Source of the DNA: a virus
Virus record (IMG/VR): IMGVR_UViG_3300008517_000282
Span: 1 to 36,328 of that record
Reading direction: 5' to 3' (one strand)
DNA: 36,328 nucleotides
The translations under genes and the position numbers were made by a program. Positions within the stretch are counted from its first letter, which is position 1, and every line of letters begins with the position of its first letter. Shown here one piece after another: positions 1 through 36,328 of the stretch. The notes under the pieces were generated by a model. That model did not search any database, was not told the DNA's origin, and was given only the letters and a program-made list of their open reading frames with translations.

Positions 1-1
1 A

Positions 2-331
2 AAAGCGATTGCGTGTGCTCAGTTTATCACAAACTTTTTGGGTATAAAAAATATCGATTTTGTGTGCCAAGATATAAAGGATTTTGAGTTTAGAGATTTT
101 GATATCATGCTTTTAATGAGAATAGTTCACTGGTTTAATGAAGCACATTCAATCTCTGAACAGGATCGGGATAGGATTTTACACTTGGTTGGGGACCACT
201 TAAAAAAGGTATGCTTTGTCAACCTGGACGCAGAATTGATTGATGAATTTCATATAATATTTAAGGACTATGTGAAAAAAATAACATTCGGCGGCGATAA
301 ATTCATGGGGCATATGGAGCTGTGGAAATGA
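2..331 (+). CDS. SAM-dependent methyltransferase, C-terminal part (cut by left edge)
   Basis: The reading frame is open from base 2, so the gene starts outside the window; the TTG at 38 is not a convincing start. The visible 109 residues fit the second half of a class I SAM methyltransferase fold: an acidic strand end (VCQDIKDF, the usual adenine-contacting position) and then DIMLLMRIVHW, matching the strand 4 and post-strand 4 region. The SAM-binding glycine motif must lie upstream. The stop overlaps the next start (ATGA), so the genes are translationally coupled. Class assignment is inference from fold pattern; the substrate is unknown. The neighbours (two more methyltransferases, two glycosyltransferases) suggest modification of a glycan or a surface polymer. 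Confidence 0.6.
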   Translation, partial: KAIACAQFITNFLGIKNIDFVCQDIKDFEFRDFDIMLLMRIVHWFNEAHSISEQDRDRILHLVGDHLKKVCFVNLDAELIDEFHIIFKDYVKKITFGGDKFMGHMELWK

Positions 332-987
332 AATTTTTAGAAAAACATTGGGACGATATTCAAAGCGATTTACCTGATGAATGTCCACCTGAATATGGAG
401 GCCCCCTTCAGTCCTGGATCCATTCTTTGTGTGATATGGATCGGATTGTAAAGGCACTTAAAATTATACAGCCAAAAAGAATAATTGAGTTAGGAACATT
501 TGTCGCCCTTGGTACTCTGAAAATGGATCAAGTTATTGATAACGGTACAATATGGACACTTGACAGCAATTTGCCAATTGAATCAGATATTACTATGGGT
601 ATTAATATTCATAGAACTGTTGAAAATTGGAAAGAAAAATCTCTATGGGAAGGCTGGGATAAAGTTCTTGCTGAAAGATGGAAAAATTTAAAGCAATGTA
701 AAAATACCGTATATGTTGAAGGTATTATAATAGAAACATTGCCAAAAATATTGGAGATAATGCATTCATGGGATTTTTGCTTTCAGGATTCTGTGCATCA
801 TGGAATGGCGGTTGTGCAGGAATGGTCAATATTAAAACCATACGCTAAAAAAGGGAGCATTATTGTATTTGATGATGTTCTTGATAATGGCCATGATTTC
901 TATGCATGGTTTTTAAAAAATGAGCAGGGGTGGGAAACAAGATACACGGGAAAAGGACATGGCCAGCTGTGGGTAGAAAAAATATGA
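328..987 (+). CDS. Class I SAM-dependent methyltransferase (Methyltransf_24-like)
   Basis: The 219-residue product has a SAM-binding motif I (RIIELGTFVALGTLKM), an acidic strand 2 end (WTLDSN) and a strand 4 region DFCFQDSVHHGMAVVQEW followed by GSIIVFDDV. This resembles the pattern of the sugar or small-molecule methyltransferases grouped as Methyltransf_24. A GTG at 322 is also in frame, but the ATG at 328 is better: GGAG lies 8 bases upstream and the start overlaps the previous stop as ATGA. It is followed, again with an ATGA overlap, by a second related methyltransferase, so the two look like a divergent tandem pair. The methyl acceptor cannot be read from sequence. Confidence 0.7.
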   Translation: MKFLEKHWDDIQSDLPDECPPEYGGPLQSWIHSLCDMDRIVKALKIIQPKRIIELGTFVALGTLKMDQVIDNGTIWTLDSNLPIESDITMGINIHRTVENWKEKSLWEGWDKVLAERWKNLKQCKNTVYVEGIIIETLPKILEIMHSWDFCFQDSVHHGMAVVQEWSILKPYAKKGSIIVFDDVLDNGHDFYAWFLKNEQGWETRYTGKGHGQLWVEKI

Positions 988-1505
988 AACGATGGAATCA
1001 AATATCAGGTTTCTTTGACCAAAAAGAAGCAGAAAAGATTCAAGAATTAGCAAAAGGTAAAATATGTGCAGAAATAGGGAGTTTCTTTGGAAGATCGACA
1101 ACGGCATTGGCTGAAGTTGCCAAGGTAGTGTACGCAGTTGATACATTTCGGGCAAGTGGAGATGGAGCAACACAGATTGAAGGAGCACCACATGAATTTA
1201 CTATTTTGGATGGTTTTTGTGCAAACACCTTTGGCTATACCAATATCAGGATTTGCATAGGGCGATCTACTGAGATTGCCGGCACATTTAGCAATCAGTT
1301 TTTTGACCTTATTTTCATAGATGGTTCGCATGAGTACGAGGATGTAAAGGCTGATATTGAGGCATGGTGGCCAAAACTAAGCATAGGTGGAATTATGGCA
1401 TTCCATGATTACAAAGCCTGGCCTGGGGTAACAAAAGCAATTGATGAAAAATTTGTTACGGTACAGGGGTCAGTAGTTTCGCTCGGATGGGTAAATAAGA
1501 TATAA
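984..1505 (+). CDS. Class I SAM-dependent methyltransferase (Methyltransf_24 family)
   Basis: This is a 173-residue enzyme with a clear motif I (ICAEIGSFFGRSTTALA), strand 2 acidic end (YAVDTF) and the family signature FIDGSHEYEDVKADIEAW followed by GGIMAFHDY. These are hallmarks of the Methyltransf_24 class often found in glycan and antibiotic biosynthesis clusters. The ATG at 984 overlaps the preceding stop as ATGA; a longer in-frame reading from 930 lies inside the previous gene and is unlikely. The stop at 1503-1505 overlaps the next ATG by one base. It probably acts in the cytoplasm with its operon partners on a sugar or lipid-linked substrate; that is inference. Confidence 0.8.
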   Translation: MKRWNQISGFFDQKEAEKIQELAKGKICAEIGSFFGRSTTALAEVAKVVYAVDTFRASGDGATQIEGAPHEFTILDGFCANTFGYTNIRICIGRSTEIAGTFSNQFFDLIFIDGSHEYEDVKADIEAWWPKLSIGGIMAFHDYKAWPGVTKAIDEKFVTVQGSVVSLGWVNKI

Positions 1506-2344
1506 TGGCAAAACAAATAAGCATAGTAATAAATCTTGATACCCGAGAAGGATTTGAAGATAGTACAACTGCATCGGAAGCAAATGTGATTGGTGGGACA
1601 AAATCAATCGATTTCTTTACCGAAGGGGTTAAGAACAAACAGAATTTTTTTAAAGGTTATGACATAGAAACAACAGTATTTGTAGATATTCACAAGGAAA
1701 TCCCAAGGGAAATAGAAGATAAACTGCGTTCGCTTTCAATAGACAATTTGGTGTTGAGCAAACATAACGAAACGTACATTGAGGGGCCTTTTTTTCCGAA
1801 GTGGCTTGATCTAAACATGCTTAACACTCTTATGCTTGCAAAAGGAAAATACGTAGCTCATTTCGATCAGGATATGGCTGCATTCAGAAATGATGATAAC
1901 GTAGTAAATCAATGGATGCAATGGTTAGATGAAGGTAAGTATGAGTATATTTCGTATCCAAGCAGACATTCACCATGTCCTGTTCGGGACTCTGATTTCG
2001 ATTATAATTGGGTATCGACACGCTTTTTTTTCTGCAAGAGAGAGATATTTGATCATACAGAGATATTAAAATGTTTACGGAACAGTGAGTATCTTTATGG
2101 CAAATATGGCGAGAAGAAAAGAAAATGTCCATGGCTAGAACACATCATGGGGATTATGGCTACTCCCGGGAAGGTATTTTATCCGCCTATGGATCCAAAG
2201 AGATATATGATCTTCAGCTGGGGCCTTTACCATGCAGGAATTTTAGGTAAGCTCAATGACATGCCATATAATGATGTTCTTAAATATGTAATGGATTCGG
2301 GTGGCGTGAGTTATCCATGCGATGTAAGAGCAAAAAACCTATAA
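1505..2344 (+). CDS. GT-A fold glycosyltransferase-like protein
   Basis: The 279-residue protein starts with a short strand (ISIVINLDTREGF) and carries HFDQDMAAF near residue 122, a DXD-type metal and nucleotide-sugar binding motif after GKYVAHF. Such layouts are typical of family 2-like (GT-A) glycosyltransferases. Later aromatic and Cys-rich segments (SYPSRHSPCPVRDSDF, KRKCPWLEHIMGIMA) do not match a family I can name. It overlaps the upstream methyltransferase stop by one base and is followed by a small helical protein. The predicted role is transfer of a sugar from a nucleotide sugar; donor and acceptor are unknown. Confidence 0.6.
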   Translation: MAKQISIVINLDTREGFEDSTTASEANVIGGTKSIDFFTEGVKNKQNFFKGYDIETTVFVDIHKEIPREIEDKLRSLSIDNLVLSKHNETYIEGPFFPKWLDLNMLNTLMLAKGKYVAHFDQDMAAFRNDDNVVNQWMQWLDEGKYEYISYPSRHSPCPVRDSDFDYNWVSTRFFFCKREIFDHTEILKCLRNSEYLYGKYGEKKRKCPWLEHIMGIMATPGKVFYPPMDPKRYMIFSWGLYHAGILGKLNDMPYNDVLKYVMDSGGVSYPCDVRAKNL

Positions 2345-2361
2345 TAAAAAGGAAGAAAACA

Positions 2362-2694
2362 ATGGAAGAATTACAATCAGGATTACCTGAAAAGACGAAA
2401 GTTTATTTAGAGTTTGTAAACATCTTTGTAGAAACTATGCAAAGAGCGAGGCAAAAGAAAAATATAAATGATCTCAGCACAAGGCTATTGAAAGCAGGTC
2501 TTAATCTAATGATTTTAGCACCAGATAATGTTGTAAAAAAATATACGATCTGGAGATCATTTGCCATGGAAGGCGGGGATATGGAAGGAACGGTAAAGGC
2601 TTTTGGAGATGTCATCATAGAGATGAGAAAAGATATTATAGGGCAAACAGAGTGCAAGATTGACGATGTATTGGACGTTTTTTTGAAAGGATAG
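2362..2694 (+). CDS. Small helical protein, unknown function
   Basis: I do not recognise this 110-residue protein. It is mostly amphipathic helix without a membrane segment. The C-terminal stretch EMRKDIIGQTECKIDDVLD resembles a pattern (MRKD-G followed by a DVL/DIL helix) that occurs at the ends of various uncharacterised bacterial proteins. The ATG at 2362 is chosen because AAGGAAG lies about 8 bases upstream; the in-frame ATG at 2317 is inside the previous gene. It lies 5 bases before the next glycosyltransferase gene and is probably co-transcribed with it. Confidence 0.6.
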   Translation: MEELQSGLPEKTKVYLEFVNIFVETMQRARQKKNINDLSTRLLKAGLNLMILAPDNVVKKYTIWRSFAMEGGDMEGTVKAFGDVIIEMRKDIIGQTECKIDDVLDVFLKG

Positions 2695-2699
2695 ACGAT

Positions 2700-3785
2700 A
2701 TGTTAAGAGTTTGCTTCACAGGAAACATGTTCCCATTCGGCGAAGGTATCGCTTACGGTGGTGAAAGAATCCTTTATTACTTGATACAGGAATTATCCAA
2801 GTTGGGCCATGAGATCTATCTCTTTACGAAAGAAGGATGCAATATACCTGATGGAATAGTGAAGGACTATATTCCAGTAGGGAAATTAGAAGATGGTAAC
2901 GATATTCATTTTAATATTGCGTCTGCCTATGCCAAAAAACATGGGTTCGAGTTTGATATTTATCAGTGCAACTATTTCGGCGAATCGTGGACAGAAGAAA
3001 CACAGGAACGGTGGCCATACGTTGAACTGACATGGAATCGGTGGTGTCACGCTGCATGGCAGTTAAAGAAACATCCTTTTAATGTCATCTCTTACTCAAA
3101 GGTTCTGCAGCAAGATTTCAAACAAGTGGGCATCGATACCATAATGATTCATTACGGTATTCCAAAAGAGTTGTATCAGTTCCAGCCCGAGCATGATAAT
3201 TACGCTGTTTGGATTGGAAAAATAGAGGCGGGCAAGGCCCCCAGCTTGGCAATTAAACTTGCAAAGGCCGCGGGATTGAAAATTGTCATAATGGGACCTC
3301 CATACAGTACAACCTGTTTCTATGGTGAAGTGGCTCCATATATCGACAATGAGACAGTATTTTGGGTACGGGGAGTAGATGACCGGCAAAAACAAAAGAT
3401 TATGTCCAGAGCAAAAGCATTCATATCCAGCAATGCCAATATATGGCAAGAGCATTTTGGGATAGTCAATGCAGAAGCATTGGCCATGGGAGTACCGATA
3501 ATTGCATTTAATAGAATAAACCAGGATTGTGCAATCAAAACTGATGGGATAATTGAAGATGGTAAACAAGGATTCTTTCTAAACTACAATGATTCAAACA
3601 ATGTTGATGAGATATTAGAGAAAGGTGTTCCGTTATTGAATAGGATCCATGAGATAGACAGACAGGAATGTCGGAGTCAGTTTGAAAGATACTTCACGTC
3701 TGAGCTTATGGCAAAACGGTATGATTGGTTATATAAACAAATCACTCAAGGTAAAAGGTTTGCAACAGTAGAAATACCGATATGA
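2700..3785 (+). CDS. GT-B (family 4-type) glycosyltransferase
   Basis: The 361-residue product has the two-domain GT-B layout. The N-terminal domain has an early glycine-rich loop (FGEGIAYGGERILYYLIQEL), as in family 4 acceptor domains. The C-terminal domain begins near residue 165 (YAVWIGKIEAGKAPSLAIKLA) and carries QEHFGIVNAEALAMGVPIIA around residue 250, where the E-x7-E nucleotide-sugar contact is intact. It is predicted to be a retaining transferase using an NDP-sugar at the inner membrane face or in the cytosol. It is followed by a terminator-like hairpin at 3841-3880, so it may end the first transcription unit of the island. Confidence 0.8.
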   Translation: MLRVCFTGNMFPFGEGIAYGGERILYYLIQELSKLGHEIYLFTKEGCNIPDGIVKDYIPVGKLEDGNDIHFNIASAYAKKHGFEFDIYQCNYFGESWTEETQERWPYVELTWNRWCHAAWQLKKHPFNVISYSKVLQQDFKQVGIDTIMIHYGIPKELYQFQPEHDNYAVWIGKIEAGKAPSLAIKLAKAAGLKIVIMGPPYSTTCFYGEVAPYIDNETVFWVRGVDDRQKQKIMSRAKAFISSNANIWQEHFGIVNAEALAMGVPIIAFNRINQDCAIKTDGIIEDGKQGFFLNYNDSNNVDEILEKGVPLLNRIHEIDRQECRSQFERYFTSELMAKRYDWLYKQITQGKRFATVEIPI

Positions 3786-3840
3786 AATAAGAAAACTTTT
3801 TAAACGGGACTGATCATCCCTGATAGAGCTGAAAGAATAA

Positions 3841-3880
3841 GGGTTCTGCCACGTGGCCCTGGGGCGGAACCCTTTTCTTT
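3841..3880 (+). terminator. Rho-independent terminator or attenuator
   Basis: GGGTTCTGCC at 3841-3850 pairs with GGCGGAACCC at 3863-3872 (10 pairs, one G.U), with a 12-base loop, followed at once by TTTTCTTT. This is a standard intrinsic terminator form. Only 17 bases separate it from the start of the radical SAM gene, leaving no room for a promoter between them, so regulated read-through (attenuation) is possible. Confidence 0.75.
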
Positions 3881-3897
3881 TGGCGTAAGAGAGAAAA

Positions 3898-5112
3898 ATG
3901 AAACCAGACATAACATTAGTATTTCCATCGAGCCCGTTTTTAATAGACCAGAAGGTATTTCCACCTTTGGGGATAATGTACCTGGCCGGATATTTAAAAG
4001 AGCATGGTTTGCAGGCACAGTGTCTTGATATGGCTATACATAAACCTGATATGGCGAAAGCGGATATTATCGGTATATCCATTACCACACCCCAGCGTTT
4101 GGAAGCCTACAGGCTGATGGATTATTATAAGAAAAAGGGCAAGACAGTTATTGCCGGAGGTCCACATGCTACACATATGCCTAAAGAGTGTAAAGACCAT
4201 GGATTTGATTATGTGTTGGGTAATGAAGCAGAGAAATCACTTTACCATTTTCTTAAAACAGATGAACAGTTGCGCCCTGTATCTGAGTTCAATGCTTCTC
4301 TTCTCCCTGCTAATGCTATTCCTTTTCCTGATAGAGATGCTTTGCCAGTACATGATTATAAGTATGAGCTTAATGGGAAACCGGCAACGGTAATAATGAC
4401 ATCTCGTAGCTGCCCTTGGCGTTGCAGCTTCTGCGCCAAGATAAACGATAACTTCAGAATGCAATCGGCACAAAGAACGGTTGATGAGATTCTGCATATC
4501 AATAAGAAATACGGGTTTGAGGCCTTCATGATATTTGATGACATTTTTATAATCAACAAAAAGAGGCTGGCTGCAATCATAGATGGAATAAAAGGAAGAG
4601 ACTTTGTTTTCAGATGTTTTGGAAGGACAAATCTGATTAATGAAGATACCTGTAGGCTGATAAAAAAGTTAGGAGTTGTTGAAGTGGGGCTTGGAGTAGA
4701 AAGCGGGGCAAATGAGATTCTTGCCAAAAATATTAAAAAAACGACTCGTGAAATGAATACAAAGGCGGTTAAGCTGTTGCACAAATATGGAATACGAGCA
4801 AAGGCATTTCTGATTGTGGGCCTTCCTGGAGAAACACTCGGAACAATTGAAAAAACATCTTCATGGATTCAGGAAGCCCAGCCTGATGATATCGATATCA
4901 GCATTTTTCAGCCATTGCCGGGATCTGTGATTTTTAAAGACCCTGAAAAATGGGATATCCAATTCAATTATGATGGAAAACCTCAGTGGTATAAAGGGCA
5001 ACCGGGTAGATATGGTTCTACGGTAAGGACTAAAATGCTTTCAGCAGAGCGCATTATCATTCACCGGGCATTATTAGAAGCTAGGTATAAGGATCAATCA
5101 TTATTGAGATGA
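3898..5112 (+). CDS. B12-binding-domain radical SAM protein
   Basis: This 404-residue protein has an N-terminal Rossmann-like B12-binding-type domain: PPLGIMYLAGYLKEHG near residues 22-37 and VIAGGPHAT near 84-92. There is no obvious DxHxxG cobalamin ligand. The radical SAM core follows, with C172-x3-C176-x2-C179 (SCPWRCSFC) for the [4Fe-4S] cluster, then GLGVESGANEILAKNIKK and AFLIVGLPGET, both typical of the family. Members carry out methylations and other radical reactions, often in lipid and natural-product pathways. It probably modifies the product of the surrounding transferases; the substrate is not readable. It ends in an ATGA overlap with the next gene. Confidence 0.85.
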   Translation: MKPDITLVFPSSPFLIDQKVFPPLGIMYLAGYLKEHGLQAQCLDMAIHKPDMAKADIIGISITTPQRLEAYRLMDYYKKKGKTVIAGGPHATHMPKECKDHGFDYVLGNEAEKSLYHFLKTDEQLRPVSEFNASLLPANAIPFPDRDALPVHDYKYELNGKPATVIMTSRSCPWRCSFCAKINDNFRMQSAQRTVDEILHINKKYGFEAFMIFDDIFIINKKRLAAIIDGIKGRDFVFRCFGRTNLINEDTCRLIKKLGVVEVGLGVESGANEILAKNIKKTTREMNTKAVKLLHKYGIRAKAFLIVGLPGETLGTIEKTSSWIQEAQPDDIDISIFQPLPGSVIFKDPEKWDIQFNYDGKPQWYKGQPGRYGSTVRTKMLSAERIIIHRALLEARYKDQSLLR

Positions 5113-5294
5113 AAAAAAGACGCAAGACTACACGGATAGAAAAAATTGAAATCATGAAGGCGGTTAAAAATGCAACGGAAAAAGAAATAACGGTGAGTGT
5201 CAATGGACGGACATACCAAGTAAAAATAGTGGGGAGCAGGGCAATTTTACCCTCTGGAAAAGTATTTGAAATACCTGAGGAGCATATATGTTAA
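5109..5294 (+). CDS. Small basic protein, unknown
   Basis: The 61-residue product has a very basic N-terminus (MKKRRKTTRIEKIE) and a likely small beta unit (EITVSVNGRTYQVKIVG). It overlaps the radical SAM stop (ATGA) and its own 3' end overlaps the next start by 7 bases, so it is embedded in a coupled string of genes. No family recognised. The internal ATG at 5154 (MKAVKN) would remove the basic tail but has no clear ribosome binding site. Confidence 0.55.
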   Translation: MKKRRKTTRIEKIEIMKAVKNATEKEITVSVNGRTYQVKIVGSRAILPSGKVFEIPEEHIC

Positions 5295-5689
5295 CGCTGT
5301 TTATTGTCAATTCGGATTCACGATATGCAGATAGAGAAAGAACTCGGGCCTCATTCGAGAATATTGCACAAGATATTGTGCCTGTATGGAATTTTAGAGA
5401 CATTAATTCAATACAGAAAGTTGCTCCTTGGTACGGTGTTATCTATGATGATGAATATATCGAAGATCCATTAAGGGTTTCACTGAATACCTTTTTTGAG
5501 TCTGATGTTGATGTATTGATTGTCTATAAAAAAGAGCTGACTGATGAGCTACATATAACAAAGTCGCCACGATTTTTTAGAAAGCACATTATCTTACAAG
5601 AAGATTCACTTTTGCCAAAGGCGGAAGATGTGAAGTTTGAAACGATATTAAATGGGTGGATATTGAGCAATGATTCAAATTCAGTTTGA
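5288..5689 (+). CDS. Hypothetical protein, possibly GT-A-like
   Basis: The 133-residue product opens with a strand (MLTLFIVNSDSR). Mid-protein it has WYGVIYDDEYIEDPLRVSL followed by VDVLIVYKK, faintly like the DXD region of a small GT-A glycosyltransferase. The acidic YDDEY could be metal-binding, but the length is short for the family. It overlaps both neighbours, 7 bases upstream and 20 downstream with the tail completion gene, so it belongs to the structural transcription unit. I do not assign a function. Confidence 0.5.
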   Translation: MLTLFIVNSDSRYADRERTRASFENIAQDIVPVWNFRDINSIQKVAPWYGVIYDDEYIEDPLRVSLNTFFESDVDVLIVYKKELTDELHITKSPRFFRKHIILQEDSLLPKAEDVKFETILNGWILSNDSNSV

Positions 5690-6152
5690 CCAGGCAGACC
5701 TTAACAGGATATTGCGGGCAACTGTTAAATTGCAGACAAAAGCGAAGGCATGGGGAAAGGATATCATGCAGCGTAAATGTGCCACTGATTACTTTCAGCT
5801 TGTGGCAAAAAATATATGGACACAGAAATATAAATTCACGAAATATACTAAAAGATATGGCGAATGGAAAGCTAGAAAATTTAAGCTTCCACCTGAAAAA
5901 ACTTATTGGGTTTTGTATGGAAGCTTAGTGAGAAATTTACAACCATTTAAGCATGGTGAGGGGTGGGTAGGTGGAATCCCACCTGGAATAAAAGGCGTTA
6001 AAGGAACTGGTGATATTGCTGTATATGGGGCTAAAGCTGAAGAGAAAAGGCCATTATTTGAAAATACAATGAATGAATATGCCAAAGATAAAAACGGATG
6101 GGCTAAGAGGGGAGAAGAGGCGTTGAATCATATCAAAACAGCATGGTCATAA
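5670..6152 (+). CDS. Tail completion / virion morphogenesis protein (neck)
   Basis: This 160-residue protein has the features of the phage virion morphogenesis (HK97 gp10-like or GpG-like) group: a helical basic N-terminal half, a central Gly/Pro-rich segment (GEGWVGGIPPGIKG) and a C-terminal RPLFENTMNEY motif, close to the RPLF...Y pattern common in these proteins. They sit at the head-tail joint. Position supports this: it is just upstream of a tail-terminator-like gene (6594) and the major tail protein (8189). The start overlaps the previous gene by 20 bases. Confidence 0.65.
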   Translation: MIQIQFDQADLNRILRATVKLQTKAKAWGKDIMQRKCATDYFQLVAKNIWTQKYKFTKYTKRYGEWKARKFKLPPEKTYWVLYGSLVRNLQPFKHGEGWVGGIPPGIKGVKGTGDIAVYGAKAEEKRPLFENTMNEYAKDKNGWAKRGEEALNHIKTAWS

Positions 6153-6164
6153 GGAGGCATGGGT

Positions 6165-6398
6165 ATGAAAATGGAAGACTTAGAATGCTATGTAGACGTT
6201 GAATTATTGGATAAACAAGAGCAACAGAAAATAGAAAAAATTTTGGCAAAACATGTTGCCACTAAAAAGACCATTCCATTTGATGGTGAATGGGTGCGCT
6301 TTTGGGGTAGGGACGAAAAAACAGTCCAGTTAGATGGGGATTTTTGCGTGAGTGAACTATCATTGTTGATTAAAATGATGGAGGCGATAAAAAAATGA
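6165..6398 (+). CDS. Small acidic protein, unknown
   Basis: The 77-residue protein is not recognised. The ATG at 6165 is preferred because AGGAGG (6152-6157) lies 7 bases before it; the in-frame ATG at 6159 is only 1 base from that Shine-Dalgarno. The sequence is charged (LLDKQEQQKIEKILAKH) with a tryptophan-containing beta segment (GEWVRFWGRDEKTVQLDGDF). It ends in an ATGA overlap with the next small gene, and both lie between two neck genes. Confidence 0.6.
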   Translation: MKMEDLECYVDVELLDKQEQQKIEKILAKHVATKKTIPFDGEWVRFWGRDEKTVQLDGDFCVSELSLLIKMMEAIKK

Positions 6399-6604
6399 AA
6401 ATATTGAGTATTGAACCAAAGGACATTTATGTCACATTTGAATTAAGCGTTGCTGAAATAGAAAAACTTTTAATCGGATTAGGATTAACAAAAATCGAAT
6501 ACGATGGAAAGAATGAAGAGGAAAAGGAAGCGGCTCTCTATATTGAAAAAACATTCTTTCCTGAATTAGAAAGGATTATGAAGGAAATAAAAAATGAGTC
6601 TTGA
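6395..6604 (+). CDS. Small helical protein, unknown
   Basis: The 69-residue product has a short beta segment (IYVTFELS) followed by charged helices (EEEKEAALYIEKTFFPELERIMKE). The start overlaps the previous stop (ATGA) and the 3' end overlaps the next start by 11 bases, showing tight translational coupling. No family recognised; possibly a neck accessory protein. Confidence 0.55.
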   Translation: MKILSIEPKDIYVTFELSVAEIEKLLIGLGLTKIEYDGKNEEEKEAALYIEKTFFPELERIMKEIKNES

Positions 6605-7064
6605 TGCAACAGCCCGGCTTGCGAATGTAAAGGATTCGCTCAAAAAATACTTTGTAGACAGTATCAACACTGCTGAAAGCATACAACTTACATTTGATAA
6701 GGGACTATCAACGCCAAATATCCAAGGGACGGCTGTTAATAGATGGGTCTCTATCAATTTCGGCACTGTTGATATGGATCATATGTCAACTTTGATACTC
6801 AACATTTACTGTTGCACACGCCAGGATGCAGAAGGATTTCGTCTGGCACAGCTGCGGGACACAGTGATGGATTATCTGTCTGATACATCTCAAACAGATG
6901 GAATGAAACGTATCACGCTGTACAGAAGCCGTGCTTCGGGATCATGGACGGAATTGGGCGGGCTTGTTGTGCAGGACGTGATTGAAAGTGGCCAATTAGA
7001 GGCACCTGACGAAACAAAGTATAGAATCTTAACGGCAACATTACGATGGTCAGCAAAGATTTAA
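6594..7064 (+). CDS. Tail terminator-like protein (gpU-type)
   Basis: The 156-residue protein has the size and layout of phage tail terminators: an N-terminal helix (ARLANVKDSLKKYF), a beta-sandwich-like middle (RWVSINFGTVDMDHMSTLILNIYCC), a helix (RLAQLRDTVMDYL), a central SWTELGGLVVQDVIESG and a final strand (KYRILTATLRWSA). Tail terminators form a ring that stops tube polymerisation and joins tail to head. Position after the completion protein and before the major tail protein agrees with the usual order. The family call rests on layout, not an alignment. Confidence 0.6.
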   Translation: MSLDATARLANVKDSLKKYFVDSINTAESIQLTFDKGLSTPNIQGTAVNRWVSINFGTVDMDHMSTLILNIYCCTRQDAEGFRLAQLRDTVMDYLSDTSQTDGMKRITLYRSRASGSWTELGGLVVQDVIESGQLEAPDETKYRILTATLRWSAKI

Positions 7065-7076
7065 GGAGGAATTAAA

Positions 7077-7316
7077 ATGATTCAAGTACAACAAAATGAG
7101 ATACCCAAGTTTAAATGTGTGCCAAAAGAAGAACAGGATAAATTAAAAATCGAGCACAAATGTATCAATAATGAAATTATGGTGTTGCCAAAATATCTAT
7201 ATATATCGCCAAGCTATCCAAAGGATTATACAGTCCAAGGATATAAACGTATAAAAAATAATACTGCTGAATTAAGATGCTGTCCGATTTGCAGTAAACC
7301 GATTAATTTTAAGTAA
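7077..7316 (+). CDS. Small Cys-containing accessory protein
   Basis: This 79-residue protein has a C-terminal CCPICSKPI (residues 68-76), a zinc-knuckle half, plus C14 and C29, so a single zinc ribbon is possible. A strong AAGGAGG site lies 7 bases before the ATG. It is the first of three genes that separate the tail terminator from the major tail protein and look unrelated to virion assembly. Function unknown. Confidence 0.55.
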   Translation: MIQVQQNEIPKFKCVPKEEQDKLKIEHKCINNEIMVLPKYLYISPSYPKDYTVQGYKRIKNNTAELRCCPICSKPINFK

Positions 7317-7381
7317 ATTATTTCGGGCAAGGATATAGAAACACAAAATTCAAACTTAATTTTAACAGGGAAGTAGGAACA

Positions 7382-7834
7382 ATGAGATATAAAGCATATT
7401 ATCAAAATATAGATCAAGATTTGTATCCAAAGCCGTTTAAACTAATCACTGAAAGTAATAATTTTAGTGATTTACAAGATAAAATGAAAAAAAAATATCC
7501 AGGTATATATAGCAATGGTTGGTCAATTTTTTATGATTCTAAACATAAATGTATTATTTCTATTTTCAGTGTCCCAGATGCAGATGAACATTGGTATGAT
7601 CCTAGTCCTTTTTCAGAACTAGCTGTGGAGCATTATAAAAAATTATATGCAAATCTTTTTGATGAATGGGCAGATTTAAATAATATTTCTAAAAAACATC
7701 AGTCTAAATTTAATAGATTGCGTAAGGATTTTCCTAAATGCACATCACTAAAAGAAGTTAAGAATATTTTACGGGAAGAAGGATATGAAGAAATCTATCC
7801 AATGCTACCAAAATGGATTGTTAATATAGGTTAA
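7382..7834 (+). CDS. Hypothetical accessory (moron-type) protein
   Basis: The 150-residue protein is rich in Lys, Tyr, Asn and aromatics and is more A+T-rich by eye than the flanking tail genes, which suggests later acquisition. The N-terminal half looks alpha/beta (WSIFYDSKHKCIISIFSV); the C-terminal half is helical (SLKEVKNILREEGYEEIYPML). It has no signal peptide or membrane helix. It is preceded by the 12-mer AATTTTAACAGG that also precedes the genes at 31025 and 32435. No family recognised; a moron expressed from the tail transcript is an inference from position. Confidence 0.55.
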   Translation: MRYKAYYQNIDQDLYPKPFKLITESNNFSDLQDKMKKKYPGIYSNGWSIFYDSKHKCIISIFSVPDADEHWYDPSPFSELAVEHYKKLYANLFDEWADLNNISKKHQSKFNRLRKDFPKCTSLKEVKNILREEGYEEIYPMLPKWIVNIG

Positions 7835-7837
7835 GAT

Positions 7838-8092
7838 ATGAATAACATAGAAAAAAAGAATTTTATATGTTGTGAAAAATGTGGGAAAAAACTCATAGAA
7901 CGTCTACCAAATGGGCTATGGTATTTTTGTTTTGGGAGACCCCCGGATGGTGGTGGATCTGTGGTTGAACTATTAATTCATGGTTCATTGAAAATGACAT
8001 GCCTTAGAAGAACTTGTCGGCATGAGAATGTATTGAATTATTTTCCTAATCAAAATAATTTTAAGCACGAAGAAAAACCTAATCAGGATTAA
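7838..8092 (+). CDS. Zinc-ribbon protein (Com-like pattern)
   Basis: The 84-residue product carries C12-x2-C15 (CEKCGKKLIE) and C55-x4-C60 (MTCLRRTCRHENVL), a plausible zinc ribbon. The order CxxCxKxL, spacer, strand, C...C resembles the small Com-type zinc ribbons of Mu-like phages that bind mRNA to control translation. Here the spacer holds an extra Gly/Pro-rich loop (GRPPDGGGSVVELL) and the second pair is CxxxxC, so the relationship is uncertain. It lies 3 bases after the preceding gene and just upstream of the structured leader of the major tail protein. Confidence 0.5.
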   Translation: MNNIEKKNFICCEKCGKKLIERLPNGLWYFCFGRPPDGGGSVVELLIHGSLKMTCLRRTCRHENVLNYFPNQNNFKHEEKPNQD

Positions 8093-8139
8093 ACCTACCT
8101 GAAGTTTCAATCAGCACACCGCTGAAAATTCTCACAATC

Positions 8140-8180
8140 AGTTTTACTGAACCTCCGGTAAAAAACTTTAGAAAGGAGGT
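8140..8180 (+). promoter_or_regulatory. Leader hairpin with anti-Shine-Dalgarno loop before the major tail protein gene
   Basis: AGTTTTACT (8140-8148) pairs with the GG-TAAAAAACT arm at 8157-8167 (nine pairs, a two-base bulge and a terminal G.U). The loop contains ACCTCC (8151-8156), perfectly complementary to GGAGGT (8175-8180), the Shine-Dalgarno of the gene starting at 8189. A pseudoknot that hides the ribosome site is therefore possible. The pairing is seen; the regulation is inference. Confidence 0.45.
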
Positions 8181-8188
8181 GTTGTGTA

Positions 8189-8782
8189 ATGGCACGGAAA
8201 GGTCCTGTTACGAGTGATACGACTACGGTAGCCTTGGGGCTTGCACAGATCAGGGTTGGTGATTCGTCAACTAATATTGCCGATATCCAGCCTGCTTTGT
8301 CAAGTACTGATTCTATTGGTGCATTAGCTGAGACATCGTATACCGGAAATACTGATTGGTTTACGCTGGAATCTGGGTCTCCATTGATTAAGGATGCTAT
8401 ATGGCCGATTCGAGAAGCTGCTTCACTGGCTTGTTCACTTAAGGAGTTGACACCAGCGAATATGGCCCTTGTATATGGTCATGATCCAAATGCTGCTCCA
8501 TATGACACTATGGAAGTTCATTCCGGTGAAGTACCGATTGGCGACAGAGTTGCTCCTGATTATATCAGGATGGAGGCTTGTTATACATACCCTGATGGAA
8601 CACATCATATGTATATCATATTCCCACGGGCACAGGCTACGTCAAATGTTGAGGTTTCACTAGCCGCTGAGGACACTGCTGCCGTCCCTGTCACATTTGA
8701 GGCAGGTCGAGCTGACAGCGAAGTGAGTGGCGGTAATGCAGTATGGGATGATAAGCCATTAGGCAGATTGTTTTGGGATTAA
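8189..8782 (+). CDS. Major tail protein (tail tube)
   Basis: The 197-residue protein begins MARKGPVTSDTTTVALGLAQIRVGDSST, as in tube-forming major tail proteins that open with a loop and strand. It continues as a Gly/Ser/Thr-rich beta protein (DSIGALAETSYTGNTDWFTLE) with a helix (MEACYTYPDGTHHMYII is strand; IREAASLACSLKELTPANMALV is helix) and ends KPLGRLFWD. Size, composition and position right before the chaperone/frameshift gene and tape measure identify it. A strong AAAGGAGGTG site precedes it, fitting high expression. Confidence 0.75.
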   Translation: MARKGPVTSDTTTVALGLAQIRVGDSSTNIADIQPALSSTDSIGALAETSYTGNTDWFTLESGSPLIKDAIWPIREAASLACSLKELTPANMALVYGHDPNAAPYDTMEVHSGEVPIGDRVAPDYIRMEACYTYPDGTHHMYIIFPRAQATSNVEVSLAAEDTAAVPVTFEAGRADSEVSGGNAVWDDKPLGRLFWD

Positions 8783-8822
8783 CCTTTAACTAATAGATTT
8801 TAAATCTAAAAGGAGACAAAAA

Positions 8823-9302
8823 ATGCCGGAGAAAAAAGAAGATGAAAGACTCAATCCGCAGATCACCACAACAGAAATTGGTGTGCGTGATCTGCGAGAA
8901 ATTACGATCTATCCATTATCTATGGCAGATCAGTTAAAGATGACAAATTTAATGAAAAAAGCTCTTAATGATTTTTTCCAAAGAGAAAATCAATCGGACA
9001 TTGCCTTTGCAAGTTTTTTACTTGAGATGATTGAAAAAAATTTGAGCAAGGTCTTGGGAATGATAACAGATGTTAAGAAAAATGAGGATTTGTTTAGCGA
9101 TATGACGAACCTCCAGGGTTCTGAAATTGCTAAAATAGTCTATGAGGTGAATTATGAAAGTGCTGCAAAAAACTTGAAAGACCCCTTCGAGAAGGTGAAG
9201 AGTTTATTTCAATCGAAGGGGTTGTTACTTACGTCTGTGAGCGATATTCCCAGTACCGACTTGAAGATTTCTACAGAAGAAGCTGGCGAGAAGGAGGAAT
9301 AA
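8823..9302 (+). CDS. Tail assembly chaperone, short form (gpG-like)
   Basis: This 159-residue protein lies between the major tail protein and the tape measure, the fixed place of the G chaperone in long-tailed phages. It is helical and charged, with TEIGVRDLREITIYPLSMADQ at residues 17-37 and a helical middle. Chaperones of this class coat the tape measure during tail assembly and are not kept in the virion. Inside it, at 9167-9173, is a -1 slippery heptamer that gives rise to the longer GT form. An AGGAGA site precedes the ATG. Confidence 0.75.
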   Translation: MPEKKEDERLNPQITTTEIGVRDLREITIYPLSMADQLKMTNLMKKALNDFFQRENQSDIAFASFLLEMIEKNLSKVLGMITDVKKNEDLFSDMTNLQGSEIAKIVYEVNYESAAKNLKDPFEKVKSLFQSKGLLLTSVSDIPSTDLKISTEEAGEKEE

Positions 9303-9553
9303 CAAGTGGACAATTGAATGTACTCTATGAACATGCACAAAAAAGAGAACTGGATAGAATGAAGTTTGATGCTGCTATTCATGGAGTGGACATAGGCAAA
9401 AAGAAAAGCAGTGTAACAACAGAACAGCATAATTTTAAATTTGGCGATCCTGAAGATTACAAGAAACTTTCAAAAAAGCAGAGAGAGAAATTGACTCAAG
9501 AGATGATGGGAAAACATAAAGCTTGGAATGCTATGGAAAAACCGATGGGATAA
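8823..9553 (+). CDS. Tail assembly chaperone, -1 frameshift long form (gpGT-like)
   Basis: The -1 frame is open from 9158 to the stop at 9553 and is entered at A AAA AAC (9167-9173). The fused product is about 243 residues: 117 from the zero frame, then a T-type extension reading EFISIEGVVTYVCERYSQYR, LEDFYRRSWREGG and further. The T extension has the helical, Arg-rich character usual for T domains, which recruit the tube protein. No ATG opens this frame near its start, and only a TTG at 9314 could, which makes frameshift the better explanation. Next, 4 bases later, comes the tape measure. Confidence 0.75.
9167..9222 (+). promoter_or_regulatory. Programmed -1 ribosomal frameshift signal
   Basis: The heptamer A AAA AAC at 9167-9173 is correctly phased with the zero frame (GCA AAA AAC). 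A 7-base spacer follows, then a perfect 10-bp stem: ACCCCTTCGA (9181-9190) with TCGAAGGGGT (9213-9222), enclosing a 22-base loop; one further G.U pair can extend it. This is the established architecture for G/GT slippage in long-tailed phages. Confidence 0.85.
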
Positions 9554-9557
9554 GAAA

Positions 9558-12500
9558 ATGGCTGAAAAAACATTAATACTTGGGACTTTATTTACAGGAA
9601 ATGTAGAGCCTCTTATTGCAGCGCTTGGAAAAGTAAAGACTGCTATGATTAGCTTGAATAGTCAACTAGAACAACAGGCAAAAACTGCTATCCTTGGGAA
9701 AAAACACTTAACTACATTAGGCAGTGAACTGTCTTCGTATCAAAAAATTATGGGGGGAGCAGTTGGGGAATCAAAAAAATATCAAAGTGCATTAGCAACT
9801 TTACAGGCTCAACATAAAACTGCTGGTACAGGACTTACTGTACTCAAAGATAAATTGGGCAAAGTAGAAAAAGCAATTCAAACGACTGCTCTAAGAATGA
9901 ATGCAGCTGGGAGGAATGGACAGCAGTTTGCAAAGACAGCTAATCGTGTAGCATTAACTAATGGAGTTTTAAGTAAAAAATTAAAAATTACATCAGATAG
10001 ATTTCAGACAGTTAGTAGTGCTGCTAAAACAACCACTAAAACAATGGGTGGAATGTCAGGTGCAATGGGTAAAACTGGTAAAGAAACCAAAAAATTAGGC
10101 AAAGATCAACAATGGATGGGTAAGCAGATTTCCAAAGTGACAGGTGGAATGAATCGTTTAAAAGCTGCCATGAAGGTTACAGCCTCCTATGGACTGGCTG
10201 CTGCAGCAATTTTTTCAGTTGTACGAGCCATGAGTGCAGGCGCTAAGGAAGTTATTAATTATAGCCAGGCTCTTAAAAACCTTCAGGCTATTACCGGCGC
10301 AACTGATGCTGAGATAGCTGCAATGGATAAAACCTTGAGAACCGTAGCTCGAACTACCAAGTTTTCCACAACTGAAACTGCTGATGGGATGGTTCTCTTA
10401 GGGCAGGCTGGTCTCGATGCCGGTGAATCTATAAATGCAATGCAGGCCGTAGCTAATCTTGCAACAGGTACTCTCAGTAGTATGCAACTGGTAACGGATT
10501 TGCTCTCAACAACCATACGGGCATTCAGTCTTAACGCTGTTGAAAGTGGCCGTGTGGCCGATGTTATGGCCAATGCTATCAATAAATCAAAATTGACCAT
10601 AGATAAACTCAGGATTGCCTTTAACTTTGTCGGCGCTGCGGCTGCACAAACAGGATTATCTTTAGAAGAAACGACTGCCTCATTGATGGTTTTGGCAAAT
10701 AACGGGCTCAGAGCAAGTACGATGGGTACAGGCCTTCGACAAGTCCTAAGCCGATTACTTGCTCCAACCAGCAAGCTAAAGGCTGCCTTTGCAGCTTACG
10801 GAATAGAATTAGATAAGGTTAGTCCGGCTATTGTTGGTTATCAGCAGGCCCTCAAAGCCATACTTCCTTTTATATGGAATCATGAAAAAGGTATGATGGA
10901 CATGGGCAAGGCATATCAACTTTTTGGCCTTAGAGGGGCGCAGGCTATTGCCGTTTTAGGAAAAAGTCTTGTCTCTGGCGAGTTTCAGAAAGCTTTAGCC
11001 AGTACATATGAAGCTAGTACTTCCATAGAAATGGCCGCAAAGCAGGCTGAAGGTCTCGGATTAAAATTCAAACAGATGGCAGATAGAGCAAGATTGGTGG
11101 CTGTTGCTCTTGGCGATGCGGGTGTGGGGGGAATGCTTAAAGGCTTTGTTGATACTATGAGAAGCGCATTTGAAGCAATAGAAAAGTTTGTAAAAACAGG
11201 AATAGGATCATTCCTTATACAGGCATCGTTTATGACCGGAGCAATCTGGTTAAATATTACGGCTTTTAAGGTACTTGCCAGATGGATAGGAACGACTGGA
11301 CTTGTCAGATATTTCCGTGCCTTACGCACAGAATTTGTTCTTGTCCGATCTGCAATGGTGGCAAATGTTGCTACACTAAAATTATTAAGCATGAGTTTAA
11401 AAACAGTATTGCTTGATTTGAAAGTTATGCTTTTAGCACACCCATATTTAGTTGTAGCAGGTATAGTGGCGAGCTTTGTGGTGATAATAAATAAATTAGC
11501 TACGGCCAACAAAAAAGCAGCGGAAAAAGCTGCTGTGCTGGCAGTCGAGCTAAAACGAAGTGCTAAAGGGCTTGAAGCATGGGTCGGTATTTTAGAAGCA
11601 GCAAATAAGAAAGAATTTAGAGATTATGAAACTGCTATAGAAAGATTTGTTCAGGATAACAAAGAGTTGGCTAAAGAATTAATGAAAACATTTAAGGTTG
11701 CTGATTTAAGTGTGGTGTCGTTTGAAAAAATGGCCGCCGCTATGGATAAATTAAAAATCGAAAAAATGAAAGAAAGTATTGAGAAAACTGCTGGAGCTAC
11801 TTCAAAATGGAGCGAAGAAATAGACAAAAACACTGGATTGCACGGTAAAATTACACGAATGGTCAATATGTTTATGTTTGATTTACGGGGAAGTATAGGA
11901 GTGCAAGAAGATGCAAAAGTAGCGACTGAAAAATATAATGGTAGCATAATTGAATTGGCAGAAAGCCTTTATAAGCTTGGCAAAATGGAGGGATGGAATA
12001 TTGATGACATAATTAAATATATAAAAGAGACTGGGACAGTCAGCGAAAAGACAACAGAAGCGATTAGAAAACTTTTAGATGAGACAGCCAAACAAGAAGA
12101 AAAGACAATCCGTATAAGAATTGAAAAACTTAAAAAAGCTATTCAAGAATTACCACCGGAATATAAAAAATTTTATGATCAATTAGATGCTCTCAGCCAA
12201 ATAAATTTCATAAAAGATTATAATAGAATGAAGGCAACGGTTGCTAATCATAAAAAACAATTAGCAACGTGGGAAGCATCAGAAGAAGAAAAGATCGAGG
12301 TTTCAAAAAAAGCTTGGGCTGAATGGTTTGACGATCAAAAAGATAAAGAAGAAAGCCGACAACAAAAAGCAGAAAAGACTGATGGGGCCATAGTAAGGGC
12401 AGCAAAAAAAGCCGTAGAAGAAAAAATGAAATTGCTTGATATAGAAAAAAAACAAATTGATACTCATCTGAACAATTTGAAAAAAGAGTATAGTGAATAC

Positions 12501-13751
12501 TTTGCCGATCTGTCAAAAATGGAAATGCGTACTATCACCAGTTCTATTTCAGAATATCAAAGAAAAATAAATGATATTAGTGCAATGTATGAAAAAAATG
12601 CTCGAAAGAGAGTAAAACTGGTTAGAGAAGCAGACCTTCCATTTAAGGAAAGAATTGCCCGTGAAATTGAAATTGAGAGGGAACTGTATGATAAGAAAAA
12701 AGAAAACCTGGAAAGCTGGAGATCTACGCTAAAAAGTGCTTATGATTCCGCTATCAGCAATGCGGAACAATATGCCGATAAAGCTAAAGAATTAGAGGAA
12801 GGATTGCATTCCTTTCGCCTTTCCGTAGAAGATAAAATCAGGTCTCTACGAAGAAAGACAATGACAGATGAAAAGGCTTGGTATGATTTAAAGAAACAAG
12901 TATACGAGAAATTATCACAGGCTGATGAAGAATATTCCAGAGACACAGAAGAGGGAAGAAAAAAAGCAAACAACCTTTATAAGGAAGCGATTGGCCTCGC
13001 TGATGGACTTGCCTCCGAGATTAAGGAAGGAGATAGAATTATTATCACAGAAGAAAAAGGCGTTGAAGAGGCAATCAGGGCAACCAAGATAGCGCGGGAA
13101 GGGGTTATAAAAACAACGGAAGATCAGATATCCGCAGCAGAAAGAATGGCCGGAACATTTAAGGCATCTGCTGAGAGCATCGCTGCTGCCATGGGGAAAG
13201 TTGATAAAACGCTAAAGGATCTTATGACTATTATAGATGCTTTGATAAAAAAGTTATCAGAGAAAATGGTAGTAAAAATATCTACTGATACAAGTGAGTT
13301 AGATGATTTAGAAAACCAGCTTGACAGGATTCAAAGGAAAGCAAAAAGAAAAATCAAAACATCAGTCGAAGGAGATACTATAGTTATTGGTACGGAACCA
13401 ACAGGAGGTGAATACCAACATGGAGGCTTGGTTGGTCAAGGAGGTGGCACGGTTGGGGCTGGTGAATATGTATTTGATGTAAAATCTGTTAATAAATTTG
13501 GTGTAAATTTTTTTCGCACTTTACAGCGTATAGTTTCAAGTTCCAGTGGCATAGTCACTAAAACCATGGAAAGTTTAATGCCACAAATTCAAGGAATGCA
13601 ATCAAGAAATCAGACACAATCACCTTTCAGTGGCATCCTGCATACTATAAATCTGAAAATAAACAATGAACCTCATATAATATATGGTGAAGAAAAGGTA
13701 GTCAATGATTTGGACAGAAATCTGAGAAGAAACCGATTGGTTACGGTTTAG
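9558..13751 (+). CDS. Tail tape measure protein
   Basis: At 1397 residues this is the longest gene, and its length should set tail length. The N-terminal region is Gln/Lys-rich helix; residues about 239-400 match the TP901-type tape measure core (ITGATDAEIAAMD, GMVLLGQAGLDAGESINAMQ, SLEETTASLMVLANNGLR, GTGLRQVLSRL). Hydrophobic segments lie near 209-232 (SYGLAAAAIFSVV) and 625-648 (HPYLVVAGIVASFVVIINKL); long coiled-coil follows to about 1230, and the C-terminus has GGEYQHGGLVGQGGG. The ATG at 9558 is preferred; a longer frame from 9528 starts inside the GT reading frame. It has no peptidase motif that I can see. Confidence 0.95.
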   Translation: MAEKTLILGTLFTGNVEPLIAALGKVKTAMISLNSQLEQQAKTAILGKKHLTTLGSELSSYQKIMGGAVGESKKYQSALATLQAQHKTAGTGLTVLKDKLGKVEKAIQTTALRMNAAGRNGQQFAKTANRVALTNGVLSKKLKITSDRFQTVSSAAKTTTKTMGGMSGAMGKTGKETKKLGKDQQWMGKQISKVTGGMNRLKAAMKVTASYGLAAAAIFSVVRAMSAGAKEVINYSQALKNLQAITGATDAEIAAMDKTLRTVARTTKFSTTETADGMVLLGQAGLDAGESINAMQAVANLATGTLSSMQLVTDLLSTTIRAFSLNAVESGRVADVMANAINKSKLTIDKLRIAFNFVGAAAAQTGLSLEETTASLMVLANNGLRASTMGTGLRQVLSRLLAPTSKLKAAFAAYGIELDKVSPAIVGYQQALKAILPFIWNHEKGMMDMGKAYQLFGLRGAQAIAVLGKSLVSGEFQKALASTYEASTSIEMAAKQAEGLGLKFKQMADRARLVAVALGDAGVGGMLKGFVDTMRSAFEAIEKFVKTGIGSFLIQASFMTGAIWLNITAFKVLARWIGTTGLVRYFRALRTEFVLVRSAMVANVATLKLLSMSLKTVLLDLKVMLLAHPYLVVAGIVASFVVIINKLATANKKAAEKAAVLAVELKRSAKGLEAWVGILEAANKKEFRDYETAIERFVQDNKELAKELMKTFKVADLSVVSFEKMAAAMDKLKIEKMKESIEKTAGATSKWSEEIDKNTGLHGKITRMVNMFMFDLRGSIGVQEDAKVATEKYNGSIIELAESLYKLGKMEGWNIDDIIKYIKETGTVSEKTTEAIRKLLDETAKQEEKTIRIRIEKLKKAIQELPPEYKKFYDQLDALSQINFIKDYNRMKATVANHKKQLATWEASEEEKIEVSKKAWAEWFDDQKDKEESRQQKAEKTDGAIVRAAKKAVEEKMKLLDIEKKQIDTHLNNLKKEYSEYFADLSKMEMRTITSSISEYQRKINDISAMYEKNARKRVKLVREADLPFKERIAREIEIERELYDKKKENLESWRSTLKSAYDSAISNAEQYADKAKELEEGLHSFRLSVEDKIRSLRRKTMTDEKAWYDLKKQVYEKLSQADEEYSRDTEEGRKKANNLYKEAIGLADGLASEIKEGDRIIITEEKGVEEAIRATKIAREGVIKTTEDQISAAERMAGTFKASAESIAAAMGKVDKTLKDLMTIIDALIKKLSEKMVVKISTDTSELDDLENQLDRIQRKAKRKIKTSVEGDTIVIGTEPTGGEYQHGGLVGQGGGTVGAGEYVFDVKSVNKFGVNFFRTLQRIVSSSSGIVTKTMESLMPQIQGMQSRNQTQSPFSGILHTINLKINNEPHIIYGEEKVVNDLDRNLRRNRLVTV

Positions 13752-13760
13752 GAGGTAAAA

Positions 13761-14738
13761 ATGTCAATTTCAGCGACCGATATAAAATTTTATAAGGCTG
13801 CAAATAATAATGATCTGGTTAGCAACGGTGGCAGGATAAGCTCTACAGAAATAGTGGATACCACCTTGAATAATCTTTTTCCAAATATCACATCTGCCGA
13901 TAGGGTTGCTGGTAAGACTCGTTACAGAAAGACTTTTGTGCGGAATGAAAATACCGAGGATTTAGCCCTCCAGGATGCAGAAATATGGATAGGCTCAAAA
14001 TCTACGGGAGGGGATTACTTCCAATTGAAGATCGGAACTGATACGGATACACAGGATGAGGCCGATGATTACACAAATTGGGCTGGAGCGGGTACGCTTC
14101 ATAGCGCAGTAGGCAGCGGTGAAACTTCACTGGTAGTTGATTATGATACAAATTCAGGTGTCTATTCCGGTGAAAATCTCATGGTTCATGTAGACGATGG
14201 AAGTAATGAAGCCGATGTAAAGGTATTGGGATCTCCTACTGTCCCATCCTGGGTCGGGAATAAGGCCACTTTTAATATCTCTGGTGATCTTGGATATAAT
14301 TTCGACACAGATACAATTGTGAGTACGGTAGTGGATATGGGAGATATTGAAACATCATCCGATAGCTGGACAGAGACGAGCCCTGCAGGAACCTATGATG
14401 AAACAACCTATCCATTGGTTCTCTATAATGTAGGCAGTGTAACTGACAGCTGGACATTGACATTTAGCGATGCAACAAATTTCTCTGTTACGGGTGCAAG
14501 TACCGGCTCTCTTGGTGCAGGGGATACAAGCACCGATTTTCAACCTTCCAATGGTTCGAGTTATTACCTCAAAATTGATAAAGATGGCTGGGGAGGCACA
14601 TGGGCAGTAGGTGATACCATAACCTTCAACACGGTTCACGCCGGTAAAGGATTATGGGTTAAGGAAGTTGTACCGGCAGGTATATCAAGCAAGGCGAATA
14701 ATACAGTAAGGCTGGATGGAAAAGGAGAATCAGCCTAA
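13761..14738 (+). CDS. Distal tail structural protein
   Basis: The 325-residue protein opens MSISATDIKFYKAANNNDL and continues GRISSTEIVDTTLNNLFPNI and RYRKTFVRNENTEDL, a pattern I associate with conserved virion proteins downstream of the tape measure in phages and prophages of Proteobacteria. The rest is a Gly/Asp/Thr-rich beta protein with an Ig-like stretch (LVLYNVGSVTDSWTLTFSDAT). It is predicted to be part of the tail tip or baseplate. A strong TAGGAGG site precedes it and the next gene overlaps by one base. Confidence 0.6.
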   Translation: MSISATDIKFYKAANNNDLVSNGGRISSTEIVDTTLNNLFPNITSADRVAGKTRYRKTFVRNENTEDLALQDAEIWIGSKSTGGDYFQLKIGTDTDTQDEADDYTNWAGAGTLHSAVGSGETSLVVDYDTNSGVYSGENLMVHVDDGSNEADVKVLGSPTVPSWVGNKATFNISGDLGYNFDTDTIVSTVVDMGDIETSSDSWTETSPAGTYDETTYPLVLYNVGSVTDSWTLTFSDATNFSVTGASTGSLGAGDTSTDFQPSNGSSYYLKIDKDGWGGTWAVGDTITFNTVHAGKGLWVKEVVPAGISSKANNTVRLDGKGESA

Positions 14739-15010
14739 TGGCAACAAAATTTGATCTGAGTCTTTTGCTCGGGATAGAGGTGGGGTTTGATTTAAGCCTT
14801 GTTAATAGTCTGAATGCGGACTTGGAATTTGATCTAAATGCTGTAAATAATATTTTAGCACCTGTATTATTCAACAGGACATTCAAATTGAACATCAATG
14901 AATTAACTAAGGTTAATTTTGATCTAAGTTCGGTTAATCATATTTTAGACGAGGATTCCGGCAAAACCAGCGGAAATTTTTACTTTTTAAAGTCTCATGG
15001 GATTACCTGA
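14738..15010 (+). CDS. Small protein with FDLS/FDLN repeats
   Basis: The 90-residue product consists largely of a degenerate repeat: FDLSLLLGIEVG, FDLSLVNSLNADLE, FDLNAVNNILAPV, FKLNINELTKVN, FDLSSVNHILDED, a period of roughly 14-16 residues. Start and stop each overlap a neighbour by one base. Such repeats suggest a small beta-rich linker in the tail tip. No family recognised. Confidence 0.55.
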   Translation: MATKFDLSLLLGIEVGFDLSLVNSLNADLEFDLNAVNNILAPVLFNRTFKLNINELTKVNFDLSSVNHILDEDSGKTSGNFYFLKSHGIT

Positions 15011-16821
15011 TGATTCCTGTAAATGTAATAATTGATAATAAGACTGTTATAGACGATCTTGTGTCTTGTGAAATTCAGCAAAGGGAAGGAGATTTTTGTA
15101 ACTCAGCAAGCATTGAATTGAAGTCACAGCAATTCTGGGAGTTGTGTGATCCTACTACTGATTTTGGCGAATTAAGACTTAAAATAGTTATTGGTAATAC
15201 TACTTATGAATTTTTATGTGAAGAACGTGAATCTAATGTTAGTCCAGCGGGAATAGGGTTCAAGGTATGGGGACGGTCCAAGCAAGCCCTTTTAGCAACT
15301 CCTTATTCTCAGACTATTACAGATACAGGTGATACGTCCCATCCATGGCAAACAGGAGATACCACAGCACAGGCTATTATTTCCCATGTTGTCAGCAATT
15401 ATTGTTCCTCCGTAACCGTAAACTGGAATGTAGATGATTTTCCAGTCTATCAGGATACATTTTCTGTCTCAAACCAATCGTCCCTTGACATTATTTCATC
15501 TCTTGCAACTGCTATTGGCGCAGAGTTAAAGGCACATACTGACGGTTCATTATCAGTTGAGACCTATTCAATAGAAGAAGGCACATCTCTGGTTTCTTAT
15601 ACTGATCTGGATAAGATAGTAGAATTGAATGAAAATATAGAATACCCATCTGGATATAATGCCGTCACGGTGTACGGCTATGATGAAGCGGCTAAAAAAG
15701 ACAGCTATCTGAATGCCACAGATGATAATGATGAAGACACTACTTGCGAAAATGCAGAGCATTACGTGAAGGTCTATTACTACCATACTGATTTAGAACC
15801 TCTTTGCTATTTTCCAGACGGTACATATGGAGAAAGGGGTTCAGGATCGGAATCTATTACCGAAACCGTAGAGCTTGTATGGGGACAGGGAAATACTACG
15901 TATCCCAATACCGAGGGCGAAACGGAAGTTACAGGAGATGCTTCTATTCAATACACAACGGTAGAAGTTACTTATTCTGTTTATTATAAAAATTTTTATT
16001 TACGTGCCAGTTCCGAGAATAACTATTCAGCGTTCTTTTATTTTAGTGACCAAACTACTTACACCATATATAGATTTACCGTTGAAAGCTGCCTGTTAGA
16101 CCCATCCGAGATTGTTCTTGCATGGGAAGACAGCTCTACAAAAGTGCCAGGAGATACAGTTTATGCCAAGGTTTATAATGTTGGGTTGACAATTACAGAG
16201 GCTTACAATTCGGCAGGAACAAGCGTAACCGTTCATACGGCAAGCCAGCAAGAATATATTGAGGATGAGGATATCACCATTACAAACGGAGAGGCACAAT
16301 TAACTTACCCTCTTGATAGCGGTCTGACTATTACTTATTGTCAGCAAGGCATAACTGGTGATCCCATTGTCAATGTCAATTTCAGGGATTTGTCAGTAAA
16401 TGAATTCAAGGATAATTCGGAATTCTATATCGTGTATGCAAAGGTATCTTATTACACAAGATATATAAAATATCAAATGACTATTCCAGAATCGTATGCC
16501 TGCAATTTCTTCAATGCATGGTTTTACGTGCAGCAAGATGGTTTTGCTTTATCAGTTCTGACAATTGCATTTGGTGTCGCAGCGGATGAAAGCTTGGTTC
16601 CTTATCAGTTATTAGTCCGTGATTATTGTTCGGATGAAATAGTTCCAGGGATGCATGTATGGTTAAATGGCGTAGATAAAGGAGAGACAGATGCAGATGG
16701 GTATGTAAGTTTAGGTAATTTATTGCCGGGAGCTTCCTATACATTGAAAATGACAAAAGATGAATACCAACAATCACAATTAGATAATTTAAACAATGAC
16801 TCATTTGTAGTGCCCGAATGA
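15010..16821 (+). CDS. Baseplate hub-like tail protein with C-terminal carboxypeptidase-regulatory-like domain
   Basis: The first ~240 of 603 residues look like a phage hub protein (gp27/gpD-like): VIIDNKTVIDDLVSCEIQQR, KVWGRSKQALL, TAQAIISHVV, QSSLDIISSLATAIGAEL, DGSLSVETY and YPSGYNAVTVYGYDEA, the usual sequence of cues. The middle is long, aromatic and Thr-rich beta. Residues about 535-595 (VPGMHVWLNGVDKGETDADG then VSLGNLLPGASYTLKM) form a carboxypeptidase-regulatory or PEGA-type Ig-like domain, known on phage and surface proteins as a binding module. It is expected at the tail tip, possibly contacting the cell surface. Confidence 0.65.
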   Translation: MIPVNVIIDNKTVIDDLVSCEIQQREGDFCNSASIELKSQQFWELCDPTTDFGELRLKIVIGNTTYEFLCEERESNVSPAGIGFKVWGRSKQALLATPYSQTITDTGDTSHPWQTGDTTAQAIISHVVSNYCSSVTVNWNVDDFPVYQDTFSVSNQSSLDIISSLATAIGAELKAHTDGSLSVETYSIEEGTSLVSYTDLDKIVELNENIEYPSGYNAVTVYGYDEAAKKDSYLNATDDNDEDTTCENAEHYVKVYYYHTDLEPLCYFPDGTYGERGSGSESITETVELVWGQGNTTYPNTEGETEVTGDASIQYTTVEVTYSVYYKNFYLRASSENNYSAFFYFSDQTTYTIYRFTVESCLLDPSEIVLAWEDSSTKVPGDTVYAKVYNVGLTITEAYNSAGTSVTVHTASQQEYIEDEDITITNGEAQLTYPLDSGLTITYCQQGITGDPIVNVNFRDLSVNEFKDNSEFYIVYAKVSYYTRYIKYQMTIPESYACNFFNAWFYVQQDGFALSVLTIAFGVAADESLVPYQLLVRDYCSDEIVPGMHVWLNGVDKGETDADGYVSLGNLLPGASYTLKMTKDEYQQSQLDNLNNDSFVVPE

Positions 16822-17579
16822 CAGAAACCATAACAGCATATGTGTGTAGTAAAAAGTGCGGGCATATCTCCCGTAAAACAGAAAGCCCTCTTGTGGTTAG
16901 TTCAGGCACTGTGACAGCCTATATGCAACCAGTAGGTCAGTCTTGCAGTACCGGAAGGATTAAACCAAAAGTATTAAAACTTTTAGAGAGCGCTTATTGT
17001 GATCTGGAAGGGAGTGTTAATTGGTCAAAATCCGATGGAGTAGCGGGTTGGATTTTTATTACTTTTGAAAATCCTGATCATTGCCATTGGAAACAGACAA
17101 TTCTTTGGATAAACGGGCATTTTGGAACCTCATATCCATCTTATGTGCCTTTTAATCTGATTAAGACTGTTGAACCAGGTGGAGATGGGGTTTGCCCTGA
17201 AAGCAAGGACGATGTTTTCAGCGGTGGCGGCACACCCACAGTTTGGATTAATGGATACTGGGGAGAAGAGTTAGGATATAATACGGACGTAGTTCCCGGA
17301 GATGCAATTCAAGCAACGTGGGTTATGTATGGAGATTCAGAAGAGCAAATTTATGGCGGCGCATCTTATTTTACTACAGATTCACTTACTGGCGGTACAA
17401 TCACGGCTGTAAACGGTGAGTATGGCACAGAAGATATTTCATATAATGTAATGATTGAGGGCGAAACAGAGGTTTGTTATCCTTCTGATTTTATTGAATA
17501 TGAAGTTGGAGATTGGGTTGTAGTAGGAAAAACTTTTAATTTAATTGTGCCTTTAAAATTGGGATCCTATGGCCTCTGA
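16818..17579 (+). CDS. Tail-tip protein, unknown family
   Basis: The 253-residue protein has an N-terminal Cys-containing segment (AYVCSKKCGHISRK) and about ten cysteines overall, unusual for a virion protein, plus a Gly/Trp-rich beta character (TVWINGYWGEELGYNTD). The start overlaps the hub gene as ATGA and the end overlaps the next gene by 11 bases, so the three are coupled. No family recognised; position implies a tail-tip or baseplate component. Confidence 0.55.
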   Translation: MTETITAYVCSKKCGHISRKTESPLVVSSGTVTAYMQPVGQSCSTGRIKPKVLKLLESAYCDLEGSVNWSKSDGVAGWIFITFENPDHCHWKQTILWINGHFGTSYPSYVPFNLIKTVEPGGDGVCPESKDDVFSGGGTPTVWINGYWGEELGYNTDVVPGDAIQATWVMYGDSEEQIYGGASYFTTDSLTGGTITAVNGEYGTEDISYNVMIEGETEVCYPSDFIEYEVGDWVVVGKTFNLIVPLKLGSYGL

Positions 17580-19002
17580 ACATGAAGATACATTTGAATA
17601 TGATCCAGGAACAGTAGAACAGCTTTTTAATTCTCAAATGCTTGAGGGCACTATAACGGCTATAGATTACTGGACTGAGACAGCAACAGTTCTACTTGAA
17701 GGGCCGATATATGCTGGAGACTTTGTATATCTTCCTGAAGGAGAGACAATTTCTTTCCCTGGCGTAAAAGTATTCTATCACTGTAAGGATAGAACTGATA
17801 CAGAAATGGGATCTTTTGCTTTTACTGTGGGTGATAAAGTTTTGGTATATTATAATGGGAAGTGGCCTTTTACGGTAGCAGATGGAAAAGTGGTTGGATT
17901 CGTTGATGGCTTAAAAAATTGTCCCTATGTAGTTCTTCTTAAGACAACTTCTGCTGTTGGAAATGCAGAATTTATAACTGCGGCACAGCAACGTATTGAT
18001 GAGATACAAATCATGATAGACCATATAGAATATCGTAAAGATGTTTTTACTCCTGAAGTTATTGCAATGTATAATGGATGGGCTGACCCGGAGAGATGTT
18101 TGGATGGCTATTGGCAATATGGGGTTTTCAATTGCACAAGTTGGTTTACACAAGAAATGGCAGATGCAGCAAACGCCCCCTACGAATACTGGAGAGATCA
18201 TCAATATGCAACCCAGTTGGCATATTGGACTAACAAAAAAACTAACTGGGAGGATATAAAATTGGCCGCACAATATTTAGAAGACTATGCAAGAATAACT
18301 CAATATATCGGTGCTCAACATGTTGGAACATATAACTGGGGGGAAGCCGTAGTCTTTTACTTCTGTTGCGCTACAGGCGAAGGTTACAAATGTCCCATAG
18401 AACCTATTCCAGGTCTTCAAGGGGTTGGTGAACCAGATCAGGCATTTTCTGATCTTGCCGAGGAACACTGGAATCTTCTTCCCAGCGCATGTTCCTATAT
18501 AGCAAGCATTGATTTGTATATTCCCTATTTAATCCATTTTACGTTTAAAAGCAAGGGAGCAATGGATACAAATAATGTCTTTTATTTGTTTGGTTATGAT
18601 TTTGATTATACCGATCCACAAATAGAAGAACTGAAATTTCAATTACTTGTGGATGGTGGAAGGCCCATATTTGAATGGCCAACTGATTTTTATCTTGCAA
18701 ATACGTGGCAGTTGGACGGACCGGATGCTGTAGTTAATACAGCTTTGGATTTGCGTTTATTGGGTGAACTTGCTGAAACTCCTACAGAATTTGGGGCAGA
18801 ATTTTTCACAGACGAGACAGACCCTCTTATTGATCCAGGTCCACCTTTCTATGGGGGTGAATTTAAAAATGTTAGGTTTAGTGAGGATCTTTTTACCTAC
18901 TGGAATTATGATGATCAAGATCCTGATTGGCCATGGTATGAATTCGATGTAGCTTTAGCTAATATAACTGCAAAGCTTGTCAGAAGGACTTCGTTATTGT
19001 AA
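17569..19002 (+). CDS. Large tail-tip protein, unknown family
   Basis: Residues ~20-120 of this 477-residue protein look like a small beta-barrel (EGTITAIDYWTETATVLLEG, GDKVLVYYNGKWPFTVADGK), similar in style to OB-type phage baseplate domains. The central part is helical and aromatic-rich (RIDEIQIMIDHIEYRKDV, LAAQYLEDYARITQYIGA), and the rest is Asp/Pro/Trp-rich. It has no membrane segment. It is coupled to the upstream gene and followed 9 bases later by a hub-fragment-like gene. The function is inferred only from position. Confidence 0.55.
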   Translation: MASEHEDTFEYDPGTVEQLFNSQMLEGTITAIDYWTETATVLLEGPIYAGDFVYLPEGETISFPGVKVFYHCKDRTDTEMGSFAFTVGDKVLVYYNGKWPFTVADGKVVGFVDGLKNCPYVVLLKTTSAVGNAEFITAAQQRIDEIQIMIDHIEYRKDVFTPEVIAMYNGWADPERCLDGYWQYGVFNCTSWFTQEMADAANAPYEYWRDHQYATQLAYWTNKKTNWEDIKLAAQYLEDYARITQYIGAQHVGTYNWGEAVVFYFCCATGEGYKCPIEPIPGLQGVGEPDQAFSDLAEEHWNLLPSACSYIASIDLYIPYLIHFTFKSKGAMDTNNVFYLFGYDFDYTDPQIEELKFQLLVDGGRPIFEWPTDFYLANTWQLDGPDAVVNTALDLRLLGELAETPTEFGAEFFTDETDPLIDPGPPFYGGEFKNVRFSEDLFTYWNYDDQDPDWPWYEFDVALANITAKLVRRTSLL

Positions 19003-19011
19003 GGAGAAAAA

Positions 19012-19365
19012 ATGGCAATCATAGTTAAATGCACAAGAGATACTGGAGACAGGGAAGCGCCTTCCATTAATGATAGCCTTATAACCTCTGAATCCACGGC
19101 AGCATCAAGAGGCAAGAGATATCTCGATGATCCTGATCAGGGAGCTTACTACCTTACGAAAAAGAGAAACCTTAGAATGCCCCATGAAATAAGCGGAGAA
19201 GTTGCTTTAGATCATATTGAACCAGGCTCTTGGGTTACAGTAACAGATTCCCATTTAGGTCTGTCTAATCAAAAATTAAAAGTTAAGGCTTATAACATAA
19301 ACATTACGCCATCATCTGTACGGGGTATAATGGACACCGAATCTTATGAGGAGTTTAGTGTATGA
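19012..19365 (+). CDS. Hub C-terminal-domain-like tail protein
   Basis: The 117-residue protein contains MPHEISGEVALDHIEPGSWV followed by TVTDSHLGLSNQKLKVKAY, reminiscent of the last domain of hub proteins (a pG-x-V-x-V-x-D strand pair followed by the terminal strand). Together with the genes at 15010 and 19362 it may make a hub split over several proteins. AAGGAG precedes the ATG; its stop overlaps the next ATG (ATGA). Confidence 0.45.
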   Translation: MAIIVKCTRDTGDREAPSINDSLITSESTAASRGKRYLDDPDQGAYYLTKKRNLRMPHEISGEVALDHIEPGSWVTVTDSHLGLSNQKLKVKAYNINITPSSVRGIMDTESYEEFSV

Positions 19366-19634
19366 TCAATGAATTAAAAAAAATGAATCAAAGGTGGGCA
19401 AAAGACAATCAGCCGATTATCGCAGAGGTTAATGTTGCAAGTCTTGGAAAAACAGACGAACACTATAATGTGCAATTCAAGAATGGGGCTAAAACTACAA
19501 ATGTATTTGGCCCAACGGGTTTGAAAGTTAATGAATCAGCAATAATGTTAATATATCCCGGAAGGACAAAACAAAGCGTAATAATCGGGCGAAGTTATAA
19601 TGCTTTTGGCACTATGGTAACTTTACCAGTATAG
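19362..19634 (+). CDS. Small OB-fold-like baseplate protein
   Basis: In this 90-residue product a helical start (ELKKMNQRWAKDNQ) is followed by beta strands IIAEVNVASLG, HYNVQFKNGAKTTNVFGPTG, SAIMLIYPGRTKQSVIIGR, a layout seen in OB-type spike or hub accessory proteins of phage tails (gpV/gp5 N-terminal type). This is a fold-level guess. It is coupled to the upstream gene by ATGA. Confidence 0.45.
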   Translation: MINELKKMNQRWAKDNQPIIAEVNVASLGKTDEHYNVQFKNGAKTTNVFGPTGLKVNESAIMLIYPGRTKQSVIIGRSYNAFGTMVTLPV

Positions 19635-19644
19635 GGAGAATACT

Positions 19645-20049
19645 ATGACTACAACCATTGGATCTGTAACTTTAGATCGTGACTTAATCTTTGAGAATGA
19701 ATACAATTATAGCCTTGTCATTGCCTCAGTGGATGCTACTTTAGGGGGCGGTACTGTAATACAAGAAGCCCAAAGACTAGAGCGAGGACGTAATATTACC
19801 CTGGTAAGCACAGAAACTCAGGGATTACAACTCAAAAGTACCGTAGATGATTTAAAGGCTCTGGCAGATGCAGGGGCAAACAATACCTATACCCTTACCA
19901 TAAGCTCCAATAGTCAAACATTCACTAAAACTGTACGTTTCAGAACCGAACTGGAATCTCCAATCGAAGCAGAGCCGTTTTATCCCCGAGATGGACTACA
20001 CGGAAACACTATTTTATATCGTGTGAAACTTTATTTGATGGTTGTGTGA
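19645..20049 (+). CDS. Tail structural protein, unknown family
   Basis: The 134-residue beta-rich protein (ATLGGGTVIQEAQRLERGRN, TYTLTISSNSQTFTKTVRFR) ends in a GNTILYRVKLYLMVV strand, a type of ending common in small phage tail proteins. It is the last gene before a promoter-bearing gap, so it may close the tail transcription unit. A GGGAGAATACT context precedes its ATG. Confidence 0.5.
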   Translation: MTTTIGSVTLDRDLIFENEYNYSLVIASVDATLGGGTVIQEAQRLERGRNITLVSTETQGLQLKSTVDDLKALADAGANNTYTLTISSNSQTFTKTVRFRTELESPIEAEPFYPRDGLHGNTILYRVKLYLMVV

Positions 20050-20058
20050 ATATTTTAT

Positions 20059-20087
20059 TTGACATTTAAAAATCTTTAGTTTATAGT
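20059..20087 (+). promoter_or_regulatory. Sigma70-type promoter
   Basis: TTGACA (20059-20064), a 17-base spacer and TATAGT (20082-20087) give a near-consensus promoter in an A+T-rich gap between tail genes. It would start transcription near 20094 and drive the fibre and enzyme segment from 20211 onward. Confidence 0.65.
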
Positions 20088-20096
20088 AATGAATAT

Positions 20097-20112
20097 ATGT
20101 CAATTCTGACAT
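20097..20112 (+). promoter_or_regulatory. Inverted repeat at the predicted transcription start
   Basis: ATGTCA-ATTC-TGACAT is a perfect 6-bp dyad just downstream of the promoter at 20059-20087, positioned where a repressor would block initiation or where the first RNA bases would fold. No regulator is assigned. Confidence 0.4.
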
Positions 20113-20210
20113 AACCTACCTGCAATCCTTCTAAAGGAACTCAATTAAATAGCGATTTTTACCTGCGATAGTCCAAGGCTATTCGTGCAACTTTTTTAGG
20201 AGGATTGCTC

Positions 20211-20534
20211 ATGAGCGAAATAGGTTCTCTTCTAAGGCTATTAGTACAATGCGACAAAGAAATTAAAGTAACTGCCGTTAATGTTACTGATACCGCCACC
20301 AAATTCACATCTCAGCTTACAACAGGATACAAGCGAAAAATTTTAAAAGCTTTCAATGCTTCTGATTCCGGTTCCGGTGAGATTTATTGGGGTGCTTTAG
20401 CTGTTACAGCTAGTACAGGTAGACCCATAACAAAAGAAACTGAAATCACTATTCCTTTTTCAACTGATGTAGACGTATATTTCGTGGCTGATGCTGGAGA
20501 AAATGGCGATTTACGGGTGACAGAAGGGGCTTAA
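20211..20534 (+). CDS. Small beta-rich virion-type protein
   Basis: The 107-residue protein reads EIKVTAVNVTDTATKFTSQL, GYKRKILKAFNAS, GEIYWGALAVTASTGRPITK, DVDVYFVADAGENGDLRVTE, typical of small phage decoration or fibre-accessory domains with a receptor-binding-like beta sandwich. The ATG at 20211 is chosen because AGGAGG (20198-20203) lies 7 bases upstream. It is the first gene after the promoter at 20059. Confidence 0.55.
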   Translation: MSEIGSLLRLLVQCDKEIKVTAVNVTDTATKFTSQLTTGYKRKILKAFNASDSGSGEIYWGALAVTASTGRPITKETEITIPFSTDVDVYFVADAGENGDLRVTEGA

Positions 20535-20543
20535 GGAGAGATT

Positions 20544-20819
20544 ATGTTATTTCATGTCGGAGAAGCCAGAACTATTACACAGGCCTGTTCTCTTAATGCT
20601 GCTGATATGGAACCCGATTCAGCAACTATTAAAATAACCAAGGATGACACTGCAATAGTAGATACAACCGCGGCAGGCGTAAGTGGAAACCAGGTTTATT
20701 ATCCTATTAGTTCCTCAAATGTAACAGCAGTGGCAGGCGAATATAAATTTGTTTGGACAATTTTGAAAGGAACATCAACCTATATTCATGTCGATTATAT
20801 CGCTGTAAAGGATGTGTAA
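20544..20819 (+). CDS. Small Ig-like (BppU-N-type) protein
   Basis: The 91-residue product fits one Ig-like domain of the type found at the N-termini of baseplate upper proteins: ADMEPDSATIKITKDDTAIV, YYPISSSNVTAVAGEYKFVW and a final YIHVDYIAVKDV strand. AAGGAGAG precedes the ATG. It is probably a tail-tip or fibre adaptor. Confidence 0.55.
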   Translation: MLFHVGEARTITQACSLNAADMEPDSATIKITKDDTAIVDTTAAGVSGNQVYYPISSSNVTAVAGEYKFVWTILKGTSTYIHVDYIAVKDV

Positions 20820-20821
20820 GC

Positions 20822-21241
20822 ATGGGGTGTGAATTTACTGTAGTAAACGATACCGATGTGTTTGCAGTAGTGAATGCCACTGATATATTTACTGTAGTAA
20901 ACGATACCGATGTGTTTGCAGTAGTGAATGCCACTGATATATTTACTGTAGTAAACGATACCGATGTGTTTGCAGTAGTAACTGAATGTTTGGCATTTAC
21001 GGCGTTTCATGAACATGCATTCCATGAAATACCAACAGGATTGATTAATGGAATAAATATGGAATTTATATTTTCCACTCAATTTTGGGAGGGAAGTATA
21101 AGGATTTACATGAATGGACTGGAATTAAAAAAAGATACCGATTATCAGGAAGATATTTTGAATAAAAAAATTACTTTCACAGCTGCACCGCTATCTGGAG
21201 ATCTTATCTGGGGTAGTTATGTAAAATGGGGGGAAGGATAA
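20822..21241 (+). CDS. Tail-fibre-like protein with 9-residue tandem repeats
   Basis: The N-terminal third of this 139-residue product is a tandem repeat, FTVVNDTDV alternating with FAVVNATDI, encoded by a 54-bp DNA repeat (20834-20981). Nine-residue VV-N-TD repeats suit a small beta-solenoid or fibre shaft. The C-terminal part (HEIPTGLINGINMEFIFSTQ, IRIYMNGLELKKDTDYQ, GDLIWGSYVK) is a separate beta domain, paralogous to the whole next protein. The ATG at 20822 is used; an in-frame ATG at 20753 lies within the previous gene. Confidence 0.6.
   Translation: MGCEFTVVNDTDVFAVVNATDIFTVVNDTDVFAVVNATDIFTVVNDTDVFAVVTECLAFTAFHEHAFHEIPTGLINGINMEFIFSTQFWEGSIRIYMNGLELKKDTDYQEDILNKKITFTAAPLSGDLIWGSYVKWGEG
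20834..20981 (+). repeat. 54-bp tandem direct repeat, 2.7 copies
   Basis: The unit starting at the TTTACTGTAGTAAACGATAC sequence recurs at 54-base intervals (ACTG at 20837, 20891, 20945), with copies essentially identical. Each unit encodes two related 9-residue half-repeats. It lies wholly in frame within the gene at 20822, so copy number changes would lengthen the protein without breaking it. Confidence 0.9.
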
Positions 21242-21242
21242 A

Positions 21243-21473
21243 ATGGCTCATGAACATGAATGGCATGAGATCCCTACCGGAAGCATAAATGGGATAAACA
21301 AATCATTTACTTTTTCCTTTAGTTTTACTGCTGACACTGTTGAAGTCCAGCTTAATGGATTGCAACAAATAAAAGATACCGATTATGTCGAGGTTGCCGG
21401 ACTTCCAGGAATAACAATGATGGAGGCTCCAACAACAGATGACATTCTTTGGGTTCACTATATAAAGGCGTAA
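21243..21473 (+). CDS. Small tail protein paralogous to the preceding C-terminal domain
   Basis: The 76-residue product reads HEWHEIPTGSINGINKSFTF, VEVQLNGLQQIKDTDYVEV, DDILWVHYIKA. It aligns by eye along its whole length with the last ~78 residues of the protein encoded at 20822 (HEIPTG-INGIN, NGL...KDTDY, W..Y.K). The type is a small beta domain found at phage fibre ends, with the repeated NGL/KDTDY turn. The two genes probably arose by duplication and are adjacent (one base apart). Confidence 0.6.
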   Translation: MAHEHEWHEIPTGSINGINKSFTFSFSFTADTVEVQLNGLQQIKDTDYVEVAGLPGITMMEAPTTDDILWVHYIKA

Positions 21474-21477
21474 GAAT

Positions 21478-21663
21478 ATGAGTCAGGTTCGTATGAGTAC
21501 ACAGGTTAATGATGATGAAAACCGATTGCTTTCTGATGCGAATAAACTTGTTTTACAGCGAGCTATTCAATCTATTCCTAATCCAGGAGAGCAAACTGTT
21601 GTTCGTATTAAAAAACTCGTGGGTGGCGATTTTATCTTCGAGTGGGAAGAGGATGTTGTTTGA
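21478..21663 (+). CDS. Small protein with the SIP...GDFxFxW module
   Basis: The N-terminus of this 61-residue protein is polar; the C-terminus (RAIQSIPNPGEQTVVRIKKL then GGDFIFEWEED) matches by eye the end of the protein encoded at 23402 (KSIPVSDEYRVTDIRRD then AGDFVFRWDD). This C-terminal module resembles the IxxIRRxxxGxFxxxxDD endings of phage fibre proteins. The stop overlaps the next ATG. The gene therefore ends directly against the glycosyltransferase fusion. Confidence 0.55.
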   Translation: MSQVRMSTQVNDDENRLLSDANKLVLQRAIQSIPNPGEQTVVRIKKLVGGDFIFEWEEDVV

Positions 21664-23405
21664 TGAATATATCTGTGATAATGCCACACCTCAAGCTTTA
21701 TGGAGGAGTACGCCGGTTCCTTGAAATAGGGAATGAAATGACAAGCAGGGAGCATGAATACACTATTTATCACAGTGATGGCTCTACTCCAGATTGGTTT
21801 AAATATAACGGAAAGTTGGCCCCGATATCGGAAGTTTATAAGAAAGAACATGAAATTCTTTTGTGTGGAGATGCACCTTCCCTTGACATTTTTGCCAAGT
21901 GTAAGGCCAGGCTCAAGATTGTTTATATCATTTTTCCCTATTCGCAAAGATATGGAATAGGGAATTATAAAAACCTGAAAGATGATTATGTATTGATTGG
22001 CAATTCTATCGGCTGGGAAAAGAAATTTCCACCGAAAGCATTGTTGGAGTTCTCTACCCATACAGTAAGTGGAGGTATAAATCTTAACCAATTTAAACCT
22101 TCTTCTACTCGAGCTGATAAAAAATTCAGAGTATTGGTCTATGCCAAATTTGATAGGCCATGGAAAAGGGCAGGTGATGTAGTTAAAGCCTTAGAAATGC
22201 TTAAGAGCCCTCCTGTCTTGATGCTTTATGATGTTCAAGAATGGAGATTTTCAACAGAATTAGAAATTGAAAATTATGTTAATCCTTCACAGGAAAATTT
22301 AAGTCAAATGTATAGCAAGGCTGACATAGTTGTATGTCCTGAAGAATTGGGGGGCTGGTGCAATATAGCAGCAGAGGCGATGGCCTGTAAGACAGCTGTT
22401 GTTTGCACATCTTCCGGGACTTCAGATTTTGCTATAGATAATGAGACTGCATTGTTATTTCCGGTAGGTGATATTAAATCTATAGCCAATGCCGTTGAAA
22501 AATTAAGATCTGATTCTCTTTTACGGAAAAAAATTGCCAAACAAGGTCATAAAAAAATACAAGAGTTTGACTGGCACAAAACTTGCGATTGCCTTGAAGA
22601 AATTTGTAAAAAAGAATTAAGCTTAAAACGGTCTTCATGGGAATCTGTGGCAGATCATTACAAGCAAAGGTTCGGCGGAATAGAGCATATACAAAGAAAA
22701 GATAGGGTGGTGCTTACTAAAGTAATTGAAGGCAATACCAGCCCATATGATTCTTTCTTGGATGTTGGATGTAACATTGGAGTTATAAGTGAAACTATAA
22801 ACAGGATCGGAGCAAAATATCTCGGGATTGATATTTCTAAAAAGGCAATTAAATATGCCAGAAATAAATACCCTAAAAACGATTTCATGGTTGGAAGCAT
22901 TTATGACTTAAGCTTTTCTAAAGATGATCAATGGGGAGTTGTCTTAGTTAGTGATGTATTTATGCACATTGATGATTATGAACAAGCCCTTAAAAAATTA
23001 TGGAGAGTCACAGAAGGAAAGCTGATAATTAATGTCTGGACCCACAAAGGCACTACAAGGAATATTGGCGGAAAAGGGTCTTTGGGGGGAATAGATGCTT
23101 GGATTTATAATTTTAATGATTTCAAGGCTTCGCTTGAGAAGTTATCTCCTTTTCGACTACAGCATGTTGAATCGAGTGAACCTCAGTATAATCATACAAT
23201 ATTTATTCTTAGCAAACATGAACCTGCCAAATCCGATTTTAGGCGGAATCTATATCTTTTGTTAAAGCAGAAGGATATGGCATTTCATACTGTTGAGAAA
23301 CTCGATGAGCATTCTCTTGAAGAGAGATTTTCTCTAATAAAAGATCAAAAATTAGAGAAGCTCGTAGAGGAGATAATTTCTTGTAGGGGAGGTGAAAAAA
23401 TATGA
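21663..23405 (+). CDS. GT-B glycosyltransferase fused to SAM methyltransferase
   Basis: This 580-residue product has two enzymes in one chain. Residues 1 to ~330 are a family 4-like GT-B glycosyltransferase: an N-terminal PHLKLYGGVRRFLEIGNEM acceptor-side loop, FRVLVYAKFDRPWKRAGDVV at the second domain start, and CPEELGGWCNIAAEAMACKT, where the first Glu of the usual E-x7-E is Gly. Residues ~340-520 are a class I methyltransferase: FLDVGCNIGVIS (motif I, ~364), YLGIDISKKAIKYAR, and GVVLVSDVFMHIDDYEQALK. A charged helical tail ends it. The most likely role is adding a sugar and then methylating it. Starts at 21663, overlapping the previous stop. Confidence 0.85.
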   Translation: MNISVIMPHLKLYGGVRRFLEIGNEMTSREHEYTIYHSDGSTPDWFKYNGKLAPISEVYKKEHEILLCGDAPSLDIFAKCKARLKIVYIIFPYSQRYGIGNYKNLKDDYVLIGNSIGWEKKFPPKALLEFSTHTVSGGINLNQFKPSSTRADKKFRVLVYAKFDRPWKRAGDVVKALEMLKSPPVLMLYDVQEWRFSTELEIENYVNPSQENLSQMYSKADIVVCPEELGGWCNIAAEAMACKTAVVCTSSGTSDFAIDNETALLFPVGDIKSIANAVEKLRSDSLLRKKIAKQGHKKIQEFDWHKTCDCLEEICKKELSLKRSSWESVADHYKQRFGGIEHIQRKDRVVLTKVIEGNTSPYDSFLDVGCNIGVISETINRIGAKYLGIDISKKAIKYARNKYPKNDFMVGSIYDLSFSKDDQWGVVLVSDVFMHIDDYEQALKKLWRVTEGKLIINVWTHKGTTRNIGGKGSLGGIDAWIYNFNDFKASLEKLSPFRLQHVESSEPQYNHTIFILSKHEPAKSDFRRNLYLLLKQKDMAFHTVEKLDEHSLEERFSLIKDQKLEKLVEEIISCRGGEKI

Positions 23406-24037
23406 GTATTCAAAGTACTGCATTTGACCCATTAGATATTTCTGAGACCGCAAGCGAGGCTGTTTCACTCGGCACTTTAGGAGAATCCGAAGGCTTAGTG
23501 GCGAGTGAGCGGGTAAGTGAGGCTCACAGTGAAATTAGTTTGGCAAGCCCTTCAGAAGTCTTGGTTGTTTCTGAGGATGCAAGTGAGGCTGTTTCTATAG
23601 CACTTTTAGGTCAGTCCGAGGCTATATTAGCAAGTGACAATGCAAGCGAAATCAGGTCACTCGCTACATTGGGAGAGTCTGAAGGTGTGCTGGCAAGTCA
23701 CGAAGCAAGCATAGGCCAATCCGAAGGCTTAGTGGCAAGCGAGCGGGCAAGTGAGGCTACATCGGTTGCCAATCTATCGAATCCCTCAGAAATTTTAGTT
23801 GTTTCTGAGAGTGCAAGCGAGGCTGTTTCACTCGGCACTTTGGGAGAATCCGAAGCTTTAATAGCAAGTGAACGGGCAAGTGAGGCTCACAGTGAAGTTG
23901 CTCTTATTGATAGTGAACAAGCTCTTGAGCAATGGATTAAGTCTATACCTGTTTCCGATGAATATAGAGTTACTGATATTCGGAGAGATTCGGCTGGTGA
24001 CTTTGTGTTCAGATGGGATGATGCCAGTGTTGCTTAA
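23402..24037 (+). CDS. Ser/Glu-rich repeat protein with fibre-type C-terminal module
   Basis: The first ~170 of 211 residues are degenerate repeats of about 20 residues with the core ASEAVSLGTLGESEALI, rich in SE pairs. DNA around 23451 and 23813 repeats with few changes. The last ~40 residues (IKSIPVSDEYRVTDIRRD then GDFVFRWDD) are the module also carried by the protein at 21478. It looks like a surface or fibre-associated protein, either a coiled or solenoid shaft with many exposed serines. It is coupled (ATGA) to the upstream GT/methyltransferase fusion and followed by two more glycosyltransferase genes, so it is a candidate acceptor for them; that is inference. Confidence 0.65.
   Translation: MSIQSTAFDPLDISETASEAVSLGTLGESEGLVASERVSEAHSEISLASPSEVLVVSEDASEAVSIALLGQSEAILASDNASEIRSLATLGESEGVLASHEASIGQSEGLVASERASEATSVANLSNPSEILVVSESASEAVSLGTLGESEALIASERASEAHSEVALIDSEQALEQWIKSIPVSDEYRVTDIRRDSAGDFVFRWDDASVA
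23450..23920 (+). repeat. Degenerate ~60-bp repeats coding for the Ser/Glu units
   Basis: The stretch beginning GCAAGCGAGGCTGTTTCACT near 23451 recurs near 23813 with few substitutions, and shorter related copies fill the space between. All copies keep the reading frame, giving roughly eight 14-23-residue units. Confidence 0.7.
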
Positions 24038-24055
24038 TTCAATGAGCTATTTACA

Positions 24056-24082
24056 GGTCGGAGTACATAAAATACTCCGACC
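24056..24082 (+). other. Perfect 10-bp stem-loop before a glycosyltransferase gene
   Basis: GGTCGGAGTA (24056-24065) and TACTCCGACC (24073-24082) are perfect complements with a 7-base loop. There is no U-tract on either strand, so it is not a standard terminator. It could stabilise or mark processing of the transcript between the repeat protein and the next gene. Confidence 0.6.
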
Positions 24083-24099
24083 AAAAGGATTCGCAACCG

Positions 24100-24819
24100 A
24101 TGATAGATCTTGAAATTATAATTCGGAGCATAGGAGAACCTGAATTAGCTGAATGCATTAAATCAGCAGAAGCTCAAACAATCAAGGCTCCGATAAGGCT
24201 CATTGAAAATTATTCTTTAGTTGAAGCAACCAGAAAGGCAATTTCAGAAAGTATATATAAATATTTAGTTTTTGTTGGCGCTGATGTCATTCTGTATAAT
24301 TTTGCAATTGAGAGATTATATGAAATTATTATTAAAGAAAAATCTCCTTCAGTTGCTGGAGTATTAAAAGATTCTTTTTTGGGATTAATTTTTGGAATAC
24401 GCATTATTGACACAAGTTATTATAAGCAGATTGAAATTAAAAATAAAATTGGATGGGATAGATGGGCAGCAGCAGAGATTTGGAAAAAATGGGGGCTTAG
24501 AGAATATTGTTTAAATGATGTATTGGGTACACATCACTCTGAGTACACACCTGAATCAGCATTTAAAAAGTTTTTAAGATCAGGTCAAAAATATGCTTCT
24601 TTTTGGGAAGATGATATACAGTCCTTTGAACTTTTGTGCAAAAAATGGCTGGATACCAAAGAGGACAATGCCTTGGCTGCAATTGTAGGTTTTTGTTATG
24701 GAATGATGATTAATCCTGTATCTCCTATGCAGGAAAAAGACCAGACATTTGGAATTGAGGAATGGAAGATTTTCAAAAATCTTATTGATTGGAAAAAATC
24801 TGACAGGTTGACGAGATGA
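24100..24819 (+). CDS. GT-A (family 2-like) glycosyltransferase
   Basis: The 239-residue protein starts DLEIIIRSIGEPELAECI and SAEAQTIKAPIRLIENYSLV, like the first Rossmann half of GT2 enzymes, and continues EATRKAISESIYKYLVFVGADVIL, where GADV sits at the DXD position. The C-terminal half is helical with aromatic residues. It is somewhat short for the family, so it may need a partner. It overlaps the next gene by 4 bases (ATGA). It is expected to act in the cytoplasm on a protein or lipid-linked acceptor. Confidence 0.6.
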   Translation: MIDLEIIIRSIGEPELAECIKSAEAQTIKAPIRLIENYSLVEATRKAISESIYKYLVFVGADVILYNFAIERLYEIIIKEKSPSVAGVLKDSFLGLIFGIRIIDTSYYKQIEIKNKIGWDRWAAAEIWKKWGLREYCLNDVLGTHHSEYTPESAFKKFLRSGQKYASFWEDDIQSFELLCKKWLDTKEDNALAAIVGFCYGMMINPVSPMQEKDQTFGIEEWKIFKNLIDWKKSDRLTR

Positions 24820-25859
24820 AAATAGCACACTTTAGTCTTTGGGGGCCTCGAAGATCCGGCCTCTATGAATATACAGCAGATCAAGTTAGGTGCGAGCGCA
24901 GGACTGGTCTGGATTCTCTTTTTCTGTGCTGTGAACAGGAGAATCCAGACCCAAAAAGATTTACAGATGATGATATAACTGCCGTGGATTGGGAAAAAGC
25001 AAAAGATGCAGATGTTTGGGTTATGCACCGCAGCATTCCTGTTAAAATGAGTGGTGACATAAGAAAACATGGTAATATCGCTATTCTGCATGGAACAGCA
25101 GAATACATGATAATGTTAGAGCAATTTGGAAAAGAGAGAAAGTTTGATATGCACCTTAATATGTTAGCTCGGTTCGATAAGTCTGTAGCAGTAAATGCAT
25201 CTGATTATTACATAATGAAAAATCTTTATGATAAGGGCAATAATGTTATTTATATTCAAGATGCAATAGATTTACAAAAATTTAATGGCTCTGGTTTTGC
25301 CTGGCCATACAGATACCGCCCTGCAATTATCTCTACAGCAAATATAAGATTCAACAAAGTTCCTATTTCCATTCTATGGGCTATGCCGGAGATTGTGAAA
25401 CGGCTGCCGAAAGCTCGTTTAAACCTATTTGGCATACGGCTTGCCGATATTAATATGTGGAAAGATCTTATACTGAAGAGCAAGGGACTCGATATACTTT
25501 GTGAAAATATCCATGGCCAATTTACCGAACTAAGACCATTTCTGGCTGGAGGGGATATTGGCGTTAATAGCAATATGAATGGTATTACAAGCAGGGATAC
25601 ACTTGAGCAAATGGCCTACGGTATGCCGATTATCTCTTACCGGGGTGAATATACAAAATATCATGCTATTGTAATGGACCCGGTATCAATCGCAAAAACT
25701 ATTGAGCGATGCTGGCATGATATGGAAAAAGATCCTGAAGGTATGAGACAAAAAATCAGGGCCTATGCAGAAAAGAATTTTTGCATGGATAAAGCTGTTC
25801 AAAAATTTATCAAACTTTATGAGGAGGTCATTGAAATAAATGCAAAACGGAAAAGATGA
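24816..25859 (+). CDS. GT-B (family 4-like) glycosyltransferase
   Basis: The 347-residue protein has a GT-B layout: N-terminal strand MKIAHFSLWGPRRSGLYEYT, an inter-domain region RPAIISTANIRFNKVPISIL, and the donor-site motif GITSRDTLEQMAYGMPIISY. Here too the first Glu of E-x7-E is replaced (Gly), so donor binding may be altered. It is likely a retaining transferase. It overlaps the previous gene as ATGA and the next by 20 bases, so it is tightly coupled in the island. Confidence 0.75.
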   Translation: MKIAHFSLWGPRRSGLYEYTADQVRCERRTGLDSLFLCCEQENPDPKRFTDDDITAVDWEKAKDADVWVMHRSIPVKMSGDIRKHGNIAILHGTAEYMIMLEQFGKERKFDMHLNMLARFDKSVAVNASDYYIMKNLYDKGNNVIYIQDAIDLQKFNGSGFAWPYRYRPAIISTANIRFNKVPISILWAMPEIVKRLPKARLNLFGIRLADINMWKDLILKSKGLDILCENIHGQFTELRPFLAGGDIGVNSNMNGITSRDTLEQMAYGMPIISYRGEYTKYHAIVMDPVSIAKTIERCWHDMEKDPEGMRQKIRAYAEKNFCMDKAVQKFIKLYEEVIEINAKRKR

Positions 25860-26628
25860 TTCATATGTAAATATATTAATCCCTGTTTATAATAATCTGG
25901 ATTTTACGCTAAAATGTATAACATCAATCTTAATAGATAAACAACCGATTCCTTATCAAATAACCATTATAGATAATGGTTCAACTGATGGCACAACCGA
26001 ATGGGTTCGCAAGTTTCAAGGTGATCGCGCAATTTATAATGAAGAAAATCTAGGTTGGGTCAAGGCCCTTAATCAGGGCATTAAAAAAACAAAAGGTGAT
26101 TTTGTTGTGTTTCTGAATAATGATGTAGAGGTTGGCAGTGGATGGTTACAGAAATTAATCGGTCCATTAAAACATTCCGACATAGGGACTTGTGGACCTA
26201 TTGGTTCTAACGACCATGACTGGCAATATTTTGGAAAAGTAAGAAAAAATTTTCCTCAATTAGACTTACCTGAATTTGAAGATCCTAAAGATGTAGACGG
26301 TTGCAATAAAATTCTTGAAGAGAAATATGGAAATAAATTTCTGAAAATTCATGGAATGCTTGCCTTTTTTGCAGTTGCCTTCCGCAGAGAAACCATAGAG
26401 AGAGTGGGCTTGTTGGATGAAAGATTCGGTGTAGGGCTTGGAGATGATGACGATTATGCACGAAGGCTTGAACAGAAAGATCTCGGTTTGGCACTTGCTC
26501 TAAGTTGTTATGTCTTGCACTATTCCCAGACAACCTTTAAACAACTCTACAATGATAAAGAACTTAAGGCATTGCAGGCCAGAAATTATAATCTTCTGAA
26601 GGGAAAATACCCCGGGAGGTATAAATAA
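25840..26628 (+). CDS. GT2 family glycosyltransferase
   Basis: The 262-residue protein has the clearest GT2 signature in the window: VNILIPVYNNLDFTLKCITS, ITIIDNGSTDGTTEWV, NLGWVKALNQGIKKTKGDFV, the DXD motif FLNNDVEVGSGW and the downstream acidic GLGDDDDYARRLEQKDLG. It is likely an inverting transferase that uses a nucleotide sugar. The ATG lies about 12 bases after a GAGGAGG in the previous gene. The next gene is a GHKL ATPase. It is probably part of a four-enzyme glycosylation set (21663, 24100, 24816, 25840). Confidence 0.9.
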   Translation: MQNGKDDSYVNILIPVYNNLDFTLKCITSILIDKQPIPYQITIIDNGSTDGTTEWVRKFQGDRAIYNEENLGWVKALNQGIKKTKGDFVVFLNNDVEVGSGWLQKLIGPLKHSDIGTCGPIGSNDHDWQYFGKVRKNFPQLDLPEFEDPKDVDGCNKILEEKYGNKFLKIHGMLAFFAVAFRRETIERVGLLDERFGVGLGDDDDYARRLEQKDLGLALALSCYVLHYSQTTFKQLYNDKELKALQARNYNLLKGKYPGRYK

Positions 26629-26630
26629 TT

Positions 26631-27863
26631 ATGCCACGTATAGCTTATCCCATCTCCTTAGCATATCGTAAATCCTGGGGCACGTGGGAGGCTCTGAGAG
26701 AATTTTATCAGAATGCCTTAGACGAAGCAGATGGATTTGAAATCGATAAAACTGCTAAAGGGCTTGTAATTTCTGATACCGGACAAGGACTCAAGTTCAG
26801 GCATCTGATATTAGGTGTTTCAGATAAAGGAGAGAATGCAAGGGGTAGTTATGGCGAAGGACTTAAAATAGCGATCCTAGTTTTGTTAAGGGAGAATTAT
26901 ACTGTCAGGGTCAGAGCAGGTGATTTAGAGCTTAAATCAGTAATTGACTATCTTGAAGGCGAGCCGGTCTTGGCGGTTGATTATATTAAGATAGATACAG
27001 AGCATAAAGGTACTGAAATTCTGATATGCAATTATGGTGGTGAAACCTATGAAAATAGAATAATACGACATGGAACCAAGAATGTACTGTTTGAATTTAA
27101 GGATGGTCAGATTATCAAAGAAGATAATCCATGTCTTTATGTTAAAGAAATCTTTTGTCAGGAAATATCAAAATATGAATTCAGTTACAATCTTGCAAAA
27201 ATCAAGTTGGATCATGAACGAAATGTTGCTGATCCTTATTCTATTAGGAGAAACGTAGGCTATATATGGTCACAGGTCAAAGATTCTAAATTAATTCAGC
27301 AATTTCTGATGGCTGCTGCTGGCAGGAAAGGAGAGGAAGCAGCTGATATAGTAACTATTCCGGATGAAAACCATAAATACTGGCAAGAGGCTTTTAAAGC
27401 GGTTTTTGGGGATAATGCTGTAATGCTGACAAATGATATGAGAGCAGCAGAAGCTCGTATCTGGGGGGGTATACCAATTCGTTTACCAAAAGATATAGCA
27501 AATGTATTGAGAATTAAAACCGATGAAGAATTTATTTTCGAAAAGCAAAATATAATTGATGATTTATTAGATGAAAAAATACTCGATAAAACCCAAAGTG
27601 GAAATTTGGCTATGATGAGAAAACTAGCTAAAATAGTAAATAAAGATGTTTTCATAAACATTTACAATATATCCGATATAGCGGCAAAGCATAAAGACAA
27701 TGAGATAAGATTGAATCCCGAAGTCCTTAAAGATAAACAGCAGACCTTGCTTACCTTGATTCCACAGCTTGCTCACATTTGTTACAACACCCGTTATAAT
27801 ACGAAAGCTCACTTATCTGCCATTCAAAAGGTTTCAGCAACTTTGCTGTTAGAATTTTTATAA
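26631..27863 (+). CDS. GHKL-fold ATPase
   Basis: The 410-residue protein has an N-terminal GHKL ATP-binding domain: EALREFYQNALDEADG with the N-box (E24, N28, D31), DTGQGL at 49-54 and GSYGEGLKIAIL at 72-83, matching the G1 and G2 boxes of Hsp90/gyrase/histidine-kinase-type ATPases. The middle is mixed alpha/beta. The C-terminus has LLTLIPQLAHICYNTRYN, resembling a zincin helix (normally HExxH) in which His-Glu is Pro-Gln, so it would not bind zinc in the usual way. It sits between a glycosyltransferase gene and a fibre gene with a GGGAGG site. Precise function unknown. Confidence 0.75.
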   Translation: MPRIAYPISLAYRKSWGTWEALREFYQNALDEADGFEIDKTAKGLVISDTGQGLKFRHLILGVSDKGENARGSYGEGLKIAILVLLRENYTVRVRAGDLELKSVIDYLEGEPVLAVDYIKIDTEHKGTEILICNYGGETYENRIIRHGTKNVLFEFKDGQIIKEDNPCLYVKEIFCQEISKYEFSYNLAKIKLDHERNVADPYSIRRNVGYIWSQVKDSKLIQQFLMAAAGRKGEEAADIVTIPDENHKYWQEAFKAVFGDNAVMLTNDMRAAEARIWGGIPIRLPKDIANVLRIKTDEEFIFEKQNIIDDLLDEKILDKTQSGNLAMMRKLAKIVNKDVFINIYNISDIAAKHKDNEIRLNPEVLKDKQQTLLTLIPQLAHICYNTRYNTKAHLSAIQKVSATLLLEFL

Positions 27864-27874
27864 GGAATAGGATC

Positions 27875-28651
27875 ATGGCAATACAAACAACAAAGGTTGA
27901 CCCGACTCCGCTTGGTGATGATCTTGAATATGATGGACACCATATAGTTTTCAATACTACCTTAGCGGCTGACAATACCGCATCTGGCGATATAAAAACT
28001 GTGACCTTTGGAGAGGATGTAGTCTTTGGACAGCTTTGCTATGCTGATTCAGATGATAATGAATGGAAGCTTGCGTTGGGCACAAATGTTGCTGTCAAGC
28101 ATCCGGCAATGGGAGTTGCTTTAGAGTCAAAAGGCAATGGTGAGACAGGTAAACTACTATTAAGAGGTCTTATCAGGGATGCAACTTACTTTTCAGGTTT
28201 TGCCGAAGGAGACAGTTTATATCTAAGTGATGGAACTGCAGGTAGCTGGGTTAATGCCAAGCCAAGTGATTCGGGAGATATTGTCCAGTATGTTGGCTGG
28301 TGTCCCGCAGCTAACTATGCGTTTTTTGATCCAAGCCCTGTTTATGTAGAATTAGGTGTAGACATTATTTCAATTAGCGGCTGGATACAATTTGATGGAA
28401 CAGGGACAATATCTATATCTGATAGTTTCAACGTATCCTCGATTGATGATAACGGTGTCGGTGATTATACAGTAAATTGGGATACCGATTTTGCTAATGA
28501 TGACTATGCTGTATCAGCATTATGTAATAATCGCCATGCACACCAAGTCGGTATTGCAACTTCGTCTTTTGAAGTTTGGACATCCGATAACAATCATGAT
28601 GCTATAGATTCGGCGTACATTCATGTTATAGCGATAGGAGATCAGGTGTAA
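27875..28651 (+). CDS. Tail fibre protein with decoration-like N-domain
   Basis: The 258-residue protein has an N-terminal beta domain (GEDVVFGQLCYADSDDNEWK, KLLLRGLIRDATYFSGFAEG, DSLYLSDGTAGSW, SGDIVQYVGW), a pattern shared with small phage head-decoration-like domains, and a C-terminal knob with SFNVSSIDDNGVGDYTVNWD, one of the most common C-terminal motifs of phage tail fibres. The host-contact role at the tail end follows from that motif family. It is preceded by a GGAATAGG site. Confidence 0.75.
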   Translation: MAIQTTKVDPTPLGDDLEYDGHHIVFNTTLAADNTASGDIKTVTFGEDVVFGQLCYADSDDNEWKLALGTNVAVKHPAMGVALESKGNGETGKLLLRGLIRDATYFSGFAEGDSLYLSDGTAGSWVNAKPSDSGDIVQYVGWCPAANYAFFDPSPVYVELGVDIISISGWIQFDGTGTISISDSFNVSSIDDNGVGDYTVNWDTDFANDDYAVSALCNNRHAHQVGIATSSFEVWTSDNNHDAIDSAYIHVIAIGDQV

Positions 28652-28653
28652 TA

Positions 28654-29004
28654 ATGAAAAAAGGTATTTTTTATATGTCAGATAAATCAGTAATTGTGCG
28701 TACTTTTGATTTAAAATCAAAGCGAAAAGGAGAAACAGAGAAACAATGGATAGAAAGATTAATGAAAAAGAATCCCAGAAGTTCATCAAGTGAGATTATT
28801 GATGAATCTGAATTACCACAATCAAAGGAAGATCGGAGTGCCTGGGAGGGTGAGAAAGGTAAAGGAATAACAATAAACACTGTGAAAGCAAATGCTTTCA
28901 GGACTGAGAAATCAAACCAAGAGATGATTCAAAATGAAATGAAGGCTGTCGCTATTGAATCTTTAAAAGGCAAAGGCAAATTACCAACAGATTATGAATT
29001 ATAG
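28654..29004 (+). CDS. Small charged fibre-cluster protein
   Basis: This 116-residue Lys/Glu-rich helical protein contains ELPQSKEDRSAWEGEKGKGI, like the P-x-D-R-x-x-W-x-x-x-G motif of small conserved proteins encoded beside phage tail fibres, thought to be fibre-related. Its N-terminus could start at 28654 (used) or at 28675. No signal peptide. It likely has a chaperone or accessory role, but this is inference from the motif and position. Confidence 0.5.
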   Translation: MKKGIFYMSDKSVIVRTFDLKSKRKGETEKQWIERLMKKNPRSSSSEIIDESELPQSKEDRSAWEGEKGKGITINTVKANAFRTEKSNQEMIQNEMKAVAIESLKGKGKLPTDYEL

Positions 29005-29023
29005 AACTTGAGGTGATAAATAA

Positions 29024-29122
29024 ATGGCTAAATGGTCGGTAACATTATTCGGACATCATAAGCCACGCTTTGAACTGCGTGAGAAGAAGCTGACTAAGGT
29101 AAAGCCAGTGGCAACTCGCTGA
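29024..29122 (+). CDS. Very small basic protein (32 residues)
   Basis: This ATG-started frame has a good GAGGTGAT Shine-Dalgarno about 7 bases upstream and encodes MAKWSVTLFGHHKPRFELRE and KKLTKVKPVATR. It lies in a 180-base interval between two genes. Short, but the ribosome site and typical protein composition support translation. Its stop overlaps another short ATG frame (29122-29172, 16 residues) that I do not support. Confidence 0.4.
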   Translation: MAKWSVTLFGHHKPRFELREKKLTKVKPVATR

Positions 29123-29184
29123 TGAAGTTCCTTTTTGGGGAAATACCAAGGGAAGGTTTGATGATTTTTTAAAGGAGATAAATA

Positions 29185-29940
29185 ATGGCTGAGTTTTTAG
29201 TTCAATTAAAAGATCACTGGATGGATGGGGTTAACAGATCTAAGTGGGATTATTTTAAACTGGAGAAGTTCAAACGAAGAAATATTAAAGGCTGTCCTAT
29301 TGTGGTTAAGCCTGATGGGTGTCCGTGGGGAAAAGAGGAGTGTCCTCCAAATTATGCTGTGATTAAAGTTCCTAATCTTTCTATAGCTGAGGGTGAAATT
29401 TATATACAAGCATGGGATAGGATTTGTGAATTCAATGAACTTACTGAATGGACACATAAGACTGCTGCAAGATTGGAAAGTATTTCTCAAGAAGAGGCAA
29501 TATCTGAGAATGAGCAGACTGCTCTTACTAATCTTTGGATAGAACACGGTCAACTTGAGAGACATTTGATAATTGAGGATGTTAAATTTAACGATATTAC
29601 TTTTACGTTCACAGGTCTTACACCAGAAGAACAGCATTCCTTGTGGATTCAAAAGCTTGAAACTCGGTATCCACAATGTATAGTTAAAGACTTAAAACTT
29701 GGAGAAGTTGATCTCAATTTTGATGGTAAGAGAATAACTACACTTAAGACAACAATATATTCTAAAGCTGAACAAAAGACCCATTTTATTGCTGAGGAGG
29801 GAATGTGGAGTAAGAAGATCCGGCGTAGACAGTATACCCTTCCAGAGGAATTGTTACTTCATAATAGTATAATGACGAAAACCCAGTTTTTAGCGAGTAT
29901 TATTGATCGCAAGCAACAAATGGCTGGAGATTTGATATAA
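29185..29940 (+). CDS. Conserved-looking fibre-region protein, unknown
   Basis: The 251-residue protein has an N-terminal EFLVQLKDHWMD then CPIVVKPDGCPWGKEECPPN and YAVIKVPNLSI, a style seen in several phage hypothetical proteins near tail fibres. A central, mostly helical region (TAARLESISQEEAISENEQT) has no recognisable domain. It lies one base before the beta-helix fibre gene. AAAGGAGAT precedes its ATG. Confidence 0.55.
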   Translation: MAEFLVQLKDHWMDGVNRSKWDYFKLEKFKRRNIKGCPIVVKPDGCPWGKEECPPNYAVIKVPNLSIAEGEIYIQAWDRICEFNELTEWTHKTAARLESISQEEAISENEQTALTNLWIEHGQLERHLIIEDVKFNDITFTFTGLTPEEQHSLWIQKLETRYPQCIVKDLKLGEVDLNFDGKRITTLKTTIYSKAEQKTHFIAEEGMWSKKIRRRQYTLPEELLLHNSIMTKTQFLASIIDRKQQMAGDLI

Positions 29941-29941
29941 A

Positions 29942-30979
29942 ATGGCCGAGCTAAAGAAACGAATCGAAGAAAACGGGAATGGTGATTATACCACTCTTGA
30001 AGCCTGTATGAACGCCAATGAACAGGATTTGACTGATAATGGTGGAGATTACTTTCTCGCTGAGATTTGTGGTACTGATTTGACTGGAGATGGATGGGAC
30101 AATCCAGATACAGCAGCGTGTGAGATTGACGGCTATACTACCTCGGAAACTTGCTATATAAAAGTTTATACAACAGCCTCAGCACGTCATGATGGCAAGT
30201 GGAAAGTGAAACCTGCCTATAGGCTTGCCGATGATGACAAGTATATGCTGACGATCAACGATAACTGGGTAACTATTGAGGGCCTTCAAATAGGATATAA
30301 TTGTACCTTTGGCGCATTTTTTCAAGGTATAAAACATGATGCGGCAAGTACAACCAATACTGTAATTGATCAGTGTATTGTTAAGGAGGGAGTAGATGGC
30401 GGTGAATATGGAATTAAGATTGGTGAGATTGGTGGAACAGCTTTAGTAGTCAATACCATTATAATTGGAGGTGGTAATGCTGGAATACTTATTGATGGTA
30501 CATCAAGTGTTACTGTAAAGCACTGTACGGTTTATGGAGCCGCAGACGGAATTCGGGTTGATACGGGAAATGCCACTTCAGTCATTGAAAACACCGCCAT
30601 TTTTAACTGCACAGATGATATAGATGGGGTAGAGGGAGTTGATTTTTGTGCTACAGAAGATGATGATGGGACTAATCCAGTTGAGATAACCCAAGTAGCT
30701 GATAATTATGCAGCTTTGGTGACGGATGCAGCAGGTGGAGACTTTTCCATTACAGATGTGGATTCTGAACTTTATAATTCAGGAAAAGATGCTGGAATTA
30801 CAGATGACATAATTGGTACTGCAAGACCACAAGCTCTTGTATGGGATATTGGAGGATTTGAGTATGCAGCAGCAGCACCTGAAGAAGCAGGCTGGATAGG
30901 CAAGATAATGGGAGTAACTAATCCAGCTAAGATTATGGGAGTTTCAGTTACAGATATTGCTAAGATTATGGGAGTTTAA
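29942..30979 (+). CDS. Beta-helix tail fibre protein
   Basis: The 345-residue protein reads as a right-handed parallel beta-helix: ITINDNWVTIEGLQIGYNCT-like turns (LTINDNWVTIEGLQIGYN), TVIDQCIVKEG, ALVVNTIIIGGGNAGILIDG, VTVKHCTVYGAADGI, SVIENTAIFNC, as in pectate-lyase-type phage fibres and spikes that bind or cut cell-surface polysaccharide. No catalytic residues can be pointed to. The end has a triple motif KIMGV (WIGKIMGV, PAKIMGV, IAKIMGV), a fibre-end repeat I recall from other phages. Confidence 0.7.
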   Translation: MAELKKRIEENGNGDYTTLEACMNANEQDLTDNGGDYFLAEICGTDLTGDGWDNPDTAACEIDGYTTSETCYIKVYTTASARHDGKWKVKPAYRLADDDKYMLTINDNWVTIEGLQIGYNCTFGAFFQGIKHDAASTTNTVIDQCIVKEGVDGGEYGIKIGEIGGTALVVNTIIIGGGNAGILIDGTSSVTVKHCTVYGAADGIRVDTGNATSVIENTAIFNCTDDIDGVEGVDFCATEDDDGTNPVEITQVADNYAALVTDAAGGDFSITDVDSELYNSGKDAGITDDIIGTARPQALVWDIGGFEYAAAAPEEAGWIGKIMGVTNPAKIMGVSVTDIAKIMGV

Positions 30980-31024
30980 AATGGGAAGCAATAAAGAAAT
31001 AATAAATTTTAACAGGAGGAAACA

Positions 31025-31336
31025 ATGAAAAAACTACTTATGATATTTTTTGGATTTATATTAATGCCTATGCTGGCATTTGCAGATCCTTATCTGGTCT
31101 GTGATCCTCAAACAAATGTTACTCACTATGTCATTACAGGGGATATTAACATAACAGTTCCGGCAACCGATTTGGGTGATGGTACAGTAAGACTTCAATA
31201 TGATCTTGCTGGTATTGCAGCAAAACCGTATGACCTTCAGGTCAAGGCAAAAAATATATGGGGCGAGAGTGTGGCTGTCCCTTTCGATTTTGTAAAAGCC
31301 CTACCGGCTGTTCCTGCAGCTATTCGTATAGAGTGA
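31025..31336 (+). CDS. Secreted small beta-domain protein
   Basis: A clear Sec signal peptide (MKKLLMIFFGFILMPMLAFA, cut after residue 20) is followed by a beta domain (YLVCDPQTNVTHYVITGDIN, LQYDLAGIAAKPYDLQVKAK, WGESVAVPFDF), resembling a fibronectin-like domain. The product would be periplasmic or exported. The 12-mer AATTTTAACAGG and AGGAGG precede the ATG. Secreted proteins of this kind are carried by phages of diderm hosts; the role may be host modification or lysis. Its 3' neighbour is a folded intergenic region. Confidence 0.65.
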   Translation: MKKLLMIFFGFILMPMLAFADPYLVCDPQTNVTHYVITGDINITVPATDLGDGTVRLQYDLAGIAAKPYDLQVKAKNIWGESVAVPFDFVKALPAVPAAIRIE

Positions 31337-31353
31337 CAGAGCTATAAGAGCTA

Positions 31354-31442
31354 ACCCCCTCCCTCCGAAGAGAGAAGGGGTCGCTACGGATCAAGGGTGC
31401 CGACACACCCCATCACAACTTGTTTGTAATAGGGGTTCGGCA
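31354..31442 (+). ncRNA. Folded intergenic region, two stem-loops
   Basis: Stem 1: 31354-31365 with 31370-31381, CGAA loop, ACCCC.../...GGGGT with two C.A mismatches. Stem 2: TGCCGA (31398-31403) with TCGGCA (31437-31442), plus ACCCC (31407-31411) with GGGGT (31432-31436), with a 3-base bulge and a 20-base loop. A CCTTTTTTT run follows only at 31455-31463, so it is not a tight terminator. Function unknown; candidate RNA element or attenuator between 31025 and 31495. Confidence 0.45.
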
Positions 31443-31494
31443 GAAATGTCAACTCCTTTTTTTAAAGGCAGTCACAGCACCATAAGGAGATTAT

Positions 31495-31680
31495 ATGAAC
31501 GGAATAACTGAAAAGATTTTAATTGGTCTTCCTATAGCAGTAGTTGGCTGGTTTGAAGTCAGAATAAGAAGCAAGGTTAACAATAAACGGTTTGAGGATT
31601 ATAAAGAATATATAAAAGAACGATTCGATGACCAAAAAGATCAATTAAACAGGATTGAAGATCATTTAAATGGTAAGTAA
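31495..31680 (+). CDS. Small single-TM protein (holin- or XhlA-like)
   Basis: The 61-residue protein has one N-terminal hydrophobic stretch (ILIGLPIAVVGWFEV, residues ~8-22) followed by a charged coiled-coil (RFEDYKEYIKERFDDQKDQL). This is the layout of small phage lysis-associated membrane proteins such as XhlA, though here the membrane segment is first. AAGGAGA precedes the ATG. It lies upstream of the lysozyme gene, so a role in membrane permeabilisation is plausible but unproven. Confidence 0.55.
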   Translation: MNGITEKILIGLPIAVVGWFEVRIRSKVNNKRFEDYKEYIKERFDDQKDQLNRIEDHLNGK

Positions 31681-31691
31681 GATAATCTTAC
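31677..31691 (+). promoter_or_regulatory. 15-bp palindrome GTAAGATAATCTTAC upstream of the lysis promoter
   Basis: GTAAGAT and ATCTTAC are complementary around a single central base, 18 bases before the -35 box of the promoter at 31710. A symmetric site here would suit a dimeric regulator, but none is identified. Confidence 0.4.
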
Positions 31692-31709
31692 AATGTTAAG
31701 TAAAATATC

Positions 31710-31738
31710 TTGACTTTGCCTTAACTTATATGTATACT
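31710..31738 (+). promoter_or_regulatory. Sigma70-type promoter for the lysozyme genes
   Basis: TTGACT (31710-31715), a 17-base spacer and TATACT (31733-31738) lie in a gap without coding potential (31681-31805). This near-consensus promoter would drive 31806 and the lysozyme gene onward. Confidence 0.65.
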
Positions 31739-31805
31739 TACAGATAAGCAAGAAATGTGCCAAGAGCAAGGGAGAATCATTGGCTTCCTAAATAAATAAT
31801 GGGTT

Positions 31806-31985
31806 ATGAAAATGAGTGCACTTAACGGGGATGACCTTATTGGACAAATTGTTAATATCACACTTCTTTTCACAGATAAAGAGCTAATAAAACACTTTAG
31901 TCCAGATGCACCTAAAGTATTCAGGAAATGTGCGGATCGGATTGAAGAAGTGTTTGAGAGAGAGGTAGATGAAAAAGCTAATTAA
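31806..31985 (+). CDS. Small helical protein, 59 residues
   Basis: The first gene after the lysis promoter encodes MKMSALNGDDLIGQIVNITL, LFTDKELIKHFSPDAPKVFR, KCADRIEEVFEREVDEKAN. It is helical and acidic at the C-terminus and soluble-looking. It overlaps the lysozyme start by 17 bases, so the two are translationally coupled. There is an alternative ATG at 31812. It has no clear Shine-Dalgarno. Function unknown; perhaps a lysis or late regulator. Confidence 0.55.
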   Translation: MKMSALNGDDLIGQIVNITLLFTDKELIKHFSPDAPKVFRKCADRIEEVFEREVDEKAN

Positions 31986-32373
31986 AATGATCAAAAAACA
32001 TGAAGGTTATCGAAAATTTCCATATAAATGTAGTGCTGGAAAACTAACTATTGGCTGGGGGCATAATTTAGATAATACGGGAATTTCTATAGAAGTAGCA
32101 GAACAAATGTTAGATGAGGATATTGAAAAAGCCTATCAGGATATTCTTTATGTATTTCCAGATTTTTATAGTTATTCGCAAAATAGGCAAGATGCTTTGG
32201 CAAATATGATATTTAACCTTGGTAGGAATGGTTTTTTAAAGTTCAAAAAGATGATTCATGCTATCCATAAAGATGATTGGGAAGAGGCAACAAAAGAGGC
32301 TGAAGATAGCAAATGGCACAACCAAGTAGGCACAAGAGCAATCGAAATTGAAAATTTATTAAAGAAAGGATAG
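31969..32373 (+). CDS. Endolysin, T4-type lysozyme (GH24)
   Basis: The 134-residue muramidase has the T4 lysozyme catalytic pattern: E12 (KKHEGYRKF), C21 and T27 (YKCSAGKLTIGWGHN). The spacing E-x8-C-x5-T matches the E-D-T triad with Cys in place of Asp, a known variant in phage lysozymes. Further GH24 cues are ANMIFNLGRNGFLKF and the SKWHNQVGTRAIEIENLL end. There is no signal or SAR segment, so a holin would be needed for release. It degrades peptidoglycan during lysis. It overlaps the gene at 31806 by 17 bases. Confidence 0.9.
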   Translation: MKKLIKMIKKHEGYRKFPYKCSAGKLTIGWGHNLDNTGISIEVAEQMLDEDIEKAYQDILYVFPDFYSYSQNRQDALANMIFNLGRNGFLKFKKMIHAIHKDDWEEATKEAEDSKWHNQVGTRAIEIENLLKKG

Positions 32374-32434
32374 AGACCTTTATTAACCTTTAACTGGCAT
32401 AAGAAGATGAAAACAATTTTAACAGGAGGATAAG

Positions 32435-32935
32435 ATGAGAACACAAAGCAAAATATACATGGGAATTATGGCTCTCATCTTCATTCTATCTCTTTTTGGG
32501 TGTAAGACAGTCGCTATAAACCAAAGTGAACCAGAATTCAAAACGATTCAATATCAATACAATAAGGATGTATTTTATCCAATAAAAATCCCTGCATTTA
32601 TACCTGATTTTACCAATTATAAAACAAGTCTAAAACTTTTATCAAATTGTTTGGCAATAGTTCACAATTTTTACATTCCTAATAGAGCAATAGATGAGCA
32701 GGGAATACCCGATCATTATAGGTTTCTTGTAAGTGTTTTTGAAGAAGTTGCGCCCGGGATTTTTGCTTTTATGAGCTTTATCGGCGATGAGGCACGATTT
32801 TGGATTTATAATGAAAAGGGGGAACCAGAGGAAACTACAAAGCAAGAGTTTATAAGCTGGTATGAAATATGGGAGATAGAAGCAGCGTACAGAATGTACC
32901 AACAACAATTTGAAGAGAAACCACAAACTATATAA
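32435..32935 (+). CDS. Lipoprotein
   Basis: This 166-residue protein has a type II signal: hydrophobic IYMGIMALIFILSL followed by the lipobox LFGC with C23. Lipid attachment to the outer or inner membrane of a diderm host is expected. The mature part is a mixed alpha/beta protein with aromatic-rich helices and no recognised domain. Position just after the lysozyme hints at a spanin-like or exclusion role, but it is far longer than Rz1-type spanins. AACAGGAGGATAAG precedes the ATG, and the 12-mer AATTTTAACAGG overlaps its leader. Confidence 0.65.
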   Translation: MRTQSKIYMGIMALIFILSLFGCKTVAINQSEPEFKTIQYQYNKDVFYPIKIPAFIPDFTNYKTSLKLLSNCLAIVHNFYIPNRAIDEQGIPDHYRFLVSVFEEVAPGIFAFMSFIGDEARFWIYNEKGEPEETTKQEFISWYEIWEIEAAYRMYQQQFEEKPQTI

Positions 32936-32961
32936 TTAAACTTAAAGAAAGGAGATAAGCC

Positions 32962-33138
32962 ATGATCTGGAAAGTTATAATCATTATCCTATCAACTTTT
33001 GGCTCTATCTGGTTCGGTAGGTTGGCTTGGATAGCCGGACATACTATGGATGATTTTACTTTTTATATTAAAGCACCTTTGGCTATTGTATGTATCTTAA
33101 TCACAATAGGTTTAGGTATTTGGATAGCATTAACTTAA
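32962..33138 (+). CDS. Small two-TM membrane protein (holin-like)
   Basis: The 58-residue product has two hydrophobic segments, KVIIIILSTFGSIWFGRLAW (residues ~4-23) and APLAIVCILITIGLGIWIAL (~38-57), joined by a short polar turn. Size and topology match class II holins. A strong AAAGGAGATAAGCC leader precedes the ATG. It lies within 600 bases of the lysozyme gene. The class is inferred from topology only. Confidence 0.5.
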   Translation: MIWKVIIIILSTFGSIWFGRLAWIAGHTMDDFTFYIKAPLAIVCILITIGLGIWIALT

Positions 33139-33154
33139 AGAAAGGAGGTAAATC

Positions 33155-33328
33155 ATGTTTATTATATTTGCACATTTAATGACTTTTTATAAGCTCTATA
33201 AAACTTTAAGAAGTGGTTATTCTAAATTGCGTCCTATTTTATTGGAATTGGTAAAAGACTCTGCAACCAAAATTGATGATAAGGCTGTGAATGTTTTAGA
33301 TGGGATTTTCTTTCAGGATGATAAGTAA
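33155..33328 (+). CDS. Small protein, 57 residues, N-terminal hydrophobic
   Basis: It has a strong AAAGGAGGTAAATC site before the ATG and encodes MFIIFAHLMTFYKLYKTLRS, GYSKLRPILLELVKDSATKI, DDKAVNVLDGIFFQDDK. The N-terminal ~14 residues could be membrane-associated; the rest is an amphipathic helix. It is the last plus-strand gene before transcription converges. Function unknown. Confidence 0.5.
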   Translation: MFIIFAHLMTFYKLYKTLRSGYSKLRPILLELVKDSATKIDDKAVNVLDGIFFQDDK

Positions 33329-33330
33329 TA

Positions 33331-33450
33331 ATCCTCTACCAAGCGTAGTAGGATCTCTTTCGCTGTCCTTATCATTAAGGGCAGCGATTGCTAAATGACT
33401 AAAGGCAATTGCCGAAAGAATCCCTCACGTCAAATGATATGGGGGATTAT
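33331..33450 (+). ncRNA. Multi-stem structured region between convergent genes, ending in a terminator-like hairpin
   Basis: Hairpin A: ATCCTCTAC (33331-33339) with GTAGTAGGAT (33345-33354). Hairpin B: CGCTGTCCTTA (33361-33371) with TAAGGGCAGCG (33376-33386), 11 pairs with one G.U and a TCAT loop. Hairpin C: ATTGCT (33387-33392) with GGCAAT (33404-33409). TCTTT (33356-33360) can close around B and C with AAAGA (33415-33419). Hairpin D: AATCCCTC (33419-33426) with GGGGGATT (33441-33448), followed by ATTATTTATTAATT. It could act as a terminator complex or as an RNA. Confidence 0.5.
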
Positions 33451-33461
33451 TATTTATTAAT

Positions 33462-33522
33462 TGTTAACGCCTCACATGAGCAGGCGTGGTATTATACGCT
33501 CTGCTCTATGTGATTGTTATAT
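33462..33522 (-). other. attC-like recombination site 1
   Basis: Reading the minus strand: R'' ATATAAC (stop TAA of the next gene overlaps it), AA spacer, L'' TCACATAGAGCA, 19-base centre with GCGT/ACGC pairing, L' TGCTCATGTGA, GGC spacer, R' GTTAACA. L'' differs from the complement of L' by one extra base after 6 bases, as in integron attC sites. Total 61 bp. R'' and R' match the consensus RYYYAAC and GTTRRRY only partly (6/7 and 5/7). Confidence 0.55.
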
Positions 33523-33741
33523 ACCGATTACAATTCCAATTCCTTTTATGATGTATTCATCTATCGGTTCTTCAGTAATGATTACATCCACAATTTCAAA
33601 GGATTGGCCTTTTTTGATTTGTTCTGCTTGAGCCAAAATTTTTGCTCGTTCTTCAGTGAGTGATATTTTGCTATTAATAATATGAATGATAAAAACACAT
33701 GTTTTATCTTTAAACGTGACCTTCCACTTTTTCATATTCAT
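33517..33741 (-). CDS. Cassette-type small protein, unknown
   Basis: This 74-residue protein has alternating hydrophobic strands (WKVTFKDKTCVFIIHIINSK, GQSFEIVDVIITEEP) around a helix (EERAKILAQAEQIKKG) and a hydrophobic end (IIKGIGIVIGI). The ATG follows an AGGAGG by 6 bases. Its stop lies inside the R'' core of attC-like site 1 and its start lies 19 bases after the R' core of site 2, the arrangement of an integron gene cassette about 299 bp long. No family recognised. Confidence 0.6.
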   Translation of the reverse strand: MNMKKWKVTFKDKTCVFIIHIINSKISLTEERAKILAQAEQIKKGQSFEIVDVIITEEPIDEYIIKGIGIVIGI

Positions 33742-33760
33742 TACTTTCCTCCTTTGCTAT

Positions 33761-33821
33761 ATATAACGCTGGGCTTCAGACGGCCCGCTTTTTAGGGCTC
33801 GACTGCAAGCCCTTGTTAGGT
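33761..33821 (-). other. attC-like recombination site 2
   Basis: Minus strand: R'' ACCTAAC (perfect RYYYAAC), AA spacer, L'' GGGCTTGCAG, 23-base centre with a GGCCC/GGGCT inner stem, L' CTGAAGCCC, AGC spacer, R' GTTATAT (one mismatch). L'' carries one extra G after 6 bases relative to the complement of L', the same position as the extra base in site 1. Total 61 bp, as in site 1. It lacks a T-run, so it is not a terminator. Confidence 0.6.
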
Positions 33822-34054
33822 AATACCCATTCCGAATATCCCTCACCTCTACGTGTTTCAATCCCATAGTTATTATCAAGTTCGTTTGCCATTTTTTCCC
33901 ATATATGGCCGTTTGTATCATCGTTATCCCGTAGCCAATTAGACACTCTCACAAAAGCGGCACACGTTGAACACATTGGCATATCATGTGTCTCATGGCC
34001 GTTTTTTGTTTGCCATATCTCAGTAGCTATTTCTCCGCAATACCAACAGTTCAT
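33776..34054 (-). CDS. Cassette-type zinc-ribbon protein
   Basis: The 92-residue protein has C3-x2-C6 (NCWYCGEIA) and C28-x2-C31 (MCSTCAAF), a typical zinc ribbon. The C-terminal ending EWVLPNKGLQSSPKKRAV is partly encoded by attC-like site 2, as often happens with integron cassette genes whose stop lies inside attC. The ATG lies 10 bases downstream of a GTTAGGT core on the minus strand (34064-34070). No strong Shine-Dalgarno. It is possibly a small nucleic-acid-binding protein; that is inference. Confidence 0.6.
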   Translation of the reverse strand: MNCWYCGEIATEIWQTKNGHETHDMPMCSTCAAFVRVSNWLRDNDDTNGHIWEKMANELDNNYGIETRRGEGYSEWVLPNKGLQSSPKKRAV

Positions 34055-34063
34055 AAGTAAGAT

Positions 34064-34121
34064 ACCTAACGTGTGTATCAGCCGCCCGAAGTTTTTTGAG
34101 GGTCGGGTGTATCAGATTGAT
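34064..34121 (-). other. Degenerate third cassette boundary: GTTAGGT core and hairpin
   Basis: GTTAGGT (minus strand, 34064-34070) is a perfect GTTRRRY core, about 303 bp from the boundary at 33767, one cassette length. Next to it lie a CCCGA/TCGGG hairpin (34084-34088 with 34102-34106) and two direct copies of GTGTATCAG. The outer arms are direct rather than inverted repeats, so this is not a full attC; it may be a rearranged one. Confidence 0.3.
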
Positions 34122-34163
34122 ATGTACCAACGGACTTCTTCAAAAATTCTGACATTTTTTCCC

Positions 34164-34508
34164 TTACCCTCCATATCTTACTCTATAATACATTACCGTA
34201 CCCTCAACTGTCCCTATGTTATGAGCTATTTCTTTAACGGATAACATGCCCCTTACATTCCGTGGGATTGCCTTGAATTTATCTAATTTCGTGGGGTGTC
34301 GTTGCCCTTTTGGTTGTATATTAATGCCCTGCTGTCGTAGACGTGCTAATACAACCATGGCGCTCACACCTAATATTTCTTCTATTTTTTGAGAACTGTA
34401 TTTCGGATAGAGTTTCTTCCACATCTGTTTTTCAGTATATGGAGTGTGGTATTTGTCGTTATAACCTTCTGTTATGAATTGCCAGTTGATTGTCATTTGC
34501 TTTTTCAC
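34164..34508 (-). CDS. Protein with two helix-turn-helix-like repeats
   Basis: This 114-residue product has two HTH-like stretches: YSSQKIEEILGVSAMVVLAR then LRQQGI, and LSVKEIAHNIGTVEGTVMYY then RVRYGG. This resembles small phage regulators or DNA-binding proteins. The start is GTG at 34508, overlapping the previous stop as GTGA; an ATG at 34496 is an alternative with the Shine-Dalgarno 11-13 bases upstream. It probably acts in early gene control. Confidence 0.6.
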   Translation of the reverse strand: MKKQMTINWQFITEGYNDKYHTPYTEKQMWKKLYPKYSSQKIEEILGVSAMVVLARLRQQGINIQPKGQRHPTKLDKFKAIPRNVRGMLSVKEIAHNIGTVEGTVMYYRVRYGG

Positions 34509-34687
34509 TCCTCCCTATCCCAATCTTTTATATGTCTTTTCACCGGCTCAGACCCTTTAAGCCATTGGTAATATCCACAACCCTTACACTGCGGGTCCGA
34601 TTGTTGATAATGCCATATGCAAACGTCAATATGTGTCCGGTGTAGTGGTAGATTGTTGTAGGTGCACCATGATTTATTGTCATTCAT
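34505..34687 (-). CDS. Small Cys-rich protein
   Basis: The 60-residue product has cysteines at 8, 23, 34 and 37 with HIDVCIWHYQQSDPQCKGCG, so a zinc-binding fold is likely. It overlaps the upstream gene by 8 bases and the downstream gene by GTGA, in a coupled string. No family recognised. Confidence 0.5.
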   Translation of the reverse strand: MNDNKSWCTYNNLPLHRTHIDVCIWHYQQSDPQCKGCGYYQWLKGSEPVKRHIKDWDREE

Positions 34688-34934
34688 TCTCCTCTGTTCT
34701 CTCCCTCTCCTTCATTATCCTCTCATTATGTTCCCGTATCATTTGAAGTCCATCGGCGTATTCTTTCCATGTTAGTGGCCTTATCTCCCTCTCCTTCTCC
34801 CTCTCCCTCTCCATAAACTCAATCAGGTAATTATTAACTTCCCTGGATACCTGATACACATTGGATACAAGGTCTTTTCCCTTTCGCAACATACCTTCAG
34901 CTATTATTTCTGCGGCTATGTCTTTAGGGGTCAT
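34680..34934 (-). CDS. Small charged helical protein
   Basis: This 84-residue protein is helical and very rich in Glu and Arg (EREREKEREIRPLTWKEYAD, IREHNERIMKERERTEENE), with an N-terminal helix TPKDIAAEIIAEGMLRKG. It is probably a phage early protein. AAGGTGAAGAG precedes the ATG. Function unknown. Confidence 0.5.
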   Translation of the reverse strand: MTPKDIAAEIIAEGMLRKGKDLVSNVYQVSREVNNYLIEFMEREREKEREIRPLTWKEYADGLQMIREHNERIMKERERTEENE

Positions 34935-34943
34935 CTCTTCACC

Positions 34944-35669
34944 TTACGAAAGTAATTTTTGTTTATTTTCTATAATTTTGATGATTTTATCCGGCGACAG
35001 AAAGTCTTTTATTTTTTCATTTAATTGACAGACAGAAGTTAATAGATTAACGAAGAATTCCGCTGCTTCCTCTGTATAATCGATTTCTTTTACCATCTCA
35101 TTGCAGGGTGGCGATATAGAAGCAAAAGAATTTAACCAATGCAAATAGACACCTTCTTTGACTTCTTTATCAATAGGGTAATATTCTGACTTTATTTTGC
35201 CGGATTTAAATTTGTTAGTTTCCTTTTGATAGGAGCGGGCATATACACTAAAGCCAAATGGTTGTGGTTTTGTTGCGTGTTGCTCAACAGTCCCGTCTCT
35301 CCAAGCATAGGAATCTGTTTTTGTCCAATATCTCTGACCATTAGGCACGATGTTGCCATCTACATCTAAACAGTATAAACAGGTCGTTTGAATAACATAT
35401 CGAATGACTATTTTAGTTTCTATCGTTTCTTTGCTGTAATACTCTCTAATAATATCTTTGATATTGTTTTTTAAACCTTCATAAGTATCAGATATAAAAA
35501 AGCCTGATTTCCTCATTCTGTTTTGTTTCAATTCAATACCTACCCCCTGAAAAATTTCAACAATATCCGGCGGTAAAGTAGTTGAAAATTGACCTTCTTT
35601 ATCCACATAGATTTTATAAGTGAAATTTAATTCCTGTTCTTTTATTCTTTCTATTTTAAGCTGTGCCAT
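34944..35669 (-). CDS. Hypothetical early-region protein
   Basis: I do not recognise this 241-residue protein. The N-terminal half has strands (LNFTYKIYVDKEGQFSTTLP, ETKIVIRYVIQTTCLYCLDV), a segment with Trp/Tyr (GQRYWTKTDSYAWRDGT) and a helical C-terminal half (AAEFFVNLLTSVCQLNEKIK). It has no membrane segment. It sits between small genes and the RusA-like resolvase, in the typical DNA-metabolism arm of a phage. A role in recombination or replication is possible from the location only. Confidence 0.5.
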   Translation of the reverse strand: MAQLKIERIKEQELNFTYKIYVDKEGQFSTTLPPDIVEIFQGVGIELKQNRMRKSGFFISDTYEGLKNNIKDIIREYYSKETIETKIVIRYVIQTTCLYCLDVDGNIVPNGQRYWTKTDSYAWRDGTVEQHATKPQPFGFSVYARSYQKETNKFKSGKIKSEYYPIDKEVKEGVYLHWLNSFASISPPCNEMVKEIDYTEEAAEFFVNLLTSVCQLNEKIKDFLSPDKIIKIIENKQKLLS

Positions 35670-35673
35670 TAAT

Positions 35674-35901
35674 TCACCCTGCCACCTTTTTGTTTCGCAA
35701 CGCCTTTAATCTCCTCGCAAGATATCGATAGCTTTGCTCTTTTTTAATAACTTCCTGCATCTGTTTATTGGTAATCGATTCCTGAGCCTCCAGTTGTTTG
35801 ATATAATTAACATCCGAAACAAACTCCCAGACATCTGGACCTAATTTTTCTTTGAGATAGGCTTCCTGGGCTTTAGCAATGTCAAAATTTTTAGAGGTCA
35901 T
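35674..35901 (-). CDS. Small helical protein
   Basis: The 75-residue product is mostly helix (KAQEAYLKEKLGPDVWEFVS, QMQEVIKKEQSYRYLARRLK). The start overlaps the resolvase stop (TATGA), so it is coupled to rusA. No family recognised; it may be a DNA-binding accessory, given its basic C-terminal end (ALRNKKVAG). Confidence 0.5.
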   Translation of the reverse strand: MTSKNFDIAKAQEAYLKEKLGPDVWEFVSDVNYIKQLEAQESITNKQMQEVIKKEQSYRYLARRLKALRNKKVAG

Positions 35902-36328
35902 ATCTCCTCTATCTCAACTTGAGTTGCTGCCTCTAAACCATAAACTTTCATAGCTACTATATGACAGACTTGCGAATCATCTTCCCACAGGAATTTATTG
36001 AGACAATCCTTTACAAACTTGATAAGGTTATCAAGATCGGGTCGTTTATCGTGCCACATCATTTGCCCATCTTCGAGTTTTTTCATATCTTTTTTAGGGG
36101 TATTTTTGGGTATAGGCATAATAAAAGAAACTTTTAAAATGACAGGGCCTTCGATTAGTTTTAATGGTCCGGTAAATAACCCTTGCTCATGTAATTGATG
36201 TTTTGCTTCCCATAACCAACGGCCTTCTTCTGTTTGTTGGTCATTATATGTGCCAACAAAGTTGCCTCGCCTAAAGAAGCGTGGTCTTTTTTTGGCAATT
36301 GGCTTTCCCGGGATGGTTAGATATATAG
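35898..36328 (-). CDS. rusA: RusA-family Holliday junction resolvase (cut by right edge)
   Basis: The frame is open to the right edge, so the N-terminus is missing by a few residues at most. The visible ~143 residues read LTIPGKPIAKKRPRFFRRGN, VILKVSFIMPIPKNTPKKDM, WHDKRPDLDNLIKFVKDCLN, FLWEDDSQVCHI: the RusA layout with the KPDLDNLIK and DD metal-binding acidic residues. RusA enzymes are dimeric, metal-dependent nucleases that resolve four-way junctions. An ATG at 36119 is inside the domain and not a real start. It leads the minus-strand gene string. Confidence 0.85.
   Translation of the reverse strand, partial: IYLTIPGKPIAKKRPRFFRRGNFVGTYNDQQTEEGRWLWEAKHQLHEQGLFTGPLKLIEGPVILKVSFIMPIPKNTPKKDMKKLEDGQMMWHDKRPDLDNLIKFVKDCLNKFLWEDDSQVCHIVAMKVYGLEAATQVEIEEI

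Follow-up and report, generated by a model that had tools for sequence, protein, structure and literature searches.

A two-cassette attC array at a gene junction of an uncultivated tailed phage

Do two short sites that resemble the recombination sites of integron gene cassettes, found within phage DNA, mark genuine cassettes, and if so, how did a phage come to carry them? The question arises from a 36,328-base linear virus record in IMG/VR, an incomplete fragment that we studied in its entirety and call the window. An initial annotation of this DNA had proposed two attC-like sites of 61 bp on the minus strand delimiting a single gene cassette. The surrounding DNA is that of a tailed phage (Caudoviricetes), with a tape measure protein, an endolysin and a RusA resolvase encoded on the same contig. 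The array sits where the rightward late genes on the plus strand converge with a leftward block on the minus strand that includes RusA; phage genes flank it on both sides, and both cassette genes are co-oriented with the leftward phage genes (Table 1).

This phage stands apart from those in the collections searched. No relative of the window was found among phages at the DNA level, and IMG/VR held none for the gene at 34944-35669, the tape measure protein, the gene at 29185-29940, the lysozyme or the cassette 2 protein. Matches to the tape measure protein are remote and scattered, and indicate no host. Elsewhere in the window, tail genes are flanked at 322-5112 and 21642-26628 (plus strand) by methyltransferases, glycosyltransferases and a B12-binding radical SAM protein, cargo genes that are unusual in a phage fragment of 36 kb, and the tail region encodes two tandem-repeat proteins at 20753-21241 and 23402-24037 (plus strand; TDVFAVVNATDIFTVVN... 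and ...ASEAVSLGTLGESEALIASER...). The window has no match in Rfam; one to the azaaromatic family (E 1.3) fell far under the cut-off and was discarded.

Table 1. Features of the cassette array and its surroundings, in window positions
Feature	Position	Strand	Details
Lysozyme/endolysin	31969-32373	+	PF00959, E 7.7e-17; phrog_7, E 9e-27; ends the rightward late genes
attC site 1 (cassette 1's own attC)	33462-33522	-	R'' ATATAAC at 33516-33522; in-situ R' GTTAACA at 33462-33468
Gene cassette 1	33468-33766	-	299 bp, TT...G by the G/TT cleavage rule; R''/own-start complementarity
Cassette 1 gene	33517-33741	-	74 aa, orphan; stop codon in R'' of site 1
Ribosome-binding site GGAGG	33748-33752	-	part of the cassette; lies six bases ahead of the cassette 1 start codon (ATG)
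attC site 2 (cassette 2's own attC)	33761-33821	-	R'' ACCTAAC at 33815-33821; in-situ R' GTTATAT at 33761-33767
Gene cassette 2	33767-34069	-	303 bp; R'' is the reverse complement of G plus the cassette's own first six bases, TTAGGT
Cassette 2 gene	33776-34054	-	92 aa, orphan; last codons read from the attC itself
Upstream boundary core GTTAGGT	34064-34070	-	junction of array and phage DNA; set by complementarity to R'' of site 2
Phage genes upstream of the array	34164-36119	-	D5-like HTH protein, small genes, RusA resolvase
Putative empty junction (array absent)	...CTGATACACACG/TTAACAATTAATAAATAATAATCC...		form expected in cassette-free relatives

Two attC sites and their folding

Both sites lie where the initial annotation had placed them, each exactly 61 bp long, and they share the layout that it had described: a 7-base R'' core, AA, a 6-bp arm, one extra base at position 16, an inner stem, a 6-bp arm, a 3-nt spacer (GGC or AGC) and a 7-base R' core. 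On the minus strand, site 1 reads ATATAAC AA TCACAT A GAGCAG ... CATGTGA GGC GTTAACA, and site 2 reads ACCTAAC AA GGGCTT G CAG ... GAAGCCC AGC GTTATAT. All AAC...GTT pairs of the two strands were scored on their core letters, AA/GC spacers and stem pairs around the extra position-16 base. Sites 1 and 2 came out as the top two of all pairs, with scores of 29 and 27, and the next pair scored 20. In 200 shuffles that kept the dinucleotide content of the entire window, the best score averaged 19.65 and never exceeded 26, which excludes a chance origin of the two sites.

A covariance-model search of the kind that had been suggested as a check, run with a model of our own, gave the same two sites. 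Our attC model was built from 30 attCs adjoining intI genes, with 80 loci around integron integrase genes in bacterial genomes as the training source. In 60 of these intI loci, 154 of its 156 matches lay on the strand opposite intI, as expected of cassette arrays. Applied to eight phage stretches, it found sites in TJE1, H101 (PH101), MW202573, Shewanella M16-3 and Vibrio p16, with matches of at least 19 bits confined to the five phages for which Qi et al. reported attC sites. In the window, site 2 scored 36.0 bits (E 3.3e-6) and site 1 28.8 bits (E 1.4e-4), and these were the only matches up to an E value of 5. The best match in PH101 (36.1) is on a par with site 2, and one of the TJE1 sites (28.8) with site 1.

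The cores carry AAC and GTT in both sites, and their variable positions fit the consensus in situ at 7/8 in site 2 and 5/8 in site 1. The cores of site 1 are off consensus (R' GTTAACA against GTTRRRY, R'' ATATAAC against RYYYAAC); this R' comes from the downstream flank, and the R'' is found in control cassettes too. At position 16 neither site has the classical bottom-strand G. The top strand of the 30 real attCs has C in 13, G in 7, A in 5 and T in 5 at this position, and the sites of phage H101, whose attCs include IntI1-active ones (PMC9892861), have A and T. Four other IMG/VR contigs also contain the exact motif of site 2, CTAACAAGGGCTTGCAG, and none of them has an attC.

As in known attC sites (PMC2727003), every extra-helical base of the computed folds, position 16 included, lies on the L'' side, and the plus strands of the two sites fold identically. 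This strand of the window corresponds to the bottom strand of each attC; its folding energy is -15.2 kcal/mol for site 1 (z -5.9) and -14.8 kcal/mol for site 2 (z -4.0), so the single-strand folding asked of both sites was found. Judged from their sequences, the two sites are integron attC sites, for which recombination by IntI is predicted.

Cassette boundaries and cassette genes

While a cassette is free and circular, the partner of its R'' is an R' in which the cassette's final G is joined to its own first six bases; once the cassette is inserted, this circular R' is split, and the attC ends in bases of the next cassette. Among 59 control cassettes, R'' complemented 3.73 of the 4 variable positions of its cassette's circular R' (a perfect match in 81%); the figure for the in-situ R' was 2.22 of 4, and shuffled partners gave 2.24 of 4, never above 2.64 in 2000 shuffles. 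Both window cassettes carry this signature: R'' ATATAAC of cassette 1 matches its own circular GTTATAT at 4/4 positions and the in-situ R' at 1/4, and R'' ACCTAAC of cassette 2 matches its own circular GTTAGGT at 4/4 and the in-situ R' at 2/4. These two complete matches fix the cassettes at the extents given in Table 1, each bounded by G/TT and beginning with bases that complement its R'', and they place the upstream edge of the array at the GTTAGGT core. They also identify both cassettes as former closed circles cut at G/TT; by this complementarity, the cassettes were inserted as such circles.

The integron reading of the initial annotation is therefore supported by model matches, folding and two 4/4 circular-cassette matches. 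The cassette that it proposed is real, at 299 bp, and the array is larger than the span it gave, with a second cassette upstream of the first. The complementarity between R'' and the circularized core offers a simple sequence test for cassettes and their edges, even where there is no integrase or relative; here, searches of phage DNA and IMG/VR yielded no related phages with and without the cassettes.

Each cassette carries one gene, and the gene ends that had been noted at the sites hold: the TAA of the cassette 1 gene falls within R'' of site 1, and the TGA of the cassette 2 gene within the L' arm of site 2. The cassette 1 protein has no relative in Pfam, PHROGs, or phage or plasmid collections, and its AlphaFold model, made without an alignment, is uninformative (pLDDT 43). 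The cassette 2 protein, likewise with no phage relative, has two CxxC pairs that are zinc-ribbon-like but weak (PF13248, E 0.042, under the cut-off), and its model, also made without an alignment, is poor (pLDDT 47).

The upstream edge of the array has neither an attI nor a good attC. A third, degenerate attC considered at 34064-34125 was rejected: it reaches 12 bits (E 0.14), and 40% of the GTT positions across the window do at least as well. As the sequence before the upstream core is not attC-like beyond chance, the junction between cassette 2 and phage DNA is most likely at a core that is not an attC. A 12-nt direct repeat at this edge (34070-34081 and 34104-34115; CGTGTGTATCAG and CGGGTGTATCAG), at a place where inverted arms would be expected of an attC, is perhaps attI-like or a product of chance. 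A 25-codon open reading frame (MSEFLKKSVGTYQSDTPDPQKTSGG, 34079-34153, minus strand) ends just short of the upstream core and could represent a phage gene that has been trimmed. On the other side of the array, the intergenic stretch from the last rightward gene to site 1 (33322-33462, plus strand) has a multi-branched RNA fold of -52 kcal/mol (z -6.8), closed by TAATAATCC/GGATTATTA; it has no Rfam match and no tRNA, and could be a novel structured RNA or a terminator.

Origin of the array

The array consists of two same-strand attCs 299 bp apart with no integron integrase (TIGR02249) or other tyrosine recombinase (PF00589) in the 36-kb record, which is an incomplete fragment. This absence makes it a CALIN, probably moved by a host IntI acting in trans. 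We are highly confident in this reading, namely a phage CALIN of two single-gene cassettes arranged tail to head at the junction of the late genes and the leftward operon, with IntI supplied in trans. A host integron integrase would recognize the folded bottom strand of each cassette's attC, the plus strand of the window, and would insert each cassette circle at a G/TT core. The phage would then carry the cassettes passively, their translation drawing on leftward read-through transcription, and IntI acting in trans in a later host could excise them again or pass them to a host integron.

Three other explanations have to be weighed. Ordinary intergenic hairpins with a chance resemblance to attC, for instance terminators ending the leftward operon, might be expected near a convergent junction, and one terminator-like call does overlap site 2 on the plus strand. 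However, a terminator offers no reason for two 4/4 matches between R'' and the circular R', the foremost objection; the model scores, the uniqueness of the sites in the window and the shuffles are all contrary, on the minus strand neither stem is followed by a T-run, and the genes on either side of site 2 share one strand. We regard this explanation as almost certainly wrong. It is also very unlikely that the array belongs to a complete integron with intI in the missing phage DNA, such that the phage moves its own cassettes. The record is a linear fragment beyond which an integrase could lie, and a few temperate phages are known to carry complete integrons (PMC9892861), but intI normally adjoins the first cassette beside attI, and here the 2 kb upstream are phage genes, with no tyrosine recombinase in 36 kb.

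The remaining alternative accepts the cassettes and differs on their route: both may have come from a host array in one piece, through illegitimate or homologous recombination, with no separate insertion of each into the phage by IntI. Such routes have been favoured for some phage CALINs (PMC9892861), and the downstream edge of the array cannot be fixed to the base. Against this, the upstream edge coincides with an exact cassette start, and no clear attC ends in the sequence before its core, together the pattern expected of IntI insertion at a non-attC core. We consider block acquisition a possible route, if a somewhat doubtful one. Our suggestion that a host IntI put the cassettes straight into phage DNA during infection, at an attG-like G/TT core that is neither attI nor attC and lies between the leftward and rightward gene blocks, is likewise tentative. 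Both the supplier of IntI and the setting of the insertion, either in phage DNA or at an earlier stage outside the phage, are points that we infer. If direct insertion did occur, phages would gain single cassettes as cargo, not inherited pieces of a host array.

Comparison with known cassette arrays

The phage CALIN proposed here has clear counterparts. Qi et al. (2023) found 17 CALINs among 10,705 phage genomes screened, and five of the six phage attCs they tested were active with IntI1, including attCs of PH101 and TJE1 (PMC9892861). The view that a cassette array in a phage is unusual must accordingly be tempered, as integrase-less phage arrays have been described since 2023 (PMC9892861). 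Those of virulent phages are in Tetrasphaera phage TJE1, Pseudoalteromonas phage PH101/H101 and Polaribacter phage P12002L (PMC9892861), and the window array resembles them in having at least two attCs with short orphan genes in a tailed phage with no integrase, and in its circular-cassette signature; with TJE1 and H101 it also shares attC architecture and similar model scores. It differs in that the phage and the cassette genes are unrelated to theirs and no cassette here encodes a methyltransferase.

The attCs of chromosomal integrons (Shewanella, Vibrio, uncultured Desulfobacterota and others) show the same core boxes, AA/GC spacers, extra-helical position 16 and bottom-strand hairpin, and an R'' that complements the circular cassette's own R'. 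Unlike chromosomal integrons, the window array has no adjacent intI or attI, comprises only two cassettes and is located in a phage. Insertion of cassettes into genomes at non-classical attG sites is known (Loot et al. 2024, as cited in PMC11023631 and PMC12901181); the upstream edge of the array, a G/TT core on sequence that is no attI and no clear attC, is a candidate for one.

One pattern scan of IMG/VR yielded three more contigs with attC arrays: L091 (5437-6996, four sites), L093 (1616-4650, seven sites) and L090 (3254-3646, two sites). The array of L091 neighbours genes for SbcC-like, exonuclease and RuvC-like proteins, replication and repair genes of phage type. Together with the phage CALINs of 2023, these contigs place the window array within an already known kind. 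With it, the few phages known to carry cassettes gain a well-supported member, uncultivated and lacking close relatives, which lends support to phages as vehicles of cassette exchange.
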